Below, piece after piece: positions 1 to 64,000 of a DNA stretch of 64,000 nt (position 1 is its first letter; each line of letters starts with the position of its first letter). Origin of the DNA: Candidatus Nanopelagicales bacterium (lineage in GTDB: Bacteria; Actinomycetota; Actinomycetes; S36-B12; CAIYMF01); contig JAFIHG010000001.1 of the NCBI GenBank assembly GCA_017848795.1, positions 62,001 through 126,000 of the forward strand, given 5' to 3'. A program made the position numbers and the translations under genes. The notes beneath the pieces are model-generated. The model was not told the origin of the DNA. It did no database searches and saw nothing but the letters and a program-made list of their open reading frames with translations.

Positions 1-631
1 CGATCGCCGTCGCGTGCTCGAGGGTGGGGTAGTCGATCCAGTGGTAGAGGCAGCGACGCTTGAGGGCGTCGTGCAGGTCACGGGTGCGGTTCGAGGTGAG
101 GATCACGACCGGCGGGTACGCGGCGCGGAGCGTGCCGAGCTCGGGGACGGTGACCGCGTACTCGGCGAGCAGCTCGAGCAGGAACGCCTCGAACTCCTCG
201 TCGGCCCGGTCCACCTCGTCGATCAGCAGCACGGCGGGCCGCGGCCCGGGATGGCGGATCGCGCGCAGCAGCGGGCGCTCGACGAGGAAGTCCGAGCCGA
301 ACAGCGCGCCCTCGGCCAGGTCGACGCCGTGCGCCTCGGCGAGCCGGATCGCCAGCAGCTGGCGGGGATAGTTCCACTCGTACAGCGCCTCTGCGGCCTC
401 GATGCCCTCGTAGCACTGCAGCCGGATCAGCGGGGTGTCCAGCAGCGCGGCCAGGCTCGCCGCGGCCTGCGTCTTGCCGACCCCGGCCTCCCCTTCGAGC
501 AGCAGCGGCTGGGGCAGGCGTACGGCGCAGTAGAGCGCGGTCGCCAGCCCTTCGTCGGCGAGGTAGCCGCTCTCACGCAGCCGGCGCGCGAGCCGGTCCG
601 GCGAGTCGGCGAGCGCCGCGAGGTCTCCCAC
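1..631 (-). CDS. MoxR-family AAA+ ATPase (CoxD-like), 3' part cut by window edge
   Basis: AAA+ ATPase of the MoxR class, which in cox operons is a chaperone that helps mature Mo-containing CO dehydrogenase. The reading frame is open from a GTG at 631 to the window edge, about 210 residues. Visible motifs are Walker A GEAGVGKT near residue 43, Walker B VLLIDEVDRADEE near residue 117, and sensor-1 TSNRTRDLHDALKRRC near residue 158. The GTG lies 2 nt after the stop of the CoxG-like gene, so the two are probably co-transcribed. The rest of the operon, likely a CoxE/VWA protein, would lie to the left. The cox link is inferred from the neighbour; other MoxR roles are possible. Confidence 0.85.
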   Translation of the reverse strand, partial: MGDLAALADSPDRLARRLRESGYLADEGLATALYCAVRLPQPLLLEGEAGVGKTQAAASLAALLDTPLIRLQCYEGIEAAEALYEWNYPRQLLAIRLAEAHGVDLAEGALFGSDFLVERPLLRAIRHPGPRPAVLLIDEVDRADEEFEAFLLELLAEYAVTVPELGTLRAAYPPVVILTSNRTRDLHDALKRRCLYHWIDYPTLEHATAI

Positions 632-633
632 CG

Positions 634-1335
634 TCAGTCGCGCCGCCGCCGCAGCAGCCACCACACGAGCAGCAGCAGTCCGAGCACGCCGGCGACGGGC
701 GCGGCCCGCTTGAGCACCGGCGCGCCCGCGGTGTCCAGCAGGTCGATCGCGTCGCCCTGGTGCGGCAGCTGCGGCGCGGCCGGGCGCGGCGAGGGGGTCG
801 GCGCAGGCGGTGGGGCGCTGTCGGCACCGGCGGCCCCGTCGGCTCCGGACGTCGCAGGCTCCGGTGCGGCCGGTTCGGGCGCCGGCTCCGGTGCGCTGAT
901 CAGCGCGGCGAGGTTGTCGGCGAACTGCCCGACGATCTTGCCGGCGACCTCCTGCAGCACGCCGCGGCCGAACTGCGCGGCCTTGCCGGTGATGGTCAGG
1001 TCGGTCGCGACCTCGACGCGGGTGCGCTCCTCACCTTCGGCGTGCAGCGTCGCGCTCACCGTGGCGGCCGCGGTGCCGCTGCCACGGGCCTCCCGCCCGG
1101 ACGCCTCGACCACGGCGCGGTGCGCGTCGCGGTCGCGCTCCACGAAGCGCGCCGTACCGGTGTAGGTCATCTGCACCGGGCCGACCCTGACCTTGACCTT
1201 CCCCTTGATCTGCTCCCCGTCGTACGACTCGAGGGTCGCTCCGGGCATGCACGGTGCGACCCGCTCGATGTCCATCACCGTGTCCCAGACCTGGTCGATG
1301 CCGGCCGGGACGGTGAACGAGTTCGACAGCTCCAC
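634..1335 (-). CDS. coxG: CoxG-like SRPBCC protein, C-terminally membrane anchored
   Basis: Carbon monoxide dehydrogenase subunit G family (SRPBCC lipid-binding fold), 233 residues. The N-terminal ~145 residues hold the hallmark start MELSNSFTVP, the CMPGATL segment and the AAQFGRGVLQEVAGKIV helix. An Ala/Pro-rich linker (about 148-195) follows, then one transmembrane segment (AGVLGLLLLVWWLL) and a basic RRRRD end. CoxG proteins recruit or anchor CO dehydrogenase-type hydroxylases at the membrane. The gene is directly upstream of the MoxR ATPase and divergent from xdhC. No coxL, coxM or coxS structural gene is in the window, so the partner enzyme must lie elsewhere. Confidence 0.88.
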   Translation of the reverse strand: MELSNSFTVPAGIDQVWDTVMDIERVAPCMPGATLESYDGEQIKGKVKVRVGPVQMTYTGTARFVERDRDAHRAVVEASGREARGSGTAAATVSATLHAEGEERTRVEVATDLTITGKAAQFGRGVLQEVAGKIVGQFADNLAALISAPEPAPEPAAPEPATSGADGAAGADSAPPPAPTPSPRPAAPQLPHQGDAIDLLDTAGAPVLKRAAPVAGVLGLLLLVWWLLRRRRD

Positions 1336-1495
1336 CCGGGACTCCCCTCGCTCCTGCGCGGGCCCAGCCGGGCCAGCCGCCGCCTCGAGGCTATCGGGGG
1401 CGATCGGGCCCCGTCATCCGCTCCCGCCGATCTCCCGGCGCCGTCCGACGTAGGCTCGGAGCAGGGACGACGGCGGGCGAGGGGAGGCGTTGGGC

Positions 1496-2596
1496 GTGCG
1501 TGACGTGCTCGGCGAGCTGGTCACCGCGGTCGAGGCCGGGCGTGCGGTGGCGCTCGCGACGGTGGTCCGTACGTGGTACTCCTCGCCGCGGCCGGCGGGC
1601 GCCTCGATGCTGGTCCTGGACGACGGGCAGGCGGTCGGCTCGGTCAGCGGGGGCTGCGTCGAAGGCGCGCTGTACGAGGTCGGCAGCCAGGTGCTCGCCG
1701 ACAAGACGCCGCGGTACCAGAAGTACGGCGTCAGCGACGACGACGCGTTCACCGTGGGCCTGACCTGCGGCGGCACCATCGAGGTGTTCGTCGAGCACGT
1801 CGACGCGGGCAGCTGGCCCGAGCTCGCCGGACTCGCCGCGAGCATCGCGGCGGGCGAGCCGGTCGCCGTGGCCAGCGTCATCGCCGGCAAGGGACCGGTG
1901 GGGCGTCACCTCGTCGTACGCCCGGACCGCGTCGAGGGCAGCCTCGGCGACGACTACCTCGACCGGATCGTCGCCGACGAGACGCGGGGGATCCTCGAGT
2001 CCGGCGGCACCCGGGTGATCCAGGTCGGCACCGAGGGGCGGCGCCGCGCCGACGAGCTCGACGTGTTCGTCGCGAGCTTCGCCCCTCCCCCGCACCTGAT
2101 CGTGTTCGGCGCGATCGATTTCGCGCACGCGGTGGCGCGGGTCGGCAAGTTCCTCGGCTTCTACGTGTCGGTGTGCGACGCGCGACCGGTGTTCGCCACC
2201 GAGCGGCGCTTCCCGGAAGCCGACGAGGTCGTCGTCGACTGGCCGCACCGCTGGCTCGCGACCCAGCAGGTCGACTCCCGCACCGTGATCTGCGTGCTCA
2301 CCCATGACACCAAGTTCGACGTACCGGCACTCGAGGTCGCGCTGCGCAGCCCGGCGGCGTACGTCGGCGCCCTCGGCTCGCGGCGGACCCACGAGCTGCG
2401 CCTGGAACGGCTGCGCGAGGCGGGCGTCAGCGACGCCGAGCTGGAGCGGCTGCACGCGCCGATCGGGCTCGACATCGGTGCCCGCACCCCGGAGGAGACA
2501 GCGATCTCGATCTTCGCCGAGATCATCCAGAACCGTTGGGGTGGAAGCGGAAAGCGGCTCACGACTCAGACCGGCCCGATCCACGCCGGCGTGTAG
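1496..2596 (+). CDS. XdhC/CoxI family molybdenum hydroxylase maturation protein
   Basis: XdhC-type chaperone, 366 residues, that binds molybdenum cofactor and promotes its sulfuration before insertion into xanthine dehydrogenase or CO dehydrogenase. The N-terminal XdhC_CoxI domain carries GSVSGGCVEGALYEVG near residue 45, and the C-terminal Rossmann domain carries LIVFGAIDFAHAVARVG near residue 200. GTG at 1496 is preferred over TTG at 1490 because GGGGAGG at 1481-1487 then sits 8 nt away. Two more cofactor genes follow on the same strand (10 and 12 nt gaps), forming a Mo-hydroxylase maturation operon. Confidence 0.9.
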   Translation: MRDVLGELVTAVEAGRAVALATVVRTWYSSPRPAGASMLVLDDGQAVGSVSGGCVEGALYEVGSQVLADKTPRYQKYGVSDDDAFTVGLTCGGTIEVFVEHVDAGSWPELAGLAASIAAGEPVAVASVIAGKGPVGRHLVVRPDRVEGSLGDDYLDRIVADETRGILESGGTRVIQVGTEGRRRADELDVFVASFAPPPHLIVFGAIDFAHAVARVGKFLGFYVSVCDARPVFATERRFPEADEVVVDWPHRWLATQQVDSRTVICVLTHDTKFDVPALEVALRSPAAYVGALGSRRTHELRLERLREAGVSDAELERLHAPIGLDIGARTPEETAISIFAEIIQNRWGGSGKRLTTQTGPIHAGV

Positions 2597-2606
2597 AGGC
2601 GCGTAC

Positions 2607-3161
2607 GTGCGCGATGCCGGGCTGGTGCTCGCCGCGGGAGCGGGGCGCCGCTTCGGCGGGCCTAAGGCGCCGTACGCGCTGAGCGGGGAACGCCTCGTCG
2701 ACCGGGCGGTACGCCTGCTGCGCGAGGGCGGGTGCGCGCCGGTGGTGGTGGTGCTCGGCGCGTGGGTCGGGGAGGTCCCTGGCGCGTCGGTGGCCGTGAA
2801 CGAGGCCTGGGACGAGGGCATGGGCTCCTCGCTGCGGGCCGGGCTGGACGCGCTGGAGGCGCTGCCCGACGCCCCGGACCGGGCGGTGCTGCTGCTGGTG
2901 GACCTGCCCGGCATGAGCGCCGCCGCGGTACGGCGGGTGCGGGAGGACGACGCCGGCCTGGTGCAGGCGACCTTCGGCGGTCGTCGTGGCCACCCGGTGA
3001 TCCTCGGCCGGGCGCACTGGCCGGGCGTACGCGCCGTGGCTCTCGGGGACCGCGGCGCCCGCGACTACCTCGCCGCCCACGACGTCACGTACGTCGAGGT
3101 CGGGCACCTCGCCGACGGCGCCACCGACCTCGACGTGCGCCCGACCGAGCAGCCGGGTTGA
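2607..3161 (+). CDS. MobA/MocA-like molybdenum cofactor nucleotidyltransferase
   Basis: NTP-transferase of the MobA/MocA superfamily, 184 residues. It shows the nucleotide-binding start VLAAGAGRRFGGPKA (residues 7-21) and the metal-binding LLLVDLPGM. In this context the most likely reaction is CMP transfer to molybdopterin, giving the MCD cofactor used by CO/xanthine dehydrogenases; GMP transfer (MobA) is the alternative. The GTG start at 2607 lies 10 nt after the xdhC stop and has AGAGG at 2595-2599 as ribosome-binding site. It sits between XdhC and MogA, as expected for a cofactor operon. Confidence 0.85.
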   Translation: MRDAGLVLAAGAGRRFGGPKAPYALSGERLVDRAVRLLREGGCAPVVVVLGAWVGEVPGASVAVNEAWDEGMGSSLRAGLDALEALPDAPDRAVLLLVDLPGMSAAAVRRVREDDAGLVQATFGGRRGHPVILGRAHWPGVRAVALGDRGARDYLAAHDVTYVEVGHLADGATDLDVRPTEQPG

Positions 3162-3173
3162 GAGACTCGCGGC

Positions 3174-3689
3174 ATGGTCGGTCGGCGGGCGCTGGTGGTG
3201 ACGGTCTCGACGCGCACCGCGTCGGGCGCTTGGGAGGACCGGTCCGGCCCCGTGCTGCGCGACGGGCTCGCCGCGATCGCGGACCTGGCGCTGGAGGTCG
3301 ACGGGCCGCAGGTGGTCGCCGACGGCGAACCGGTCGAGGTGGCGCTGCGGGCGGCGGTCGCCGCCGGCTACGCCCTCGTCATCACCACCGGCGGCACCGG
3401 GCTGACCCCGACCGACCGTACGCCGGAGGCCACCGCCGCGGTCATCGATAAGCAGGCGCCGGGTATCGCGGAGGCGATCCGCGCGTACGGCATCGCGGGC
3501 GGCGTGCCCTCGGCGATGCTCTCGCGCGGCATCGCCGGCCTGGCCGGCACGACGCTGATCGTGAACCTGCCGGGCTCCACCGGGGGCGTGCGCGACGGGC
3601 TCGCCGTCCTCGCCACCGTCCTGGAGCACGCGCTCGCCCAGGCCCCCGGCTCGGACCACGGCCCGGGCGACCCCGGCGACCGCGGCTGA
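3174..3689 (+). CDS. mog: Molybdopterin adenylyltransferase (MogA/MoaB family)
   Basis: MogA/MoaB-fold protein of 171 residues, the normal length. It adenylates molybdopterin so that molybdate can be inserted. The family signature TTGGTGLTPTDRTPEAT (around residue 66) and the later LPGSTGGVRDGL segment are both present. It is the last gene of the xdhC-mocA-mog run, starting 12 nt after the previous stop. A large imperfect palindrome lies just downstream. Confidence 0.9.
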   Translation: MVGRRALVVTVSTRTASGAWEDRSGPVLRDGLAAIADLALEVDGPQVVADGEPVEVALRAAVAAGYALVITTGGTGLTPTDRTPEATAAVIDKQAPGIAEAIRAYGIAGGVPSAMLSRGIAGLAGTTLIVNLPGSTGGVRDGLAVLATVLEHALAQAPGSDHGPGDPGDRG

Positions 3690-3752
3690 CCCGACCCGAC
3701 CGGCTCCGCTCCAGGCATGTTGATCGCGAGCTCCCGCGCCCCACTCCGCGTT

Positions 3753-3805
3753 GATCATGACGGCGTGGGTCGTAAACGCCGTTTGCGACCCACGACGCCA
3801 TGATC
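3753..3805. repeat. Near-perfect 25-bp inverted repeat between convergent genes
   Basis: Left arm 3753-3777 and right arm 3781-3805 pair at 22 of 25 positions around a 3-nt loop. It lies between the ends of mog (+) and the carboxylase (-), so it could act as a bidirectional terminator, although no T-run follows. The outer GTTGATCA resembles the ends of the palindromes at 12521-12600 and 26827-26900. Confidence 0.8.
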
Positions 3806-3834
3806 GATCCCCGGAGGGACCGGCCAGGCCATGA

Positions 3835-9354
<5,520 letters not shown>

Positions 9355-9571
9355 CGAGCTTGCCTCCTGGACGCTGTCGGGCGACGGCTCCGTCCCGAGC
9401 GGAACGGACGCGGTCGATCAGCCCATAGCCTGCCCCCTGGGCGTACCCGCCGTCATGCAGAACCGGTCCAACACGCCCCCCGCGCCCGCCGGCCCGCCTC
9501 GAGTTGTGGCCCGTCCCGACCGCTCGTAGCGTCGAGCCACCCCACCCGGCGGACGGCGCGAGGAGTACGGC

Positions 9572-9979
9572 ATGGACGCGGTGACGATGCTCAGAGGCGA
9601 GCACCGAGAAGTCGAGAAGCTGTTCAAGAAGCTGGAGAAGGGCGATCTGAGCGTCGTGCCGACGATCTGCGAGGAGCTGACGCAACACACCCGCAAGGAG
9701 GAGGACGTCTTCTACCCGGCGGTGCGCGAGCAGGACGAGGACGAGACCGATGACGTGCTCGAGTCGCTGGAAGAGCACCACGTCGTCAAGACACTGATCC
9801 GCGAACTCGGCGACATGAGCGAGGGCGACGAGCGGTACGAGGCCAAGGCGACCGTGCTCATGGAGATGGTGCGCCACCACGTCGAGGAAGAGGAGCAGGA
9901 CATGTTCCCCGCGGTACGGGAGGCGATGGGCCGCAAGGAGCTGCAGGCGCTCGCCGACCGGATGGGCGGGTCCTCGTGA
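9572..9979 (+). CDS. Hemerythrin-like HHE domain protein
   Basis: 135-residue four-helix protein with the di-iron ligand pattern of HHE domains: His11, His39 with Glu43, His69/His70, His102/His103 and Glu107. Such proteins bind O2 or sense iron, oxygen or NO; the exact role here is unknown. ATG at 9572 has a GCGAGGAG ribosome-binding site. The stop overlaps the start of the next small gene. Confidence 0.9.
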   Translation: MDAVTMLRGEHREVEKLFKKLEKGDLSVVPTICEELTQHTRKEEDVFYPAVREQDEDETDDVLESLEEHHVVKTLIRELGDMSEGDERYEAKATVLMEMVRHHVEEEEQDMFPAVREAMGRKELQALADRMGGSS

Positions 9980-10206
9980 TGTCCGTGCCCGACGAGGACA
10001 GGGACGCCGCCGGCCCGGCACTGGGTGGCGAGGAGGCGGCCGGGAAGGGTGGGACCGACCCGGCGAGCGCGGCGCAGCCGGACGCCGATGCGAGCTCGGA
10101 CGGCGACCGTTCCTGGACCGCCGACCCGGTCACCCAGCGACCGGACGCCGACCGTTCCGCGCAGGCGGCGATCGACCGCGAGCAGGGCGACGACCGGCCG
10201 GACTGA
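9979..10206 (+). CDS. Small acidic hypothetical protein
   Basis: Short Asp/Ala/Gly-rich protein of 75 residues, probably disordered, with no family recognised. ATG at 9979 shares one base with the stop of the hemerythrin gene; GTG at 9976 is an alternative start. The coupling suggests the two are co-translated. Its reality rests mainly on this overlap and on the open frame. Confidence 0.45.
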   Translation: MSVPDEDRDAAGPALGGEEAAGKGGTDPASAAQPDADASSDGDRSWTADPVTQRPDADRSAQAAIDREQGDDRPD

Positions 10207-10293
10207 CCGCGGACGCCGTCGGTTCGTCAACGACGGCGACACTCCCAGCTCGCCAACGCCGACGGCCCGAGAGCCGTCGGGTAGGTTGCGCGC

Positions 10294-10815
10294 GTGGAGC
10301 GATCCTTCCCGTGGCGGGACATGGCTGATGTGCTGCAGGGAAACATGGAACACCTCGAGGTGTTCACGCCGCCCAAGGCGCCCTCCGGCGTCGCGCTCAA
10401 GGGGCTCGCGGTCGTCACCTGCATGGACAGCCGGGTCGACCCCTACTCCATGCTCGGTATGCATCGGGGCGATCTGAAGATCCTGCGCAACGCCGGCGGC
10501 CGGGTGACCGAGGACGTGCTGCGTACCCTCGTCGCCGCGTGCTACCTGCTCGGGGTCCACCGCGTCCTGGTGATCGCCCACACCGACTGCCTGATGACCA
10601 GCGGCACCGACGAGGAACTGCACGCGGCGGTGTCACAGCACGGCGGGCCCGACACCCAGTCGCTCGACTTCAACGCGGTGAAGATCTCGCCCGAGGCGAC
10701 GCTCGCCGAGGACGTCACCAAGATCCGCTCGTTCCCGCTGCTGCCCGACGAGCTGATCGTCGGCGGCGCGATCTACGACGTCGACACCGGACGGTTGACC
10801 ACGTACGACCTCTGA
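10294..10815 (+). CDS. Beta-class carbonic anhydrase
   Basis: Beta-carbonic anhydrase of 173 residues interconverting CO2 and bicarbonate. Zinc ligands and active-site residues are visible: Cys43-x-Asp45-x-Arg47 (CMDSR), RNAGGRVTEDVLR (65-77), then His96 and Cys99 (HTDC). The chain is shorter than plant-type enzymes and fits the compact actinobacterial type. GTG start at 10294. Bicarbonate is the co-substrate of the nearby carboxylase, but no direct link is shown. Confidence 0.92.
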   Translation: MERSFPWRDMADVLQGNMEHLEVFTPPKAPSGVALKGLAVVTCMDSRVDPYSMLGMHRGDLKILRNAGGRVTEDVLRTLVAACYLLGVHRVLVIAHTDCLMTSGTDEELHAAVSQHGGPDTQSLDFNAVKISPEATLAEDVTKIRSFPLLPDELIVGGAIYDVDTGRLTTYDL

Positions 10816-10832
10816 CTGCGCCACCGCCGTCG

Positions 10833-10860
10833 TCGACCGACGGCTGGTTGCGTCCGCTCT
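10833..10860. repeat. Partial copy of a dispersed repeat
   Basis: The reverse complement contains GAGCGGACGCAACCA followed by CCGTCGGTCGA. This matches the left part of the element at 33068-33155 and, less closely, the one near 56044-56084. It lies just after the carbonic anhydrase stop. Only the left part of the element is present. Confidence 0.6.
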
Positions 10861-10913
10861 GTGGAGCAGGCCATGTCGAGGATCACGGCGTCACCTCGGT
10901 TCGACCAACGTCG

Positions 10914-11537
10914 TCAAACTCCGATGATGGCCCACAACCGCCCGTCCCCCGCCCGCTCGCGCTCACCGAGCACGCTGGAGAGCAGCAGCCGGATAGCCGC
11001 CAGCAGTCGGTCCATCCGGCCGATGAGCATGTGCAGCGCAACAACGTCGTCGCCGTACAGGCTGGCGCGCGATCTGCCTGGCTGTGCGTGGCCTGTGTTG
11101 CGCCCGAGGTCCCACTGTGCCGTGTGCACGTTGGCGGCTTCCTCACGCACCCACTGCGCACGGCGTTCGAACCGCAGACTGCCGGGCGACGAGTCGCGTC
11201 CGGACGCGTCCACCGTAGGCGCAGAGTCCGTGGTGCGGCAGGCTTCGAGGGCATGCAACAGTTCGGCGAACTCCTCGTCCACCGCACCGGCGAGTTGGTC
11301 ATAGAGGTTCAGTTGAGCGCGATGTTCGCGACGAGAACGTCGCTGCCGGCTCTCGGATTCGCCCACCTTGCGGTAGGCGCCGAGGTCGCTCACGGTGGCG
11401 AGCGGTGTTCGGACTTTCTCATTCGGCATGTCGACCAGCACCTCGGCTCCGCACAGAGAGGGGAGCACGAAGGCTTGGTCCAAAACCCCGGACTCGTCCA
11501 CCCACCGTAGTCCGGTCGGGCGTGATCGCCAACCCAT
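10914..11537 (-). CDS. Hypothetical protein
   Basis: Open frame of 207 residues that fills an otherwise empty 750-bp gap. The middle and C-terminal parts look protein-like, with helices such as LYDQLAGAVDEEFAELLHAL and MLIGRMDRLLAAIRLLLSSV. Codon third-position GC is lower than in neighbours, which may mean weak expression or transfer. No family was recognised. The first ~35 residues are doubtful and the real start may be further in. Confidence 0.45.
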   Translation of the reverse strand: MGWRSRPTGLRWVDESGVLDQAFVLPSLCGAEVLVDMPNEKVRTPLATVSDLGAYRKVGESESRQRRSRREHRAQLNLYDQLAGAVDEEFAELLHALEACRTTDSAPTVDASGRDSSPGSLRFERRAQWVREEAANVHTAQWDLGRNTGHAQPGRSRASLYGDDVVALHMLIGRMDRLLAAIRLLLSSVLGERERAGDGRLWAIIGV

Positions 11538-11569
11538 CGGATCAAGGGCCGGCCGGATAGGTTCGCGGC

Positions 11570-12529
11570 ATGGCCGAAGCGCTCGGGATCGAGGTCGGTG
11601 ACCGCGAGCTGCGGATCACGAATCCGGACCGGGTCTACTTCCCCCGCATCGGCGCCACCAAGCTCGACCTGGTCCGCTACTACCTGGCCGTCGGCGACGG
11701 GATCGTGAACGCGCTGCGCGAGCGGCCGTGCATGCTGCACCGCTACCCGAAGGGCCTGGCTGGCGACAAGGTCCACCAGAAGAAGCTGCCGGCGGGCGCA
11801 CCGCCCTGGGTGCAGACGGTGTCGGTCCACTTCCCGCGGTACCACCGCGACGTGCACGAGCTGTGCGTGACCGAGCTCGCCAGCGTGATCTGGGCGGTGC
11901 AGATGTCGACGGTCGAGTTCCACCCCTGGAACTCCCGGCGCGGCCACGTCGAGCAGCCCGACGAGTGGCGTATCGACCTGGACCCCATGCCGCAGTGCGA
12001 CTTCTCGACGGTGCGGCGGGTAGCTCACGTGGTCCGCGAGGTCCTCGACGAGCTGGGCGCGGTCGGTTGGCCGAAGACGAGCGGTGGCCGCGGCTTGCAC
12101 GTCTACGTGCGGATCCCGCCGCGTTGGGGGTTCGCGGAGGTACGGCGAGCCGCGCTTGCATTCGCGCGCGAGGTGGAGCGCCGCGCCCCGAGCGAGGTCA
12201 CGACCGCCTGGTGGCGCAAGGACCGCGCGCCGGACGAGCTGTTCGTCGACTACAACCAGAACGCTCGCGACCACACCATCGCCGCCGCGTACAGCGTCCG
12301 CGGCACGCCGGGAGCGACGGTGTCGACACCGGTCGGCTGGGACGAGCTCGACGACGTACTGCCCGACGATCTGACCATCGCGACGGTGCCCGAGCGGTAC
12401 GCCCGGCTCGGCGACCTGCATGCCGGGATCGACGACGCGCCGTTCTCGATCGAGCCGCTGCTGGAGTGGGCGGAGCGGGACGAGCGCGAAGGGGCGGCGA
12501 CCCCGCCAGAACCACCCGAACCTCGTTGA
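11570..12529 (+). CDS. LigD-type DNA polymerase/primase domain protein (stand-alone)
   Basis: Archaeo-eukaryotic primase-superfamily polymerase like the polymerase module of LigD, 319 residues. In NHEJ this module adds nucleotides, often ribonucleotides, to broken DNA ends. Metal ligands Asp136 and Asp138 (IDLDP), the SGGRGLHVYV motif (171-180) and Asp227 (FVDYNQN) are present. No ligase or nuclease domain is fused and no Ku gene is nearby, so it is a free-standing paralogue. Its stop codon lies inside the palindrome at 12521-12600. Confidence 0.92.
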   Translation: MAEALGIEVGDRELRITNPDRVYFPRIGATKLDLVRYYLAVGDGIVNALRERPCMLHRYPKGLAGDKVHQKKLPAGAPPWVQTVSVHFPRYHRDVHELCVTELASVIWAVQMSTVEFHPWNSRRGHVEQPDEWRIDLDPMPQCDFSTVRRVAHVVREVLDELGAVGWPKTSGGRGLHVYVRIPPRWGFAEVRRAALAFAREVERRAPSEVTTAWWRKDRAPDELFVDYNQNARDHTIAAAYSVRGTPGATVSTPVGWDELDDVLPDDLTIATVPERYARLGDLHAGIDDAPFSIEPLLEWAERDEREGAATPPEPPEPR

Positions 12530-12600
12530 TCAAGGAGAAGGTGACGTTTAGGATCATGAAACAAAGATCGAGAACGTCACCTTCTCCTTGATCAACGAGG
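12521..12600. repeat. Perfect 28-bp inverted repeat holding both convergent stop codons
   Basis: Arms 12521-12548 and 12573-12600 are exact reverse complements around a 24-nt loop. The TGA of the LigD-like gene (12527-12529) and the TGA of the MFS gene (12592-12594, minus strand) both lie in the arms. It can form a very stable hairpin in either transcript and probably ends both. The inner arm sequence GTTGATCAAGGAGAAGGTG recurs at 26827-26900. Confidence 0.9.
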
Positions 12601-13761
12601 GCGCGGCAAGAGCCTGCGCAGCCGGGGCAGCAGCGCCGCGGTGAGGAGCATGATCGCCGCGAGCAGGACGAACGATCCGGACGGTGACGCGATCGTGAAC
12701 GTGACGATGGTGGTGATCACCACGCCGCCGAGATTCCCGACCGCCCACACCAGCCCGGAGGCGACCCCTTCGATCTCGGCGGCGCTGCGCTCGACGAGCT
12801 CGAGCACGACCGGGAGCATCGGCAGCAGGACGAAACCCGCTGCGGCCAGAGCGATCAGCGCCGTGAGGAACCCCGGCGCGAGCGCCAGCACCACGCACGC
12901 GGCAACGGTGACGACCACGGCGAGCACGGTGGCACCGACCTGCCAGCCGCGTCTCGCCACGACGACCGGCACCGTCGCCGACCCGACCACACCCGCGATG
13001 ACGTCCACGACGAGGACCACCCCTACCTGCTCGACGGACACCCCGGCCGGCTCGAGCAACGTCTCGGTCCAGGTCGTGAGGGCGATGAACGTGCCGAACG
13101 GTAGGAACACGAGCAGGCACAACAGCCGCACCATCGGGATGCCCCAGGCCTGCCGTACCAGCCCGACCCCCCTGCGCCACCCGATCGCGGCAATGCGCTC
13201 GTCGTTGACCGGCCGGGTGCGCAACGCCACCGCGAGCACCGCCACGGCCAGCACCGCGTAGCCGGCGTCGATCGCCACCAGCGTGCTCATCTGGTCGGGC
13301 GAGGACAGGAACGCCCCGAGCAGGAACGCGGCGACCATGCCGGCGAACGTGCTCGCCGTCGCCAGGGCGATCCCGGCCGGCCGGTCCCGCGGCAACAGGT
13401 AGCCGCGCGCCAGCCCGGTGATGGCGGTGAGTACCAGGGGCTGGCCGAGCGCTGCGATCGCGCCGCCGACGAGCAGCAGGGTGAAGTCGCCGCCGAGCCG
13501 TACGACCGCACCGGCCGCCGTCAGGACGGCACCCAAGAGCAGGAATGCCCGCAGGTTGCGGTCGAGCAGCACCCCCGCGGGGACGGCGAGCACGACGAAC
13601 ACCAGCACGAACACGTTGGCGAGCTGGCCGATCCACTCGACCGGCACGTCGTACGCCTGCGCCGCCACCGTGGTCACCGGCGCGAACGTGAGCCAGACCA
13701 TCTGGGTCGCCGCGCCCACCAGCGCGAAGGCAGCCACCACCGACCACCGGCTGCGCACCAC
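12592..13761 (-). CDS. MFS transporter, NNP/CynX-like
   Basis: Major facilitator superfamily permease of 389 residues with about 12 hydrophobic segments. The cytoplasmic loop between segments 2 and 3 contains AGVLLDRNLRAFLLLG, a weak form of the MFS G-x-L-x-D-R motif. Substrate unknown; the overall pattern recalls cyanate or nitrate family MFS proteins. The last codons fall in the 28-bp inverted repeat. Confidence 0.85.
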   Translation of the reverse strand: MVRSRWSVVAAFALVGAATQMVWLTFAPVTTVAAQAYDVPVEWIGQLANVFVLVFVVLAVPAGVLLDRNLRAFLLLGAVLTAAGAVVRLGGDFTLLLVGGAIAALGQPLVLTAITGLARGYLLPRDRPAGIALATASTFAGMVAAFLLGAFLSSPDQMSTLVAIDAGYAVLAVAVLAVALRTRPVNDERIAAIGWRRGVGLVRQAWGIPMVRLLCLLVFLPFGTFIALTTWTETLLEPAGVSVEQVGVVLVVDVIAGVVGSATVPVVVARRGWQVGATVLAVVVTVAACVVLALAPGFLTALIALAAAGFVLLPMLPVVLELVERSAAEIEGVASGLVWAVGNLGGVVITTIVTFTIASPSGSFVLLAAIMLLTAALLPRLRRLLPRPR

Positions 13762-13796
13762 GGGCAGATCATGCCGCGCGCTCTTGCCGCGCGTTG

Positions 13797-13812
13797 TTGA
13801 ACGGCTGTTTAA
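13797..13812. promoter_or_regulatory. Possible weak member of the amine-regulon operator family
   Basis: TTGAACGGCTGTTTAA matches the better site CTGAACGGCTAGTCAA at 38820-38835 at 12 of 16 positions. It lies between the MFS gene and the dehydrogenase at 13885, 72 nt upstream of the latter. The flanking TGACTGA arm is poor, so this may be chance. Confidence 0.35.
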
Positions 13813-13884
13813 TCAGTTCGGCGGCGAGGCGGTCGCGCCGCCATGCCGCAGTCGCGACGTCGAACCCAACAGCGAGGAGAGAGC

Positions 13885-16338
13885 ATGCCGGACCTACCCC
13901 CGCGTTCCCAGGTCGTCGTCGTCGGCGGAGGGGTGATCGGGTCGAGCGTCGCCTACCACCTGGCCCACCTCGGGGTGAGCGACGTGCTGCTGCTCGAACG
14001 TCACGAGCTCACCGCGGGCACGACCTGGCACGCGGCCGGGCTGATCACCAGTGCCGGTATGACCGACGAGACCTCGCTGTGGATGGCGCGGTACGCCCGC
14101 GAGCTCTACACCCGCCTCGAGGCCGAGACCGGGCATTCGACCGGGTTCCGCCCGATCGGGCACCTGCACCTGGCGTGCACCCCGCAGCGCCTCGAGACGC
14201 TGCGCCGGGAGCGGGCCTTCCAGCGCGGCTTCGGCGTGGACAACGTGGAGGTCTCACCGACCGAGGTCGGCGAGCTCTCGCCGATCACCCGGGTCGACGA
14301 CGTGCTCGCCGCGTCGTACGTCGCAGACGAGGGCCGCGCGGACCCGGTCGGGGTGGCGACCGCACTGGCGAAGGGCGCGCGCGCTCGGGGTGTCACGATC
14401 GTGACCGGGGTGAGCGTGACCGGCATCCGTACCGTGGCCGGGCGGGTGACCGCCGTGACGACCGACCAGGGCGACGTCGAGTGCGAGACGGTGGTGCTGG
14501 CCGCCGGGCTCTGGACCCGGGCGCTCGCGCGGCGCTGCGGCATCGACGTGCCGCTGCAGGCGGCCGAGCACTACTACCTGCTCACCGAGCCGATGCCGGG
14601 CGTGCACCGCGACCTGCCGGTCATCGAGGACCCGGACCGCTACGGGTACTACCGCGAGGAGGGCGACGGGTTGCTCGTCGGGCTCTTCGAGCCGGTCGGT
14701 GCGCCCTGGATGCTCGACGGCCCCCCGGCCGACTTCGCGTTCGGCACCATCGAGCCGGACTGGGACCGGATGACCCCGTTCCTGGAGCAGGCGATGTTCC
14801 GCTACCCCGGCCTGGCCGACGCGGGTGTCCGGAAGTTCTTCTGCGGTCCGGAGTCCTTCACCCCCGACCTGCACCCGATGCTCGGTCCGGCGCCCGAGGT
14901 CGAGGGGGTCCATGTCGCGGCCGGACTGAACAGCCTGGGGATCCTGCTCGGCGGTGGCGTCGGAAGCGTCGTGGCGCAGTGGATCGTCGACGGGCGGGCA
15001 CCGGTCGACGTGACGCACTACGCGGTGGAGCGGGCGCTGCCGTACGAGACGACCCGGGCGTTCCGCGGTGCGCGGGTGCGCGAGTCGCTCGGGGTGCTGT
15101 TCGGGGACGGCGTATGGCCGGAGTTCCAGTGGCGCACCGGCCGCGGCATCCGACGTTCCGTGCTGCACGACCGACTCGCCGCGCTCGGCGCCCGGTTCGG
15201 CCAGTCCGCGGGCTGGGAGTACCCCTTGTGGTTCGCCGCGCCGGACGCGCCCACCGCCGACGCGAGCGAGACCACGTGGGGACGGAGCGCGTCGTTCGAG
15301 GCGGCGGCGGGCGAGCACCGCGCGATCCGTGAGGCGGTCGGCGTCATGGACATGTCGCTGATGTCGAAGTTCCTCGTCCAGGGACCGGATTCGGCCACCG
15401 TGCTCGACCGCCTCTCGGCGAATGCGGTGGCCGGCGAGGTCGGTCGTGTGACGTACACGCAATGGTGCGACGTCGACGGCGGTATCCTCGCCGACGTCAC
15501 GGTGACCCGCCTGGCGACCGACCGGTTCCTCGTCGTGTCCAGCGACGTCACGCACCGGCGGGTGGAGCGGCTGCTGCGCCGGGCACCGGAGGGCGGCGAG
15601 GTCGCGATCACCACCGACGTCACGCCCGGCACGACACTGCTCTCGGTGCAGGGGCCGAACTCGCGGGCGCTGCTCGCGTCGTTGTCCCCGGATGACTGGT
15701 CGGACGAGGCGTTCCCGTACCTCGCCGCCCGTGAGATGGAGGTCGCGACCGCCCGGTTCCTCGCGATCCGCGTCACGTACGTCGGTGAGCTCGGTTACGA
15801 GCTGCACGTGCCGGCCGACCAGGCGCTCGCCGTGTGGGACGCGCTGATGGAGGCGGGTACGGCGTACGGCCTGCAGCCGGTGGGACTGAACGCGATGAAC
15901 TCGCTGCGCCTGGAGAAGGGTTACCGCGACTACGGGGTCGACATCGAGAACACCGACGACCCGCTCGTGGCCGGCCTGGCCTTCGCCGTCGCCTGGGACA
16001 AGCCGGGTGGTTTCGTCGGGCGCGACGCTCTGCTCGCGCGTCGTGGTGACCGGCGCGAACGGATGGTGCACGTCCTGCTCGCCGACCCGGTCCCACTGCT
16101 GCACGGCGGAGAACCGTTGCTGCACCATGGGGAATGGGTCGGATACGTCCGCGCCGGAGCCTACGGGCACACGCTCAAGGCGTCCGTCGGTCTCGGCGTC
16201 GTGGAGAACCCGTCCGGTGTCACCTCCGACTGGCTCGCCGCGGGAGGCTTCGAGGTGGACGTCGCGGGCACCCGGGTGCCTGCGACGTTGTCGTTGCGCC
16301 CGTTCTACGACCCGGAGCGGCTGCGTATCCGCAGCTGA
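13885..16338 (+). CDS. Dimethylglycine/sarcosine dehydrogenase-like flavoprotein with GcvT domain
   Basis: 817-residue two-domain enzyme. The N-terminal ~400 residues are a DAO-type FAD domain: QVVVVGGGVIGSSVAYHLA dinucleotide fold, then TTWHAAGL, where the His binds FAD covalently in rat dimethylglycine dehydrogenase. The C-terminal half is an aminomethyltransferase (GcvT/DUF1989-like) domain containing NAMNSLRLEKGYRDYG and a final barrel. Such enzymes oxidatively remove N-methyl groups and pass the one-carbon unit to tetrahydrofolate. ATG at 13885 with GAGGAGA at 13873-13879 is preferred over the upstream frame. The exact N-methylated substrate is unknown. Confidence 0.88.
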   Translation: MPDLPPRSQVVVVGGGVIGSSVAYHLAHLGVSDVLLLERHELTAGTTWHAAGLITSAGMTDETSLWMARYARELYTRLEAETGHSTGFRPIGHLHLACTPQRLETLRRERAFQRGFGVDNVEVSPTEVGELSPITRVDDVLAASYVADEGRADPVGVATALAKGARARGVTIVTGVSVTGIRTVAGRVTAVTTDQGDVECETVVLAAGLWTRALARRCGIDVPLQAAEHYYLLTEPMPGVHRDLPVIEDPDRYGYYREEGDGLLVGLFEPVGAPWMLDGPPADFAFGTIEPDWDRMTPFLEQAMFRYPGLADAGVRKFFCGPESFTPDLHPMLGPAPEVEGVHVAAGLNSLGILLGGGVGSVVAQWIVDGRAPVDVTHYAVERALPYETTRAFRGARVRESLGVLFGDGVWPEFQWRTGRGIRRSVLHDRLAALGARFGQSAGWEYPLWFAAPDAPTADASETTWGRSASFEAAAGEHRAIREAVGVMDMSLMSKFLVQGPDSATVLDRLSANAVAGEVGRVTYTQWCDVDGGILADVTVTRLATDRFLVVSSDVTHRRVERLLRRAPEGGEVAITTDVTPGTTLLSVQGPNSRALLASLSPDDWSDEAFPYLAAREMEVATARFLAIRVTYVGELGYELHVPADQALAVWDALMEAGTAYGLQPVGLNAMNSLRLEKGYRDYGVDIENTDDPLVAGLAFAVAWDKPGGFVGRDALLARRGDRRERMVHVLLADPVPLLHGGEPLLHHGEWVGYVRAGAYGHTLKASVGLGVVENPSGVTSDWLAAGGFEVDVAGTRVPATLSLRPFYDPERLRIRS

Positions 16339-16388
16339 GACTGCTCACCCATCCGACCTGCGGCCCCTCGGCGCGGTCGTGCACCGAC

Positions 16389-16748
16389 CTAGCAAGGGGT
16401 CCATCTGAGCGGACCGGCTTGGATGGGCGGCTGGTCGTCAAAGACCGAGCGGGTGCCATACGGGCGGGGTTCCTCCTGCGGCGGGCGGGGTTCCTCCTGC
16501 GGCAATGGTCCCAGCCGTCGACGGTCGTAGGCGGCTCGACGCGATGGGTCACCCAGGAGTGCATACGCCGCAATGACTTGCCGCAGTCGTACGTCCATCG
16601 CGCTCATCTCGGCGGCTCCGGCTGGTTCACGCGAGTCGGGGTGGTAGCGGCGCAGCAGGTGCCGGTACGCATGCCGAATCTGGTCCGCGGTCGCCTGCGG
16701 TTCGACGCCCAGGACCTGGTACGGGTCGGTCGCTCTGGATGGGGTCAT
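16389..16748 (-). CDS. J-domain (DnaJ-like) protein
   Basis: Small J-domain co-chaperone of about 119 residues. The J domain (residues ~7-70) begins DPYQVLGVEPQATADQIR and has the essential HPD in RRYHPDSRE, then a helix ending AYALLGDPSRRAAYDRRR. A short Pro/Glu repeat follows (PQEEPRP twice). It should stimulate DnaK ATPase. ATG at 16748 opens the conserved domain; the frame extends to 16850 but that part looks non-coding. It sits in a small stress island with hsp20 and an HspR-like regulator. Confidence 0.75.
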   Translation of the reverse strand: MTPSRATDPYQVLGVEPQATADQIRHAYRHLLRRYHPDSREPAGAAEMSAMDVRLRQVIAAYALLGDPSRRAAYDRRRLGPLPQEEPRPPQEEPRPYGTRSVFDDQPPIQAGPLRWTPC

Positions 16749-16951
16749 GGCCGTGGAGTGGTGACGAGCCAGGGTGGTCCCGCGGCAGGATCGCGGCGGG
16801 ACCACCCTGTGCATCCGTCCGGTCGAGGAGGACGTCCGCCCGGCTCGCACTACGTTGCGCCGTCAGGGCGCGGGCGCCGCGAATGTTCGTCAGACGCAAA
16901 AAGGGCTGGCTGCGAGCGGGTGCGGTCGTGTCCTCGACCTGGCACGGTGGG

Positions 16952-17230
16952 TCAGTGCGCTGTGCATCTCCTCTCAGGGTCGTTGTCGCTGCACATCGAT
17001 AGCGGAGGGGAGCGTTGCCTGGCCCACCCCCCGACGCCTGGGCAGCTGGGACGTCGAGCGAGCCGGCGCCGCCGGCCGAGCCGGTGCCGCGCCGCTGGAG
17101 ACGATGGACGGATCGTGACGGTCGCGCACGCCACCTTCGGTGGAACGGTGCCCCACTCGGCAATGATGATCCGCTCGAATTCCTCCTGCAACCACGCCGG
17201 ATCTTCGAGTAGGACAGATAACTGGTCCAT
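16952..17230 (-). CDS. Small hypothetical protein with RQRSPP tail motif
   Basis: 92-residue frame starting MDQLSVLLEDPAWLQEEFER and ending in an Arg/Pro-rich part with WARQRSPP. Similar small actinobacterial hypothetical proteins combine a DPxWLxxEFxxI helix with a QRSPP-like tail, which is why this strand is preferred; this is recalled, not searched. A GTGGAG lies 2 nt before the ATG. It occupies the gap between dnaJ and hsp20, and nothing else convincing is seen in that gap. Confidence 0.45.
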   Translation of the reverse strand: MDQLSVLLEDPAWLQEEFERIIIAEWGTVPPKVACATVTIRPSSPAARHRLGRRRRLARRPSCPGVGGWARQRSPPLSMCSDNDPERRCTAH

Positions 17231-17339
17231 TACTCCACTCGTGTCCGACGGGAACGCGAGCGTCGTCACCATCACCATCACCTCGCCCACCATCACCTCG
17301 CCGGAGGACGACCTTTACAGATCGCTCCTCCGAGCCGTT

Positions 17340-17777
17340 TCAGGCGCTCTTGAGTGCCTGCCGATCCTCGACACCGCTGGCGATCGAGATCTTCCGAGGC
17401 TTCGCCTGCTCCGCGACGGGGATCAGGAGCTTGAGCACGCCGTGGTCGTAACTCGCCTCGATCCGGTCGGTGTCCAGGTTGTCACCCAGCACCAGCTGAC
17501 GGGAGAACACTCCGCGCGCACGCTCGGCTGCGATCCAGTCGGTGTCGTTGTCGCGTCCCGGCCGTTCCGCGCGGATGGTGACCACGTTGCGTTCCACGTC
17601 CAGATCGATGGTGTCCGGGTCCACACCCGGCAGGTCGAACTCGACGTGGAAGGTGTCACCTTGGCGCCAGGCGTCCATCGGCATCATCGAGGGCCGCGCG
17701 AGCGTCCCGTTGGTGCCGAGCACCTGCTGGGTGAGTCGGTCGAGTTCGCGGAACGGGTCGGTTCGCATCAGCATCAT
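17340..17777 (-). CDS. Hsp20/alpha-crystallin small heat shock protein
   Basis: 145-residue small heat shock protein that holds unfolded proteins in a refoldable state. The alpha-crystallin domain covers about residues 37-128 ([20 protein letters not shown] through [14 protein letters not shown], with the family GVLxxxxP signature). ATG at 17777 is chosen because GGAGGTGG lies just upstream; the longer frame to 17828 lacks such a site. It is divergent from the MerR-type HspR-like gene, which probably represses it. Confidence 0.9.
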
Positions 17778-17854
17778 CGTCCACCTCCACTGGTCGGTCT
17801 TTCCGATGCTCCGATCCGGCCGATCCATCGCTCGGGGATGGATCTATGGCCTCT

Positions 17855-17880
17855 GTGATAGGTTTTATATAACACTCTGT
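17855..17880. promoter_or_regulatory. AT-rich divergent promoter of hsp20 and the HspR-like gene
   Basis: The segment containing GTGATAGGTTTTATATAACAC is strikingly AT-rich for this genome and partly palindromic (GTGATA and its mirror). It lies between the hsp20 start (17777) and the regulator start (17914), where a MerR/HspR operator would be expected. A classic HAIR element (CTTGAGT-N7-ACTCAAG) is not seen. Confidence 0.5.
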
Positions 17881-17913
17881 CCGCGCAACCGCAAGCCCCG
17901 ACGTGAGGTTCTC

Positions 17914-18198
17914 GTGATCGATCGAAGACCGGACCCGGCGCGTGGCGTCTACGGGATCTCGGTGGCCGCCGAACTGGTGGGTATGGGGATACAGAACCTT
18001 CGTCTCTACGAAGCACGCGGTCTGCTCGAACCGCACCGGACGGAAGGCGGCACCCGTCGCTACAGCGCCAACGACCTTGATCGGCTCCGCCGCATCGGAG
18101 ATCTGCTTGCGGCCGGCCTGAACCTGGCCGGCGTGAGCATGGTGCTCGAACTCGAGGAAGAGAACAGGCAGCTACGAGCAGGAGAAACAAGGAGGTAG
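17914..18198 (+). CDS. MerR-family regulator, HspR-like
   Basis: 94-residue MerR-type DNA-binding protein. The winged helix-turn-helix covers residues 10-75 (YGISVAAELVGMGIQNLRLYEARGLLEP, then GGTRRYSANDLDRLRRI) and a short coiled coil LVLELEEENRQLR follows. HspR repressors of actinobacteria have this size and control dnaK and small heat shock genes. Divergence from hsp20 supports that role. GTG start at 17914 with GAGG at 17905-17908. Confidence 0.8.
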   Translation: MIDRRPDPARGVYGISVAAELVGMGIQNLRLYEARGLLEPHRTEGGTRRYSANDLDRLRRIGDLLAAGLNLAGVSMVLELEEENRQLRAGETRR

Positions 18199-18310
18199 TG
18201 CCTGGCGCCACCGAGGCGGATCTCGCCGAGCAGCGGCTGCAGGTCCCTATCGACGAGGACGCCTACCCGGTCGACCTGCCGAAGGGGCCGGCGCCGCGGG
18301 GGTCGACAGG

Positions 18311-18700
18311 TCAGGGAGTGCGCTTTCGCAGCCCGGGCGGCCGGCCCTCGGATGCTCCACCGCGCAGCAGACGCAACCGGGGCTTGCTGACGCGGAACCC
18401 CTTGATCGCCGCCTGCGACTGGGCGGAGAGCAGTGACAGGTCCGACTGGTGCGAGAGGACAGAACCGAGCGACTGGTTCGAGAGCATCGACAGCAGGCTC
18501 ATCGACGACCCGAACGAACCGAACGAGGCGAACGACCACACGCTGCCGACGGAGAGGAACGACCCGACCGAGCCGATCGACAGCACCGATCCGACCGAGC
18601 CGATCGAGAGCACGGAGTTGCGGGATCCGATCGACATCCAATTGCGCGCCATCGGGCCAGCGTAGAGCGCGGTGCCGCGGTGCGCCCGGCGCGCGATCAT
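18311..18700 (-). CDS. Serine/glycine repeat protein (SIGSVGS repeats), unknown function
   Basis: 129-residue protein whose residues ~20-95 are a run of short repeats with a Ser every 2-3 residues: SIGSRNSVL, SIGSVGSVL, SIGSVGSFL, SVGSVWSFA, then NQSLGSVLSHQSDLSLL. The spacing suggests a beta-solenoid or similar stacked fold. Proteins of this look occur in other actinobacteria as hypothetical genes (recalled, not searched). The C-terminus is basic. The opposite-strand frame 18198-18665 is poor in comparison. ATG at 18700; the inner ATG at 18652 is an alternative. It is convergent with the HspR-like gene and divergent from cheB. Confidence 0.6.
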   Translation of the reverse strand: MIARRAHRGTALYAGPMARNWMSIGSRNSVLSIGSVGSVLSIGSVGSFLSVGSVWSFASFGSFGSSMSLLSMLSNQSLGSVLSHQSDLSLLSAQSQAAIKGFRVSKPRLRLLRGGASEGRPPGLRKRTP

Positions 18701-18743
18701 GCTCGCCGCGCGGCGCAGCGGTACGCGTGCGAGTGTGGCCAGG

Positions 18744-19814
18744 ATGAGCGTGCAGCCGACGGTCGAGACGGGGGACGTGCCGCCGCCGCTCGTCGTCATC
18801 GGCGGTTCCGCCGGGGCGTACGGCCCGCTGATCGAGTTCATCAGCGAGCTGCGGCAGGGATTCCCGGCAGCGGTACTCGTGACGATCCACGTCGGTGACC
18901 GCAGCCGCGGCAAGCTGCCCGCGATCCTGGCGCGACACAGCAGGTTGCCGGTGCTCGCCGGGCGCGACGGCGCGCTGCTGCGGGCCGGCGAGATCCACGT
19001 GGCACCGGCCGGACGCCATCTGCTCGTCGCCCGCGAACGGATGCGGCTCTGGGAGGGTCCGCGCGTCAACCGGCACCGGCCGGCGATCGACATGCTCTTC
19101 GCGAGCGCCGCGCAGTGGATCGGCCCCCGCACGGTGGCAATCGTGCTGTCCGGGGTGCTCGACGACGGCGCGGTCGGGGCCGCCCTCGTCGAGCGGGTGG
19201 GTGGTGTGGTGCTCGCCCAGGACCCGCGGGACGCCGCCTTCGCCAGCATGCCGGCTGCCGCGCTGCGCGCCGCCCCCGGCTCCCGGGCGGTGAGCGGGCC
19301 GGACCTCGCTCGCGAGACGCTCGACGCGCTCACCACGATCTCCGAACCCGACCTGCGATCCGATCCGACCGACCAACGCCTCGACCAGGGGGTGATCGAG
19401 CCCATGACGCACGACGACGAAGAGCAGATGGGCGACGGCGACGACCTCAGCTACCTCGAGCCGGAGGAGAGCCGGCTGGTGCGGCTCGCGTGTCCCGAGT
19501 GCGGCGGCGCCATGGCGCAGGTCGACCTGCCCTCGATCTCGTACTTCCGCTGCCACCTCGGCCACCAGTTCGCGCCCGAGTCGCTCGCCGCGGCGCAGGA
19601 GGAGGCGGTGGAGCGGCGGCTGTGGAGCGCCGTTGCGGCCCTCGAGGAGCAGGCCGCACTGGCTCATCACCTGGCCGGCACGACCCGGGACGTCGGCCCG
19701 GGTGGCGTCGTCCGCTCGCCGGAGCAGCTCGCCGAGCGGGCCCGCCAGTTGCGCGATCAGGTCCATCGCTGGACCAGCGAGCTGCGCCAGCAACAAGAGC
19801 CGCCGCCGGACTGA
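18744..19814 (+). CDS. CheB-type protein methylesterase without receiver domain
   Basis: 356-residue CheB methylesterase-domain protein. The catalytic triad fits Ser22 (GGSAGA), His49 (TIHVG) and Asp141 (GVLDDGA). There is no N-terminal response-regulator domain. A C-terminal part after residue ~240 carries CPECGG and FRCHLGHQF, a zinc-ribbon-like pair common in stand-alone CheB homologues, then a helical end. In chemotaxis CheB removes glutamyl methyl esters; here no flagellar or receptor genes are present, so the target is probably another signalling system. It is convergent with the CheR-PAS gene (7-nt gap). Confidence 0.85.
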   Translation: MSVQPTVETGDVPPPLVVIGGSAGAYGPLIEFISELRQGFPAAVLVTIHVGDRSRGKLPAILARHSRLPVLAGRDGALLRAGEIHVAPAGRHLLVARERMRLWEGPRVNRHRPAIDMLFASAAQWIGPRTVAIVLSGVLDDGAVGAALVERVGGVVLAQDPRDAAFASMPAAALRAAPGSRAVSGPDLARETLDALTTISEPDLRSDPTDQRLDQGVIEPMTHDDEEQMGDGDDLSYLEPEESRLVRLACPECGGAMAQVDLPSISYFRCHLGHQFAPESLAAAQEEAVERRLWSAVAALEEQAALAHHLAGTTRDVGPGGVVRSPEQLAERARQLRDQVHRWTSELRQQQEPPPD

Positions 19815-19821
19815 GCGTCGG

Positions 19822-20814
19822 TCAGGACGCGTGGTCGCGGGAGAGGTCCTCCATCAGGATCAGCGCACCATTCGGGTCCTCCGCACTGCCGTGCAACGGC
19901 GTGACCGTGACGCGCAGCTCGACCTGCCGCCCTCGCCGGTTGACCGCGGAGATGCGTTCTCCCACGATGGCGGGTTGCTGGCCGGCGATGACGGCGCGCA
20001 GCCAGGGCTGCAGCTCCGCGGTCGGCAACCCGCTGTCCAGGTTCAGCAGGTGCGCCCCGACCGCCTCGTCCTCGCGCAGTCCCCACAGCTCGCGCGCGTG
20101 CCGCGTCCAGACCTGCACGAACAGCTCCCGGTCGACGACGATCACCGCTGGCTCGAGGCTGCCGAGGATCGAACCCATGAACGCGTTGAGATCGGACAGC
20201 TCGATGCTGCGCTCGCGCAGCTCGTCGTTGGTGTTCTGCAACTCGTCGTTCGCGGACTGGATCTCCTCGTTCATCGTCTCGAGCTCTTCGTTGGTGCTCT
20301 GCAGCTCCTCGTTGGTGGTCTCCAGCTCCTCGACGGTGCTCTGCAACTCCTCGTTCGTCGTCTCGAGTTCCTCGTTCGTGCTCTGCAGCTCCTCGTACGC
20401 CGTCTCGAGCTGCCGGTTCGCGGTCTCGACCTCGACCCGCAGCGCCCGGTAGCGGCTCACGTCGGTGAAGCTGATCGACGTGCCGAGGTGGTGACCACCG
20501 GTGTCGAACAGCGGCACGACGTGGACGTCCAGATAGATCGGCTCCCGACCGCCCGGTCGGGCCCACTCGATCTCCCGCAACCAGACCGGCAGGCGGTTCT
20601 CCTCGACCGCGGACAGGTGGGAACGCAGCTCGACCGGACGGTAGGAGATCTCCAGGTCCTGGAACGGGCGCCCCACGTCGCGGTCGGAGAGCCCGAGCAG
20701 CGCGTGCGCCCGGTGGTTGACCAGGGCGAGCCGGCCGTCCCCGCCGACGGCGATCTGCGCGATCGGGTTGGTGAGGATCAGCTCGCGACGTAACCGCAGG
20801 TCGTCGTCGGACAC
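19822..20814 (-). CDS. C-terminal PAS-coiled coil-PAS part of the split CheR protein
   Basis: Intact 330-residue frame with a GTG (20814) that could let it be made alone. Order: PAS (about 10-125), coiled coil of EELQSTNEELETTNEELQS-type heptads (about 130-210), PAS (about 215-320). This coiled-coil-linked PAS pair is the usual C-terminal half of CheR-PAS fusions. No kinase domain is attached. Whether it is translated independently is unknown. Confidence 0.6.
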   Translation of the reverse strand: MSDDDLRLRRELILTNPIAQIAVGGDGRLALVNHRAHALLGLSDRDVGRPFQDLEISYRPVELRSHLSAVEENRLPVWLREIEWARPGGREPIYLDVHVVPLFDTGGHHLGTSISFTDVSRYRALRVEVETANRQLETAYEELQSTNEELETTNEELQSTVEELETTNEELQSTNEELETMNEEIQSANDELQNTNDELRERSIELSDLNAFMGSILGSLEPAVIVVDRELFVQVWTRHARELWGLREDEAVGAHLLNLDSGLPTAELQPWLRAVIAGQQPAIVGERISAVNRRGRQVELRVTVTPLHGSAEDPNGALILMEDLSRDHAS

Positions 20815-21721
20815 CGCGGCCCGACCCGCGGAGCGCGGCAGGACGCCGAGGCCCTCGACCCGGCTGCTGCGGACGCGACGGAAGAAGCGTCGCTTTGAGG
20901 TCGATCGGCTCGAAGACGCCGGCGTGGTTGAGCAGCATCTCCGCCTTTCCCAGGAACAGCACGCCGTCCGGGTGCAGTGCGAAGCCGAGCCGGTTCACCA
21001 CCTGCGACTGCGTCTCGGTGTTGAAGTACATCAGCGTGTTGCGGCACAGCAGCAGGTCGATCCGGGAGATCGGAGCGTCCTGGGTGAGGTCGTTGCGCCC
21101 GAAGATCACCGCCCGCCGCAGCTCGGAACTGACGACGTGGCGCCCGCCGACCGGCTCCAGGTAGCGGTCCCGGTAGCTGTCGGGCAGCCCTCGCAGCTCG
21201 CGCTCGGTGTACGCCGCATGGCGCGCCGCCGCGAGCGCCGCCTCGTCGATGTCGGTGGCGTAGATCTTGACGCGGTCCCTGAAGGCAGCGCCCAGCCGTT
21301 CGTGCAGCAGCATCGCGACCGAGTACGCCTCCTGGCCCGCCGCACAGCCGGCGCTCCACACCCGGATGGGCCCGTCCCCGACCCGCTCCAGCAACTCCGG
21401 GAGCAGCTCCTCGGCGAGCACCTTCCAGGCATCGGCGTCCCGGAAGAAGCTCGTGACGTTGATCAGGATCGTGTTGAAGAGGGCGGTGAACTCCTCGGGC
21501 TGCAGCGCCAGCACGTCCTGGTACTCGTCGAACGACCCGACACCGATCTCGTTCATGCGGTGGCGCACGCGGCGTACCAGGCTCGGCCGCTTGTAGCCGG
21601 TGAAGTCGAAGGAGCGGTCGTCGCGGAGGAACTCCAGCAGCCGCTCGAAACTCTCGTCCACCTCGTCGGCGGCTGCCGAGGCCTTGTTGGCCCCCACGGC
21701 GGGCGGCCCGTCGTCGCTCAT
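19822..21721 (-). pseudogene. CheR methyltransferase-PAS protein split by a +1 frameshift
   Basis: The frame from ATG 21721 encodes a CheR methyltransferase: N-domain KRPSLVRRVRHRMNEIG, then the SAM-binding VWSAGCAAGQEAYS and LLLCRNTLMYFN. It runs normally to VFEPIDLK. At about 20895-20899 one extra base (TTT on the plus strand) throws it out of frame into a long non-coding-like tail ending at 19757. The following frame, entered at that point, reads KRRFFRRVRS and continues through a PAS domain, a long coiled coil and a second PAS domain to 19822. Rejoined, the product is about 633 residues, like typical CheR-PAS fusions. It may be a true mutation or a base-calling error. Confidence 0.8.
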
Positions 21722-21802
21722 CGGCTGCCTTTCGAACCGCGGGTCGGTGCTCTCCAGCGTACGGCGCTGCGGCCTCCGACGCCGCCGGGGGCGGGGGAGC
21801 TG

Positions 21803-23128
21803 TCAGCCCTTCTGGATCTCGTGTGGGTCCTGCCCGGTCTCGACGACCAGCTCGGCGATCTCGCGCAGCTTCACGTTCCGGCGCTGGGAGGCCTTGACCA
21901 GCTCATCGAAGGCGTCCTGCGGTCGGAGCCGATGCCGTTCGACGACGATCCCGACGGCTTCGCCGATGCGCTGCCGCGTCTCGAGCGCGACCCGTAGGTT
22001 CTCCTCGTTCAGCACGTGGGTGAGCGCCGCCGAGGTCTGCGCTGCGACCACCTGCACCACGCGCACGGCGGCGACGTCGAACCCGTCGTGACGATGGGTG
22101 TAGACGGTGAGTGCGGCGGGGCGGTGGGCGGGCAGCTCGATGCGCACCGACAACGCACTGCGCAGGCCGGCCTCCGCGGCGAGCGCGGCGAACCGCGGCC
22201 ACCGGTGCTGGACGCCGAGCTGGCCGAGGTTGATGACCGGCGCTCCCTGCAGCACTGCGACCACCGGCCCCTGCTGCATGTCGAGCTGGCGGCGCTCGTA
22301 CTCCAGCTCCCAAGGCCGGGTGCCCGCCACCGTTGCCGCCTCCGCACGAGTGCGGGTGAGCGAGACGCAGGCGGCGTACGGGCCGTCCTGTCCCGGGTCC
22401 GGGTGGCCGCCGAGCAGCTCGACGGCGGCGTACGCCGCGATGCTCGCCACCTCCGCCACCGAGGTCGCCGCCGCCAGGCGCGCGCTCAAGGCGATGAGGC
22501 GCTCGTGCGTCAACTCGGGGCCGGCCGGGCGCGGCGCCTGCTCGGGTACGGCGTGCAGGTGGCCGCGCGACGGGCCAGCGGGGCTCGGCACCAGCTCCCA
22601 GCGCAACGCAGGAGCGCCACCGGGCCGGGTGACGCGCTCGACGCTCACCGCCACCGGGATCGTCCCGCCGTCGCGCCGCGTCACGTGCAGCGGTGCACCC
22701 GGCGTGACCGGTCGTCCTGCGCGAAGGGAGCTGATGAGGGTGCGGGCCGCCGCCCGGTCGGGGCCGGCGAACCAGGTCGCGATGGGCCGGCGGACCTGAT
22801 TTCTTCCCGAGCCGAGCAGCAGCTCGCCGACCGCTCGGTTGGCGCCCAGCACCACCCCGCTGTCGTCGGTGAGCACGACCGGTGGGCCGGACTCGGGTCC
22901 GTACAGCGACTGCTCGGCAGCCACCTCGGCAAGACGCTGGTTGGCAGCGGCGAGCTCCTCCTGCTGGACGCGCAGCTCCTCCTCCGCGATGAGCAGCTGC
23001 TCGCTGAGCTCGTCGAGCTCGGCGACGAGCGGGTCGTCGCTCGTACGGGGAGCGAGGCCCTGGACCCGCTGGGTGCGGGCACGCAGCTGGACCAGGAAGT
23101 CGTCGAGCTCACCTAAAGAGATCGGCAT
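21803..23128 (-). CDS. PAS-GAF-ANTAR regulator
   Basis: 441-residue signalling protein. An N-terminal coiled coil (~30-75, EELRVQQEELAAANQRLAE) leads into a PAS-like domain (~85-185), a GAF domain (~215-370) and a C-terminal ANTAR domain (last ~60 residues; ALETRQRIGEAVGIVVERHR, then AFDELVKASQRRNVKLREIA). ANTAR domains bind paired RNA hairpins and prevent transcription termination. ATG at 23128 with GGGGGA upstream is preferred over the longer frame to 23197. It stands beside cheB and cheR-PAS and may share their stimulus. Confidence 0.85.
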   Translation of the reverse strand: MPISLGELDDFLVQLRARTQRVQGLAPRTSDDPLVAELDELSEQLLIAEEELRVQQEELAAANQRLAEVAAEQSLYGPESGPPVVLTDDSGVVLGANRAVGELLLGSGRNQVRRPIATWFAGPDRAAARTLISSLRAGRPVTPGAPLHVTRRDGGTIPVAVSVERVTRPGGAPALRWELVPSPAGPSRGHLHAVPEQAPRPAGPELTHERLIALSARLAAATSVAEVASIAAYAAVELLGGHPDPGQDGPYAACVSLTRTRAEAATVAGTRPWELEYERRQLDMQQGPVVAVLQGAPVINLGQLGVQHRWPRFAALAAEAGLRSALSVRIELPAHRPAALTVYTHRHDGFDVAAVRVVQVVAAQTSAALTHVLNEENLRVALETRQRIGEAVGIVVERHRLRPQDAFDELVKASQRRNVKLREIAELVVETGQDPHEIQKG

Positions 23129-23421
23129 GGCACGTCCCCCGACGCATACGGACCGATGACGCGCCTCGTGTGGTTTCACGAGGCCCCCCGGCATCACGAC
23201 TCAATGTAGTTGTGACGGCTCGCTGCCGCAGCGGTTCGGCGACCGCCGGCCGCGCCACTGCATCAACACCCGATGACACAGTGTCGGAGATCCACTGCGC
23301 TCTGTGTTCCGGCATCGCGGAAAAGGTATGGAATCAGTCAACTTTGTTGCTGGGGAGTGACTCGCTCGGCGATTGGTCCTCACCATGCAAGGACCGACAG
23401 CTAGCGGAAGGAAGTCTCTCG

Positions 23422-24696
23422 ATGCGTCGAACGCAGGTACGTACGGTCGCGGCCACAGCAGGCGGCGTGATGGTCCTGGGCGGGCTGATAGCGGTGCCGC
23501 CGGCCCTCGCAGGTACGCCACCGAGTCCACCCCCGGCGCCGACGCCAGGGCCCACGTACCAGGTCGTCGCGAAAGGTCTGAACAACCCACGCCACCTGAC
23601 CTTCGATCGGCATGGCGCGCTGCTGGTCGCCGAGGCCGGCACCGGCGGCGCCGGGCCGTGCATCATCAGCTCCGAGGGCGGGCAGGTCTGCTACGGCCCC
23701 ACCGGCTCGATCACCGCGATCACGCGTCGCCGTCACACCTGGCGCCAGCACCGGGTCGTGCGCGGGCTGCCCTCGCTCGCCGGTCAGGTCGACGACCCGG
23801 GCAACGCTCTGGTGAAGGGCGGCAGCGCAACCGGCCCGAGCGATCTCAGCACCGCATGGGGCCGACGCGTCGTGGTCAGCATGGGACTGGGTGCAGACCC
23901 CGCCGTTCGCGGCAGGGGCAAGGCCACGCGCAGCGCGACGTCCAAGCAGCCCGCGACGCTGCCGCGCGGCTTCGGCACACTGCTCACCGGCGACCTCGGC
24001 GGGCGGTGCTGGACCGGCCGCCACGACCGGCACTGGCGCGGGCACCACCGCGGCTGGAACCGCTGGCGGGTGCTGGCCGACATCGCCGGCCACGAGGCGC
24101 GTACCAACCCGGTCGACGGCCCGGACAGCAACCCGTCCTCGGTGTACCGGCTCGGCTCGCGTTACCTCGTGGCGGACGCGGGCGGCAACACCGTCGTACT
24201 CGCGGACCGGCGCGGTCACGTCCGGACCGTCGCGACGTTCCCCGACACGATGGTGCAGGTGCCGGGCAAGCCTGCCGGCACGCTCATGCCGATGCAGGCG
24301 GTACCGACAGCGGCGGTACCGGGCCCGCATCATGCGCTCTACGTCAGCCAGCTCACCGGGTTCCCGTTCCCGCCAGGCGGGGCGAGCATCTTCCGGGTGC
24401 GGCCCGGACACGCCCCGACACCGTATGCGACCGGGCTGACCAACGTCACGGACCTCGCGTTCGCCCCGGACGGCTCGCTCTACGCGGTCGAGATCGCGAG
24501 TGCCGGGCTCGCCTCCGGCGGCCCGCCGATCGGCGCGCTCGTACGGATCCCGCGCGGCGGTGGTACGCCGCAGGTCGTGGCCGGCGGGCTGTTCGCCCCG
24601 TACGGCGTCGCGCTGCACGGTCACGACGCCTTCGTCACCACCGGAAGCGTGCTGCCCGGGGGCGGCCAGGTCGTGCGGATCCCGCTGTCCCACTGA
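23422..24696 (+). CDS. Secreted ScyD/ScyE-like beta-propeller protein
   Basis: 424-residue exported protein. A basic N-terminus and hydrophobic stretch (VAATAGGVMVLGGLIAVPPA) end at ALA-G, a signal peptidase I site near residue 31, followed by a Pro-rich spacer. The mature part has repeated NHL/propeller-like strands (GLNNPRHLTFDRHGALLVAE, GLTNVTDLAFAPDGSLYAVE, GLFAPYGVALHGHDAF). This is the ScyD/ScyE family pattern. Enzymatic role unknown. GGAAGG lies before the ATG, and a strong terminator follows. Confidence 0.85.
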   Translation: MRRTQVRTVAATAGGVMVLGGLIAVPPALAGTPPSPPPAPTPGPTYQVVAKGLNNPRHLTFDRHGALLVAEAGTGGAGPCIISSEGGQVCYGPTGSITAITRRRHTWRQHRVVRGLPSLAGQVDDPGNALVKGGSATGPSDLSTAWGRRVVVSMGLGADPAVRGRGKATRSATSKQPATLPRGFGTLLTGDLGGRCWTGRHDRHWRGHHRGWNRWRVLADIAGHEARTNPVDGPDSNPSSVYRLGSRYLVADAGGNTVVLADRRGHVRTVATFPDTMVQVPGKPAGTLMPMQAVPTAAVPGPHHALYVSQLTGFPFPPGGASIFRVRPGHAPTPYATGLTNVTDLAFAPDGSLYAVEIASAGLASGGPPIGALVRIPRGGGTPQVVAGGLFAPYGVALHGHDAFVTTGSVLPGGGQVVRIPLSH

Positions 24697-24715
24697 GGAT
24701 CCGCTGGGGGGGAGG

Positions 24716-24752
24716 GCGCTCCGGACCGGCCCCGTCGGCCGGTCCGGAGCGC
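24716..24752 (+). terminator. Rho-independent-type terminator
   Basis: A perfect 16-bp GC-rich stem (24716-24731 with 24737-24752) has a 5-nt loop and is followed by TTTCG. It starts 19 nt after the stop of the secreted protein gene and may also serve the convergent TPR gene. Confidence 0.85.
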
Positions 24753-24795
24753 TTTCGTGGTCGGGGAAACGACCGCGCGCTCCGGTGCTGCGCGA

Positions 24796-25452
24796 TCAGA
24801 AGAGGTCGATCGTCGTGTGCTCTGCAGAGTTGCTGATCACTGCACGCGGCGTGTCGCGGCGCTCGTCGGCTGCGGCGGAGCGCGCCAACGACTCCCGGAT
24901 CATCGCGGCCGCGATCTCGTCGTCACGGTCCGGCGGAAAGCCGAGCGACTCCCGCACCCGCAGCCGGCTGATCAGCAGCAGCGCGTACGACGTGTGGTCA
25001 CGGGTCCGTTCGGCGAGCAGCAGTCCGCGGGTGAACCAGCGGTGCGCGCGGTCCAGCTCGCCGGCCTCCTCCCACACCTCCCCGACGTACGCGTAGGTGA
25101 CGGCGTGCTCTGGTCGACTGCGTCGCAGCTGCTCCGAGACGTCCTGTGCCTCGGCGATCCGGCCCAGGTCCACGAGCGCCCGCACCACGAACCCGCGGGC
25201 GTCCGGGTGCGTACGCTCCGGACGGTCCGCTGCCGCCTGGAACGCGTCGAGTGCGCCGGCGTGGTCGTCGCCGAGCGCGAGTTGCTCCCCCGCACCGACC
25301 AGCAGGTCCGCCGGTGAGAGCTCGTCCTCGTCCGGCGGCTCCTCGGCAGCCCAGGCCAGCAACCGCGCTGCGAGCTCCTGGTGTCTGGCTCCTCCGGCGG
25401 ACGCCCACATCACGAGCTCGTCGAGGTCATCATGGGTCAGTGGCTTGCGCAC
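24796..25452 (-). CDS. TPR-like helical repeat protein
   Basis: 218-residue acidic protein with tetratricopeptide-type helices: AGALDAFQAAADRPERTHPD, ARGFVVRALVDLGRIAEAQD and AVTYAYVGEVWEEAGELDRA (about residues 64-140). TPR proteins usually mediate protein contacts; no partner is evident. It lies 9 nt after the N-acetyltransferase stop, so the two are probably one transcript. Confidence 0.75.
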   Translation of the reverse strand: MRKPLTHDDLDELVMWASAGGARHQELAARLLAWAAEEPPDEDELSPADLLVGAGEQLALGDDHAGALDAFQAAADRPERTHPDARGFVVRALVDLGRIAEAQDVSEQLRRSRPEHAVTYAYVGEVWEEAGELDRAHRWFTRGLLLAERTRDHTSYALLLISRLRVRESLGFPPDRDDEIAAAMIRESLARSAAADERRDTPRAVISNSAEHTTIDLF

Positions 25453-25461
25453 CCGGCAAGG

Positions 25462-26214
25462 TTAGACGGGTGCCCCTGTCGCTGGCTCCTGCCAGGTGGC
25501 ATCGGGCGGAAGCACGATGCCGAACCGCGTGGCCAGCACCTCCCGCTCCTCCTCCGCAGTGAGGGTCCGGTCGGGCCGGCCGGTCTCGCGCAACACGCCG
25601 TTGGTGAGCGCGATCCGTCCGGCGGGCACGGCGAGCCATGCCAGGCGCCGGGCGCGGAAGTGCGAATCGGGGGCCTGCTCGTGGTGGCGGCACCGCGGGG
25701 CGAAGTCGGAGAGCCGGCGCGGGGTCGGCGCGAACGACCAGTCGCGCTCCCATCCGGTCGCGGTCCGCTGGTACGTCGTCCAGGTCGTCCCGTCGGTCTC
25801 GACCCGCACCTCGCCATGCTCACCCGGACGCAGCGGTACCGGCCGCGGCCAGTACCGGCCCTGGCCGACGTCGGCGATCGTGATGCCGACCGCAGCCCCT
25901 ACGAGCAGGCGGAGGTGCTCGAACTCGGGGCCGGGACGGCCGTCGTCGCCACGCTCGAAGGCCGACGCGTACGTGACGCGGTACCCGAGCTCGCGCAGCA
26001 GCTGTCCGAACAACCCGTTGAGTTCGTAGCAGAACCCGCCGCGGCGGCGGCGCACGACCTTGTCGAACAGGTCGTCGAGGTCGAGCGAGAGGGCAACGCC
26101 GAGGTGGATGTCGTAGTCCTCGAACGGCACGGTCGCCAGGTGCGCCGCCTGCAGTGCCGCAAGGTCGGCACCAGGATCCGCGCCGATCCGCGCGAGGTAC
26201 GCCTCCGTGTCCAC
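25462..26214 (-). CDS. Arylamine N-acetyltransferase family protein
   Basis: 250-residue NAT-fold enzyme that moves an acyl group from acyl-CoA to an arylamine or hydroxyl. The triad is visible as Cys62 (RGGFCYELN), His100 (FEHLRLLV) and Asp115 (IADVG). The VPFEDYDIHLG segment near residue 30 is also typical. GTG at 26214 gives normal length; the longer open frame to 26460 looks non-coding. Relatives also include amide synthases of natural-product clusters, but no such cluster is present. Confidence 0.88.
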   Translation of the reverse strand: MDTEAYLARIGADPGADLAALQAAHLATVPFEDYDIHLGVALSLDLDDLFDKVVRRRRGGFCYELNGLFGQLLRELGYRVTYASAFERGDDGRPGPEFEHLRLLVGAAVGITIADVGQGRYWPRPVPLRPGEHGEVRVETDGTTWTTYQRTATGWERDWSFAPTPRRLSDFAPRCRHHEQAPDSHFRARRLAWLAVPAGRIALTNGVLRETGRPDRTLTAEEEREVLATRFGIVLPPDATWQEPATGAPV

Positions 26215-26341
26215 GCCGACAGCCTGACCCGGGCGCCTGCGACGGGCAAGATCAGGAAAGGAACCGACGCCCGGGCCGTGAGTAGGTCCGCTGGCTGTTC
26301 TGGGCGCGGACCACGGTGTCGTACGCCGATCCGCGGTCGGC

Positions 26342-26851
26342 TCAGTTCGGCTCGGGCGCGAGCGCCAGCCGGGCCGTCGCGGCCAGCCCGGGATCGGCGT
26401 CCGATACGTCCACTCGCCAGACGCCCGAACGGAGCCGACCACCGAGCAGGCCGAGCGCATCCAGCGTCGGGTTCCTGACGGGGATGCTGTCGATCACCAT
26501 TGCGCCCTGCAGCCGCCAGCCGAGGGAGAGCAGCAGGATCCGGATCTCGTCGTCCCAGTCCTGCCGAGGAGCGCCGGTGGCGGCGACGGCGAGGGTCATC
26601 CATCCCGCCTGCCGGTCGAAGTCGGTACGCCCCAGCGGAAGCCGGGTTGCGACATGGCGCAACAGCTCCAATGGCCGGGCCCGGTTCCGCCGAGCGACCC
26701 CAGTCGGAGCAAGGACGCCCTTGCGCACGCTGACCAGACCGAGCGCCCGCGCGGTCTCGCGCAGCTGCGCACCGGCCTCGCGGCCACATTGGCGTGGTTC
26801 CGTTCCGTGCCGCGATGACCAGCTCTCGTTGATCAAGGAGAAGGTGCCCAC
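26342..26851 (-). pseudogene. Remnant resembling the C-terminus of a plasmid pRiA4b ORF-3-like protein
   Basis: The frame contains ARALGLVSVRKGVLAPTGVA, then LLRHVATRLPLGRTDFDRQAG and IRILLLSLGWR. This pattern recalls the helical C-terminal part of pRiA4b ORF-3-like proteins (from memory). The expected N-terminal domain is missing. The 5' end reads out of the palindrome at 26827-26900, so no proper start is apparent. Most likely a truncated remnant; a short expressed protein cannot be excluded. Confidence 0.45.
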
Positions 26852-26900
26852 TTCGATCTTGGTTCGGTGATCGAAAACGTCACCTTCTCCTTGATCAACG
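26827..26900. repeat. 20-bp perfect inverted repeat with nested hairpin
   Basis: Arms 26827-26846 and 26881-26900 (CGTTGATCAAGGAGAAGGTG and its complement) are exact. Inside, TTCGATC (26852-26858) pairs with GATCGAA (26869-26875). The outer arms are identical to the inner part of the element at 12521-12600, 14 kb away. It sits downstream of the Rieske oxygenase gene. Confidence 0.9.
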
Positions 26901-26947
26901 CTGGGGGCTGGCGATCGGCGGCTGCGGTCGGCGCGGAGGACGCAGGG

Positions 26948-28087
26948 TCAGCCGTCGCGGTAGCGGCGGGCCACCAGGGAGACGAAGTGCTGCACGCCGT
27001 CCTCGTCGGGGTGCAGCGGGCCGGGCGTCCACTGTTCGGAGCGCATGCCGCGCTGCACCGACTCGCAGGCCGCCCAGTCCTGGCGGTTGGTGGTGTCCCA
27101 GAAGTCGACCGTCTGCGACGGATCGAATCCGGGCGCCTCGATCGCCGCGGTCGGGAACAGCCACGAGCACCTTACGCGCGTGCGGTCCGGTGCGATCGGA
27201 CTGAGCACGTGGGTCATCACATAGTCCGGATGCAGACTGATGAGCAGGTTCGGGAAGACCACCAGGTACATCACAGTGCGCTGCTCGTGCTCGTCGAGCG
27301 TCTCGATCACGACGCTGGCGCTGCTGCCGTCCAGCGACATGGTCTTGGCGTTCGGGCGCAGGTCCATCCAGCCGCCCACCCAGTCGCCGTCACGCTCGGT
27401 GAGGTTCTCGCCGCTCTCCGGCGGGCTGACCCGGCACAACTCGGGATGGATCATCGAGCAGTGGTAGCACTCCTGGTAGTTCTCGACGATCGTCTTCCAG
27501 TTCGCCTCGATGTCGTACTCATGCGTCTCGTGCACCCGCAGCTTGTCCGCCCCGTACGGCGCGACGATCTGCTCGGCGTTCCCCACGTGCGCGGCGAAGT
27601 CCTTGGAGGCCGTCCCGCCGGGCGCCACGAACACCCAGCCGTGCCACTCGTGCAGCGGCAGCTCGTACAAGCCCAACCGGGACTTGTCGAACGACTCGAC
27701 GTCGCGGAAGCCGGGTGCGTTGCGCAAGCCGCCCGAGAGCTCGTACGACCAGGCGTGGTACGGGCAGACGATGCTGTGCTTGGTCGCGGTCTGACCGCAC
27801 GCCAGCAACTCGTGGCCGCGGTGCCGGCACGCGTTGACGAACCCCCGCAGCGTCCCGTCCTCGGCGCGCATCAGCAGTACGCCGTGCCCGCCCGTCTCGA
27901 GGGCGCGCTGCGACCCGCTCTCAGGGATGTCCTCGCTGCGCCCGACGCAGACCCAGTCGCTGAAGAAGTTCTTTCGTTCCCAGTCCAGAATGGCGGGATC
28001 GGTGTAGGCGGCGCGCGGCAGCACGGTGCTGTCCGTCGGGGCCAGGGCGGTGGTGAGCAGTTCCGGGGCGATCGGTGCCGGGGTCAT
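26948..28087 (-). CDS. Rieske [2Fe-2S] non-heme iron oxygenase, betaine/choline-demethylase type
   Basis: 379-residue oxygenase alpha subunit. Rieske ligands are Cys87-x-His89 and Cys108-x2-His111; mononuclear iron ligands are His209 and His214 (ECYHCSMIHPEL), with a late Asp near residue 325. Length and the ENYQECYHC motif fit Rieske enzymes acting on quaternary or N-methylated amines (glycine betaine, carnitine, stachydrine, choline) more than aromatic dioxygenases. A reductase partner gene is not in the immediate neighbourhood. It follows the ABC permease genes and has its own operator at 28098. Confidence 0.88.
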   Translation of the reverse strand: MTPAPIAPELLTTALAPTDSTVLPRAAYTDPAILDWERKNFFSDWVCVGRSEDIPESGSQRALETGGHGVLLMRAEDGTLRGFVNACRHRGHELLACGQTATKHSIVCPYHAWSYELSGGLRNAPGFRDVESFDKSRLGLYELPLHEWHGWVFVAPGGTASKDFAAHVGNAEQIVAPYGADKLRVHETHEYDIEANWKTIVENYQECYHCSMIHPELCRVSPPESGENLTERDGDWVGGWMDLRPNAKTMSLDGSSASVVIETLDEHEQRTVMYLVVFPNLLISLHPDYVMTHVLSPIAPDRTRVRCSWLFPTAAIEAPGFDPSQTVDFWDTTNRQDWAACESVQRGMRSEQWTPGPLHPDEDGVQHFVSLVARRYRDG

Positions 28088-28097
28088 CCGTTCCTCC

Positions 28098-28116
28098 TGA
28101 CTGAACAGACAGTTAG
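28098..28116. promoter_or_regulatory. Putative TetR operator before the Rieske gene
   Basis: TGACTGAACAGACAGTTAG lies 11 nt upstream of the ATG. The left arm TGACTGA is exact; the right arm ACAGTTA keeps 5 of 7 bases of TCAGTCA, with a 4-nt spacer. Confidence 0.65.
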
Positions 28117-28141
28117 CGTACGAGCAGCGAGCTCGCCCTGT

Positions 28142-29017
28142 CTAGAGCTCGCCGGCGAAGGTGCCGATGTCGGTGGCCCCGCCCTCTCCCTTGGAGAACC
28201 GGCGGTAGATCAGGAACCCGATCGCGACCGCGAGCAGCGCGGCGACCAGCAGCAGGGTGGCGAGGGCGTTCAGCGCCGGCGTCGGAGCGGCGCGGGCGGT
28301 GTTGTAGATCTTGATCGAGACCGTCTCGGTGTCGGCGCCGGCCGACAGGTACCGCACGATCACGAAGTTGTCGATCACGTCGGCGAACACCAGCACCGTG
28401 CTGGCGAGGATCGCCGGCTTGAGCAACGGGAACAGCACCCGGCGTACGGCGCCGAACGAGGACGCGCCCAGGTCGACGGCGGCCTCCTCGTACTGCTTGC
28501 CGATCGTGAGCAACCGGGCCCGCACGATGACGACCGGGTACGAGAGCTGGAAGGTGATCAGCCCGGCCACTTGCCCCGGCGTGCCCTGTTGCAGCGGGGT
28601 CGTGACCTGCGTGACCAGGAAGAACAGGGCCACCGCGAGCAGCATCTCGGGCAGCACGAACGAGAGCAGCATGGTGAAGTTGGCGCCGGACGGCAGCCGG
28701 CCGCGCCACCGGTCGATGCCGAGCGCGAACGCCACGCCGAGCGGGATCGTGATCGCGGTCGCGAGCAGCCCCAGCCAGAGGGTGTGGATCAGCGCGGTGT
28801 GCATCGACGGGTCCGCCCACACCGAGGACTCCGGGTCGCCCCAGTACCAGCGGAACGAGAAGCCCTGCCAGGTCGTACGCGAGCGGCCGTCGTTGAACGA
28901 GAAGGCGACGGCGATCAGCACCGGTACGAGCGACCAGAGCAGATAGCCGATCGTGATGATCCAGAGGAACCGCGGCGCCCGCCACGGGTTGTTCCACCAG
29001 CGCACCAGCCAGCCCAT
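28142..29017 (-). CDS. Polyamine-type ABC transporter permease (PotC-like)
   Basis: 291-residue inner-membrane permease with six hydrophobic segments. The EAA loop that docks to the ATPase is EEAAVDLGASSFGAVRRVLF. It pairs with the PotB-like permease, whose stop overlaps this ATG (ATGA). The family imports spermidine, putrescine or related amines. ATG at 29017 is fixed by the overlap. Confidence 0.9.
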   Translation of the reverse strand: MGWLVRWWNNPWRAPRFLWIITIGYLLWSLVPVLIAVAFSFNDGRSRTTWQGFSFRWYWGDPESSVWADPSMHTALIHTLWLGLLATAITIPLGVAFALGIDRWRGRLPSGANFTMLLSFVLPEMLLAVALFFLVTQVTTPLQQGTPGQVAGLITFQLSYPVVIVRARLLTIGKQYEEAAVDLGASSFGAVRRVLFPLLKPAILASTVLVFADVIDNFVIVRYLSAGADTETVSIKIYNTARAAPTPALNALATLLLVAALLAVAIGFLIYRRFSKGEGGATDIGTFAGEL

Positions 29018-29928
29018 CAGGACTTGACCCCCTCGTCGCGGGTGGAGCGCACGTACCAGAGCATCGGCGCGAGTGAGACGACCAGCAGGATCAGGACCAG
29101 CGCGCCGGCCTGCCCGATCTGGCCCGGCTGGAACAGCGCATTGTTGATCAGGTTGCCGACCATCGAGGTGGACGGGTTGGCCGAGAGCAGGTCGTTGGTG
29201 AAGTAGTCCCCGAGCATCGGCAGGCAGGTCAGCAGGATCGCGGCGATCACCGCCGGCTTGCTGAGCGGGAACGTCACCCGCCGGAACGCCCCGAACCGGC
29301 CCGCGCCGAGGTCGCGCGCCGCCTCGATGCTGGACTGCGGGATCCGGTCGAGGCCGGCGAACAGCGGCAGGATCATGTACGGGACGTAGCCGTAGACCAG
29401 GCCCAGTACGACGGTGATCGCCTTGCCGTTGAGCCAGTCCACCTGCACGTCGAACAGCCCGCCGAGCGAGAGCCAGGCGTTCACCTGCCCGTCGGTCTGC
29501 AGCATGTTGACCCAGCCGAGCATCCGCATCATGTAGCTGATCCAGAACGGCGCGATCAGCAGGATCAGCAGCACGCCCTTCCAGCGCCCGGCCAAGCGGG
29601 CCGTGAAGTACGCGACGGGGTAGGCGATCAGCAGGCACAGCACGCTCGCCACGCCGACGTAGATCGCGGTGCGCACGAATGGGGGCCCGTAGAACCCGTC
29701 CGGGCCGATCAGGTGCGTGAACACGTACTGCATCTGCGCGCTGTTCCACTGCAGCGGGTCCCAGACCGGGATCGGGGTGAAGAAGATCGGGTCGGTCTGC
29801 CCGAAGACGATGGTGAGCACGACGTACAGCGGCAGCACGAACAGCAGCGCCAGCCACACGATCCCCGGCATCGCGAGCAGCGGCCACAGCAGTGCCGTCC
29901 GCCGGCGGCGCGGGGCGTACTTCAGCAT
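29017..29928 (-). CDS. Polyamine-type ABC transporter permease (PotB-like)
   Basis: 303-residue permease with the EAA loop IEAARDLGAGRFGAFRRVTF and six membrane segments. First gene of the two-permease operon; the ATPase gene is divergent and begins 101 nt away. The shared upstream region carries an operator site at 29983, so importer parts are likely co-regulated. Confidence 0.9.
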   Translation of the reverse strand: MLKYAPRRRRTALLWPLLAMPGIVWLALLFVLPLYVVLTIVFGQTDPIFFTPIPVWDPLQWNSAQMQYVFTHLIGPDGFYGPPFVRTAIYVGVASVLCLLIAYPVAYFTARLAGRWKGVLLILLIAPFWISYMMRMLGWVNMLQTDGQVNAWLSLGGLFDVQVDWLNGKAITVVLGLVYGYVPYMILPLFAGLDRIPQSSIEAARDLGAGRFGAFRRVTFPLSKPAVIAAILLTCLPMLGDYFTNDLLSANPSTSMVGNLINNALFQPGQIGQAGALVLILLVVSLAPMLWYVRSTRDEGVKS

Positions 29929-29982
29929 CGACCACGCTCCTTGTCGCCGAGGGTCTTGCCGGTCGCCCGATGCTTGCTTAGG

Positions 29983-29998
29983 CTGAACCGCCAGTCAA
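29983..29998. promoter_or_regulatory. Putative operator between divergent permease and ATPase genes
   Basis: CTGAACCGCCAGTCAA follows the CTGAAC-N4-AGTCAA form of the operator family and lies midway between the PotB-like start (29928) and PotA-like start (30029). Confidence 0.65.
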
Positions 29999-30028
29999 CC
30001 CCCCACGTGCCGGGCGAAGGAGTCGTAG

Positions 30029-31165
30029 GTGCCAGGTGGAGCGATCCGACTCTCCCGCCTCGAGAAGTCGTACGGCGACGCGCCAGCGGTCCGGGGGATC
30101 GACCTGGAGATCGCCGCCGGGGAGTTCTTCTCACTGCTGGGGCCCTCGGGCTGCGGAAAGACCACCACGCTGCGCATGATCGCCGGGTTCGAGCGGCCCG
30201 ACGCGGGCGAGATCCTGCTCGACGGCGTCGACCTCGTACCCGTAGCGCCGAACAAGCGACCAGTGAACACGGTCTTCCAGACGTACGCGCTCTTCCCGTT
30301 CCTGTCGGTACGGGAGAACGTCATGTTCGGGCTGCAATACCAGAAAGTCTCCAAGTCCGAGGCGCGCAAGCGGGCGGACGAGGCGCTCGCCCTGGTACGG
30401 ATGGACGCGTTCGCAGCACGCCGCCCCGCCCAGCTGTCGGGCGGCCAGCAGCAGCGTGTCGCGCTCGCCCGCGCGCTGGTGCTCAACCCGTCGGTGCTGC
30501 TGCTCGACGAGCCACTCGGCGCGCTGGACGCCAAGCTGCGCAAGGAGTTGCAGATCGAGCTGAAGTCGCTGCAGCAGCGCATCGGCATCACGTTCGTCTA
30601 CGTCACCCACGACCAGGAGGAAGCGCTGACGATGTCGGACCGCCTCGCCGTCATGGCGGACGGGCTGGTCGAGCAGGTCGGGGCGCCCGAGACCGTGTAC
30701 TCGGAACCAGCCAGCGCGTACGTCGCGGGGTTCCTCGGCTCGGCCAACGTCATCGACGTCGAGGTGCTCGCGAACGACGGCGCCGTCGCGACCTGCAAGC
30801 TCGGACCGCACGAGCTGCGGGTGCTCGGCACGCCGCCCCCCGGGCCGGCGAAGGTGGTCGTACGCCCGGAGCGCGTCCAGCTGGCCGCCGTCGGGCAGAG
30901 CGCGCCGAGCGGGTGCAGCGAGTTCACCGGCATCGTCGACCAGGCGGTGTTCCTCGGCCCGACCACCCATGTGATCGTGCGGCTGGCGGACGGGCAGACG
31001 CTGCTGGTCGCCGTGCCGAACTCGACAGGGGCCGCCGAACGGCACAAGCCCGGCGACGCCGTCTGCGCGTACGTCGCCCCGGACGCCTCCCGCGTCCTAC
31101 CCTCTGACACCCGGCCGGCGCCGCCCGCCGACGAGGAGGCGCTCGCCCTCAGCGCTGGGGAATGA
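30029..31165 (+). CDS. Polyamine-type ABC transporter ATPase (PotA-like)
   Basis: 378-residue ATPase. Walker A GPSGCGKTT (38-46), Q-loop VFQTYALFP, signature LSGGQQQR (136-143), Walker B VLLLDEP (156-162) and a C-terminal TOBE domain (~285-355) are all present. It powers the PotB/PotC-like permeases encoded divergently. GTG at 30029 with GAAGGAG upstream. The cupin gene starts 1 nt after its stop. Confidence 0.93.
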   Translation: MPGGAIRLSRLEKSYGDAPAVRGIDLEIAAGEFFSLLGPSGCGKTTTLRMIAGFERPDAGEILLDGVDLVPVAPNKRPVNTVFQTYALFPFLSVRENVMFGLQYQKVSKSEARKRADEALALVRMDAFAARRPAQLSGGQQQRVALARALVLNPSVLLLDEPLGALDAKLRKELQIELKSLQQRIGITFVYVTHDQEEALTMSDRLAVMADGLVEQVGAPETVYSEPASAYVAGFLGSANVIDVEVLANDGAVATCKLGPHELRVLGTPPPGPAKVVVRPERVQLAAVGQSAPSGCSEFTGIVDQAVFLGPTTHVIVRLADGQTLLVAVPNSTGAAERHKPGDAVCAYVAPDASRVLPSDTRPAPPADEEALALSAGE

Positions 31166-31166
31166 C

Positions 31167-31553
31167 GTGACGGCGCAACGTGACCCCGCACCGGTGGTGC
31201 ACCGTCGTACCGCCATGGAGGCCGACGCGCCCGGAGTGCTGTCCCGCCCGGTCGGGGCGGACGCGGACGGCGCCTGGCACGAGCCGATGGTCTCCGAGTG
31301 GGAGCTGCACGGTGCCGGGTGGGAGGACTGCCACCCGTACAGCGAACTCAACGTGGTCCTGGAGGGACGACTGCACGTGGAGTCCGGCGGGGTGGAGGTC
31401 GTGCTCGACCCGGGCGACGCGGTGGTCGTCGCCGCGGGGTCGACCGGCCGTTACTGGGCGCCCCGGCACGCCCGCATGCTCTCGGTGTACGGCCCGAACC
31501 CCGAGGGACGCCGGACGCGCTCCGAGCGGGGCTGGCTCGTAGAGCCGTCCTGA
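31167..31553 (+). CDS. Cupin-domain protein
   Basis: 128-residue single-domain cupin. The barrel motif 1 is WEDCHPYSELNVVLEGRLHV and motif 2 is DPGDAVVVAAGSTGRYWAP. Small cupins beside amine-catabolic genes often bind metal or the substrate, or act as non-catalytic sensors. It is translationally close to PotA (GTG 1 nt after its stop). No specific reaction can be assigned. Confidence 0.75.
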   Translation: MTAQRDPAPVVHRRTAMEADAPGVLSRPVGADADGAWHEPMVSEWELHGAGWEDCHPYSELNVVLEGRLHVESGGVEVVLDPGDAVVVAAGSTGRYWAPRHARMLSVYGPNPEGRRTRSERGWLVEPS

Positions 31554-31673
31554 CGCGGCGTACGACATCCGTATCCCGCGCCACTGCGGCAACGCGATCG
31601 TCCGGCTGCTCGCTGCGTGAAGACGCCGCGCTGGCGGCCGAAAGCTCATGATCGCGGCCGGCGAGCGGCGGCG

Positions 31674-32765
31674 TCAGGAACCGGCTTTGAACTTCTGCCA
31701 GACCGCGAGCCAGGCCGCCTCGGCGGCTGGAGTCTGTTCGATGAGCCGGTAACCGGTCTCGAAGTAGTCCGGCAGCACGGTGGCCGACTCGAGGTTGGGT
31801 GGCAGGAAGCCTTCGTCGACGAGCGCTGCCGGGTCGAGGCTGTTCTGCGGCGGCTGGTATCCGGTGTAGCGGAAGTTGCGTATCGCGTTCCGCTGCTCGA
31901 GCAGGAAGTCGATGAACAGGTGCGCGAGCACCGGGCACTTGCCTCCCGAGAGCACGACCATCAGGTCGTTGTTCACCAATCCTTTGCCATCCGGCGGGAA
32001 CCAGAAGTTGAGGATCTTCGGCGACGCACCCTTGGGAAGGTAGTAGAGCGAGTTCACGACGTCGCCGCTCCACATCAGGGAGAGCCCGAGCTGCCCGAGC
32101 GGCAGGTCGTTGTACTGCGAGAGCGTGACCTTGTCGGAGTTCCAGCCCATCCCGGTCATGTAGATGGTGTACGGCACCGAGTACTGCCAGCCCTGGTCGT
32201 ACCACGGGTCCTGGAACGTGGGCCAGACGTTGCTGATATTGGGCAGGTAGCTGTGGTTCAGTGGGCGCCCGAGCTTGGAGACGACCAGCCGGCTGATCTG
32301 GTCATAGCCCGGGAAGTACAAGTCGTACGGCACCTTGCCGTTGTGGATCTTGGTGATCGCCTCCTGCACGTCGTTGAAGGTCGGTTGCTGGACGTCGATG
32401 TCGTACGCCGCGTACTTCGCCTTGAACGCCTTGACCAGGCCCGGCGCGAGGTAGTCGGCGTAGTTGTAGATCTGCAGCACCCCGCCCCGCTCGGGCTCGA
32501 GGCCGTCGGCGATCGGCGGGTTGTCCTCGTACACCGGCCAGCGAACCGGGTTCTCCGGCGAGGCGATCGTGACGCCCGCACCGGGACTGTCGCCCGGTGC
32601 TGCCGAGCCGCCAGGACCGACCACGCTGGAGGACGCGCACGCGCCGAGCGCGGCGACCGACGGCGGTACGACCAGCCCTGCGAGCATCGCCTGCCGCAAG
32701 AACTGCCGACGGTTCATCGGGTCTCGCAGCGGCCCACCGCGGCGTCTGGAAGTCTGCTCGGACAT
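31674..32765 (-). CDS. PotD-like substrate-binding lipoprotein with an internal deletion
   Basis: 363-residue extracellular binding protein. A twin-arginine-like NRRQFLRQ precedes a hydrophobic stretch and lipobox LGAC, so it should be exported and lipid-anchored. It is closely related to the protein at 37502-38800, but about 71 residues are missing after GMGWN; the sequence jumps to VTLSQYNDLPLGQ. The missing block holds part of the binding-protein core (the W..KYAGKTAVLDDY region in the paralogue). The frame is kept, so a product is possible but its ligand binding is doubtful. ATG at 32765 with GTGGAG upstream. Confidence 0.85.
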   Translation of the reverse strand: MSEQTSRRRGGPLRDPMNRRQFLRQAMLAGLVVPPSVAALGACASSSVVGPGGSAAPGDSPGAGVTIASPENPVRWPVYEDNPPIADGLEPERGGVLQIYNYADYLAPGLVKAFKAKYAAYDIDVQQPTFNDVQEAITKIHNGKVPYDLYFPGYDQISRLVVSKLGRPLNHSYLPNISNVWPTFQDPWYDQGWQYSVPYTIYMTGMGWNSDKVTLSQYNDLPLGQLGLSLMWSGDVVNSLYYLPKGASPKILNFWFPPDGKGLVNNDLMVVLSGGKCPVLAHLFIDFLLEQRNAIRNFRYTGYQPPQNSLDPAALVDEGFLPPNLESATVLPDYFETGYRLIEQTPAAEAAWLAVWQKFKAGS

Positions 32766-32779
32766 TACGTCTCCACGTC

Positions 32780-32912
32780 TCATGCTCCGGCCTTGAACTT
32801 CTGCCACACCGACAGCCATGCTGCTTCCGCCGATGGCGACTTCTCGGTAGCGGGATGCCGGCCTCGAAGTGTCGCGGCACCGTGGCCGCGGGATTCCGGT
32901 CGGGCGCAAGGA
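32780..32912 (-). pseudogene. Decayed 3' end of a third PotD-like gene
   Basis: In one frame the minus strand reads ATVPRHFEAGIPL, and in another EKSPSAEAAWLSVWQKFKAGA then stop. These match ATVLPDYFETGYRL and EQTPAAEAAWLAVWQKFKAGS at the end of the downstream PotD-like protein. A frameshift separates the pieces and the rest of the gene is gone. It indicates a former tandem array. Confidence 0.8.
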
Positions 32913-32966
32913 GCCCTCACCCTCACCCGGCCCCCGGCCGCGCTGCGCATGCCCCTCTTGTATCAG

Positions 32967-32984
32967 TGACTGAATCGTCAGTCA
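32967..32984. promoter_or_regulatory. Best-formed operator of the amine regulon
   Basis: TGACTGAATCGTCAGTCA is a perfect inverted repeat: 7-bp arms TGACTGA/TCAGTCA around ATCG. It lies upstream of the PotD remnant and the truncated PotD gene. Confidence 0.75.
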
Positions 32985-33067
32985 ACGAATCGCCGGCGAT
33001 CGTGACAGGATCGCGAGGAACACTGAGAGGGCGGCCGAACGCTGCGGCCCAGCCGACCTGAGTCGAA

Positions 33068-33155
33068 AGAGCGGACGCAACCATCCGTCGGTCGAGCGCA
33101 GTCGAGACCTTCGCGACGTGGTCTCGACTACGCTCGACCACCGAGTACTCGCCCG
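33068..33155. repeat. Dispersed repeat element with 20-bp inverted repeats
   Basis: Contains GGTCGAGCGCAGTCGAGACC (33090-33109) and its exact complement at 33120-33139, followed by ACCGAGTACTCGCCCG. Nearly the same unit is at 56044-56134, 23 kb away. Non-coding; lies between the PotD region and the TetR gene. Confidence 0.8.
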
Positions 33156-33211
33156 TCTTTCACCGCGCCGACGGTCGCGCCACCAGGCCCAAAGTGACTC
33201 GGGAGGTGTCG

Positions 33212-33820
33212 CTAGACCTTCAGGACGCTCCGGGCGTACGACAGCGCGGCGTCGACGGCACGGTCCTGGGTGACGAACTCGTCCCGTAGCGCGACCTGGA
33301 CAGAGAGCCCGTCGAGGATGGCCGCGAAGATCAGCGAGAACTGCTCGACGTCGACGTCCGCGAACTCGCCCGCGTCGACGCCCTCGCCGACGACCCGGGC
33401 GATCGTCTCGGCCCAGCGGTGGTCGACCTGCGCGCGCACCTTGGCGACCTCGGGGTCGCGCAGCGCCTGCGCCCAGAGGTCGAGCCACAGCCCCCAGGCG
33501 TGCGGCGCCTCGACCTCGATGCGCTCGGTGCAGCTGGCGCGCACCAGGTACTCGAGCTTGGCCGTGGCGCCCTGCAGCGTGGACAGTTCCTTCTCGATGG
33601 CGCCGTAGTAGACGTCCTCGGCGTAGCGCAGCGCCTCGGTGAGCAGCCCAGCTTTGGTCTTGAAGTAGTAGATGACCAGCGCCGGACTCGCACCTGTCGC
33701 CTTGGCGACGTCGGAGATCCGTGCCTCGGAGTAGCCGCGCTCGCAGATCACGTCCACGGCGGCGCGCAGCATCTGCTCGCGCCGCGCGTCGGTCAGCTCC
33801 TCGACCCGTCGACGGCCCAT
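33212..33820 (-). CDS. TetR-family regulator, BetI-like
   Basis: 202-residue TetR protein. The DNA-binding domain spans about residues 12-62 (REQMLRAAVDVICERGYSEARI, then GASPALVIYYFKTKAGLL); the C-terminal domain resembles BetI-type ligand-binding helices. BetI represses choline-to-betaine genes. It sits at the centre of the amine island and faces the flavin oxidoreductase gene across a well-formed operator, so it most likely controls itself and the sites listed here. Confidence 0.85.
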   Translation of the reverse strand: MGRRRVEELTDARREQMLRAAVDVICERGYSEARISDVAKATGASPALVIYYFKTKAGLLTEALRYAEDVYYGAIEKELSTLQGATAKLEYLVRASCTERIEVEAPHAWGLWLDLWAQALRDPEVAKVRAQVDHRWAETIARVVGEGVDAGEFADVDVEQFSLIFAAILDGLSVQVALRDEFVTQDRAVDAALSYARSVLKV

Positions 33821-33881
33821 TTGTGCGGTTCCCTTTCGAAATCGCCGGCGAAGTCTTGCCCGCTCGGGAGCGCGGGCTCTA

Positions 33882-33897
33882 GACTGAACAGTCAGTC
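33882..33897. promoter_or_regulatory. Putative autoregulatory operator of the TetR gene
   Basis: GACTGAACAGTCAGTC has perfect 6-bp arms around ACAG. It lies 62 nt before the TetR start and 39 nt before the oxidoreductase start, as expected for a shared divergent control site. Confidence 0.75.
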
Positions 33898-33935
33898 AGC
33901 CAATTCGACCACTGTCACAGAACAGGTGCGCCACG

Positions 33936-35576
33936 ATGCAGACGTACGACGCGATCGTAGTGGGCGGCGGACACAACGGCCTGGTCAGCGCCGCGTACCT
34001 CGCCCGGGCGGGCGCCCGCACCCTGGTGCTGGAACGCCGCTGGAAGACCGGCGGTGCCGCGACCACGGAGAGCCCGTGGCCGGACGCTCCGGAGTTCAAG
34101 GTGACCCGGCTGTCGTACGTGATGAGCCTGATGCCGCCGACGATCATCAAGGACCTCGAACTGGAGCGGCACGGCTACAAGGTCTACCCGATGGGGCCGT
34201 ACTACCAGGCGTACCCGGACGGGCGGTTCCTGTGCCTGGACGAGGAGGACCCCAAGCAGCAGTACGAGGAGATCTCCAAGTTCTCCAAGAAGGATGCGGC
34301 GGCCAAGGTCGAGTGGGACGCCTGGCTGGGCGGGCTCGCCGACGCGCTCGGCCCGCTGCTGCTCCAAGCCCCGCCGAACCTCGGCTCGCGCCGGCCGCGC
34401 GACATCGCCGAGACCGTGCGGCTGGCCTGGAACCAGCGCGGGCTGAACGTCCGCACGATCGCCGACACCACCCGGTTGATGGTGATGAGCATCGCCGACC
34501 TGCTCGAGGACTGGTTCGAGTCCCCCGAGGTGAAAGCCGCGCTCGCGGTGAACGGCGTGATCGGCACCTGGGCCGGACCGTACGAGCCGGGCACCGCGTA
34601 CGTCATGGCCCACCACTCCATCGGTGACGTCGGCGACGGCCACCTCGGCAGCTGGGGCTACCCCGAGGGCGGCATGGGCGCGGTCAGCGGCGCGATCCGC
34701 TCGTCGGCCGAGTCGTTCGGCGCCGAGGTACGGGTCGACGCGCCGGTCGCCCAGGTGCTGGTGCGAGGCGGGCGGGCGTACGGCGTGCTGCTCGAGAACG
34801 GCGAGGAGATCCACGCCCCGATCGTGGTGAGCACGGTCCACCCGAAGATCGCGTTCCTGCGTCACCTGTCGCCGGTGGACCTACCGGGCGACTTCGTCGC
34901 CGACATCGAGCACTACAATACCCGCTCCGGCGTCGTGAAGATCAACCTCGCGCTCGCCGAGCTGCCGGACTTCACCGCGACGCCGGGTACGCACCAGCAG
35001 TTCCACCACACCGGCTCGGTCGAGATGGCCCCGACGATGGAGTTCATCGACCAGGCGTTCCGCGACGCTCGCGACGGCAAGGCGGCGGTCGCGCCGTTCA
35101 GCGACAGCGTCATCCCCTCGACGTTCGACAAGACGCTGTGCCCCGAGGGGACACACGTGATGTCGCTGTTCACCCAGTACGTACCGAAGGACTGGGCGGA
35201 CGAGCCGCACACCGAGGAGCTCGAGGCGTACGCCGACCGGCTCATCGACCTCTACGACGAGCTGGCGCCGAACTTCAAGTCCTCGATCCTGCACCGCGAC
35301 ATCGTCGGACCGCACGAGCTCGAGCACGAGTACGGCCTGATCGGCGGCAACATCTTCCACGGCGAGCTGACCCTCGACCAGCTGTTCCACATGCGCCCGG
35401 CGCCCGGGTACGCCGACTACCGCACCCCGATCGCGGGCCTGTACTACGGCAGCTCGGCCACCCATGCCGGCGGCGGCGTGTGCGGCATCCCGGGATGGCA
35501 GGCTGCGAAGGCCGCGATCGCCGACCGCAAGGCGGCGACCCGCCGCGAACGGCTCCACCTGCCCGCCAAGAAGTGA
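33936..35576 (+). CDS. FAD-dependent oxidoreductase, phytoene-desaturase/PYROXD2-like
   Basis: 546-residue flavoprotein. The FAD-binding Rossmann fold is at residues 6-36 (AIVVGGGHNGLVSAAYLARAG, then TLVLERR), and a late flavin contact is GLYYGSSATHAGGGVCGIPG. This fold covers carotenoid desaturases and amine oxidases; its setting with polyamine-type transport suggests amine oxidation. Products would be an aldehyde or imine that the nearby aminotransferase could handle. Substrate unproven. Confidence 0.85.
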   Translation: MQTYDAIVVGGGHNGLVSAAYLARAGARTLVLERRWKTGGAATTESPWPDAPEFKVTRLSYVMSLMPPTIIKDLELERHGYKVYPMGPYYQAYPDGRFLCLDEEDPKQQYEEISKFSKKDAAAKVEWDAWLGGLADALGPLLLQAPPNLGSRRPRDIAETVRLAWNQRGLNVRTIADTTRLMVMSIADLLEDWFESPEVKAALAVNGVIGTWAGPYEPGTAYVMAHHSIGDVGDGHLGSWGYPEGGMGAVSGAIRSSAESFGAEVRVDAPVAQVLVRGGRAYGVLLENGEEIHAPIVVSTVHPKIAFLRHLSPVDLPGDFVADIEHYNTRSGVVKINLALAELPDFTATPGTHQQFHHTGSVEMAPTMEFIDQAFRDARDGKAAVAPFSDSVIPSTFDKTLCPEGTHVMSLFTQYVPKDWADEPHTEELEAYADRLIDLYDELAPNFKSSILHRDIVGPHELEHEYGLIGGNIFHGELTLDQLFHMRPAPGYADYRTPIAGLYYGSSATHAGGGVCGIPGWQAAKAAIADRKAATRRERLHLPAKK

Positions 35577-35579
35577 CGC

Positions 35580-35625
35580 GACGGGGTATGTCACCGAGCC
35601 TGCAGACTCGGTGAGTCACCCCGTC
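35580..35625 (+). promoter_or_regulatory. Hairpin in front of the cupin gene
   Basis: Arms 35580-35598 and 35607-35625 pair at 16 of 19 positions (GACGGGGT...TCACCGAG and complement) with an 8-nt loop. It ends 21 nt before the cupin ATG, without a U-run. It could stabilise or attenuate the message. Confidence 0.5.
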
Positions 35626-35646
35626 ACCTGCAGAAAGGGACGATCC

Positions 35647-36003
35647 ATGACGGCACTGACCGCACTGCCCACCCCCTCCGTGACCGACGCCGCGGCGTAC
35701 GGCCCGCTCGAGGACTGGGGCCCGCTCGAGGAGGCCACCGGCGACCCGATGCAGACCTCCGGCGTCACGATCTGGGAGGAGGGCGAGGCGTCCGCCGGGA
35801 TCTGGGAGTGCACCCCGGGCCCGTCGCGCTGGCTGCTCGACACCCACGAGGTGATCCAGCTCGTCGCCGGGCGGATGACCGTCACCCCGGACGGCGGCGA
35901 GGCGCGCGAGCTCGGCGCCGGCGACCTCGCGGTGTTCCCCAAGGGCTGGAGCGGCACCTGGGAGATCCACGAGACCGTACGCAAGGTCTACGCCATCTTC
36001 TGA
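35647..36003 (+). CDS. Cupin-domain protein (DUF861/EutQ-like)
   Basis: 118-residue cupin. Sequence such as GIWECTPGPSRWLLDTHEVI, LVAGRMTVTPDGGEARELGAGDLAVFPKGWSG and TWEIHETVRKVYAIF is typical of the ureidoglycine-aminohydrolase-like DUF861 family (split here by short gaps). Function in amine operons is unknown. ATG at 35647 with AGAAAGGGA upstream. It lies between the oxidoreductase and the aminotransferase, on the same strand. Confidence 0.8.
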   Translation: MTALTALPTPSVTDAAAYGPLEDWGPLEEATGDPMQTSGVTIWEEGEASAGIWECTPGPSRWLLDTHEVIQLVAGRMTVTPDGGEARELGAGDLAVFPKGWSGTWEIHETVRKVYAIF

Positions 36004-36013
36004 CCCCTGTTCC

Positions 36014-36064
36014 GGATGAATGTGGCAGGAGTCCGCTCTTAGCGGAGTCCTGCCACATTCATCC
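36014..36064. repeat. 24-bp near-perfect hairpin
   Basis: Arms 36014-36037 and 36041-36064 pair at 23 of 24 positions with a 3-nt loop. It begins 11 nt after the cupin stop and precedes the aminotransferase. No U-run follows; it may be a processing site or a palindromic repeat. Confidence 0.8.
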
Positions 36065-36081
36065 GCAAACCAACCCGGATC

Positions 36082-36117
36082 AGCACAGTTGGCACAGTTG
36101 GCACAGGTAGCACAGGT
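36082..36117 (+). repeat. Four tandem 9-bp repeats before the aminotransferase
   Basis: Units AGCACAGTT, GGCACAGTT, GGCACAGGT and AGCACAGGT are head to tail with no gaps. They end 2 nt before the ribosome-binding site of the aminotransferase. The number of units could vary between strains and alter expression. Confidence 0.85.
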
Positions 36118-36132
36118 ATGGAGGATGCGACG

Positions 36133-37488
36133 ATGTCGCGCCAGAACTATCCGAAGGTCAGCACCGAGCTGCCTGGTCCGCGCTCGCAGGAGATCTTCGA
36201 CCGGCAGGGCAAGGTGTTCTACACGCAGATGCACCAGAGCGTCACCTGCCCGCTGATCCTGGACTTCAAGTCCGACGACGAGCTGTTGCACGATGTGGAC
36301 GGCAACACGTTCGCCAACCACCTCTCGGCGTGGGGGGCCGCGCCGTACGGCTCCTTCCCTCCCTCGGTACGCCAGGCGCAGATCGAGGCCTGGGACCGGT
36401 ACGGCATGGAGATCTCGTGCTTCCTGCAGTCCCCGCCGGTCGTCGAGCTCGCCGAGCGGTTGGTCGCACTCGCCCCCGGCAACCTGACCCGCGTCGCGCC
36501 CACGGTCACCGGTACGGAGGCCGTGGAGGGCGCGGTCAAGATGGCGCGCGAGCACACCGGCCGCCCGATGATCCTCGCGTTCCTCGGCCAGTACCACGGC
36601 GAATCGACCTACCTGTCCCAGGCGACCTCCACCGAGGTGTCCTCGATCAGCAGCGGTGCCGCGTCGTACGCACCGGGGCTGGTGTTCGCGCCGTACCCCA
36701 GCACGTACCGCGTCCCGTTCGCCAAGGGCCCGGCCCCGCACGACGACACCGCGGTCATCGACTACATCGAGCAGTGGCTGCTGCGCCACCAGGTGGAGCC
36801 GACCCAGATCGCCGGGGTGCTGATCGAGCCGATCGCCGGCGAGCTCGGGGTGTACGCGCCGTCGCAGGCGTTCTGGGACGGCCTGACCCGGCTGTGCCGT
36901 GAACACGGCTGGCTGCTGATCTGCGACGAGATCCAGTCCGGGCTCGGCCGGTCCGGTCCGGTGTGGGCCGGGGACCTCTGGGGACTGGAGCCCGATCTCT
37001 TGTTGACCGGCAAGGGTTTCGCCGCCGGCGGACAGGCGATGGCGGCGATCATCGGCACCGACGCGGTGATGGCCGACACTCACGTCTACACCACCGGCAC
37101 GTACGTCTGGGAGCCCGCTGCCGTCGCCGCCTCGCTCGCCGGCCTGGACCTGCTCGAGCCCGCGCTGGAGAACGTGAAGGAGCTCGAGCGGATCGGCCGG
37201 GAGGTCATGACGCCGCTCGTCGAGAAGTACGAGCAGGTGGGCGACGTACGCCAGTACGGCGCGTGGGGAGCGATCGAGTTCGTCGAGGACAAGGTCTCTC
37301 AGCGCCCGAACAGCGCGGTGCAGTCGCGGTTCGCCCACAACATCCTGCGCCGCGGGGTGCTCGGCATCAGCGACCCGGGCAAGTGGGTCTACCGCATGCA
37401 GCCCGCACTGACCATGGATCCGGACCTGTACCGCTGGTCGTGCGAGCAGATCGTGGAAGCCGTCGGCGAGGTCCTCACCGGCTCGTGA
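36133..37488 (+). CDS. Class III aminotransferase (aspartate aminotransferase family)
   Basis: 451-residue PLP enzyme of the ornithine/GABA/putrescine aminotransferase fold. The PLP lysine is Lys294 (LLTGKGFAAGG) and the PLP-nitrogen Asp is Asp265 (CDEIQSGLGR); VTGTEAVEGAVKMAR binds the phosphate. It probably removes the amino group from a diamine or omega-amino acid, or its betaine-derived analogue. ATG at 36133 is chosen over 36118 because GGAGG at 36120-36124 lies 8 nt before it. Confidence 0.9.
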   Translation: MSRQNYPKVSTELPGPRSQEIFDRQGKVFYTQMHQSVTCPLILDFKSDDELLHDVDGNTFANHLSAWGAAPYGSFPPSVRQAQIEAWDRYGMEISCFLQSPPVVELAERLVALAPGNLTRVAPTVTGTEAVEGAVKMAREHTGRPMILAFLGQYHGESTYLSQATSTEVSSISSGAASYAPGLVFAPYPSTYRVPFAKGPAPHDDTAVIDYIEQWLLRHQVEPTQIAGVLIEPIAGELGVYAPSQAFWDGLTRLCREHGWLLICDEIQSGLGRSGPVWAGDLWGLEPDLLLTGKGFAAGGQAMAAIIGTDAVMADTHVYTTGTYVWEPAAVAASLAGLDLLEPALENVKELERIGREVMTPLVEKYEQVGDVRQYGAWGAIEFVEDKVSQRPNSAVQSRFAHNILRRGVLGISDPGKWVYRMQPALTMDPDLYRWSCEQIVEAVGEVLTGS

Positions 37489-37501
37489 GCGCCGGCGTGC
37501 G

Positions 37502-38800
37502 TCAGGAGCCGGCCTTGAACTGCTGCCAGACCTGCTGCCACTGCGCCATCACCGGCGGCGGCAGCTCGAGCAGCCGGTAACCGACGTCGAAGAACTCGGG
37601 CAGCACGGTCGCCGACTTCAGGTTCTCCGGTACGAAGCCGTCGGCGACGAGCTCGTCCGGGTTCAGCTTGTTCTGCGGCGGCTGGTAACCGATGTAACCG
37701 AAGTTCTTCAAGGCGTTCTTCTCGTCGAGCATGAAGTTGATGAACTCGTGCGCGAGCACCGGGCACTTGCCGCCGTTGAGCACGACCATCAGGTCGTTGT
37801 CGACCATGCCCTTGCCGTCCTGCGGGAACCAGTACGAGAGGATCTTGGGCGAGGCGCCCTTGGGAAGGTAGTACTGGGCGTTCACGATGTCGCCGGACCA
37901 CATCATCGACAGCCCGATCTGCCCGAGCGGCAGGTCGTTGTACTGCGTGATGGTCACGCGGGGGCTGGTCGCCGCCTGCAGCGCCGAGAGGTCCTTGCCG
38001 ATCAGCTGGATCTGCTCGGGATTCGCGGTGTTGATGTCGGTGATGCCGTTCTTGAGCAGCACCACCGACATCGTCGTGTGGTAGTCGTCCAGGACGGCGG
38101 TCTTCCCGGCGTACTTCGGGTCCCACAACGCGGCGTACGGGTTGTCGAGCGCACCGATGTCGTCGGGCACCAGGTTGGTGTTCCAGCCGATCCCGGTCGT
38201 GTAGATCGTGTACGGGACCGTGTAGCGCCACTCCCCGTCGTACCAGGGATTCTTGAACTGCGGCCAGACGTTGTCGATGTTCGGCAGGTACTCGTGCGTC
38301 AGCGGCCGGATCAGCTGCGCCCCGACGAGCTTGCTGATCGCGTCGTAGCTCGGGAAGTAGATGTCGTACGGCGTCTTGCCGGAACGGATCTTGGTGATCG
38401 CCTCCTCCTCGTCGTTGAAGGTGGAGACCTGCACGTCGATGCCGTACGACTCGTACTTCTTGACGAACGCCTTGATGAGCGCGGGCGCGAGGTAGTCGGA
38501 GTAGTTGTAGATCTGCAGCACCCCGCCGCGCTCCGGGGTCTGTCCGGCCGGGATCGGCGGGTTGCTGTCGGAGATCGGCCAGGTCACCGGGTTGTCCGGC
38601 GACGCGATCACCAGGCCGCCGGCGGACGCCCCGGTCGCCCCCGGCCCCGCGCCCACGACCGAGGAACTGGCGCAGGCGTCGAGCAGCCCGACGAGCGCCG
38701 GCGCGCCGATCCCCGCAAGTGCCGCGCGCTGCAGGAAGGCCCGCCGGCTGAGCGGCGAACGGAACCGTGAACTCCCGGGGCCCCCTGGCTGATCTGTCAT
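37502..38800 (-). CDS. PotD-like substrate-binding lipoprotein
   Basis: 432-residue binding protein of full length. SRRAFLQRAALAG is a twin-arginine-type signal and LLDAC the lipobox. Compared with the copy at 31674 it keeps the whole core, including the DPKYAGKTAVLDDYHTT region. It should deliver substrate to the PotB/PotC-like permeases. It is convergent with the aminotransferase (13-nt gap) and has its own operator just upstream. Confidence 0.92.
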   Translation of the reverse strand: MTDQPGGPGSSRFRSPLSRRAFLQRAALAGIGAPALVGLLDACASSSVVGAGPGATGASAGGLVIASPDNPVTWPISDSNPPIPAGQTPERGGVLQIYNYSDYLAPALIKAFVKKYESYGIDVQVSTFNDEEEAITKIRSGKTPYDIYFPSYDAISKLVGAQLIRPLTHEYLPNIDNVWPQFKNPWYDGEWRYTVPYTIYTTGIGWNTNLVPDDIGALDNPYAALWDPKYAGKTAVLDDYHTTMSVVLLKNGITDINTANPEQIQLIGKDLSALQAATSPRVTITQYNDLPLGQIGLSMMWSGDIVNAQYYLPKGASPKILSYWFPQDGKGMVDNDLMVVLNGGKCPVLAHEFINFMLDEKNALKNFGYIGYQPPQNKLNPDELVADGFVPENLKSATVLPEFFDVGYRLLELPPPVMAQWQQVWQQFKAGS

Positions 38801-38819
38801 TCAGCGATGATTGCTGATC

Positions 38820-38835
38820 CTGAACGGCTAGTCAA
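38820..38835. promoter_or_regulatory. Putative operator before the full-length PotD gene
   Basis: CTGAACGGCTAGTCAA lies 20 nt upstream of the ATG at 38800 and follows the CTGAAC-N4-AGTCAA form. A second imperfect palindrome, TCAGCGATGATTGCTGA (38801-38817), lies between it and the start. Confidence 0.65.
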
Positions 38836-38845
38836 TAACCCGGCG

Positions 38846-40111
38846 TCAGCGCCGGCACAGCCGGTCGTGCCAGGCGACGACGCTGGTGTCGGTGAGGCTG
38901 GCGAGCTGGTCGACGACGACGCGCAGCCGGGCGGCGTCGTCCGGTGCCGAACGGTACGCGCGCCGCGCGGGCGGGTCGAGCACGTCCGGCGCGGCGCGGC
39001 ACAGCGCGTCGGCGAGCTCGTGCAGCAGCTCGCGCTGCGCGGCGTACACCTCGGCGGCGCCCGCGCGGTGCATCACGTAGCGGTTCGCGACCGCCTTGAG
39101 CACCGCGACCTCGAGCAGCTGCGCGCGCGGCACGTGCAGCGCGCCCGCGTAGCGGGTCAGCCGCCCCGGGTGCGCGGCACGGGTCGCTTCCTCGGCGGCC
39201 GCGCAGAAGCGGCCGATCAGCCGGCTCGCCAGGTTCTTCAGGGACGCCTGGTCGCGCAGCTCGCCGCTGTAGCACGCCGGCCAGTAGTCCAGCCGCGCCA
39301 GCCGGTCCCAGGCCGCGAGCAGCTCGTCGTCGGACGCTGCGGCGTAGCCGGCGGCTGCGGCGAGCACACCGTCCGGGTCGCCCGGCACCAGCACCGCGGA
39401 CAGCGTGGTCAGGTCGACGTGCCCGGCATGCACCGCGTCCTCGAGGTCGTGCACCGAGTACGCCACGTCGTCGGCGTAGTCCATCAGCTGCGCCTCGATG
39501 CACCGCTCGTCTCCCGGCGCGCCGTCGCGGAACCAGCCGAAGACCTCCAGGTCGTCGCGGTACGCCCCGAACTTGCGCTGCCCCGCCCGCCGCGGCCAGG
39601 GGTACTTCGCGACCGCGTCGAGGGCGGCCCGGGAGAGGTTGAGCCCGACGCTGCGCTCTTCGTCCGCCGGGCCCGGCGACCCGAACCGCTTGGCCTCCAG
39701 CCGGGTGAGCACCCGCAGCGTCTGCGCGTTGCCCTCAAACCCGCCGATGTGCCGCGCGAGGTCGTCGAGGGCCGCCTCCCCGTTGTGCCCGAACGGGGGA
39801 TGACCGAGGTCGTGCGCGAGCCCGGCGACGTCGACCAGGTCCGGGTCGGCGCCCAGCGCCACCGCGAGCTCCCGGCCGATCTGCGCGACCTCCAGGGTGT
39901 GGGTCAGCCGGGTGCGCGGGAAGTCCGCCTCCCCCGCCACGTGGATCTGCGTCTTGGCCGCCAGCCGGCGGAACGAGGCGGCGTGCAGTACGCGCGCCCG
40001 GTCGCGCGCGAACACCGAGCGGCCGGAACGCTTCTGCGGCTCCGCCACCCACCGCACGGCGTCGTGTGGCCCGTACCCCTCGGGCACCTGGTCGTCGCTC
40101 GCGGCGCTCAC
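38846..40111 (-). CDS. dgt: Deoxyguanosinetriphosphate triphosphohydrolase-like protein
   Basis: 421-residue HD-domain dNTPase that splits dGTP or other dNTPs to nucleoside and triphosphate. Metal ligands are His71 (RLTHTLEVAQ), His100-Asp101 (LAHDLGHPPFGHNGE) and the later Asp in LMDYADDVAY. GTG at 40111 overlaps the YdcF stop by 4 nt (GTGA), which fixes the start. Housekeeping gene, unrelated to the amine island next to it. Confidence 0.92.
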   Translation of the reverse strand: MSAASDDQVPEGYGPHDAVRWVAEPQKRSGRSVFARDRARVLHAASFRRLAAKTQIHVAGEADFPRTRLTHTLEVAQIGRELAVALGADPDLVDVAGLAHDLGHPPFGHNGEAALDDLARHIGGFEGNAQTLRVLTRLEAKRFGSPGPADEERSVGLNLSRAALDAVAKYPWPRRAGQRKFGAYRDDLEVFGWFRDGAPGDERCIEAQLMDYADDVAYSVHDLEDAVHAGHVDLTTLSAVLVPGDPDGVLAAAAGYAAASDDELLAAWDRLARLDYWPACYSGELRDQASLKNLASRLIGRFCAAAEEATRAAHPGRLTRYAGALHVPRAQLLEVAVLKAVANRYVMHRAGAAEVYAAQRELLHELADALCRAAPDVLDPPARRAYRSAPDDAARLRVVVDQLASLTDTSVVAWHDRLCRR

Positions 40112-40779
40112 CCGGCCCCCACGATCTGCTCGACCCCGGGGCGCTGGCCGACCCAGAACCCGAGCAGACCCACCGTCTCGCGCGCCAGGTAGTCGAAGGT
40201 CACCGCCGTCCCGGCACCCTGCTGCGTCGGTGACGTACGCACCGTCATGCCGAGTGCGCGACCCATCGCCGCGGAGCGCGCCTCGTGCAGCGGGTCGGTG
40301 ACCAGCGTCGCGGTCGTCCACCCACGTTCGGCCATCAGCCGCGCGACAGCGGTGAGGCTGGTGAGGGTGTCGGCCCCGGTCGAGACGGCGCTCACCCGGC
40401 GCGCCGGCACTCCCTGCTCGATCAACCAGCGGCGCCCGGCCTGCGCCTCGGTGGTGTTGTCCCCGGGCTGCTTGCCCCCGACCGTCACGATGTCCCGTGC
40501 GACGCCGGCGTCGAGCAGCTCGCGCGCGTGCCGCAGTCGCGCCTCGAGCACCGGCGAGGGCCGGTTCCAGTACTGTGCCGCGCCGAGCACGACGATCGCG
40601 TCGGAAGGGCCGCGGTCGTCCTGCCGCGCGACCACGTAGACGTACGCCGCGGTCCCCAGCGGCACGAGCAGCGCGACGAGCACGAGCAGGGTGAGGACCG
40701 CCCCGAGCCAGCAGCCCCGCCGCCTGCGCGCGGGCCGCCGCGAGACCCGAGCCACGGCTCGCCCGGTTGTCGCGGTCAC
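40108..40779 (-). CDS. YdcF/SanA family membrane-anchored protein (DUF218)
   Basis: 223-residue protein with one N-terminal transmembrane segment (LGAVLTLLVLVALLVPLGTAAYVYV, residues ~25-50) and a DUF218 domain outside: DAIVVLGAAQYWNRPSPVLEARL, then VTDPLHEARSAAMGRALG. Members are linked to envelope metabolism. GTG at 40779 avoids overlap with the divergent channel gene. Co-translated with dgt. Confidence 0.85.
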   Translation of the reverse strand: MTATTGRAVARVSRRPARRRRGCWLGAVLTLLVLVALLVPLGTAAYVYVVARQDDRGPSDAIVVLGAAQYWNRPSPVLEARLRHARELLDAGVARDIVTVGGKQPGDNTTEAQAGRRWLIEQGVPARRVSAVSTGADTLTSLTAVARLMAERGWTTATLVTDPLHEARSAAMGRALGMTVRTSPTQQGAGTAVTFDYLARETVGLLGFWVGQRPGVEQIVGAG

Positions 40780-40808
40780 GGCCCCAGTGTCGCTGAGAGA
40801 CTGCACAG

Positions 40809-41486
40809 GTGGACAACCCGGACCGGACACGCTCCGCCCAGCGCTTCCACCGGATGCGCTACCTCGAGCGGCTGACCGCGTTCAGCGACGGCGTCGTCGC
40901 GATCGCGCTGACGTTGCTCGTGCTTCCGCTCGTCGAGATCGTGCCGCCCGACGTCGCCCACGGGCAGACCGTCCTCGAGGCGATCAGCGACAACCAGGCG
41001 ATGCTGTGGTCGTTCGGCGTGACGTTCCTCGTGATCGCAGCGCTCTGGATGGCGCACAGCCGGTTGTTCGTCCACATCGCCGAGTACGACGGGTTCGTGG
41101 TGTGGGTGAACCTGGCCTACCTGTTCGCGATCGTCTCGCTGCCCTTCCCCAGCAAGTGGCTGCAGGTCGAAGGCTTCTCGGGTGGCGTCGGCGCGTTCTA
41201 CTTCCTCGTCCTGGCAGTCGCGTCGGCGGCGCTCTCGGCGATCTCCTGGCACGTCGCACGGCACCCGGAACTGCTGACCGAGTCGGCCGCCGACGACCCG
41301 GACTTCCTGCGCACCCAGGAGCGGCGTTGGTTCTTCACCGTCTACTTCGCCGTCGGCTTCGTGCTCGCGATCCCGCTGCCGGACTGGGCCGGGTGGTACC
41401 TGCTCGCGCTGTTCCCGGCCACCCTGGTGTGGCACCGCTGGATGAGCCGGATGGCCCGCGGCGAGGCGGGTGCTCAGAACCCGTAG
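40809..41486 (+). CDS. TMEM175/DUF1211 family channel-like protein
   Basis: 225-residue membrane protein with about six segments. The pore signature FSDGV is at residues 25-29 (RLTAFSDGVVAIALTLLVL). Bacterial TMEM175 relatives form potassium channels. Its last 13 bases overlap the end of the convergent amidohydrolase gene. Confidence 0.85.
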   Translation: MDNPDRTRSAQRFHRMRYLERLTAFSDGVVAIALTLLVLPLVEIVPPDVAHGQTVLEAISDNQAMLWSFGVTFLVIAALWMAHSRLFVHIAEYDGFVVWVNLAYLFAIVSLPFPSKWLQVEGFSGGVGAFYFLVLAVASAALSAISWHVARHPELLTESAADDPDFLRTQERRWFFTVYFAVGFVLAIPLPDWAGWYLLALFPATLVWHRWMSRMARGEAGAQNP

Positions 41487-42304
41487 AGCGCGGAGAAGTT
41501 CTCCCGCAGCACCATCCGCCCGAGCTCGCCGTCGCCGGAGGCAGCCTCCATCCGGGCACGCTCGCCGACGAAGTCGCCCCACGGCTCGTCGCTGGCGAAC
41601 AGCAGCCGGTCGGCCCCGACTCCCCGCTCCTCGATCGCCTTCGCGAGCCAGCGGGGCGCGAAGCCGACCGCCCAGGTGCAGTCGGTGTAGACCTTCTTGC
41701 CGGCTTCGATCCAGTCGAAGAGCCGGTGCCCGATGAGCTTGATGTGGCCGCTCACGCCGCCACCGAGGTGGACGAGGTGGATCTTGACGTCGTCGCCGTA
41801 CGCGTCGACGAGCTTGCCGACGTAGTCGATGTCGGAGGCCGAGCCCGGCGAGGTGTGGACGTGGACCACGAGGTCCCGGTCCTTGGCGGTCTGGAAGATC
41901 TTCTCGAGCTGCGGCGCGCACGCCTCGTCGTCAGCCCGCCCGCCCAGCAGGAAGCTGGTCTTGAGCGCCACGACGCCGGGCTCACCCGCGAGCCCCAGGG
42001 CCTGGTCGGTCAGCTCCGCGTCCTGGGGACGCGGCGACACCCAGATGCCGGCCCGGATCCGGTCGTCGGTCGCAGCGGCTTCCAGCACCAGCGGGTTCAG
42101 CGAGAAGGACACCGACGCGTCCGGCACCCCGTAGTTCGGCATGACGACCGCACGCTCGGTGCCCTCGCGGTCGAGGTCCTCGATGAACTGCTTGACCGTC
42201 GCCCGCGCCGAGATGTCGGGCTGGACGGGAGGACCCCCGTAGAAGGGGAAGGCCGGCATGACGCCGAGGTGTCGGTGGGCATCGTTCACACGGTTGGCAG
42301 CCAT
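41474..42304 (-). CDS. Amidohydrolase-2 family protein
   Basis: 276-residue TIM-barrel metal hydrolase or decarboxylase. It starts VNDAHRHLGV (metal-binding H-x-H) and has LVVHVHTSPG, IHLVHLGGG and the terminal LLFASDEPWGD Asp motif. Reactions of the family include hydrolysis of lactones or amides and decarboxylation. Its start lies 9 nt after the glycosyltransferase stop, so it is the last gene of the kinase-fdrA-GT operon, though a regulatory repeat just upstream could give it its own promoter. Confidence 0.85.
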   Translation of the reverse strand: MAANRVNDAHRHLGVMPAFPFYGGPPVQPDISARATVKQFIEDLDREGTERAVVMPNYGVPDASVSFSLNPLVLEAAATDDRIRAGIWVSPRPQDAELTDQALGLAGEPGVVALKTSFLLGGRADDEACAPQLEKIFQTAKDRDLVVHVHTSPGSASDIDYVGKLVDAYGDDVKIHLVHLGGGVSGHIKLIGHRLFDWIEAGKKVYTDCTWAVGFAPRWLAKAIEERGVGADRLLFASDEPWGDFVGERARMEAASGDGELGRMVLRENFSALYGF

Positions 42305-42313
42305 GCTCCGAAC

Positions 42314-43534
42314 CTAGCCCAGCCGTGTCGGATAGGAAAGGGATCCGCCGGATAGGAAACTTCCGCTGCATCGTTCGTACACGTCGCGGTGCTGCTGGGC
42401 GCTGCGCTGCCAGGTGAACCGGTCGACGACCGCGGCGCCGCCGCGGCGCAGCCGCGCCCGCAGCGCGTCGTCGGTCAGGCCGCGGTGCAGCGCCGCCGCG
42501 AGCCGCTCGGGCTCCCCGACCGGGACGAGCAGCGCATCGCGCCCGTCCTGCAGGTACTCCCGGAACACCGGCAGGTCGCTCGTCACGACCGGCAGCCCGG
42601 CGGCCATCGCCTCCAGCACCGCCAACCCGAACCCCTCCTTGACCGAGGGAAAGGCCAGCAGGTCGGCAGCGGCGTACCAGCTCGGGACGTCGACGTCCTC
42701 GACCGTGCCGACCAGCACGACGTCCGAGCCCAGCTCGAGCCCGAGCGGGGCGAGCGAGGCGAGCACGCCCTCCCGGTAGGCGCGGTGGTCCTGGAAGGAG
42801 TGTCCGCCGATCACCGCCAGCACCGGAGGCGGGCCCGACCGTGTGCGCAGCAGCGCGAGCGCGCGCACCAGGTGCTCGCTTCCCTTGCGCGGCTCGATGC
42901 CGCCGACGCCGAGCAGCAGCGGGCGCTCCTCCGCACCCACCGAGCGGCGCAGCGCGCGCGCCCGGTCCCGGTCGGCGCCCGCGAACCGCTCCCTGTCGAC
43001 CCCGTTGGTCACGACCTCGGCCGCGACGCCGTAGTCGGCGGCGAGGATCGCCCGCCACATCTCGCTCACGACGAGGACCCGGTCGGGTTCGAGGATGGCG
43101 GCGCGCTGGCAGTCCATCAGGACCTGGCTGTGGAAGTCGTCGACGTGGTGCACCGTGCGCAGCACCGTCACCGCTGCGCCCGCGTCGCGCACCCGGGCCG
43201 CGGCGCGGGCCGCGATGCAGTCCTGGGTGTGCAGCAGGCTCGCCCCGCCGGCGACGCGATCGGCGAGCGCCGCCGTGAGCAGGTCGATGCTCGCCGCGAC
43301 CTTGTCCTCCAGCGTCCCCGTACCGTCCGGCCCGGGCACGATGGTGTGCGGGACGGCGACGGGGCGGAAGAAGCCGTGCGCGGGATCCCCGAGCGCGACC
43401 ACGTCGACCTGCACGCCGGCCGCCGCCAGCGCTTCGGCCAGCGCGAGGGTGTGCACGACCCCGCCGCGCGGCTTGGTCGAGTAGGTGACGAGCGTGACCT
43501 GCGGGGACTGCGGTACGACGGCGGCCAGGCTCAC
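42314..43534 (-). CDS. MSMEG_0565-type glycosyltransferase (GT4 family)
   Basis: 406-residue GT-B glycosyltransferase. The N-terminal domain starts VTLVTYSTKPRGGVVHTLAL; the C-terminal GT4 domain has LLGVGGIEPRKGSEHLVRAL and the nucleotide-sugar motif FPSVKEGFGLAVLEAMAAG. The match to the MSMEG_0565 family, normally found in Nit1C-type clusters, is from memory but fits the neighbours. GTG at 43534 overlaps the fdrA stop (GTGA). The last ~14 codons are written by a direct repeat (42325-42360) that looks like an operator. Confidence 0.8.
   Translation of the reverse strand: MSLAAVVPQSPQVTLVTYSTKPRGGVVHTLALAEALAAAGVQVDVVALGDPAHGFFRPVAVPHTIVPGPDGTGTLEDKVAASIDLLTAALADRVAGGASLLHTQDCIAARAAARVRDAGAAVTVLRTVHHVDDFHSQVLMDCQRAAILEPDRVLVVSEMWRAILAADYGVAAEVVTNGVDRERFAGADRDRARALRRSVGAEERPLLLGVGGIEPRKGSEHLVRALALLRTRSGPPPVLAVIGGHSFQDHRAYREGVLASLAPLGLELGSDVVLVGTVEDVDVPSWYAAADLLAFPSVKEGFGLAVLEAMAAGLPVVTSDLPVFREYLQDGRDALLVPVGEPERLAAALHRGLTDDALRARLRRGGAAVVDRFTWQRSAQQHRDVYERCSGSFLSGGSLSYPTRLG
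42325..42360. promoter_or_regulatory. Two direct copies of the TTTCCTATCCG motif
   Basis: On the minus strand CTTTCCTATCCGACAC and GTTTCCTATCCGGCG occur 21 nt apart, within the end of the glycosyltransferase gene and 21 nt upstream of the amidohydrolase start. They match the motifs at 46087, 46510 and 49213. Confidence 0.6.
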
Positions 43535-45087
43535 CGGGCCATCCCCTCCTCGACCAGCTCCGGGCGGCGCAGCGCGAGCGCCGCGGCGGCGTACGCGGCC
43601 CGGGCGTTGGTCGCCGGCACGAGGGCGCCGGCCTCCTCGAGCGTGGCCTGCTGCCGCGACCGTACCTGCGGGTCCGCCTCGGTCCCCAGGACGTACGCCA
43701 CGACCTGCGGGCCGCCATCGGCCATGACCTCGGCGCACACCGGTGCCAGCTGGCCCGCAGGGTCGGCGTGCGCGCCGTGCCCGAGCACGACGTCGAGCAG
43801 CACCACCGCCACGTCCGGGGACTCGCGCACCTCGCGCAGCAGCTCGATCCGGTTGCCGGCGTCGATCATCGGGTGCGGTACACCGCGGGTGTACTCCTCG
43901 GCTCCCAGGTCGAGCAGCACGTGCGCGCCGTCCGGGGCGGGCAGCCCGTGGTCGGCACGCAGCGGCTCGTTGGAGTGCACCGGTCCGAGCAGGTCCTCGA
44001 GGATCACCTGCGCCTCGTAGCAGAGGGTGCCGCCGGAGAACAGGCCGCGCACCAGGGTCCGCTCGGGTGCCAGCCGCTCGGCCGCGCGGCGTACGGCGTC
44101 CTGCAGTCCCGCGGTGAGCGCCGGCGGTGAGACCCCGACCCGGCGGGCGGCCGCGACCGCGCCCTGCTCGAGCGTCGCCGCCAGCGGGGCGTCCGGGTGT
44201 CCGGCGAGCTCGTCGACGCCGAGGAACACGGCGACCGCGGGGGTCTGCCCGCAGGCGTCGAGGACCTGTGCTGCGACAGCGGGTTCCGGTGGCTTGGAGA
44301 CGAGCAGCACGACCCCTGTCGCGTCGTCGGCGGCGAGCGTGCGCGCGGCGGGCAGCGCCATGCGCGCGGCGACGGTCTGCGACAGGTCGCGCCCGCCGAC
44401 GCCGATCACCTCGGACACCGTGACGCCCCACCGGTCCAGCAGGGTGTGGACCTCCTGCGCGCCGGTGCCTGCAGCCGCGATCACCCCGACCCGGGGGGCG
44501 TGCGGTGCGGTGAGCGAGACGTTGGCGAAGCCCAGGCCGGTGCCGGCGAGCACCGCGGTGCCGGCGCCGGGCCCCATCACGAGCCGCCCGAGCCCGGCCG
44601 CCCGGGTCTTGAGCTCGACCTCCTCCTCGAGCGGCACACCGTCGCTGAACAGCAACACGTGCAGGCCTGCGGTGAGTGCCTGGTGGGCGGCGACGGCGGC
44701 GTACTCCCCCGGCACCGAGACGATCGCGACGTTCGCGTCCTGCTGCGCGGCGACCGCCTCGGCGACGCTGACCGGCGGACGGTCGGCCGACTCGCCCTGG
44801 TCGGGTCCGCTCGCCTCGAACGCCGCTGCGCGCCCGCTCTCGAGCACCGCGTCGAGGTCCGCGTCGTCGTCGCCCTTGACGGCGAGCACGAGATCGTTGG
44901 CGCCGAGGCCCGACAGCGCCGGGTCCTCGACCCCCGCCGCGGCGAGGTCCTGCAGTCCGCGCGAGGTCGCCATCGTGGCGCCCGCCCAGCTCACCCCGTC
45001 GGCGCCCTCCATCGCGACCGTCGCCGCCATCAGCAGCAGCGAGTCGCGATAGCTGCTCTTGAAGACCCGTACCGCCTGCCCGCTCAC
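43531..45087 (-). CDS. fdrA: FdrA-like acyl-CoA synthetase-fold protein
   Basis: 518-residue FdrA-family protein. It has the YRDSLLLMAATVAMEGADGV start, a CoA-binding-like VGVIAAAGTGAQEVHTLL and C-terminal succinyl-CoA-synthetase-like LFSGGTLCYEAQVIL. In E. coli fdrA (allF) works with DUF1116 and DUF2877 proteins as an oxamate carbamoyltransferase that releases carbamoyl phosphate. Here carbamate kinase is immediately upstream (GTGA overlap), as in that system, and a DUF1116 gene lies at 54555. The acceptor or donor compound is unknown. Confidence 0.88.
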   Translation of the reverse strand: MSGQAVRVFKSSYRDSLLLMAATVAMEGADGVSWAGATMATSRGLQDLAAAGVEDPALSGLGANDLVLAVKGDDDADLDAVLESGRAAAFEASGPDQGESADRPPVSVAEAVAAQQDANVAIVSVPGEYAAVAAHQALTAGLHVLLFSDGVPLEEEVELKTRAAGLGRLVMGPGAGTAVLAGTGLGFANVSLTAPHAPRVGVIAAAGTGAQEVHTLLDRWGVTVSEVIGVGGRDLSQTVAARMALPAARTLAADDATGVVLLVSKPPEPAVAAQVLDACGQTPAVAVFLGVDELAGHPDAPLAATLEQGAVAAARRVGVSPPALTAGLQDAVRRAAERLAPERTLVRGLFSGGTLCYEAQVILEDLLGPVHSNEPLRADHGLPAPDGAHVLLDLGAEEYTRGVPHPMIDAGNRIELLREVRESPDVAVVLLDVVLGHGAHADPAGQLAPVCAEVMADGGPQVVAYVLGTEADPQVRSRQQATLEEAGALVPATNARAAYAAAALALRRPELVEEGMAR

Positions 45088-46061
45088 CGGCCCACCTCCT
45101 GCACCTCGCGCACCGCCGTGATCGTCGTCCCGGTGTCCGGGTCGCCGGCGAGCACCGCGCCCAGCCGGTCCGGTGAGGTGATCACCGCGGTATCACCGCC
45201 GGACTCCAGGAACCGTACGGCGGCAGCGACCTTGGGGCCCATGCTCCCGGCCGCGAGCTGTCCGGAGGCGAGCAGCTCGCGTGCCTGGTCGGCGGACAGG
45301 CGCCGGGCGGGGCGTTCGTCCGGCGTACCGAAGTCCAGCAGCAACGCCTCGACCCCGGTGAGCAGGTAGAGCGCGCTCGCCCCGAGGTCGCCGGCGAGCA
45401 GCGCCGCGGCGTGGTCCTTGTCGATGACCCCGTCGACCCCCTGCCAGCCGCCGTCGTCGTCGCGGCGCACCCCGATGCCGCCGCCGCCCGCGGCGACGAC
45501 GACGAAACCGGCCGCGACGAGGGCCCGTACCGCGGCGCGCTCGAGCACCGCCCGTGGCATCGGCGACGGCACGAGCCGCCGGTAGCCGCGCCCGGCGTCC
45601 TCGCCCACGACCCATCCGCGCTCGGCTGCCAGCCGCTGCGCCTCGGCGGCGGTGAAGAACGGGCCCACCGGCTTGGTCGGGTCGGCGAACGCCGGATCGG
45701 CGGGGTCCACCTCGACGTGGGTGACGACCGCGACGGCCGTCGTTGCGTTGCAGACCCGGTCGATCTCGCGGGCCAGCACGCTTCCGAGCTGGCCCTGGGT
45801 CATCGCGTTCAGCTGGTGCAGCGGCTGCGGGGGCACTCCCGGCGCGCCGCTCTCCTGCTGGATCGCCAGGTTGCCGACCTGCGGACCGTTGCCGTGGACC
45901 ACGACGACCTCGGCTCCGGTCGCGCGGACCGCGCCGACGGCCTGCGCCATGGCGGCGGCGTTGGCAAGGATGCCCTCGGCACTGCCCGGCTCGCCGCTCG
46001 CCGTCAGCGCGTTGCCGCCGACGGCGAGCACGACCCGGGGAGCCGACGCGCGTGATGTCAT
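45084..46061 (-). CDS. arcC: Carbamate kinase
   Basis: 325-residue amino-acid-kinase-fold enzyme making ATP from carbamoyl phosphate and ADP. Typical blocks: VVLAVGGNAL (10-19), VVHGNGPQVGNLAIQQE (53-69), VVAAGGGGIGVRRDDDG and VIDKDHAAALLAGDL. First gene of the kinase-fdrA-GT-amidohydrolase operon. ATG at 46061 with GGAGCTG upstream. With FdrA it suggests substrate-level ATP gain from a carbamoylated nitrogen compound. Confidence 0.93.
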   Translation of the reverse strand: MTSRASAPRVVLAVGGNALTASGEPGSAEGILANAAAMAQAVGAVRATGAEVVVVHGNGPQVGNLAIQQESGAPGVPPQPLHQLNAMTQGQLGSVLAREIDRVCNATTAVAVVTHVEVDPADPAFADPTKPVGPFFTAAEAQRLAAERGWVVGEDAGRGYRRLVPSPMPRAVLERAAVRALVAAGFVVVAAGGGGIGVRRDDDGGWQGVDGVIDKDHAAALLAGDLGASALYLLTGVEALLLDFGTPDERPARRLSADQARELLASGQLAAGSMGPKVAAAVRFLESGGDTAVITSPDRLGAVLAGDPDTGTTITAVREVQEVGR

Positions 46062-46086
46062 GGCAGCTCCGGGACCGTGTCTCATG

Positions 46087-46102
46087 CGTCCTATCCGACA
46101 AG
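46087..46102. promoter_or_regulatory. TCCTATCCGACA motif between divergent operons
   Basis: CGTCCTATCCGACAAG lies 26 nt upstream of the carbamate kinase start and 38 nt upstream of the small plus-strand gene. Its complement has the GntR-like half-palindrome TTGTCGGATAG. Confidence 0.6.
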
Positions 46103-46140
46103 TTCGTACACCATAGTGAAGCAGGGCAGGGAGCGGCGCA

Positions 46141-46482
46141 ATGCTCGAGCAGGACGACCCGCAGGCCGGGGACGCGGCGGGCCAGCGGCGGCTCGCGATG
46201 CGGTGGTGGGGGGCGCAGAACCAGCTGTTCGCGTCGCTGGTGATGCTGCCCGAGGAGTACGAGCACGTGCTCACGCTGCTCGGGCGCGTGGTCGCGCAGC
46301 TGCGGCCGCGCACCGCGACGCGCAGCGCACTGTGCGCCGCCGCGGACGGCATCGACGCGGTGGTGGCCGAGGCCGCGCAGGGGGCGCCGCTCGGGCCGGA
46401 CGTGGACGCGCTGCTGCCGCTGCTCGGTCCCGCCGCGCTGGCGATGCGCTGGCAGGAGCTCGACGCGTCGGGAGCGGACTGA
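46141..46482 (+). CDS. Small hypothetical protein before the radical SAM gene
   Basis: 113-residue helical protein (AMRWWGAQNQLFASLVMLPEE, then TLLGRVVAQL), no family recognised. GGGAG lies before the ATG. It is divergent from carbamate kinase and 93 nt upstream of the radical SAM gene. It may be a cluster-specific accessory protein. Confidence 0.55.
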   Translation: MLEQDDPQAGDAAGQRRLAMRWWGAQNQLFASLVMLPEEYEHVLTLLGRVVAQLRPRTATRSALCAAADGIDAVVAEAAQGAPLGPDVDALLPLLGPAALAMRWQELDASGAD

Positions 46483-46509
46483 CCCGAGCGGTTGCGCGAC
46501 CCCCGGAAA

Positions 46510-46525
46510 GTGTCGGATAGTGAAC
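46510..46525. promoter_or_regulatory. GTGTCGGATAG motif before the radical SAM gene
   Basis: GTGTCGGATAGTGAAC lies 50 nt upstream of the GTG at 46576. Its first 11 bases are identical to the copy at 42325. Confidence 0.6.
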
Positions 46526-46575
46526 GGGGCGCGCGTCCAGCGCCCGCGGACCGATGTCGTCAGGGGGCAAGCCGA

Positions 46576-47727
46576 GTGAGCACCGACACCCGTACCGCCG
46601 CGGGCAACGACCTGGCCGAGCTGATCACCGACCTGCAGAGCCGCGGCATGCGGGTCGAGGTGCCGATCGGCGAACGGCGCAGCGGCGCCGGCCCGGCCGA
46701 CGCCGGCATGCTCTACCTCGACGGGGTGGCGACGACGGTGCCGGTGTCCGCCGGCTACGTCGCGGACTCGCCCTACACGTTGCGCAGCGACGACGACGGC
46801 AGCTGGGCGGTGTACGAGGGCAGCGTGCGGCTCGCGGACGCCTCGCTCGCGCCGCGCCCGAAGTACTACGACCTCACCACCGCCGACGGGATCCCCTACT
46901 GGAAGATCGCGTTGATGCACCTGGACTCCATGGCGAGCACGGTGCTGCAGACCTGCGCCTACTGGGGCAACAGCGACCAGTGCCGTTTCTGCGGGATCGG
47001 GGTGACGCTGGCGGCCGGGCGCACGATCGCGAAGAAGACGCCCGCGATGCTGGCCGAGGTCGCGGTGGCCGCCCGTGACCTGGACGGCGCGGTCGACGCG
47101 ACGCTGACCACGGGCAGCACTGCGACACCCGACCGCGGCGCGATGTACGTCGCGCGGTGCGGGGCCGCCGTCAAGGAGGCCGCGGGACTCCCGGTCCAGG
47201 TGCAGTTCGAACCGCCGCGCGACCTGGACGTGATCGACCGGGTCGCCGACCTCGGCATCGACTCGATCGGCATCCACATCGAGACCTTCGACCCCGCGGT
47301 GCTCGCCCGGGTCGCGCCCGGCAAGGCCCGCTGGGGCATCGAGGCGTACTTCGCCGCCTGGGAGCGAGCCGTGCAGGCGCTCGGGCCGGGACAGGTCTCG
47401 ACGTACGTCATCGTCGGCATGGGCGAGGACCCGCAGCTGCTGATCGAGGGCTGCAAGCGCGCGATCGACATCGGCGTCTACCCGTTCGTCGTACCGCTGC
47501 GCCCGGTGCCGGGCAGCCTGATGCAGGACGAGACCCCGCCGAGCAAGGCCCAGATGGACGAGATCTACCACGCGATCGCGCCCTACATGGCACTCAAGGG
47601 CATGTCCTCGGCGCAGGTCGCCGCCGGTTGTGCCCGGTGCGGTGCCTGCTCGGGCCTGCACGCCTTCGAGACCGGGAAAGGGGATCTGCGTGACGGACGT
47701 CCTGCATTGCCCCTCCACGTCGTCTGA
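46576..47727 (+). CDS. MSMEG_0568-type radical SAM protein (NitD-like)
   Basis: 383-residue radical SAM enzyme. Cysteines 127, 136 and 139 (CAYWGNSDQCRFCGIG) form a C-x8-C-x2-C set instead of the common C-x3-C-x2-C. A further CARCGAC triplet (352, 355, 358) near the end could hold a second cluster. The TIM-barrel strands include VQVQFEPPRDLDVI and YVIVGMGEDPQL. The family is a core member of Nit1C clusters of cyanobacteria and mycobacteria (nitrogen-starvation or cyanide assimilation). Its chemistry is not established. GTG at 46576 with AGGGGG upstream; the GNAT gene overlaps its 3' end. Confidence 0.85.
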   Translation: MSTDTRTAAGNDLAELITDLQSRGMRVEVPIGERRSGAGPADAGMLYLDGVATTVPVSAGYVADSPYTLRSDDDGSWAVYEGSVRLADASLAPRPKYYDLTTADGIPYWKIALMHLDSMASTVLQTCAYWGNSDQCRFCGIGVTLAAGRTIAKKTPAMLAEVAVAARDLDGAVDATLTTGSTATPDRGAMYVARCGAAVKEAAGLPVQVQFEPPRDLDVIDRVADLGIDSIGIHIETFDPAVLARVAPGKARWGIEAYFAAWERAVQALGPGQVSTYVIVGMGEDPQLLIEGCKRAIDIGVYPFVVPLRPVPGSLMQDETPPSKAQMDEIYHAIAPYMALKGMSSAQVAAGCARCGACSGLHAFETGKGDLRDGRPALPLHVV

Positions 47728-48175
47728 CCCCGCACCGCCACTGCGCTGCCGACCGGTCGCCGACGCCGGCGAGCTCGCCGCGCACCACGCGATCCGGCAC
47801 GAGGTCTTCGTCGTCGAGCAGGGCCTGTTCGCGGGCAGCGACCTCGACGCCCACGACGCCGACCCGGCGACCGTGCACCTGGTCGGCCTGGCCGGCGAAC
47901 AGGTCGCCGGGGTGGTGCGGCTGTGGCCGCACGGCGACGGGCGCTGGCACGGCGACCGCCTCGCGGTACGCACGGGGTGGCGCCACCTGGGGCTGGGCCG
48001 GCCGCTGGTGCGGCTCGCGGTCCGTACCGCCGGCGCGGCCGGGGGCGAACTGATGACCGCGCACGTGCAGGTGCGCAACGTCCGGTTCTTCCAGGCCCTG
48101 GGCTGGTCCCCGGTCGGACAGGTGGAGGACTACCTCGGCGCCGCACACCAGCTGATGACGATCGCGCTGCGATGA
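47690..48175 (+). CDS. MSMEG_0567-type GNAT acetyltransferase (NitE-like)
   Basis: 161-residue GNAT-fold protein (AAHHAIRHEVFVVEQGLF, VRTGWRHLGLGRPLVRLAV, RNVRFFQALGWSPVG). It starts inside the end of the radical SAM gene (38-nt overlap), showing strong coupling. In Nit1C clusters this family is encoded next to the radical SAM gene and the AIR-synthase-like protein. Acyl acceptor unknown. Confidence 0.85.
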   Translation: MTDVLHCPSTSSDPAPPLRCRPVADAGELAAHHAIRHEVFVVEQGLFAGSDLDAHDADPATVHLVGLAGEQVAGVVRLWPHGDGRWHGDRLAVRTGWRHLGLGRPLVRLAVRTAGAAGGELMTAHVQVRNVRFFQALGWSPVGQVEDYLGAAHQLMTIALR

Positions 48176-48195
48176 GGCAGGTCCGGTCCGCGGGC

Positions 48196-49167
48196 TCAGC
48201 CCAGGTTCGTCAGACCCCGCGCGGTGAGGTCGAAGACGACCGCCTCCTCGCTGCCGCGACGCAGGCGCACCAGCCCGGTGTCGTCGAGCACCCCGACCCG
48301 CGCGGCCGCCAGGCCACGCTCGTGGAAGGCGGCGATGCACGCCGCAGCGGCAGGCTCGTCGGGCGCGGTGAGCAGGAACGCCAGGCAGGGGAAGCAGGAC
48401 AGCCAGTCGCCGAGCTCGACGCCGTCCGGCACCGGCAGCAGCTCGAGGTCCAGGCCGACCCCGAGCCGGCCCGGTTCGAGCAGCATCGCGAGCGAGCCGA
48501 CCGTGCCGGCCATGCTGACGTCCTTGGCGGCGAGCGCGTGGCCCTGCTCGGCGAGCCGGGCGAGCAGCCGGACGTCACCGGCGAGCCGGTCGCCCCGCTC
48601 GGCGAAGGACGGGAAGAACAGGAAGTCCTCGCGCATCCGGCCCTCGGTGCTGGCCGCGACTACGAGCGGCTGGCCCGCGGCGGCGTTGCGCATCGACAGC
48701 ACACGGCCGGCGCGACCCACGCCGAACGCGGAGACCGACGGCGCGGTCTCGCTCACCGTCAGGTGCCCGCCGACGATCGGTACGTCGTACCGCTCGGCCG
48801 CCCACCGCATGCCGCGCAGCGCCTCGCGGGCCACGTGCTCGGGGCCGACGACCGTGTCGACGATCGCGAGCGGGCGCGCCCCCATGGCGGCCAGGTCGTT
48901 GACGTTCGCGAGGACCGCGGACACCCCGGCGCCGTACGGGTCGGTCGCCACCAGTTCGGGCAGCATCGCCTCGCCGCACACCACCACGGAGCCGCCGTCC
49001 TCGCCCGGTACGACGGCGCCGTCGTCGCCAGGTCCGGCGTACCAGTCGGTGGCACCGAGCACCTGCGTCACCAGGCCGATGTCGGACTTGGCACGCACCG
49101 CGGGAAGCGCCTGCAGCCGCGCCGCGAGTGCCGCGAGCCCGGTCGTCGCGGCGCCCACCGTGCCCAC
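48196..49167 (-). CDS. sll0787-type AIR synthase-related protein (NitF-like)
   Basis: 323-residue PurM-fold ATP-binding protein. The N-terminal half has GDDGAVVPGEDG and AVLANVNDLAAMGARPLAIVD; the C-terminal half AKDVSMAGTVGSLAMLLEPG. PurM-fold enzymes activate a carbonyl oxygen with ATP so that nitrogen or another nucleophile can attack. In most Nit1C clusters it is on the same strand as its partners; here it is convergent with the GNAT and divergent from the plus operon. GTG start at 49167. Confidence 0.85.
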   Translation of the reverse strand: MGTVGAATTGLAALAARLQALPAVRAKSDIGLVTQVLGATDWYAGPGDDGAVVPGEDGGSVVVCGEAMLPELVATDPYGAGVSAVLANVNDLAAMGARPLAIVDTVVGPEHVAREALRGMRWAAERYDVPIVGGHLTVSETAPSVSAFGVGRAGRVLSMRNAAAGQPLVVAASTEGRMREDFLFFPSFAERGDRLAGDVRLLARLAEQGHALAAKDVSMAGTVGSLAMLLEPGRLGVGLDLELLPVPDGVELGDWLSCFPCLAFLLTAPDEPAAAACIAAFHERGLAAARVGVLDDTGLVRLRRGSEEAVVFDLTARGLTNLG

Positions 49168-49212
49168 CGTGACCTCCTGCCGCGGCTCTGCCCGCAGCCC
49201 TCTGCTGGCATA

Positions 49213-49223
49213 GGTTTCCTATC
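49213..49223. promoter_or_regulatory. TTTCCTATC motif touching a start codon
   Basis: GGTTTCCTATC ends right at the ATG of the plus operon and is embedded in a small palindrome (ATAGG TTT CCTAT). It lies 46 nt upstream of the AIR-synthase-like start. No ribosome-binding site is seen before the ATG. Confidence 0.55.
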
Positions 49224-50012
49224 ATGGTGAACGCCGCGGCCGGCCCGCCGAGCTTCCTCGCCGTCCCCGGACGGTCCACGAAACCGCGCGTCTGCGGCAT
49301 CACCCACGTGCTGGACAAGGGCCTGCCGGTCGCCGAGGCCGCGGGGCTGCTCGCCGTGAGCGGGCCGTACATCGACATCTGGAAGTTCGGCTGGGGCACC
49401 GCGTACCTCGACCCCGGCCTCACCGCCAAGCTCGCCCTGCTCGCCGAGCACGGCGTGCGAACCTGCCCGGGCGGCACGCTGCTGGAGATCGCCTGGCACC
49501 AGGGCGCGGCCGACCGGTTCCTGGACTGGGCAGGCGAGGTCGGGTTCCCGTGCGTGGAGGTGTCGAGCGGTGTCGTGACGATGACGCCGGACGAGGTGGC
49601 CTCGCTCGTCGCGCGGGCGGCGGACCGCTTCCAGGTACTGCGCGAGGTCGGCAGCAAGGACCCGGCCGCGCCGGTCACCGCGCAGGACTGGGCCGAGCAG
49701 GCCGCCGCCGCGGTCGCCGCGGGCGCGAGCTGGGTGGTGACCGAGGGACGCGAGAGCGGCACCGTGGGACTGTTCGACCCGGACGGCCGGGTGCGCGAGG
49801 AGGTCGTCGCCGCGGTCGTCGACGCGGTCGGGTACGAGCGGGTGGTCTTCGAGGCGCCGCGCAAGGACCAGCAGGCCTGGCTGTTGCGCCGGCACGGCCC
49901 GGAGGTGAGCCTCGGCAACGTGCTGCCCGCGGAGGTCCTCGCGCTGGAGGCGCTGCGGCTCGGGCTGCGGGCCGACACCTTCGACCCCTCCCGGCAGGCG
50001 GCGCACACATGA
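49224..50012 (+). CDS. Phosphosulfolactate synthase (ComA)-like protein
   Basis: 262-residue TIM-barrel protein of the ComA family: RVCGITHVLDKGLPVAEA, then YIDIWKFGWGTAYLDP and CPGGTLLEIAWHQG. True ComA adds sulfite to phosphoenolpyruvate on the way to coenzyme M. No other coenzyme M gene is present, so here it may catalyse a different addition to PEP or an enol acid. First gene of a six-gene operon; the next ATG overlaps its stop (ATGA). GTG at 49227 is an alternative start. Confidence 0.8.
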   Translation: MVNAAAGPPSFLAVPGRSTKPRVCGITHVLDKGLPVAEAAGLLAVSGPYIDIWKFGWGTAYLDPGLTAKLALLAEHGVRTCPGGTLLEIAWHQGAADRFLDWAGEVGFPCVEVSSGVVTMTPDEVASLVARAADRFQVLREVGSKDPAAPVTAQDWAEQAAAAVAAGASWVVTEGRESGTVGLFDPDGRVREEVVAAVVDAVGYERVVFEAPRKDQQAWLLRRHGPEVSLGNVLPAEVLALEALRLGLRADTFDPSRQAAHT

Positions 50013-50902
50013 CCCGGTACCCGGACCGCTATCGCGGCGTGTCGGTGACCGACGTCGACGTGCCGCTCGAGGAAGAACCGTTGCGGACGCTGCTGATGTC
50101 GCGTCAGGTGTACCGGCGTACCGACTACATGGTGCTGCGCAGGGACGGGGAGCACGCGCTCGTCGCGATCGGCCGCGCCGGCGACGAGACGCTGTTCTGC
50201 GACGTGACGTCGGTGGAGCTGCTCGCCGGGCCGGAGGAGACCGCGTACCTCGTCCGGCCCGAGCTGGACACCGCGATCCCCAGCCAGCTCATGCGGGCCG
50301 CCTCGGAGGTCCCGGACGCACGCTGCGTGATCGTCGAGGGGCGCCACCAGCACGTCAGTTTTGCGCTCGACCCCACCCCGCTGCGGGTCCGTGTACTGGA
50401 CATCGCACCGCCGTACCCGGCCAAGCTCGTCGATCAGGTGGAGCGGGTGCTCGACACCGCGCAGGACCTGCCTGACCTGCTGCCCGTACCCGAGGTCGTG
50501 GAGCTCACCGGCCTGCTGCCCGCCGAACGCGCCGAGCACTACCTGTTCCAGTGCCGCGGCGGTGGGATCGAGGTCGAGGGCGCGACGAGCGACTACCTCG
50601 ACGAGGTGCCGGCACCACGCGACTGGGTGATGCTCGGCTGCGAGCGCTCCCGGCAGATTCACGAGCACTTCTACGGCGCGCTGCCGGACCACGAGATGAC
50701 CCAGGTCGACACCTGCCCGCGGGCGATGGCCCGTCGGATGTCCGTACCGCCCGGCGAGGCGCTGCTGACCAAGTGCTGCCTGCTCGAGTTCGAAGTGCAG
50801 CGCGAAGGCGCGCTCGTCGTTGTGCCGTTCGGGGCCAGCTACGAGCAGCTGCGCGAGGGGCTGCGGCTGCTGCCGCGCGCCGCCGGGCGGGAACCGGGAT
50901 GA
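50009..50902 (+). CDS. Conserved-looking protein of unknown function
   Basis: 297-residue soluble protein between ComA-like and lyase genes, joined to both by 4-nt ATGA overlaps. It begins RYPDRYRGVSVTDVDVPLEE; the middle has DIAPPYPAKLVDQVERVLDT and LFQCRGGGIEVEGATSDYL. A Cys-rich stretch MLGCERSRQIHEHFYG, VDTCPRAM, LLTKCCLLE could bind metal. No family was recognised with confidence. Confidence 0.8.
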   Translation: MTRYPDRYRGVSVTDVDVPLEEEPLRTLLMSRQVYRRTDYMVLRRDGEHALVAIGRAGDETLFCDVTSVELLAGPEETAYLVRPELDTAIPSQLMRAASEVPDARCVIVEGRHQHVSFALDPTPLRVRVLDIAPPYPAKLVDQVERVLDTAQDLPDLLPVPEVVELTGLLPAERAEHYLFQCRGGGIEVEGATSDYLDEVPAPRDWVMLGCERSRQIHEHFYGALPDHEMTQVDTCPRAMARRMSVPPGEALLTKCCLLEFEVQREGALVVVPFGASYEQLREGLRLLPRAAGREPG

Positions 50903-52095
50903 GCGTGCGGATCGCCGACTCGGTGATGTACGGCCATCTGTGGGGCACCACCGCGGCGCGGGCCGTCTTCGAGGAGCGGGCGCGCGTGCAGCGTTGGCTC
51001 GACGTCCTCGCCGCGCTCGCCCGCGCCCAGGCCGCCGCCGGCCTGATTCCGGCCGACGCAGCCGAGACGATCACGCGCGAGGCGCGCGTCGAACGGCTCG
51101 ATCTCGACTACGTCGCCGAGCAGACCCGCGCGACCGGCCACTCGACGCTGGGATTGATCCGGGGCGTCGGGAAGCTGCTGGACCCCGCCGTGCACCGCCA
51201 CTTCTACCGCGCCGCGACCGTGCAGGACGTGACCGACACCTGGACGGCGCTCGCGCTGCGCGACGTCGGCGGTCAGGTGTGGGCCGACCTGTGGGCGCTC
51301 GAGGACGGGCTGCTCACCCTCGCGGCCCGCTACCGCGACACCCCGATGGCGGGGCGTACGCACGGCCAGCCCGGCGAGCCGATCACGTTCGGCTGGAAGG
51401 TCGCGTCCTGGGCGGACGAGGTGCGTCGCCACCTCGACCGGCTGCAGGCGGCCGCACCGCGCTGGCTCGTCGGTCAGCTCGGCGGCGGGGTCGGGACGCT
51501 CGCCGCCATGGGGCCGCAGGGGCTCGAGGTACGCCGGCGGTTCTGCGCCGAGCTGGGCCTGGCCGAACCCGTGACCTCATGGCTGACCGCGCGCGACCGG
51601 GTCGCGGAGGTCGGGACGCTGTTCGCCATGATCACCGGCACGCTGGCGCGGATCGGAGACGAGGTGTACGAGCTGCAGCGCGCCGAGATCGGCGAGCTGC
51701 GCGAGCCGCGCAGCGCCGAGGGGGTCGGCAGCATCACCATGCCGCACAAACGCAATCCGGAACGCAGCGAGCACCTCGACACCCTCGCGCGGCTGGTGCG
51801 CGCGAACGCCGCCGTGCTGCTCGAAGGGATGACCGGGGTGCACGAACGGGACGGGCGCAGCTGGAAGGCGGAGTGGGTGGCCCTGCCCGAGGTGTGCTTG
51901 CTCACTGCCACCGCCGCCGCCATGGCCCGCGAACTGATCGCGGGACTCGAGGTCGACACCGGCCGGATGCGCCAGAACCTCGAGCGGGCGAGCGACCTCG
52001 GCACCGACACCGGCAGCGCCGCCGCCATGGTGGACGCGGTCGTCGCGGCGGGCCGTACCGCCCGGTCCGGGCAGGGACCGCGATGGCCGTCCTGA
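50899..52095 (+). CDS. Adenylosuccinate lyase-like enzyme (fumarase/aspartase superfamily)
   Basis: 398-residue superfamily lyase most like PurB or 3-carboxymuconate cycloisomerase. The signature loop is GSITMPHKRNPERSE (about residue 279) and an active-site GRTHGQPGEPITFG is near residue 152. Superfamily enzymes remove fumarate or another acid by beta-elimination. It is not the housekeeping purB context: it sits in an operon with an argininosuccinate lyase-like gene. ATG at 50899 from the 4-nt overlap. Confidence 0.85.
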   Translation: MSVRIADSVMYGHLWGTTAARAVFEERARVQRWLDVLAALARAQAAAGLIPADAAETITREARVERLDLDYVAEQTRATGHSTLGLIRGVGKLLDPAVHRHFYRAATVQDVTDTWTALALRDVGGQVWADLWALEDGLLTLAARYRDTPMAGRTHGQPGEPITFGWKVASWADEVRRHLDRLQAAAPRWLVGQLGGGVGTLAAMGPQGLEVRRRFCAELGLAEPVTSWLTARDRVAEVGTLFAMITGTLARIGDEVYELQRAEIGELREPRSAEGVGSITMPHKRNPERSEHLDTLARLVRANAAVLLEGMTGVHERDGRSWKAEWVALPEVCLLTATAAAMARELIAGLEVDTGRMRQNLERASDLGTDTGSAAAMVDAVVAAGRTARSGQGPRWPS

Positions 52096-53060
52096 CCCTG
52101 GCGCGGCTCGGGCTGGGGGTGCTGCCCACCCCGCTGCGAGCGGCGCCCGCGCTGGCAGCGCGGCTCGGGCTGACCGGGGCGCTGCTGGTGAAGCGTGACG
52201 ACCTGACCGGGTTCGCCTTCGGCGGCAACAAGGTCCGCCAGCTCGAGCTGCTGCTCGGCGCGGCGCGCCAGCAGGACGCCGATGTCCTGGTCACCGGCGG
52301 CGGCATCGGCTCGAACTTCGTCGCCGCGGCGGCGGCCGGCGCCGTCCACCTCGGGGTGCGCAACGTCGCCGTGCTGGCCGGTCCGCCCCGCCCGCGTACC
52401 GCGCACCCCAACCTCGCCGCCGCGCTCGCGTTCGGTGCCGAGCCGGTCTGGACCGGCGAGGACGACCGCTCCTCGGTCGACCGGGTCCAGCAGCAGGTCA
52501 CCGCCGAGCTGCGCGCGGGCGGGAGCCGGCCGTACCTGGTGCCGCGCGGCGGGGCGACGGCCACCGGGTCGCTGGGATACCGGCTGGCGGTGGACGAGCT
52601 GTGTGCCCAGCTGCCGGCCGGCACCGCCCCCACGGTGGTGGTCGCGACCGGGTCCGGCGGCACGCTGGCCGGCCTGGTCGCCGGGCTCGTCGCCCAAGGC
52701 CGCCCGTTCCCCGTCGTCGGGGTCTCGGTGAGCCGACCGGTCGCGCAGGTACGCGAACGGGTGCTGGCGCTCGCCCGCGAGGTCGCCGAGGCACGTGGCG
52801 AGCCGCCCGCCGGCGAAGGGGACGTCCGGCTCGTCGACGGCCGCGGCCCCGGGCACGGGCTCGCCTCTGCGGAGGGGCGGCGTGCTGCGCGCGCTGCGCT
52901 CGTGGCCGAAGGGTTGCTGCTCGACCCCGTCTACACCGCCAAGGCGCTCGCGGCGCTGCCCGAGGTGGTGGGCGCGGACCCGGCCGTGTTCTGGCACACC
53001 GGCGGCGTCCTCGACGCCGTCGCCGAACAGCTGACCGCCGATGCGCAGGAGACGACATGA
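52083..53060 (+). CDS. PLP-dependent D-cysteine desulfhydrase/ACC deaminase-like enzyme
   Basis: 325-residue fold-type II PLP enzyme. The PLP lysine is in FAFGGNKVRQLELLLG near residue 42; GGGIGSNFVAAAAAGA binds substrate and VVATGSGGTLAGLVAG the phosphate. Family reactions release ammonia plus a keto acid from D-cysteine, ACC or similar beta-substituted amino acids. Its ATG is inside the previous gene (13-nt overlap) and its stop overlaps the next start. Confidence 0.87.
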   Translation: MAVLTLARLGLGVLPTPLRAAPALAARLGLTGALLVKRDDLTGFAFGGNKVRQLELLLGAARQQDADVLVTGGGIGSNFVAAAAAGAVHLGVRNVAVLAGPPRPRTAHPNLAAALAFGAEPVWTGEDDRSSVDRVQQQVTAELRAGGSRPYLVPRGGATATGSLGYRLAVDELCAQLPAGTAPTVVVATGSGGTLAGLVAGLVAQGRPFPVVGVSVSRPVAQVRERVLALAREVAEARGEPPAGEGDVRLVDGRGPGHGLASAEGRRAARAALVAEGLLLDPVYTAKALAALPEVVGADPAVFWHTGGVLDAVAEQLTADAQETT

Positions 53061-54553
53061 CCGGACACCGGCTCGGGCCGCCGCTGGAGGGCCCGGCCCC
53101 CGAACTGATCGAGTCCGGGTTCGCGCTGGAGAACGCGGACGCGCCGATCCTGCACGCCGGCCTGAACCTCGCCGACCTGGCGCACGTACGCGATCTGCGC
53201 GAGCGGGGCGTCATCCCCGCCGGTGCCGCGGCCCGGCTGGTCGAGGTGCTGCTGGAGGCGGTCGACACGCCGGCGGCGGACTTCCCGTACGACCCGTCGT
53301 ACGGCGAGCCGTACAACAGCCGGGAACGGCACTTCGTCTCGCGCATCGGCGACGATGCCGGCTGGCTGCACGCCGGGCGACCGCGGCGCGAGGCGGTACG
53401 GATCGCGCTGCGACTGCACCTGCGCCGCCAGATCCTCGAGCTGGTCGACGCGGCCGCGGCGTGCGCCGACACCGTCGCCGAGCGGGCCTACGAGAACAGC
53501 CGGACCTGGATGCCGGACCAGACCTACCTGCAGCACGCCCAGCCCTCGACGTTCGGGCACTACCTGCTGTCCTTCGCCTACCCGTTGCTTCGCGAGGGGA
53601 ACCGGCTGCTCGACGCGTTCGCCTGGACCAACACGAGTCCGGCCGGTGCCGGCTGCGTCAACGGCAGCCGGCTGCTCGGCGACCGGGGGCGCGTGGCCGA
53701 CCTGCTCGGCTTCTCCGGTGTCATCGAGCACACCCGGGACGCGATGTGGCAGACCGACGGCCTGGTCGACCTGCTGGGGTCGGCGACCGGCCTGGTCGGG
53801 GCGCAGAGCAAGCTCGCCGAGGACCTGGAGATCTGGGCGAGCAACGAGTTCGACTACGTCACGATCGCCGACGGGTTCAGCCGCGCCAGCGTGCTGATGC
53901 CGCAGAAGCGCAACCCGTACTCGCTGTCGATCGTGCGCGGCGCCTCCGGGACGCTGATCGGGCGGCTCACCGGGTTCCTCGCCGTGGTCAAGAGCCCGTC
54001 CGCGCGCAGCGACAACCTGATCTACGCGTACGGCGAAGTACCGCGCGCGCTGGACCTGTCGATCCGCACCACCCGGCTCACCGCCGGCGTCGTGCGCACC
54101 CTCGAGGTGAACGCCGAACGGATGTGGCAGGCGCTCGAGTCCGGGTTCTCCCAGGCGACCGACCTGTCCGAGTACGTCATGCAGACCTGCGGGGTCGACT
54201 ACCGCACGGCGTACCAGGTGGTCGGCAACGCCGTGCGCAGCGCGAGCCGCGCCGGGCTGCGCGGGCTGGACCTGGACGGCGCGATGCTCGACGAGGCGGC
54301 GGTGGCGTACCGCGGCGAGCCGCTCGGGCTCACCGGGCGGGACCTTTCCGACGTGCTCGATCCCCGGCTGATCGTGGCGACCCGTACCGCGCCGGGCGGC
54401 GCGGCACCGGAGGTCGTGGAAGGGATGGCGCGGGACTGTCGCGCCGCCGCCCGCCGCCTCGCCGAGGCGGCAGAGCGCGAGTGCACCGCGTTGACGGCCG
54501 CGGAGGACGCGCTCGTCGGGTGGGCGCGCGGGACGAAGGAACAGGAGGCATGA
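53057..54553 (+). CDS. Argininosuccinate lyase-like enzyme
   Basis: 498-residue fumarase-superfamily lyase most like ArgH. Signature loop RASVLMPQKRNPYSLS, early NSRERHF segment and THAQPST-like YLQHAQPSTFGHYLLS are present. No argG or other arginine gene is near, so arginine synthesis is unlikely. With the PurB-like enzyme it implies two elimination steps in one pathway, perhaps on an amidino- or ureido-succinate-like intermediate (inference). Confidence 0.87.
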   Translation: MTGHRLGPPLEGPAPELIESGFALENADAPILHAGLNLADLAHVRDLRERGVIPAGAAARLVEVLLEAVDTPAADFPYDPSYGEPYNSRERHFVSRIGDDAGWLHAGRPRREAVRIALRLHLRRQILELVDAAAACADTVAERAYENSRTWMPDQTYLQHAQPSTFGHYLLSFAYPLLREGNRLLDAFAWTNTSPAGAGCVNGSRLLGDRGRVADLLGFSGVIEHTRDAMWQTDGLVDLLGSATGLVGAQSKLAEDLEIWASNEFDYVTIADGFSRASVLMPQKRNPYSLSIVRGASGTLIGRLTGFLAVVKSPSARSDNLIYAYGEVPRALDLSIRTTRLTAGVVRTLEVNAERMWQALESGFSQATDLSEYVMQTCGVDYRTAYQVVGNAVRSASRAGLRGLDLDGAMLDEAAVAYRGEPLGLTGRDLSDVLDPRLIVATRTAPGGAAPEVVEGMARDCRAAARRLAEAAERECTALTAAEDALVGWARGTKEQEA

Positions 54554-54554
54554 C

Positions 54555-55961
54555 ATGAGCGAGCGGACCATCGAGCTGCCGGACGAGATCGGGGTGGTGA
54601 ACATCGGGCTGCCGCTGTTCGCCGACGCGGTACGCGACCAGGGCCGGCCGGTGACCCAGGTGGAGTGGCAGATCCCGGGCGGCGGTGACCCGGACGTCGT
54701 CGCCGCGCTGCGCCGGCTGTTCGGACCGCGCACCGAGGCCATCGACGCGGCGAACGCCGAGGTGCTGCACCGGCTCGACACCGGCGTGGCCGTCCTCACC
54801 GGCATCGCCACCGCGGCGGACGTGCTGCCCGTACCGGGACGCACGCTGCTGCACTCCGGCCCGGCGCTCGACATCGCGGACGCCTGCGACCCGCTGCGCC
54901 GCTCCATGCGTGCCACCGTGCTCGCCGAGGGCTGGGCCGGAGACGCGGCCGAGGCCGACCGGATGCTCGCGTCCGGCGAAGTGAGTCTCGCACCGGCCAA
55001 CGAGGCGGGCGCGGTCGTCCCGATGGCGGCGATCATCGGGCCGTCCACGCCGGTCTGGGTGGTGGAGGTCGAGGCGGGCGGCACCGTCGCGTACGCCCCG
55101 CTCGGCCAGGGCTCGGGCGAGGTGGCCTGGTTCGGCCAGGACAGCCCTGCGGCCGTCGCGCGGCTGGTGCTGCTGCGCGAGGCGGTCGCCCCGCTGCTCG
55201 CGCACGCGCTCCCGCTCGTCGATCCGGTCGACGTCTTCTCGTTCGCCGCCCAGGCGGTCGCGATGGGCGACGACGTGCACGTGCGTACGCAAGCGTCAAC
55301 GAACCTGCTGCTGCGCCACCTGCTGCCGGGGCTCGTCGACTCCAGCGACGCCCGCCGGGTCGAGGTGGCGCGGTTCCTGTCGGCGAACTACCTGCTGTTC
55401 CTCACCCTCGCGATGGCCGGGGCGCGCGCCCTCACGGCGTGGGCGGGGCAGGTCGAGGGTTCCTCGATGGTGACGACGATGGCACGCAACGGCACGACGT
55501 ACGGAATCCGGCTGGCCGGGGACGACACCTGGTTCCGCGCGCCCGCACCCCCCGTCGAGAACGCGCTCTACCACCCGGGCAAGGGTCCGCAGGACGGCGC
55601 GCCGGACATCGGGGACAGCGCCGTGCTCGAGCTCGTCGGCCTCGGCGGCGCGGCCGCCGCCGGCTCGCCCTCCGTGGGCCAGCTGGTCGGCGGGCTCGGC
55701 GCCGCCGTCGACCTCACCCGCGACCTCGGCACCGTCTGCGTCGGGCGCTCCAGCCGGATCACCCTGCCCACGCTCGGCGGCGAGGGGACCCCGCTCGGAC
55801 TCGACGTGCGGAAGGTCGTGGAACGCTCGATAACCCCTCGCGTCACAACGGGAATCCTGCACAACCGCGACGGCAGCGGCCAGATCGGCGCCGGCGTCGC
55901 CACCGCCCCGATCGAGTGCTTCCGCGACGCCCTGCTCGCCCTCGACCAACGGCTGGCATAG
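54555..55961 (+). CDS. DUF1116 protein (YlbE/AllG-like)
   Basis: 468-residue DUF1116 family protein: VVNIGLPLFADAVRDQG, then NEAGAVVPMAAIIGPSTPVW, VHVRTQASTNLLLRHLLPGL and GDDTWFRAPAPPVENALYHPG. The E. coli homologue YlbE/AllG is a component of the oxamate carbamoyltransferase along with FdrA. Here fdrA lies 9.5 kb away on the other strand. A third subunit (DUF2877, YlbF/AllH) was not found. AGGAGG lies 6 nt before the ATG. Last gene of the operon. Confidence 0.87.
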   Translation: MSERTIELPDEIGVVNIGLPLFADAVRDQGRPVTQVEWQIPGGGDPDVVAALRRLFGPRTEAIDAANAEVLHRLDTGVAVLTGIATAADVLPVPGRTLLHSGPALDIADACDPLRRSMRATVLAEGWAGDAAEADRMLASGEVSLAPANEAGAVVPMAAIIGPSTPVWVVEVEAGGTVAYAPLGQGSGEVAWFGQDSPAAVARLVLLREAVAPLLAHALPLVDPVDVFSFAAQAVAMGDDVHVRTQASTNLLLRHLLPGLVDSSDARRVEVARFLSANYLLFLTLAMAGARALTAWAGQVEGSSMVTTMARNGTTYGIRLAGDDTWFRAPAPPVENALYHPGKGPQDGAPDIGDSAVLELVGLGGAAAAGSPSVGQLVGGLGAAVDLTRDLGTVCVGRSSRITLPTLGGEGTPLGLDVRKVVERSITPRVTTGILHNRDGSGQIGAGVATAPIECFRDALLALDQRLA

Positions 55962-55998
55962 CAAGAAGCCAGCCCCGCGGCGCGTGCGTCAGCACACT

Positions 55999-56134
55999 GG
56001 TCGAGCGCAGTCGAGACCCTGCTGAGGGTGGTCTGCTCCGAGAGAGCTGACGCAACCAACCGTTGGTCGAGCGTAGTCGAGACCATGATCACCGACGTGG
56101 TCTCGACTACGTTCGACCACCGAGTACTCGCCCG
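55999..56134. repeat. Dispersed repeat, copy with extra arm
   Basis: GGTCGAGCGCAGTCGAGACC at 55999-56018 and GGTCGAGCGTAGTCGAGACC at 56065-56084 face GGTCTCGACTACGTTCGACC at 56099-56118. The 56044-56134 part matches the element at 33068-33155. It follows the DUF1116 gene and can form a large hairpin, so it may end that operon. Confidence 0.8.
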
Positions 56135-56163
56135 GTCTTTCCCGCGCCGAGGGCGCGCCATGG

Positions 56164-56478
56164 GTGAAGCCCGGCGGATTCCTGCCGTTCGCCAACCAGG
56201 ATCTACTCGGCAGCGATCCCGTGGACTGCCCGCTCACCGAGCGGGTGGAAGTCGGCAACCTCGCCATGCACGCCGGAATGGCAGCACGACGCCGCCGCTA
56301 CAATCCGGGCGTCGTCACCGCAGCGTCGCTCATGGGCCCGCACGCACTCGCGTCCGCGCTGTGGTTGAGACGCTCGAACCGGGTGACGCGTCCCGGGCTC
56401 GCCGCGGCGGCCGTCATGGGCGCGGCCTTCGGCACCTTGCCGCTGTTCATGAAGTTGCGGATGCGGCGTACGGCCTGA
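56164..56478 (+). CDS. Small putative membrane protein
   Basis: 104-residue frame with two hydrophobic stretches (VVTAASLMGPHALASALW and GLAAAAVMGAAFGTLPLF) near the C-terminus and a basic end. The C-terminal part recalls HXXEE-type membrane proteins, but the N-terminal region with the HxxEE motif is absent. Start is uncertain (GTG 56164). It could be a remnant. Confidence 0.4.
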   Translation: MKPGGFLPFANQDLLGSDPVDCPLTERVEVGNLAMHAGMAARRRRYNPGVVTAASLMGPHALASALWLRRSNRVTRPGLAAAAVMGAAFGTLPLFMKLRMRRTA

Positions 56479-56500
56479 CCGACCGCGACCCGCCGGACTC

Positions 56501-56911
56501 TCATCGGTCGGCGACGCGGACGGTGATCTCTGGTGGGCGGGAAAGGGTGTTGGAGACGTAGCAGACCCGGCGCGCTGGTTCGAGCAGCGGCTGCAACCGC
56601 TCGGTCGGCAGGGACGTGGTGACCACGAGCTCGAAGGAGGACAGCCGCGGACCGGTGTAGCTGCCGATCGCCTCCACCTCGAGGTCCGGCAACTCGAACC
56701 CACGCTTGCGCGCCGCCCAGGCCAGCGCGAGCGCGTAGCAGGACGACAACGACGCGAGCAGCAGGTCGGTCGGCATCGGGCCGGTACCGGTCCCGCCCTC
56801 GGTGTGCGGCTCGTCGACGACCAGGTCGAAACCACCGGCGCGCACCTCGCAGCGCCACCCGCCGGTCCAGGTCGCCACCGCGGCGTTCTGTCCGCTGCGT
56901 TCGTCTGCCAT
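56501..56911 (-). CDS. OsmC/Ohr family protein
   Basis: 136-residue OsmC-fold protein. The two redox cysteines are Cys58 (LSSCYALAL) and Cys117 (RRVCYVSNTL), as in peroxide-reducing OsmC/Ohr proteins. It likely reduces organic hydroperoxides or related thiol-linked compounds. The gene is single, followed by nothing on the same strand for 20 nt. Confidence 0.88.
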   Translation of the reverse strand: MADERSGQNAAVATWTGGWRCEVRAGGFDLVVDEPHTEGGTGTGPMPTDLLLASLSSCYALALAWAARKRGFELPDLEVEAIGSYTGPRLSSFELVVTTSLPTERLQPLLEPARRVCYVSNTLSRPPEITVRVADR

Positions 56912-56992
56912 GCCTGTCCTTCCCCGTTCATGAGCCGGCCCGTACGGCGAGGCGGGCTCGCCGTACGGGCCGGGGACCGGTGCGCGAAGAGG

Positions 56993-57478
56993 TCACATCG
57001 TCCAGGTGTTCAGGACGAGCGCCTTCTCCTTCCATGCCGTGATGACCGCGTCGAGGACGTCGCGCGGGTTGATCGGCTGCACGCCCTCCATCATGTCCAC
57101 CTCGCGCATGCCGTACAGCGCGGCGGCGGAGAACCGGCACGCGTACACCTTGCCGCCCTCGTCCATGAACGTCTGGAGCTGCTTGTTGTACGTCAGGTTG
57201 CCGGGGAACGCCTCGTCGCCGACCTTCGGGAAACCGCGGGACCGGGCCGTCACGAGCGAGCCGGGTCCGAAGAACACGATGCTGGTGTCGAAACCCTTGC
57301 GGTTGATACGGGTCGCGGTGAGCAGGTTGACCAGCGAGGCCGAACTCTCGAACGGGATGGCGTGGTAGAAGATGAACGCCTTCTGGCCCGGTTCGGCCTG
57401 GTGGTCGGGAAAGACCTTCTGCTCGTAGTCGACGATGGCGTCACCGGGGTTCACCGGCTGGCCGACGAAGTCCGCCAT
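56993..57478 (-). CDS. DsrE-like protein resembling MSMEG_0572/Sll0783 family
   Basis: 161-residue DsrE-fold protein (KAFIFYHAIPFESSASLVNL, FDTSIVFFGPGSL, GGKVYACRFSAAALYGMRE, INPRDVLDAVITAW). These blocks match what I recall of the MSMEG_0572/Sll0783 nitrogen-starvation response family, a Nit1C-cluster member. Yet its upstream site is the amine-regulon operator (57514), not the TTTCCTATC motif. Function unknown; a sulfur-relay or redox role is typical of the fold. Confidence 0.7.
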   Translation of the reverse strand: MADFVGQPVNPGDAIVDYEQKVFPDHQAEPGQKAFIFYHAIPFESSASLVNLLTATRINRKGFDTSIVFFGPGSLVTARSRGFPKVGDEAFPGNLTYNKQLQTFMDEGGKVYACRFSAAALYGMREVDMMEGVQPINPRDVLDAVITAWKEKALVLNTWTM

Positions 57479-57513
57479 TGCTGCCTCTCCTTCGCGTGGG
57501 TGGAGCTACCAGT

Positions 57514-57527
57514 ACTGAACTGTCAGT
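57514..57527. promoter_or_regulatory. Amine-regulon operator before the DsrE-like gene
   Basis: ACTGAACTGTCAGT has perfect 5-bp arms around ACTG and extends as AGTACTGAACTGTCAGTC. It lies 36 nt upstream of the ATG at 57478. Confidence 0.7.
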
Positions 57528-57561
57528 CGAGATCTCCGTACACGTGCACCGGTCCCCTGCT

Positions 57562-57870
57562 TCACCTCGCCTTCTCGCCGCTGCGGGCGAGATCCGCCGC
57601 GCGAGCAAGGCTCGCGGCCGGCCCCGACGCCTGCTCCGGCTGATGCCAGGTCCTGCGGTGGCTGCCGGGCATCGCCGCGACGACCTTGTCACGCAGCCCG
57701 ATCGGCAGCCGGTAGAACACGGGTGAATACACCCGCTGCCAGAAGATCTCCGCGCCCGCGGGCCGGCGGGCGGGCAGGCCGTGCTTGTGCGCCATCTCGG
57801 TCTGCGAGTTCACGAGCAGCTGCTGCTGCGAGACCTTGCGCACCCAGCGCGTGAAACCGATCCGTGCCAT
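57562..57870 (-). CDS. Hypothetical protein linked to the flavoprotein gene
   Basis: 102-residue basic protein (RWVRKVSQQQLLVNSQTEMA, then IFWQRVYSPVFYRLPIGLRD). No family recognised. ATG at 57870 is one base after the flavoprotein stop, so both are probably made together; the next gene downstream begins after the operator at 57514. Confidence 0.6.
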   Translation of the reverse strand: MARIGFTRWVRKVSQQQLLVNSQTEMAHKHGLPARRPAGAEIFWQRVYSPVFYRLPIGLRDKVVAAMPGSHRRTWHQPEQASGPAASLARAADLARSGEKAR

Positions 57871-57871
57871 G

Positions 57872-59221
57872 TCAGGACCCGGAGCTCTGCCGCGCGTTCT
57901 GCAACGCGTTCTGCGCGGCGAGCGCGATCGGTTCGTTCAGCGCCCCCATCGCCGGCGAGTAGACGTTCTCCATGGTGGCGAGATCGCGGATGGTGATTCC
58001 GGTACGCACGCACATGGCGAGGAAGTCGGCCCGCTCCTTGATCCCCTCGCCGCCGACCAGTTGCGCACCGATCAGCTTGAGGGTGCCCGGCTCGGCGAGC
58101 AGCTTGACGATGACCGGCTTCACGTCCGGGTAGTAGCGCGCCCGCGAGATGCCCTGCGCCTTGCCCAGCACGTACGGGATGCCGAGCGCGTTCGCGATGG
58201 TCTCGCTGAAGGACACCCCGCCGATGAACCACTTCCCGGCCGCCAGCCCCCACGGCACGTACACCGGTTGGTAGCGGCGGCTGCCACCCGCCGCGTTGAC
58301 CCCGGCGACCTTGCCCTGCGAGTACGCGTGGCTGCCGGAGAGCCCCTGCCAGGGGATGTGGCTGACCCCGTGCGGGATCTCCACGCAGTCTCCGACGGCC
58401 CAGATGTCGCGCACCGAGGTGGCCATCGTCTCGTCGACGATGAACCCGCCCGCCGAACCGGTCTTGACCCCGGCAGCGGACCCGAGGGTGGTCTCCGGCA
58501 CCTTGTCGGTCGCCACGACGAGCAGGTCGCACTCGATCTCGCCGGCCGAGGTCACGACACCGCGTACGGCGCCCTTCTCGTCGCCGAGGATCCGCTCGAG
58601 CGTGGTGTTGAAGTGCATGTGCACGCCGAGCTCGGTCCAGGAGTCCTCGACGGGCTTGGCGATGTCGGGGTCGGTCGCCATCGACATCGCCCACGGCGTC
58701 GGGTCGACCAGGTGGGTCTCGATGCCGCGGTGCGCGAGCGCGGTCGTGATCTCCAGCCCGAGCGCACCGGCCTCCAGCACCACGGCCTTCTTCGTGCTGT
58801 CGAAGACCTTGTCCCACTCCATCGCGTTGCGGATGTTCTTCATGTAGTAGATGCCCGACAGGTCCGCACCCGGCACGTCGGGCTTGCGGTACCACCAGCC
58901 GGTCGCGATCACGAGCTTGTCGTACGGGATCGCACTGCCCTCGACGGTGAGCGTCTTGGCGTCCGCGTCGATCGCGGTCACCGTCGTCTCGTACCGGATG
59001 TCGATGCCCTGGTCGACGTACTGCTGCTTGGTGGCGAGGAACAGCCGCTCGAAGTCGGGGATCTCCCGGCCGTGCACGTACGGGATCCCGCACGGGCTGT
59101 ACGCGGCGTCCTCGAACTCGGTGAACACGGTCACCTGCGCATCCGGGTCGGTGCCGAGTGCGGCACCCGCGGCGCCCATCCCACCAGCCCCGCCCCCGAT
59201 GACCAGAATGCGCTGACCCAT
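57872..59221 (-). CDS. CoA-disulfide reductase/NADH oxidase-like flavoprotein
   Basis: 449-residue pyridine nucleotide-disulfide oxidoreductase. FAD fold RILVIGGGAGGMGAAG (4-19), single active-site Cys44 (YSPCGIPYV) as in CoA-disulfide reductase and NADH oxidase, NAD fold AVVLEAGALGLEITTALA and the late VRDIWAVGDCVEIPH. It probably reduces a low-molecular-weight or persulfide substrate with NAD(P)H. The pairing with a DsrE-like protein suggests sulfur or redox relay. Divergent from the XRE-cupin regulator. Confidence 0.88.
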   Translation of the reverse strand: MGQRILVIGGGAGGMGAAGAALGTDPDAQVTVFTEFEDAAYSPCGIPYVHGREIPDFERLFLATKQQYVDQGIDIRYETTVTAIDADAKTLTVEGSAIPYDKLVIATGWWYRKPDVPGADLSGIYYMKNIRNAMEWDKVFDSTKKAVVLEAGALGLEITTALAHRGIETHLVDPTPWAMSMATDPDIAKPVEDSWTELGVHMHFNTTLERILGDEKGAVRGVVTSAGEIECDLLVVATDKVPETTLGSAAGVKTGSAGGFIVDETMATSVRDIWAVGDCVEIPHGVSHIPWQGLSGSHAYSQGKVAGVNAAGGSRRYQPVYVPWGLAAGKWFIGGVSFSETIANALGIPYVLGKAQGISRARYYPDVKPVIVKLLAEPGTLKLIGAQLVGGEGIKERADFLAMCVRTGITIRDLATMENVYSPAMGALNEPIALAAQNALQNARQSSGS

Positions 59222-59402
59222 GCAGAACCTCCGTACCGGACCCCTGCGCGCCATTGATTATCGGCGCAGCACTGTTCACTATCTTCAACGTGAGGCCGTA
59301 CGCCCGTCAAGCGCTGCGCCGATGCGGGGACGGTGCGAGGCACGTCGGCGCGCCGAACACGTACAGTCCAGGGCCAGCGCAGCGAGCAAGGAGAGTGGCG
59401 TC

Positions 59403-60044
59403 ATGCCGCAGCAGGTCGAATCAGCGGCCACCGAGTCGTTCACGGCGATGAAGGCTCAGCGGTCCGGTGCACCGCACCACGTCGAGCACATCGTCTCCGG
59501 CATCGGACCGAAGGTACGCGCGCTGCGCAAGCAGGGCGGGCTGTCACTGCAGCAGCTCGGCGAGCAGAGCAACGTCTCGGCCGCGGCGATCCACAAGATC
59601 GAGCAGAGCGGCATGGTGCCCACCATCACCACGCTGCTGAAGATCGCGACCGCGCTCGGTCGCCCGGTGAGCTACTTCGTCGACGAGGCGGACGCCGCCA
59701 CCAACCCCACGGTGTTCACGCCGGCGGACGTCGACCGCCCGATCTACACCTCCCATGCGGGGATCGAGCTGGCCGGGATCAGCGGGCCGTACGGCCGGTT
59801 CCAGCTCGCCGGCGCGCGCGCCACGGTCGTCCCCGGCGCCAGCAGCGGCGAGGCGAACCTCGAGCACCCGGGCGAGGAGCTCATCCACCTGTTGGAGGGC
59901 GAGCTGGAGTTCGAGGTCGGCGGCGTCCCCTACCGGCTCGGCCCGGGCGACTCGCTGCACTTCCGCACCGTGCAGCCGCACCGCTGGCGCAACCCGACGA
60001 CCGAGCCGTGCACCGCGCTCTGGCTCGCCCTGCGCCCTCAGTGA
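59403..60044 (+). CDS. XRE-family regulator with C-terminal cupin (PuuR-like)
   Basis: 213-residue repressor-type protein. HTH about residues 38-92 (VRALRKQGGLSLQQLGEQSN, then IHKIEQSGMVPTITTLLKIA) and cupin about 140-208 (ELIHLLEGELEFEVGGVPYRLGPGDSLHF, broken here in text). This design includes PuuR and other small-molecule sensors. Divergent from the flavoprotein operon, which it probably regulates. ATG at 59403 with AAGGAGAG upstream. Confidence 0.87.
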   Translation: MPQQVESAATESFTAMKAQRSGAPHHVEHIVSGIGPKVRALRKQGGLSLQQLGEQSNVSAAAIHKIEQSGMVPTITTLLKIATALGRPVSYFVDEADAATNPTVFTPADVDRPIYTSHAGIELAGISGPYGRFQLAGARATVVPGASSGEANLEHPGEELIHLLEGELEFEVGGVPYRLGPGDSLHFRTVQPHRWRNPTTEPCTALWLALRPQ

Positions 60045-60123
60045 CCCGAGGCCCCACGTTCCGAAACAGCGAACGGAGCCAGCCGTCGGCTTTCAGCGCC
60101 CCACTCGATCTTCGCGTCGCCGT

Positions 60124-62835
60124 TCAGCGTTCGGCGGGGGCGCCGAGGGCCGCGCGGCCCGCCTCGAGCCGCGCCACCGGGACCCGGAACGGTGAGCAGG
60201 ACACGTAGTCCAAGCCGACGTCGTGGAAGAAGTGGATCGACTCCGGGTCACCGCCGTGCTCGCCGCAGATGCCGAGCTTGATGCCCGGGGCCGTCGCCTT
60301 CGCCTCGTCGGTCGCGATCCGCACCAGCCGGCCGACACCGTCGGCGTCCAGCGTCTCGAAGGGCGAGATGGTGAAGACGCCCTTCTCGAGGTAGGCGGCG
60401 AAGAACGCGGCTTCCACGTCGTCGCGTGAGAAGCCCCAGGTGGTCTGCGTCAGGTCGTTGGTGCCGAACGAGATGAACTGCGCCGCCTCCGCGATCCGGT
60501 GCGAGGTGAGCGCGGCGCGCGGCAGCTCGACCATCGTCCCGATCGGGATGTCGAGCTCGAGTCCGGCCGCCGCGCCGACCTCGGCGAGGATCGCATCGGC
60601 CTCGTCGCGCACCAGGTAGAGCTCCATCACCGAGCCGACGAGCGGGACCATGATCTCGGCCTTCGGGGTGCCGCCGGCCTGGATCCGGGCGACGACCGCC
60701 TCGGCGATGGCGCGCACCTGCAGCGCGAACAGCCCGGGCACGGTGAGCCCGAGCCGTACGCCGCGCAGCCCCAGCATCGGGTTCGACTCGTGCAACCGCT
60801 CGACAGCGGCGAGCAGGCGTACGTCCTCCGCCGCCGGTTCCTCCCCCTTGGCGCGCGCCACGGCGACGCGCACGCTGAGCTCGGTGCGGTCGGGCAGGAA
60901 CTCGTGCAGCGGCGGGTCGAGCAGCCGGATCGTGACCGGCAGGTCGTCCATCGCCTCGAGGATCTCGACGAAGTCCTGGCGCTGCATCGGCAGCAGCGCG
61001 TCGAGCGCAGCCTCCCGGTCGGCCGGCTTGTCGGCCAGGATCACCCGTTCGATGAGGACCCGGCGCTCGCCGAGGAACATGTGCTCGGTACGGGTGAGCC
61101 CGATGCCCTGGGCCCCGAGGTGCCGGGCACGCAGCGCGTCCTGCGCGGTGTCGGCGTTGGTACGGATCGCCAGGCGCCGGGTCACATCGGCGTGCACCAG
61201 CAGCCGATCGAGCGAACGCACCAGATCGGCCGTGTCCTCGTCCGCGCCCTCGAGCGCGGCGGCCAGCCCCTGCTCCAGGTAGGTCACCGCCGGGGAGGGA
61301 ACGACGGGGACGCTGCCGGCGAACACCTGGCCGGTCGAGCCGTCGATGCTGATCAGCTCGCCCTCGGCGAGCTCGGTCCCGCCCACGCGCATGATGCGGG
61401 CGGCGGCGTCGACGTCGAGTTCCTCGGCACCGCACACGCAGGTCTTGCCCATGCCGCGTGCGACGACGGCGGCATGGCTGGTCTTGCCGCCGCGCGCGGT
61501 AAGGATGCCGACGGCCGCGATCATCCCGGCGAGGTCGTCGGGGTTGGTCTCCTTGCGCACCAGCACGACGTCCTCGCCGCGCGCGGCCCACTGCTCGGCC
61601 GTCGCGGAGTCGAACACCGCCTTGCCGACCGCGGCCCCGGGCGAGGCGGCCATGCCCGTGGTGAGCAGGTTCTGCTCGGCACTCTGGTCGAACTGCGGGA
61701 ACATCAGTTGCGCGAGCTGTTTGCCGTTGACGCGGGCCAACGCCTCGTCGAGCGTGATGAGCTGCTCGTCGACGAGGTGGGTCGCGATGCGGAACGCCGC
61801 CGCGGCGGTGCGCTTGCCGACACGCGTCTGCAGCATCCACAGCTTGCCGCGCTCGATCGTGAACTCGATGTCGCACAGGTCGCGGTAGTGCGTCTCCAAC
61901 CGGCGCATCACGCGGATGAGCTCGCGGTACGAGGACTCGTCGATCCGCTCGAGCTCGGACAGGCTCAATGTGTTGCGGATGCCGGCGACGACGTCCTCGC
62001 CCTGCGCGTTCTGCAGGTAGTCGCCGTACGCCCCCGGCTGGCCGGTCGCCGGATCACGCGTGAACGCCACCCCGGTGCCGGAGGTGTCACCGAGGTTGCC
62101 GAACACCATGGTGCAGATGTTCACGGCGGTACCGAGATCGTTCGGGATGCGCTCCCGGCGCCGGTAGAGGCGTGCCCGCTCGGTGTTCCAGGAGTCGAAG
62201 ACCGCGCGGATCGCCTGGTCGAGCTGCTCGCGCGGATGCTGCGGGAACTCGTCTCCGGACTGCTCGCGCACGATGCCCTTGAAGGTCTCGACGAGCGCCT
62301 TGAGGTGCGCGACGTCGAGCCCGGTGTCGACGGTGACGCCGGCGTCGGCCTTGGCGCGGTCCAGTTCGGCCGCGAACAGCTCGCCGTCGATGTCGAGGAC
62401 GGTCTTGCCGTACATCTGCAGCAGCCGGCGGTAGGAGTCCCAGGCGAACCGCTCGTCGCCGCTGGCCTCGGCCAGACCCTTGACGCTGGCGTCGTTCAGG
62501 CCGATGTTGAGGACGGTCTCCATCATGCCGGGCATCGAGAACTTCGCCCCGGACCGCACGCTGACCAGCAGCGGGTCGTGCCGGTCGCCGAGCCGGCGCC
62601 CGATGCTGTCCTCGAGGCTGCGCAGCGCCATCGTCACCTGGACCCGCAGCGCGGCCGGCTCCTGGCCGTCCGCCAGGTAGTTGCGGCACGCCTCGGTCGT
62701 GATCGTGAAGCCCGGGGGCACGGGCAGCCCGAGCTTGGTCATCTCGGCGAGGTTCGCGCCCTTGCCACCGAGCAGGTCCTTGTCGTCCTTCGAACCTTCG
62801 GAGAACTCGTAGACGTACTTCGCGGTCGTCGCCAT
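60124..62835 (-). CDS. ppdK: Pyruvate, phosphate dikinase
   Basis: 903-residue PPDK interconverting pyruvate, ATP, Pi and PEP, AMP, PPi. N-terminal ATP-grasp (GGKGANLAEMTKLGLPVPPGF), swivelling His domain (TARGGKTSHAAVVARGMG with the phospho-His) and C-terminal PEP barrel (MVELPRAALTSHRIAEAAQF, ICGEHGGDP) are complete. Normal length. It supplies PEP for gluconeogenesis. Single-gene transcript with GGAGGATGCGCG upstream. Confidence 0.95.
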   Translation of the reverse strand: MATTAKYVYEFSEGSKDDKDLLGGKGANLAEMTKLGLPVPPGFTITTEACRNYLADGQEPAALRVQVTMALRSLEDSIGRRLGDRHDPLLVSVRSGAKFSMPGMMETVLNIGLNDASVKGLAEASGDERFAWDSYRRLLQMYGKTVLDIDGELFAAELDRAKADAGVTVDTGLDVAHLKALVETFKGIVREQSGDEFPQHPREQLDQAIRAVFDSWNTERARLYRRRERIPNDLGTAVNICTMVFGNLGDTSGTGVAFTRDPATGQPGAYGDYLQNAQGEDVVAGIRNTLSLSELERIDESSYRELIRVMRRLETHYRDLCDIEFTIERGKLWMLQTRVGKRTAAAAFRIATHLVDEQLITLDEALARVNGKQLAQLMFPQFDQSAEQNLLTTGMAASPGAAVGKAVFDSATAEQWAARGEDVVLVRKETNPDDLAGMIAAVGILTARGGKTSHAAVVARGMGKTCVCGAEELDVDAAARIMRVGGTELAEGELISIDGSTGQVFAGSVPVVPSPAVTYLEQGLAAALEGADEDTADLVRSLDRLLVHADVTRRLAIRTNADTAQDALRARHLGAQGIGLTRTEHMFLGERRVLIERVILADKPADREAALDALLPMQRQDFVEILEAMDDLPVTIRLLDPPLHEFLPDRTELSVRVAVARAKGEEPAAEDVRLLAAVERLHESNPMLGLRGVRLGLTVPGLFALQVRAIAEAVVARIQAGGTPKAEIMVPLVGSVMELYLVRDEADAILAEVGAAAGLELDIPIGTMVELPRAALTSHRIAEAAQFISFGTNDLTQTTWGFSRDDVEAAFFAAYLEKGVFTISPFETLDADGVGRLVRIATDEAKATAPGIKLGICGEHGGDPESIHFFHDVGLDYVSCSPFRVPVARLEAGRAALGAPAER

Positions 62836-62941
62836 CGCGCATCCTCCTGCTCGCCCGCCCGGCCCGCCGCACCGACGGCCGGGTCTGGTGAACCTAGCAA
62901 CGCGCCCGCTCGGGCGCGCCGCGCGGGCGGGATCGGCACCC

Positions 62942-64000
62942 TCAACCGCCGGACACGCTGAGCTCGGCCTGGCCGAGCTGGCGCAGGTACCGGCTCAGGT
63001 CGTCCCGGCTCTCCAGCCACCCCTCCGGCAGCGCCACACGCCTCGCCGCCGAGGTACGGCCGCGGGGGCCGGTCGCGGCCTGCGCGGGATACGGCTGGTC
63101 CAGGTCCATCCCCGCGACGAGCCGGTCGAGGTCGGCGAGCGTCTCGACCAGCCCGAGCTGCTGACGTGTCACCGCGCCGACGCAGAAACCCTTGGTGTAC
63201 CACGCGTGATGTTTGCGGAAGTCACGCATGCCCTTAGGTTCGCCGTACAGCTCGACCAGCAGCGCGGCGTGCCGGCGCATCACCGCCGTCACGGCGCGCA
63301 GGTCCGGGTCCGCTGGCGGCGGGGCACCGGTGAAGGCGGCGACGAGCTGGCCGAACAGCCACGGCCGCCCGAGGCAGCCGCGGCCGACGACGATGCCGTC
63401 GCACCCGGTGGCGCGCACCATCGCGACCGCGTCCTGCGCGGTCCACAGATCGCCGTTGCCGAGCACCGGCGTGCCGTACGGCGCGAGCTGCTCGACCAGC
63501 CGCGAGACCGCGTCGCGGTCGGCGGTGCCGCCGTAGAAGTCCGCCGCGGTACGGGCGTGCAGCGCCACCCACGCGGCACCCTCCTGCGCCGCGGTACGGC
63601 CCGCCTCGAGGTAGGTGAGGTGGTCGTCGTCGATCCCCTTGCGCATCTTGACCGTCACCGGTGCGCGGCCGCCCGCGGCCCGTACCGCCTCCCGGACGAT
63701 GTCGCGGAACAGCCCGCGCTTCCAGGGAAGCGCGGCGCCGCCGCCCTTGCGGGTCACCTTGGCGACCGGGCAGCCGAAGTTCAGGTCCACGTGGTCGGCG
63801 CGGTCCTCGTCGAGCAGCAGGCGTACCGCGTCGCCGACGACGCGCGGGTCCACGCCGTAGAGCTGCACACTGCGTGGGCTCTCGTCGGGGTCCATCACGA
63901 CCATCTCGAGCGTGGCGGCGTTGCGCTCGACCAGCGCCCGGCTGGTCACCATCTCGGTGACGTAGATCCCCACGCCTGCCGGGTCGGCCCGTACGGCACG
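62942..64000 (-). CDS. dus: tRNA-dihydrouridine synthase, 5' end beyond window
   Basis: FMN enzyme reducing uridines in tRNA D-loops. About 352 C-terminal residues are visible without a true start; the frame runs off the window edge. The family core is DHVDLNFGCPVAKVTRKGGG with the catalytic Cys, followed by PVTVKMRKG, WVALHARTAADFY and the FMN phosphate motif CDGIVVGRGCLGRPWLF. The C-terminal ~80 residues form the helical tRNA-binding part. Confidence 0.93.
   Translation of the reverse strand, partial: RAVRADPAGVGIYVTEMVTSRALVERNAATLEMVVMDPDESPRSVQLYGVDPRVVGDAVRLLLDEDRADHVDLNFGCPVAKVTRKGGGAALPWKRGLFRDIVREAVRAAGGRAPVTVKMRKGIDDDHLTYLEAGRTAAQEGAAWVALHARTAADFYGGTADRDAVSRLVEQLAPYGTPVLGNGDLWTAQDAVAMVRATGCDGIVVGRGCLGRPWLFGQLVAAFTGAPPPADPDLRAVTAVMRRHAALLVELYGEPKGMRDFRKHHAWYTKGFCVGAVTRQQLGLVETLADLDRLVAGMDLDQPYPAQAATGPRGRTSAARRVALPEGWLESRDDLSRYLRQLGQAELSVSGG

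Follow-up and report, generated by a model that had tools for sequence, protein, structure and literature searches.

The bacterial coenzyme M (CoM) pathway has been solved in Xanthobacter, as secondary papers and NCBIfam family names describe it. On these accounts (PMC8727900 and the NCBIfam names), phosphosulfolactate is the product of the ComA-type enzyme XcbB and loses its phosphate through the ArgH-like XcbC. The PurB-like XcbD catalyses an addition rather than an elimination, joining a co-substrate to sulfoacrylate, and XcbE, a PLP enzyme, takes part at a later step. XcbA is regarded as a functional analogue of sulfoacetaldehyde dehydrogenase (PMC11507031), and its NCBIfam name is merely "XcbA family protein". 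According to a 2024 paper, CoM biosynthesis genes had been found only in methanogens and in aerobes that use alkenes (PMC11507031); the uses of CoM covered in a 2025 paper are confined to alkene and alkane metabolism (PMC12068725). Two further systems bear on the locus described here. The Nit1C cluster (nitBCDEFGH) of Pseudomonas oleovorans CECT 5344 and Synechocystis PCC 6803 was described in 2005, its radical SAM, GNAT and AIR-like genes then having no assigned reaction (PMC1199592); Nit1C genes are essential in cyanide assimilation (PMC11049912, PMC9716671). AllFGH of Escherichia coli is the oxamic transcarbamylase, which forms carbamoyl phosphate, with a carbamate kinase (AllK) as partner, and was assayed in vitro in the carbamoylating direction (PMC11326118).

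In a 64,000-nucleotide stretch of a Candidatus Nanopelagicales genome (the window), positions 49224-54553 hold a tight overlapping operon of ComA, XcbA, PurB-like, PLP lyase and ArgH-like genes, which an AllG gene continues. By profile matches these five genes are the five families XcbB, XcbA, XcbD, XcbE and XcbC of the bacterial CoM pathway, and their order, B-A-D-E-C, is that of pNOCA01 of Nocardioides sp. JS614. Successive junctions overlap by 4, 4, 13 and 4 nt. Over 30 loci from other species repeat this order and these overlaps (median junctions -4, -16, -4 and -4 nt), so a chance arrangement is dismissed. An earlier note on this DNA had correctly placed the ComA-, PurB- and ArgH-like genes and the PLP lyase in one overlapping operon. 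Two operon members went unmentioned there, XcbA/DUF7714 (50009-50902) and AllG (54555-55961).

All operon genes lie on the + strand. The first, xcbB (49224..50012), encodes a ComA-like phosphosulfolactate synthase predicted to use PEP and sulfite; it matches PF02679 at 267.8 bits (cut-off 25.2) and TIGR03849 at 245.2 (cut-off 280), and its nearest solved structures are the phosphosulfolactate synthases 1u83 and 1qwg. XcbA (50009..50902), encoded between the ComA and PurB-like genes, is a unique marker for the bacterial CoM operon and exceeds its own NCBIfam cut-off (NF052538, 289.7 bits against 150; PF24830, 262.1 bits). XcbB, XcbC, XcbD and XcbE find their best NCBIfam matches in CoM families, the last three each scoring under the cut-off. 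XcbD (50899..52095), a PurB-like member of the aspartase/fumarase superfamily, matches NF052536, named 3-sulfopropionylcysteine synthase, at 527.6 bits (cut-off 600; aligned over 1-365 of 443). It keeps the motif GSITMPHKRNPE and is about 60 C-terminal residues shorter than its relatives in the alignment, a loss through which it might be inactive; a homologue from the same genus (L022) is full-length. XcbE (52083..53060), a PLP enzyme of the D-cysteine desulfhydrase type, matches NF052537 at 249 bits (cut-off 450). XcbC (53057..54553), an ArgH-like protein of the same superfamily as XcbD and predicted to eliminate phosphate from phosphosulfolactate, scores 433.2 bits with NF052535 (cut-off 575), above the 277 bits of argH, and carries the motif RASVLMPQKRNP. 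The signature loops of both XcbC and XcbD are intact, and catalytic motifs common to the Xanthobacter- and Nocardioides-type enzymes are kept. The AllG-like carbamoyl transferase subunit (54555..55961; PF06545, 210.9 bits) begins 1 nt past xcbC as the last gene of the operon.

Judged from sequence, the operon very probably makes CoM or a near relative. The earlier note's proposal that a PEP condensation followed by two fumarase-superfamily eliminations would be a new combination thus gives way to the known bacterial CoM pathway, in which XcbD adds and does not eliminate. Its description of these enzymes as lying outside coenzyme M fails for biosynthesis and stands for the known alkene/epoxide use, given the lack of EtnE. 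Compared with xcbA-E of Xanthobacter autotrophicus Py2 (pXAUT01) and JS614 (pNOCA01), the window has the same five families, catalytic motifs and overlapping operon; it differs in lacking EtnE, KPCC, CoA-transferase and alkene genes, in belonging to a separate XcbA clade, in its coupling to AllG and in its Nit1C-type neighbours.

Those neighbours begin with a divergent gene (48196..49167, - strand), separated from the operon by 56 nt, for an AIR-synthase-like protein of the sll0787/NitF type (TIGR04049, 253.4 bits; cut-off 321). Its divergent position agrees with the earlier note; the purine tie suggested there does not hold. The best family match of the protein, below cut-off, is to the Nit1C/sll0787 type, and its gene accompanies those for radical SAM and GNAT proteins in these clusters. 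It is related to HypE, ThiL and PurL. Its C-terminus, LTARGLTNLG, has no cysteine, unlike that of HypE, and a HypE-like self-carbamoylation/dehydration is disfavoured for this reason. Beside it lie genes for a GNAT N-acetyltransferase of the MSMEG_0567/Sll0786 (NitE) family (47690..48175, +; TIGR04045, 105.8 bits, cut-off 68.45), a radical SAM protein of the MSMEG_0568 (NitD) family (46492..47727, +; TIGR04043, 395.7 bits, cut-off 303.7) and a small protein whose homologues recur in class II clusters, defined below (46141..46482, +; blastp E 2e-7 with the homologue at L032 and 7e-7 with that at L045). On the - strand follow a carbamate kinase-like protein (45084..46052; TIGR00746, 317.4 bits, cut-off 358; NF009007, 269.6, cut-off 266), an FdrA/AllF-like subunit of the acyl-CoA synthetase FdrA family (43531..45087; NF004760, 366.2 bits, cut-off 433; PF00549), an MSMEG_0565 family glycosyltransferase (42314..43546; TIGR04047, 365.8 bits, cut-off 259.85) and an amidohydrolase (41474..42304; PF04909, 59.1 bits) that recurs in nine class II loci.

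On the other side of the operon, again on the - strand, are an OsmC-like protein (56501..56911; best NCBIfam match NF041052, 49.5 bits, cut-off 95), the MSMEG_0572/Sll0783 family nitrogen starvation response protein, NitB of Nit1C (56993..57478; TIGR04044, 218.2 bits, cut-off 109.85), a small conserved ORF (57562..57870) that has no family match in the profile search and recurs in 26 of the 38 larger class II loci, and a CoA-disulfide-reductase-like (CoADR-like) flavoprotein (57872..59254; TIGR03385, 240.4 bits, cut-off 578.8). The single-cysteine motif of the flavoprotein, SPCGIPYV, occurs 18 times among class II loci. An XRE-cupin regulator, PuuR-like and recurrent in the cluster (59220..60044, +; NF007408, 74 bits, cut-off 211; 21/38 class II loci), comes next. 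The likeness to Nit1C comprises NitB, NitD and NitE above cut-off, the MSMEG_0565 glycosyltransferase and the AIR-like protein, whose best match is NitF below cut-off. NitG and NitH families were not detected among the window proteins scanned. Relative to Nit1C, the window adds CoM biosynthesis, AllF/AllG, carbamate kinase, the CoADR-like protein and OsmC, and its genome lacks the Nit6803 nitrilase (NitC; best match 53.8 bits against a cut-off of 502.6), so a plain Nit1C cluster is ruled out.

XcbA loci fall into two kinds, as seen in a context census of 80 of them (full set about 137). Class I loci carry the known epoxyalkane:CoM genes. Class II loci, the window included, carry Nit1C-type cyanide-assimilation genes (radical SAM, GNAT, AIR-like, Sll0783-like) together with AllF/AllG(/AllH), carbamate kinase, the CoADR-like flavoprotein and OsmC; nitrile hydratase or nitrilase is a frequent addition. 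In no locus of the census do class II genes and etn genes occur together. Of the 38 class II loci of at least 15 kb, which also underlie the counts of 26 and 21 given above, 35 have OsmC, 14 the MSMEG_0565 glycosyltransferase, and none CoA-transferase, KPCC, ALDH or MEDS. At the whole-genome level (13 class I and 44 class II genomes; EtnE at E < 1e-100), EtnE is present in 13/13 class I genomes versus 1/44 class II genomes, a Methylocystis with both clusters, and gives 0 matches in the window genome. AllG is carried by all but one of the 44 class II genomes; the sole class I genome that has it (G186) also has a class II cluster. The XcbA tree unites 45 of the 46 class II rows in one clade (SH-aLRT 99), which includes Methylocystis by transfer; the Chloroflexi row outside it (L110) represents a second, independent linkage. 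The XcbB, XcbC and XcbD trees require just 2-3 changes.

The AllG link is close: in 19 loci no more than 103 nt separate the end of xcbC from the start of allG. The class II proteins form an AllG subfamily of their own and share about 37% identity with the second AllG copies of the same genomes. Like E. coli AllFGH with AllK, the window has AllF(FdrA)-, AllG- and carbamate-kinase-like proteins together; it differs in that class II AllG is tied to xcbC and not to allantoin genes, and in the absence of AllH from its genome; 34 of the 44 class II genomes possess this gene. Nitrile hydratase lies inside the cluster in 16 of the 38 larger loci and the Nit6803 nitrilase in 2, both of them Methylocystis clusters. 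Genome-wide, nitrile hydratase occurs in 30/44 class II genomes, but also in 6/13 class I genomes. In Pseudonocardia it adjoins AllG; where xcb shares its contig, the two are about 15 kb apart. The alpha subunit in the class II cluster of P. thermophila appears to differ from that of the well-known crystallised nitrile hydratase, and the idea that the two are one enzyme was dropped. Literature searches, mostly outside subscription papers, found no paper linking CoM to cyanide, thiocyanate or nitrile hydratase.

From the gene identities, operon structure, conserved co-occurrence and EtnE absence established by sequence comparison, we infer the CoM product, the substrate and all steps beyond CoM. 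XcbB would convert PEP and sulfite to phosphosulfolactate, XcbC would eliminate phosphate to give sulfoacrylate, XcbD would add cysteine to sulfoacrylate, and XcbA and XcbE would turn the cysteine adduct into CoM. The CoM operon would be one module of a class II cluster for nitrogen acquisition, not for alkene epoxides, with CoM as a reusable thiol that carries nitrogen from cyanide or nitriles. Oxidised CoM, as disulfide or persulfide, would take up cyanide to become CoM-S-CN, with the CoADR-like, Sll0783/DsrE-fold and OsmC proteins acting on the oxidised forms. A nitrile-hydrating enzyme may then produce CoM-S-C(O)NH2, from which the AllF/AllG(/AllH) transcarbamylase would move the carbamoyl group to phosphate and release CoM, leaving carbamate kinase to yield ATP, NH3 and CO2. 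The radical SAM, GNAT, AIR-like and glycosyltransferase proteins have no step allotted. In the window genome (98.3% complete) the chain is incomplete because nitrile hydratase, the Nit6803 nitrilase and AllH are missing.

Co-localisation alone is no proof of a common pathway. That CoM serves the linked nitrogen cluster is likely nonetheless, and that CoM or a near relative is both made and serving that cluster is, on balance, probable. The specific CoM-S-CN/carbamoyl route is a tentative proposal that may well be wrong. A third CoM role, next to those in methanogenesis/alkane metabolism and alkene-epoxide metabolism, is possible in class II bacteria, if rather doubtful: CoM as thiol carrier in a cyanide/nitrile nitrogen pathway, where hydration of CoM-bound cyano nitrogen would give a carbamoyl thioester that an AllF/AllG-type transcarbamylase passes to phosphate, with its energy kept as ATP.

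The strongest alternative, itself unlikely, is a biosynthetic cluster that would build CoM or a sulfonate thiol into a natural product or a thiol conjugate of low molecular weight. The glycosyltransferase, GNAT, radical SAM and AIR-like proteins would decorate it, and AllF/AllG and carbamate kinase would supply carbamoyl groups, not consume them. These proteins, the AIR-like one being ATP-using, do look like enzymes for biosynthesis; the glycosyltransferase resembles the MshA/BshA type (95.7 and 76.3 bits), and both the HypE/ThiL/PurL kinship of the AIR-like protein and the direction of the AllFGH assay (PMC11326118) are compatible with it. However, nitrile hydratase or nitrilase together with Nit1C genes indicates nitrogen assimilation (PMC11049912), no transporter or export genes were recognised among the conserved neighbours, and the glycosyltransferase is confined to the minority of larger loci counted above.

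Synthesis of a CoM-like but different sulfonate thiol by the class II enzymes is distinctly unlikely. The XcbC, XcbD and XcbE scores under curated cut-offs would fit it, as would the lack of XcbE in 8 class II genomes, mostly Acidimicrobiaceae. Yet class I actinobacterial enzymes fall under cut-offs too (XcbE about 300 bits against 450), catalytic motifs are common to both classes, and XcbA and ComA are kept. Very unlikely too is a reading in which the operon is left over from alkene/epoxide metabolism, or in which its CoM is still used there by a transferase that escaped recognition. In its favour, small-alkene epoxide metabolism is the sole use of CoM described in bacteria (PMC11507031, PMC12068725), class I clusters occur in relatives from the window's own family (L023-L025), and the window XcbD is shortened. 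Against it, the absence of EtnE and of linked CoA-transferase, KPCC and MEDS genes rules out the known alkene/epoxide cluster, 43 of 44 class II genomes likewise lack EtnE, and class II is a conserved clade across phyla, not a set of scattered relics. Housekeeping adenylosuccinate and argininosuccinate lyases beside a ComA homologue by accident have a negligible probability despite their PurB- and ArgH-type folds and signatures, and this reading, which the earlier note had tied to a genome without other copies, is already refuted because the true argH and purB genes (571 and 422 bits against cut-offs of 279.5 and 326.2) lie on other contigs, in keeping with that note's view of the operon as outside purine and arginine contexts, whereas the operon copies (about 256 bits against the purB cut-off of 326, and 277 against that of argH) best match XcbD and XcbC in an order conserved across species.

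The genes are those of the known bacterial CoM recipe, and their setting, in this genome as in about 44 related ones, within a conserved cyanide/nitrile-type nitrogen cluster and not next to genes for alkene degradation suggests an undescribed bacterial job for this cofactor. Complete CoM operons without EtnE, in one clade and more than 40 genomes, contradict the picture in PMC11507031 and PMC12068725 and mark a place to seek a new CoM function. The hypothesis is testable because several carriers of class II clusters are cultured strains of Pseudonocardia and Nocardioides, among them Pseudonocardia dioxanivorans CB1190, P. thermophila DSM 43832 and Nocardioides guangzhouensis. These clusters offer a direct handle on Nit1C and on the AllG-type transcarbamylase subfamily.

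The ComA-like (49224-50012), PurB-like (50899-52095), PLP enzyme (52083-53060) and ArgH-like (53057-54553) genes described in an earlier note are real and form a single operon with overlapping gene ends. Two further operon members had been overlooked there: XcbA, a DUF7714 protein (50009-50902), and AllG (54555-55961). Starting 56 nt from the operon on the minus strand is an AIR-like gene (48196-49167), whose product scores 161.6 bits against "methanogenesis marker 2" (cut-off 365), a protein family from archaea that use coenzyme M (CoM). Farther upstream the region encodes GNAT and radical SAM proteins (MSMEG_0567/0568 families), then a small uncharacterized protein, a carbamate kinase and FdrA/AllF, followed by a glycosyltransferase of the MSMEG_0565 family and an amidohydrolase. 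The small protein (46141-46482) belongs to a family without a Pfam match that recurs in the class II clusters defined below (L032, L036, L043, L045, L046, L070), in many cases on the upstream side of the radical SAM gene. On its downstream side the operon is followed by genes for OsmC and an Sll0783-type protein, then by a small ORF and genes for a CoA-disulfide-reductase-like flavoprotein (CoADR) and an XRE-cupin regulator. A pyruvate, phosphate dikinase gene (60124-62835; 1258.7 bits) adjoins the cluster and could supply PEP to ComA; it was not observed as a conserved neighbor in other XcbA loci. Farther away, a polyamine-type ABC transporter region (29017-38800) encodes two extracellular binding proteins, one at 31674-32909 and a PotD-like one at 37502-38800, along with a class III aminotransferase and a BetI-like regulator.

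The predicted product of the operon is, very probably, CoM. XcbA scores 289.7 bits against its NCBIfam bacterial CoM enzyme model, above the cut-off of 150. XcbD (PurB-like, 528 bits), XcbC (ArgH-like, 433 bits) and XcbE (PLP enzyme, 249 bits) are the top NCBIfam families for three other operon proteins, with scores under the strict "exception" cut-offs of 600, 575 and 450. The XcbE shortfall alone does not separate the two classes of loci described below, because that cut-off also excludes XcbE of EtnE-carrying class I actinobacteria (∼300 bits). In alignments, the window proteins share their signature loops and substrate motifs with both class I and class II, and the gene order B-A-D-E-C is identical in Nocardioides JS614. 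Secondary literature describes a matching set of ComA/XcbB, argininosuccinate-lyase-like, adenylosuccinate-lyase-like and D-cysteine-desulfhydrase-like proteins plus a conserved hypothetical protein of 308 residues (PMC8727900, PMC11507031). The earlier proposal that the lyases are not housekeeping enzymes holds, since bona fide argH (571 bits) and purB (422 bits) genes occur elsewhere in the genome, on different contigs, and the operon genes are therefore not the only copies.

Profile searching of genome contigs with an XcbA alignment yielded 80 loci. These, the window, and additional loci from plasmids and relatives were all scored for a set of marker proteins. The markers split these loci into class I, with epoxyalkane:CoM genes such as EtnE, and class II, with AllF/AllG and genes of the type found in Nit1C, the cyanide-assimilation cluster. 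The class labels derive from the same markers, making the following counts alone partly circular: the 23 class I loci of at least 15 kb have EtnE (18), CoA-transferases (22) and KPCC (13) and no class II markers, and the 38 class II loci of that length have OsmC (35), AIR (29), AllG (27), Sll0783-like (26), CoADR (24), GNAT (23), FdrA (20), AllH (19), radical SAM (17), carbamate kinase (16), nitrile hydratase (NHase; 16) and nitrilase (2) and no etn markers. Independent support comes from the lack of any locus with mixed marker sets and from the XcbA tree (89 rows), in which 45 of 46 class II rows form a single clade (SH-aLRT 99), with two Methylocystis loci nested among actinobacteria. The remaining row, L110 (Chloroflexi), branches elsewhere, and thus the same partners are linked to a different xcb lineage. 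The XcbB, C and D trees require 2-3 label changes. Many carriers are MAGs, and some taxon titles (Acidobacteria, Bacillota) may be misassigned. Ten XcbA relatives have neither marker set in the available stretch (L065, L069, L077, L082, L083, L089, L096, L099, L100, L101); several, though not L089 or L096, are on short contigs, and some branch outside both clades.

Whole genomes display the same division. EtnE (E < 1e-100) is present in 13/13 class I versus 1/44 class II genomes, the latter a Methylocystis with both clusters, and is not found in the window genome. AllG is encoded by 43 of the 44 class II genomes, the one without it being 72% complete; among the 13 class I genomes, it is confined to G186, where a class II cluster is present too. 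AllH is present in 34/44 class II genomes. NHase occurs in 30/44 class II and 6/13 class I genomes, so that only its position inside the cluster is informative. The cluster is split in several Pseudonocardia: an AllG-NHase-FdrA-carbamate kinase half lies ∼15 kb from the xcb half where a single contig spans the two. Searches of the window genome found no NHase, Nit6803 nitrilase or AllH. Just upstream of OsmC-xcbBADEC in Pseudonocardia and Actinomycetospora are varying combinations of larE, larB and larC (L043, L044, L045, L047, L061, L070, L074, L075, L079), genes of nickel-pincer cofactor synthesis recognized by sequence; CoM might be connected with LarE sulfur insertion.

The window XcbD has an in-frame loss of ∼60 residues from its C-terminal domain, and L041 shows a separate loss of this kind; XcbD of L022, from the same genus as the window, is full length. 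This shortening may impair the window protein or may be an assembly effect. XcbE, placed at the last step of the pathway, was not found (E 1e-40) in 8 class II genomes, mostly Acidimicrobiaceae and among them those of loci L038, L062, L067, L073, L086, L098 and L105, in which other xcb genes and NHase are present.

AllG starts ≤103 nt from the xcbC stop in 19 loci, with a 1-nt gap in the window. Class II AllG proteins form a separate group with ∼37% identity to a second AllG, encoded beside another FdrA in six class II genomes; this separation and divergence suggest a substrate other than oxalurate.

Amides are the products of NHase, and phosphorolysis of R-C(O)NH2 to carbamoyl phosphate needs a heteroatom leaving group R, for which a thiol qualifies. 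Because a thiol is suitable and the cluster is predicted to make one, a route via CoM-S-CN is proposed. CoM-S-CN would be converted to CoM-S-C(O)NH2, which would yield CoM and carbamoyl phosphate, and the latter would give ATP, NH3 and CO2. Nit1C is needed for growth on cyanide in Pseudomonas, as PMC11049912 states with reference to Estepa 2012 and Jones 2018, and AllFGH, encoded together with carbamate kinase, converts a carbamoyl compound to carbamoyl phosphate and back (PMC11326118). The proposed route explains CoM, NHase, AllFGH, carbamate kinase and the disulfide-reductase-like protein and leaves radical SAM, GNAT, AIR-like and glycosyltransferase proteins unexplained; this exact route is less likely than not. 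The nitrilase form in Methylocystis could hydrolyze the cyano group directly; these clusters retain AllG and FdrA.

The pathway enzymes are already known. A literature search, with most subscription papers outside its reach, found no description of this genomic context or its implied role, and recent papers place bacterial CoM in alkene metabolism only (PMC11507031, PMC12068725). Methylocystis sp. Sn-Cys has class I (etn) and class II (Nit1C-type) CoM operons in one genome (L058, L107), making it useful for side-by-side comparison of both operon classes.
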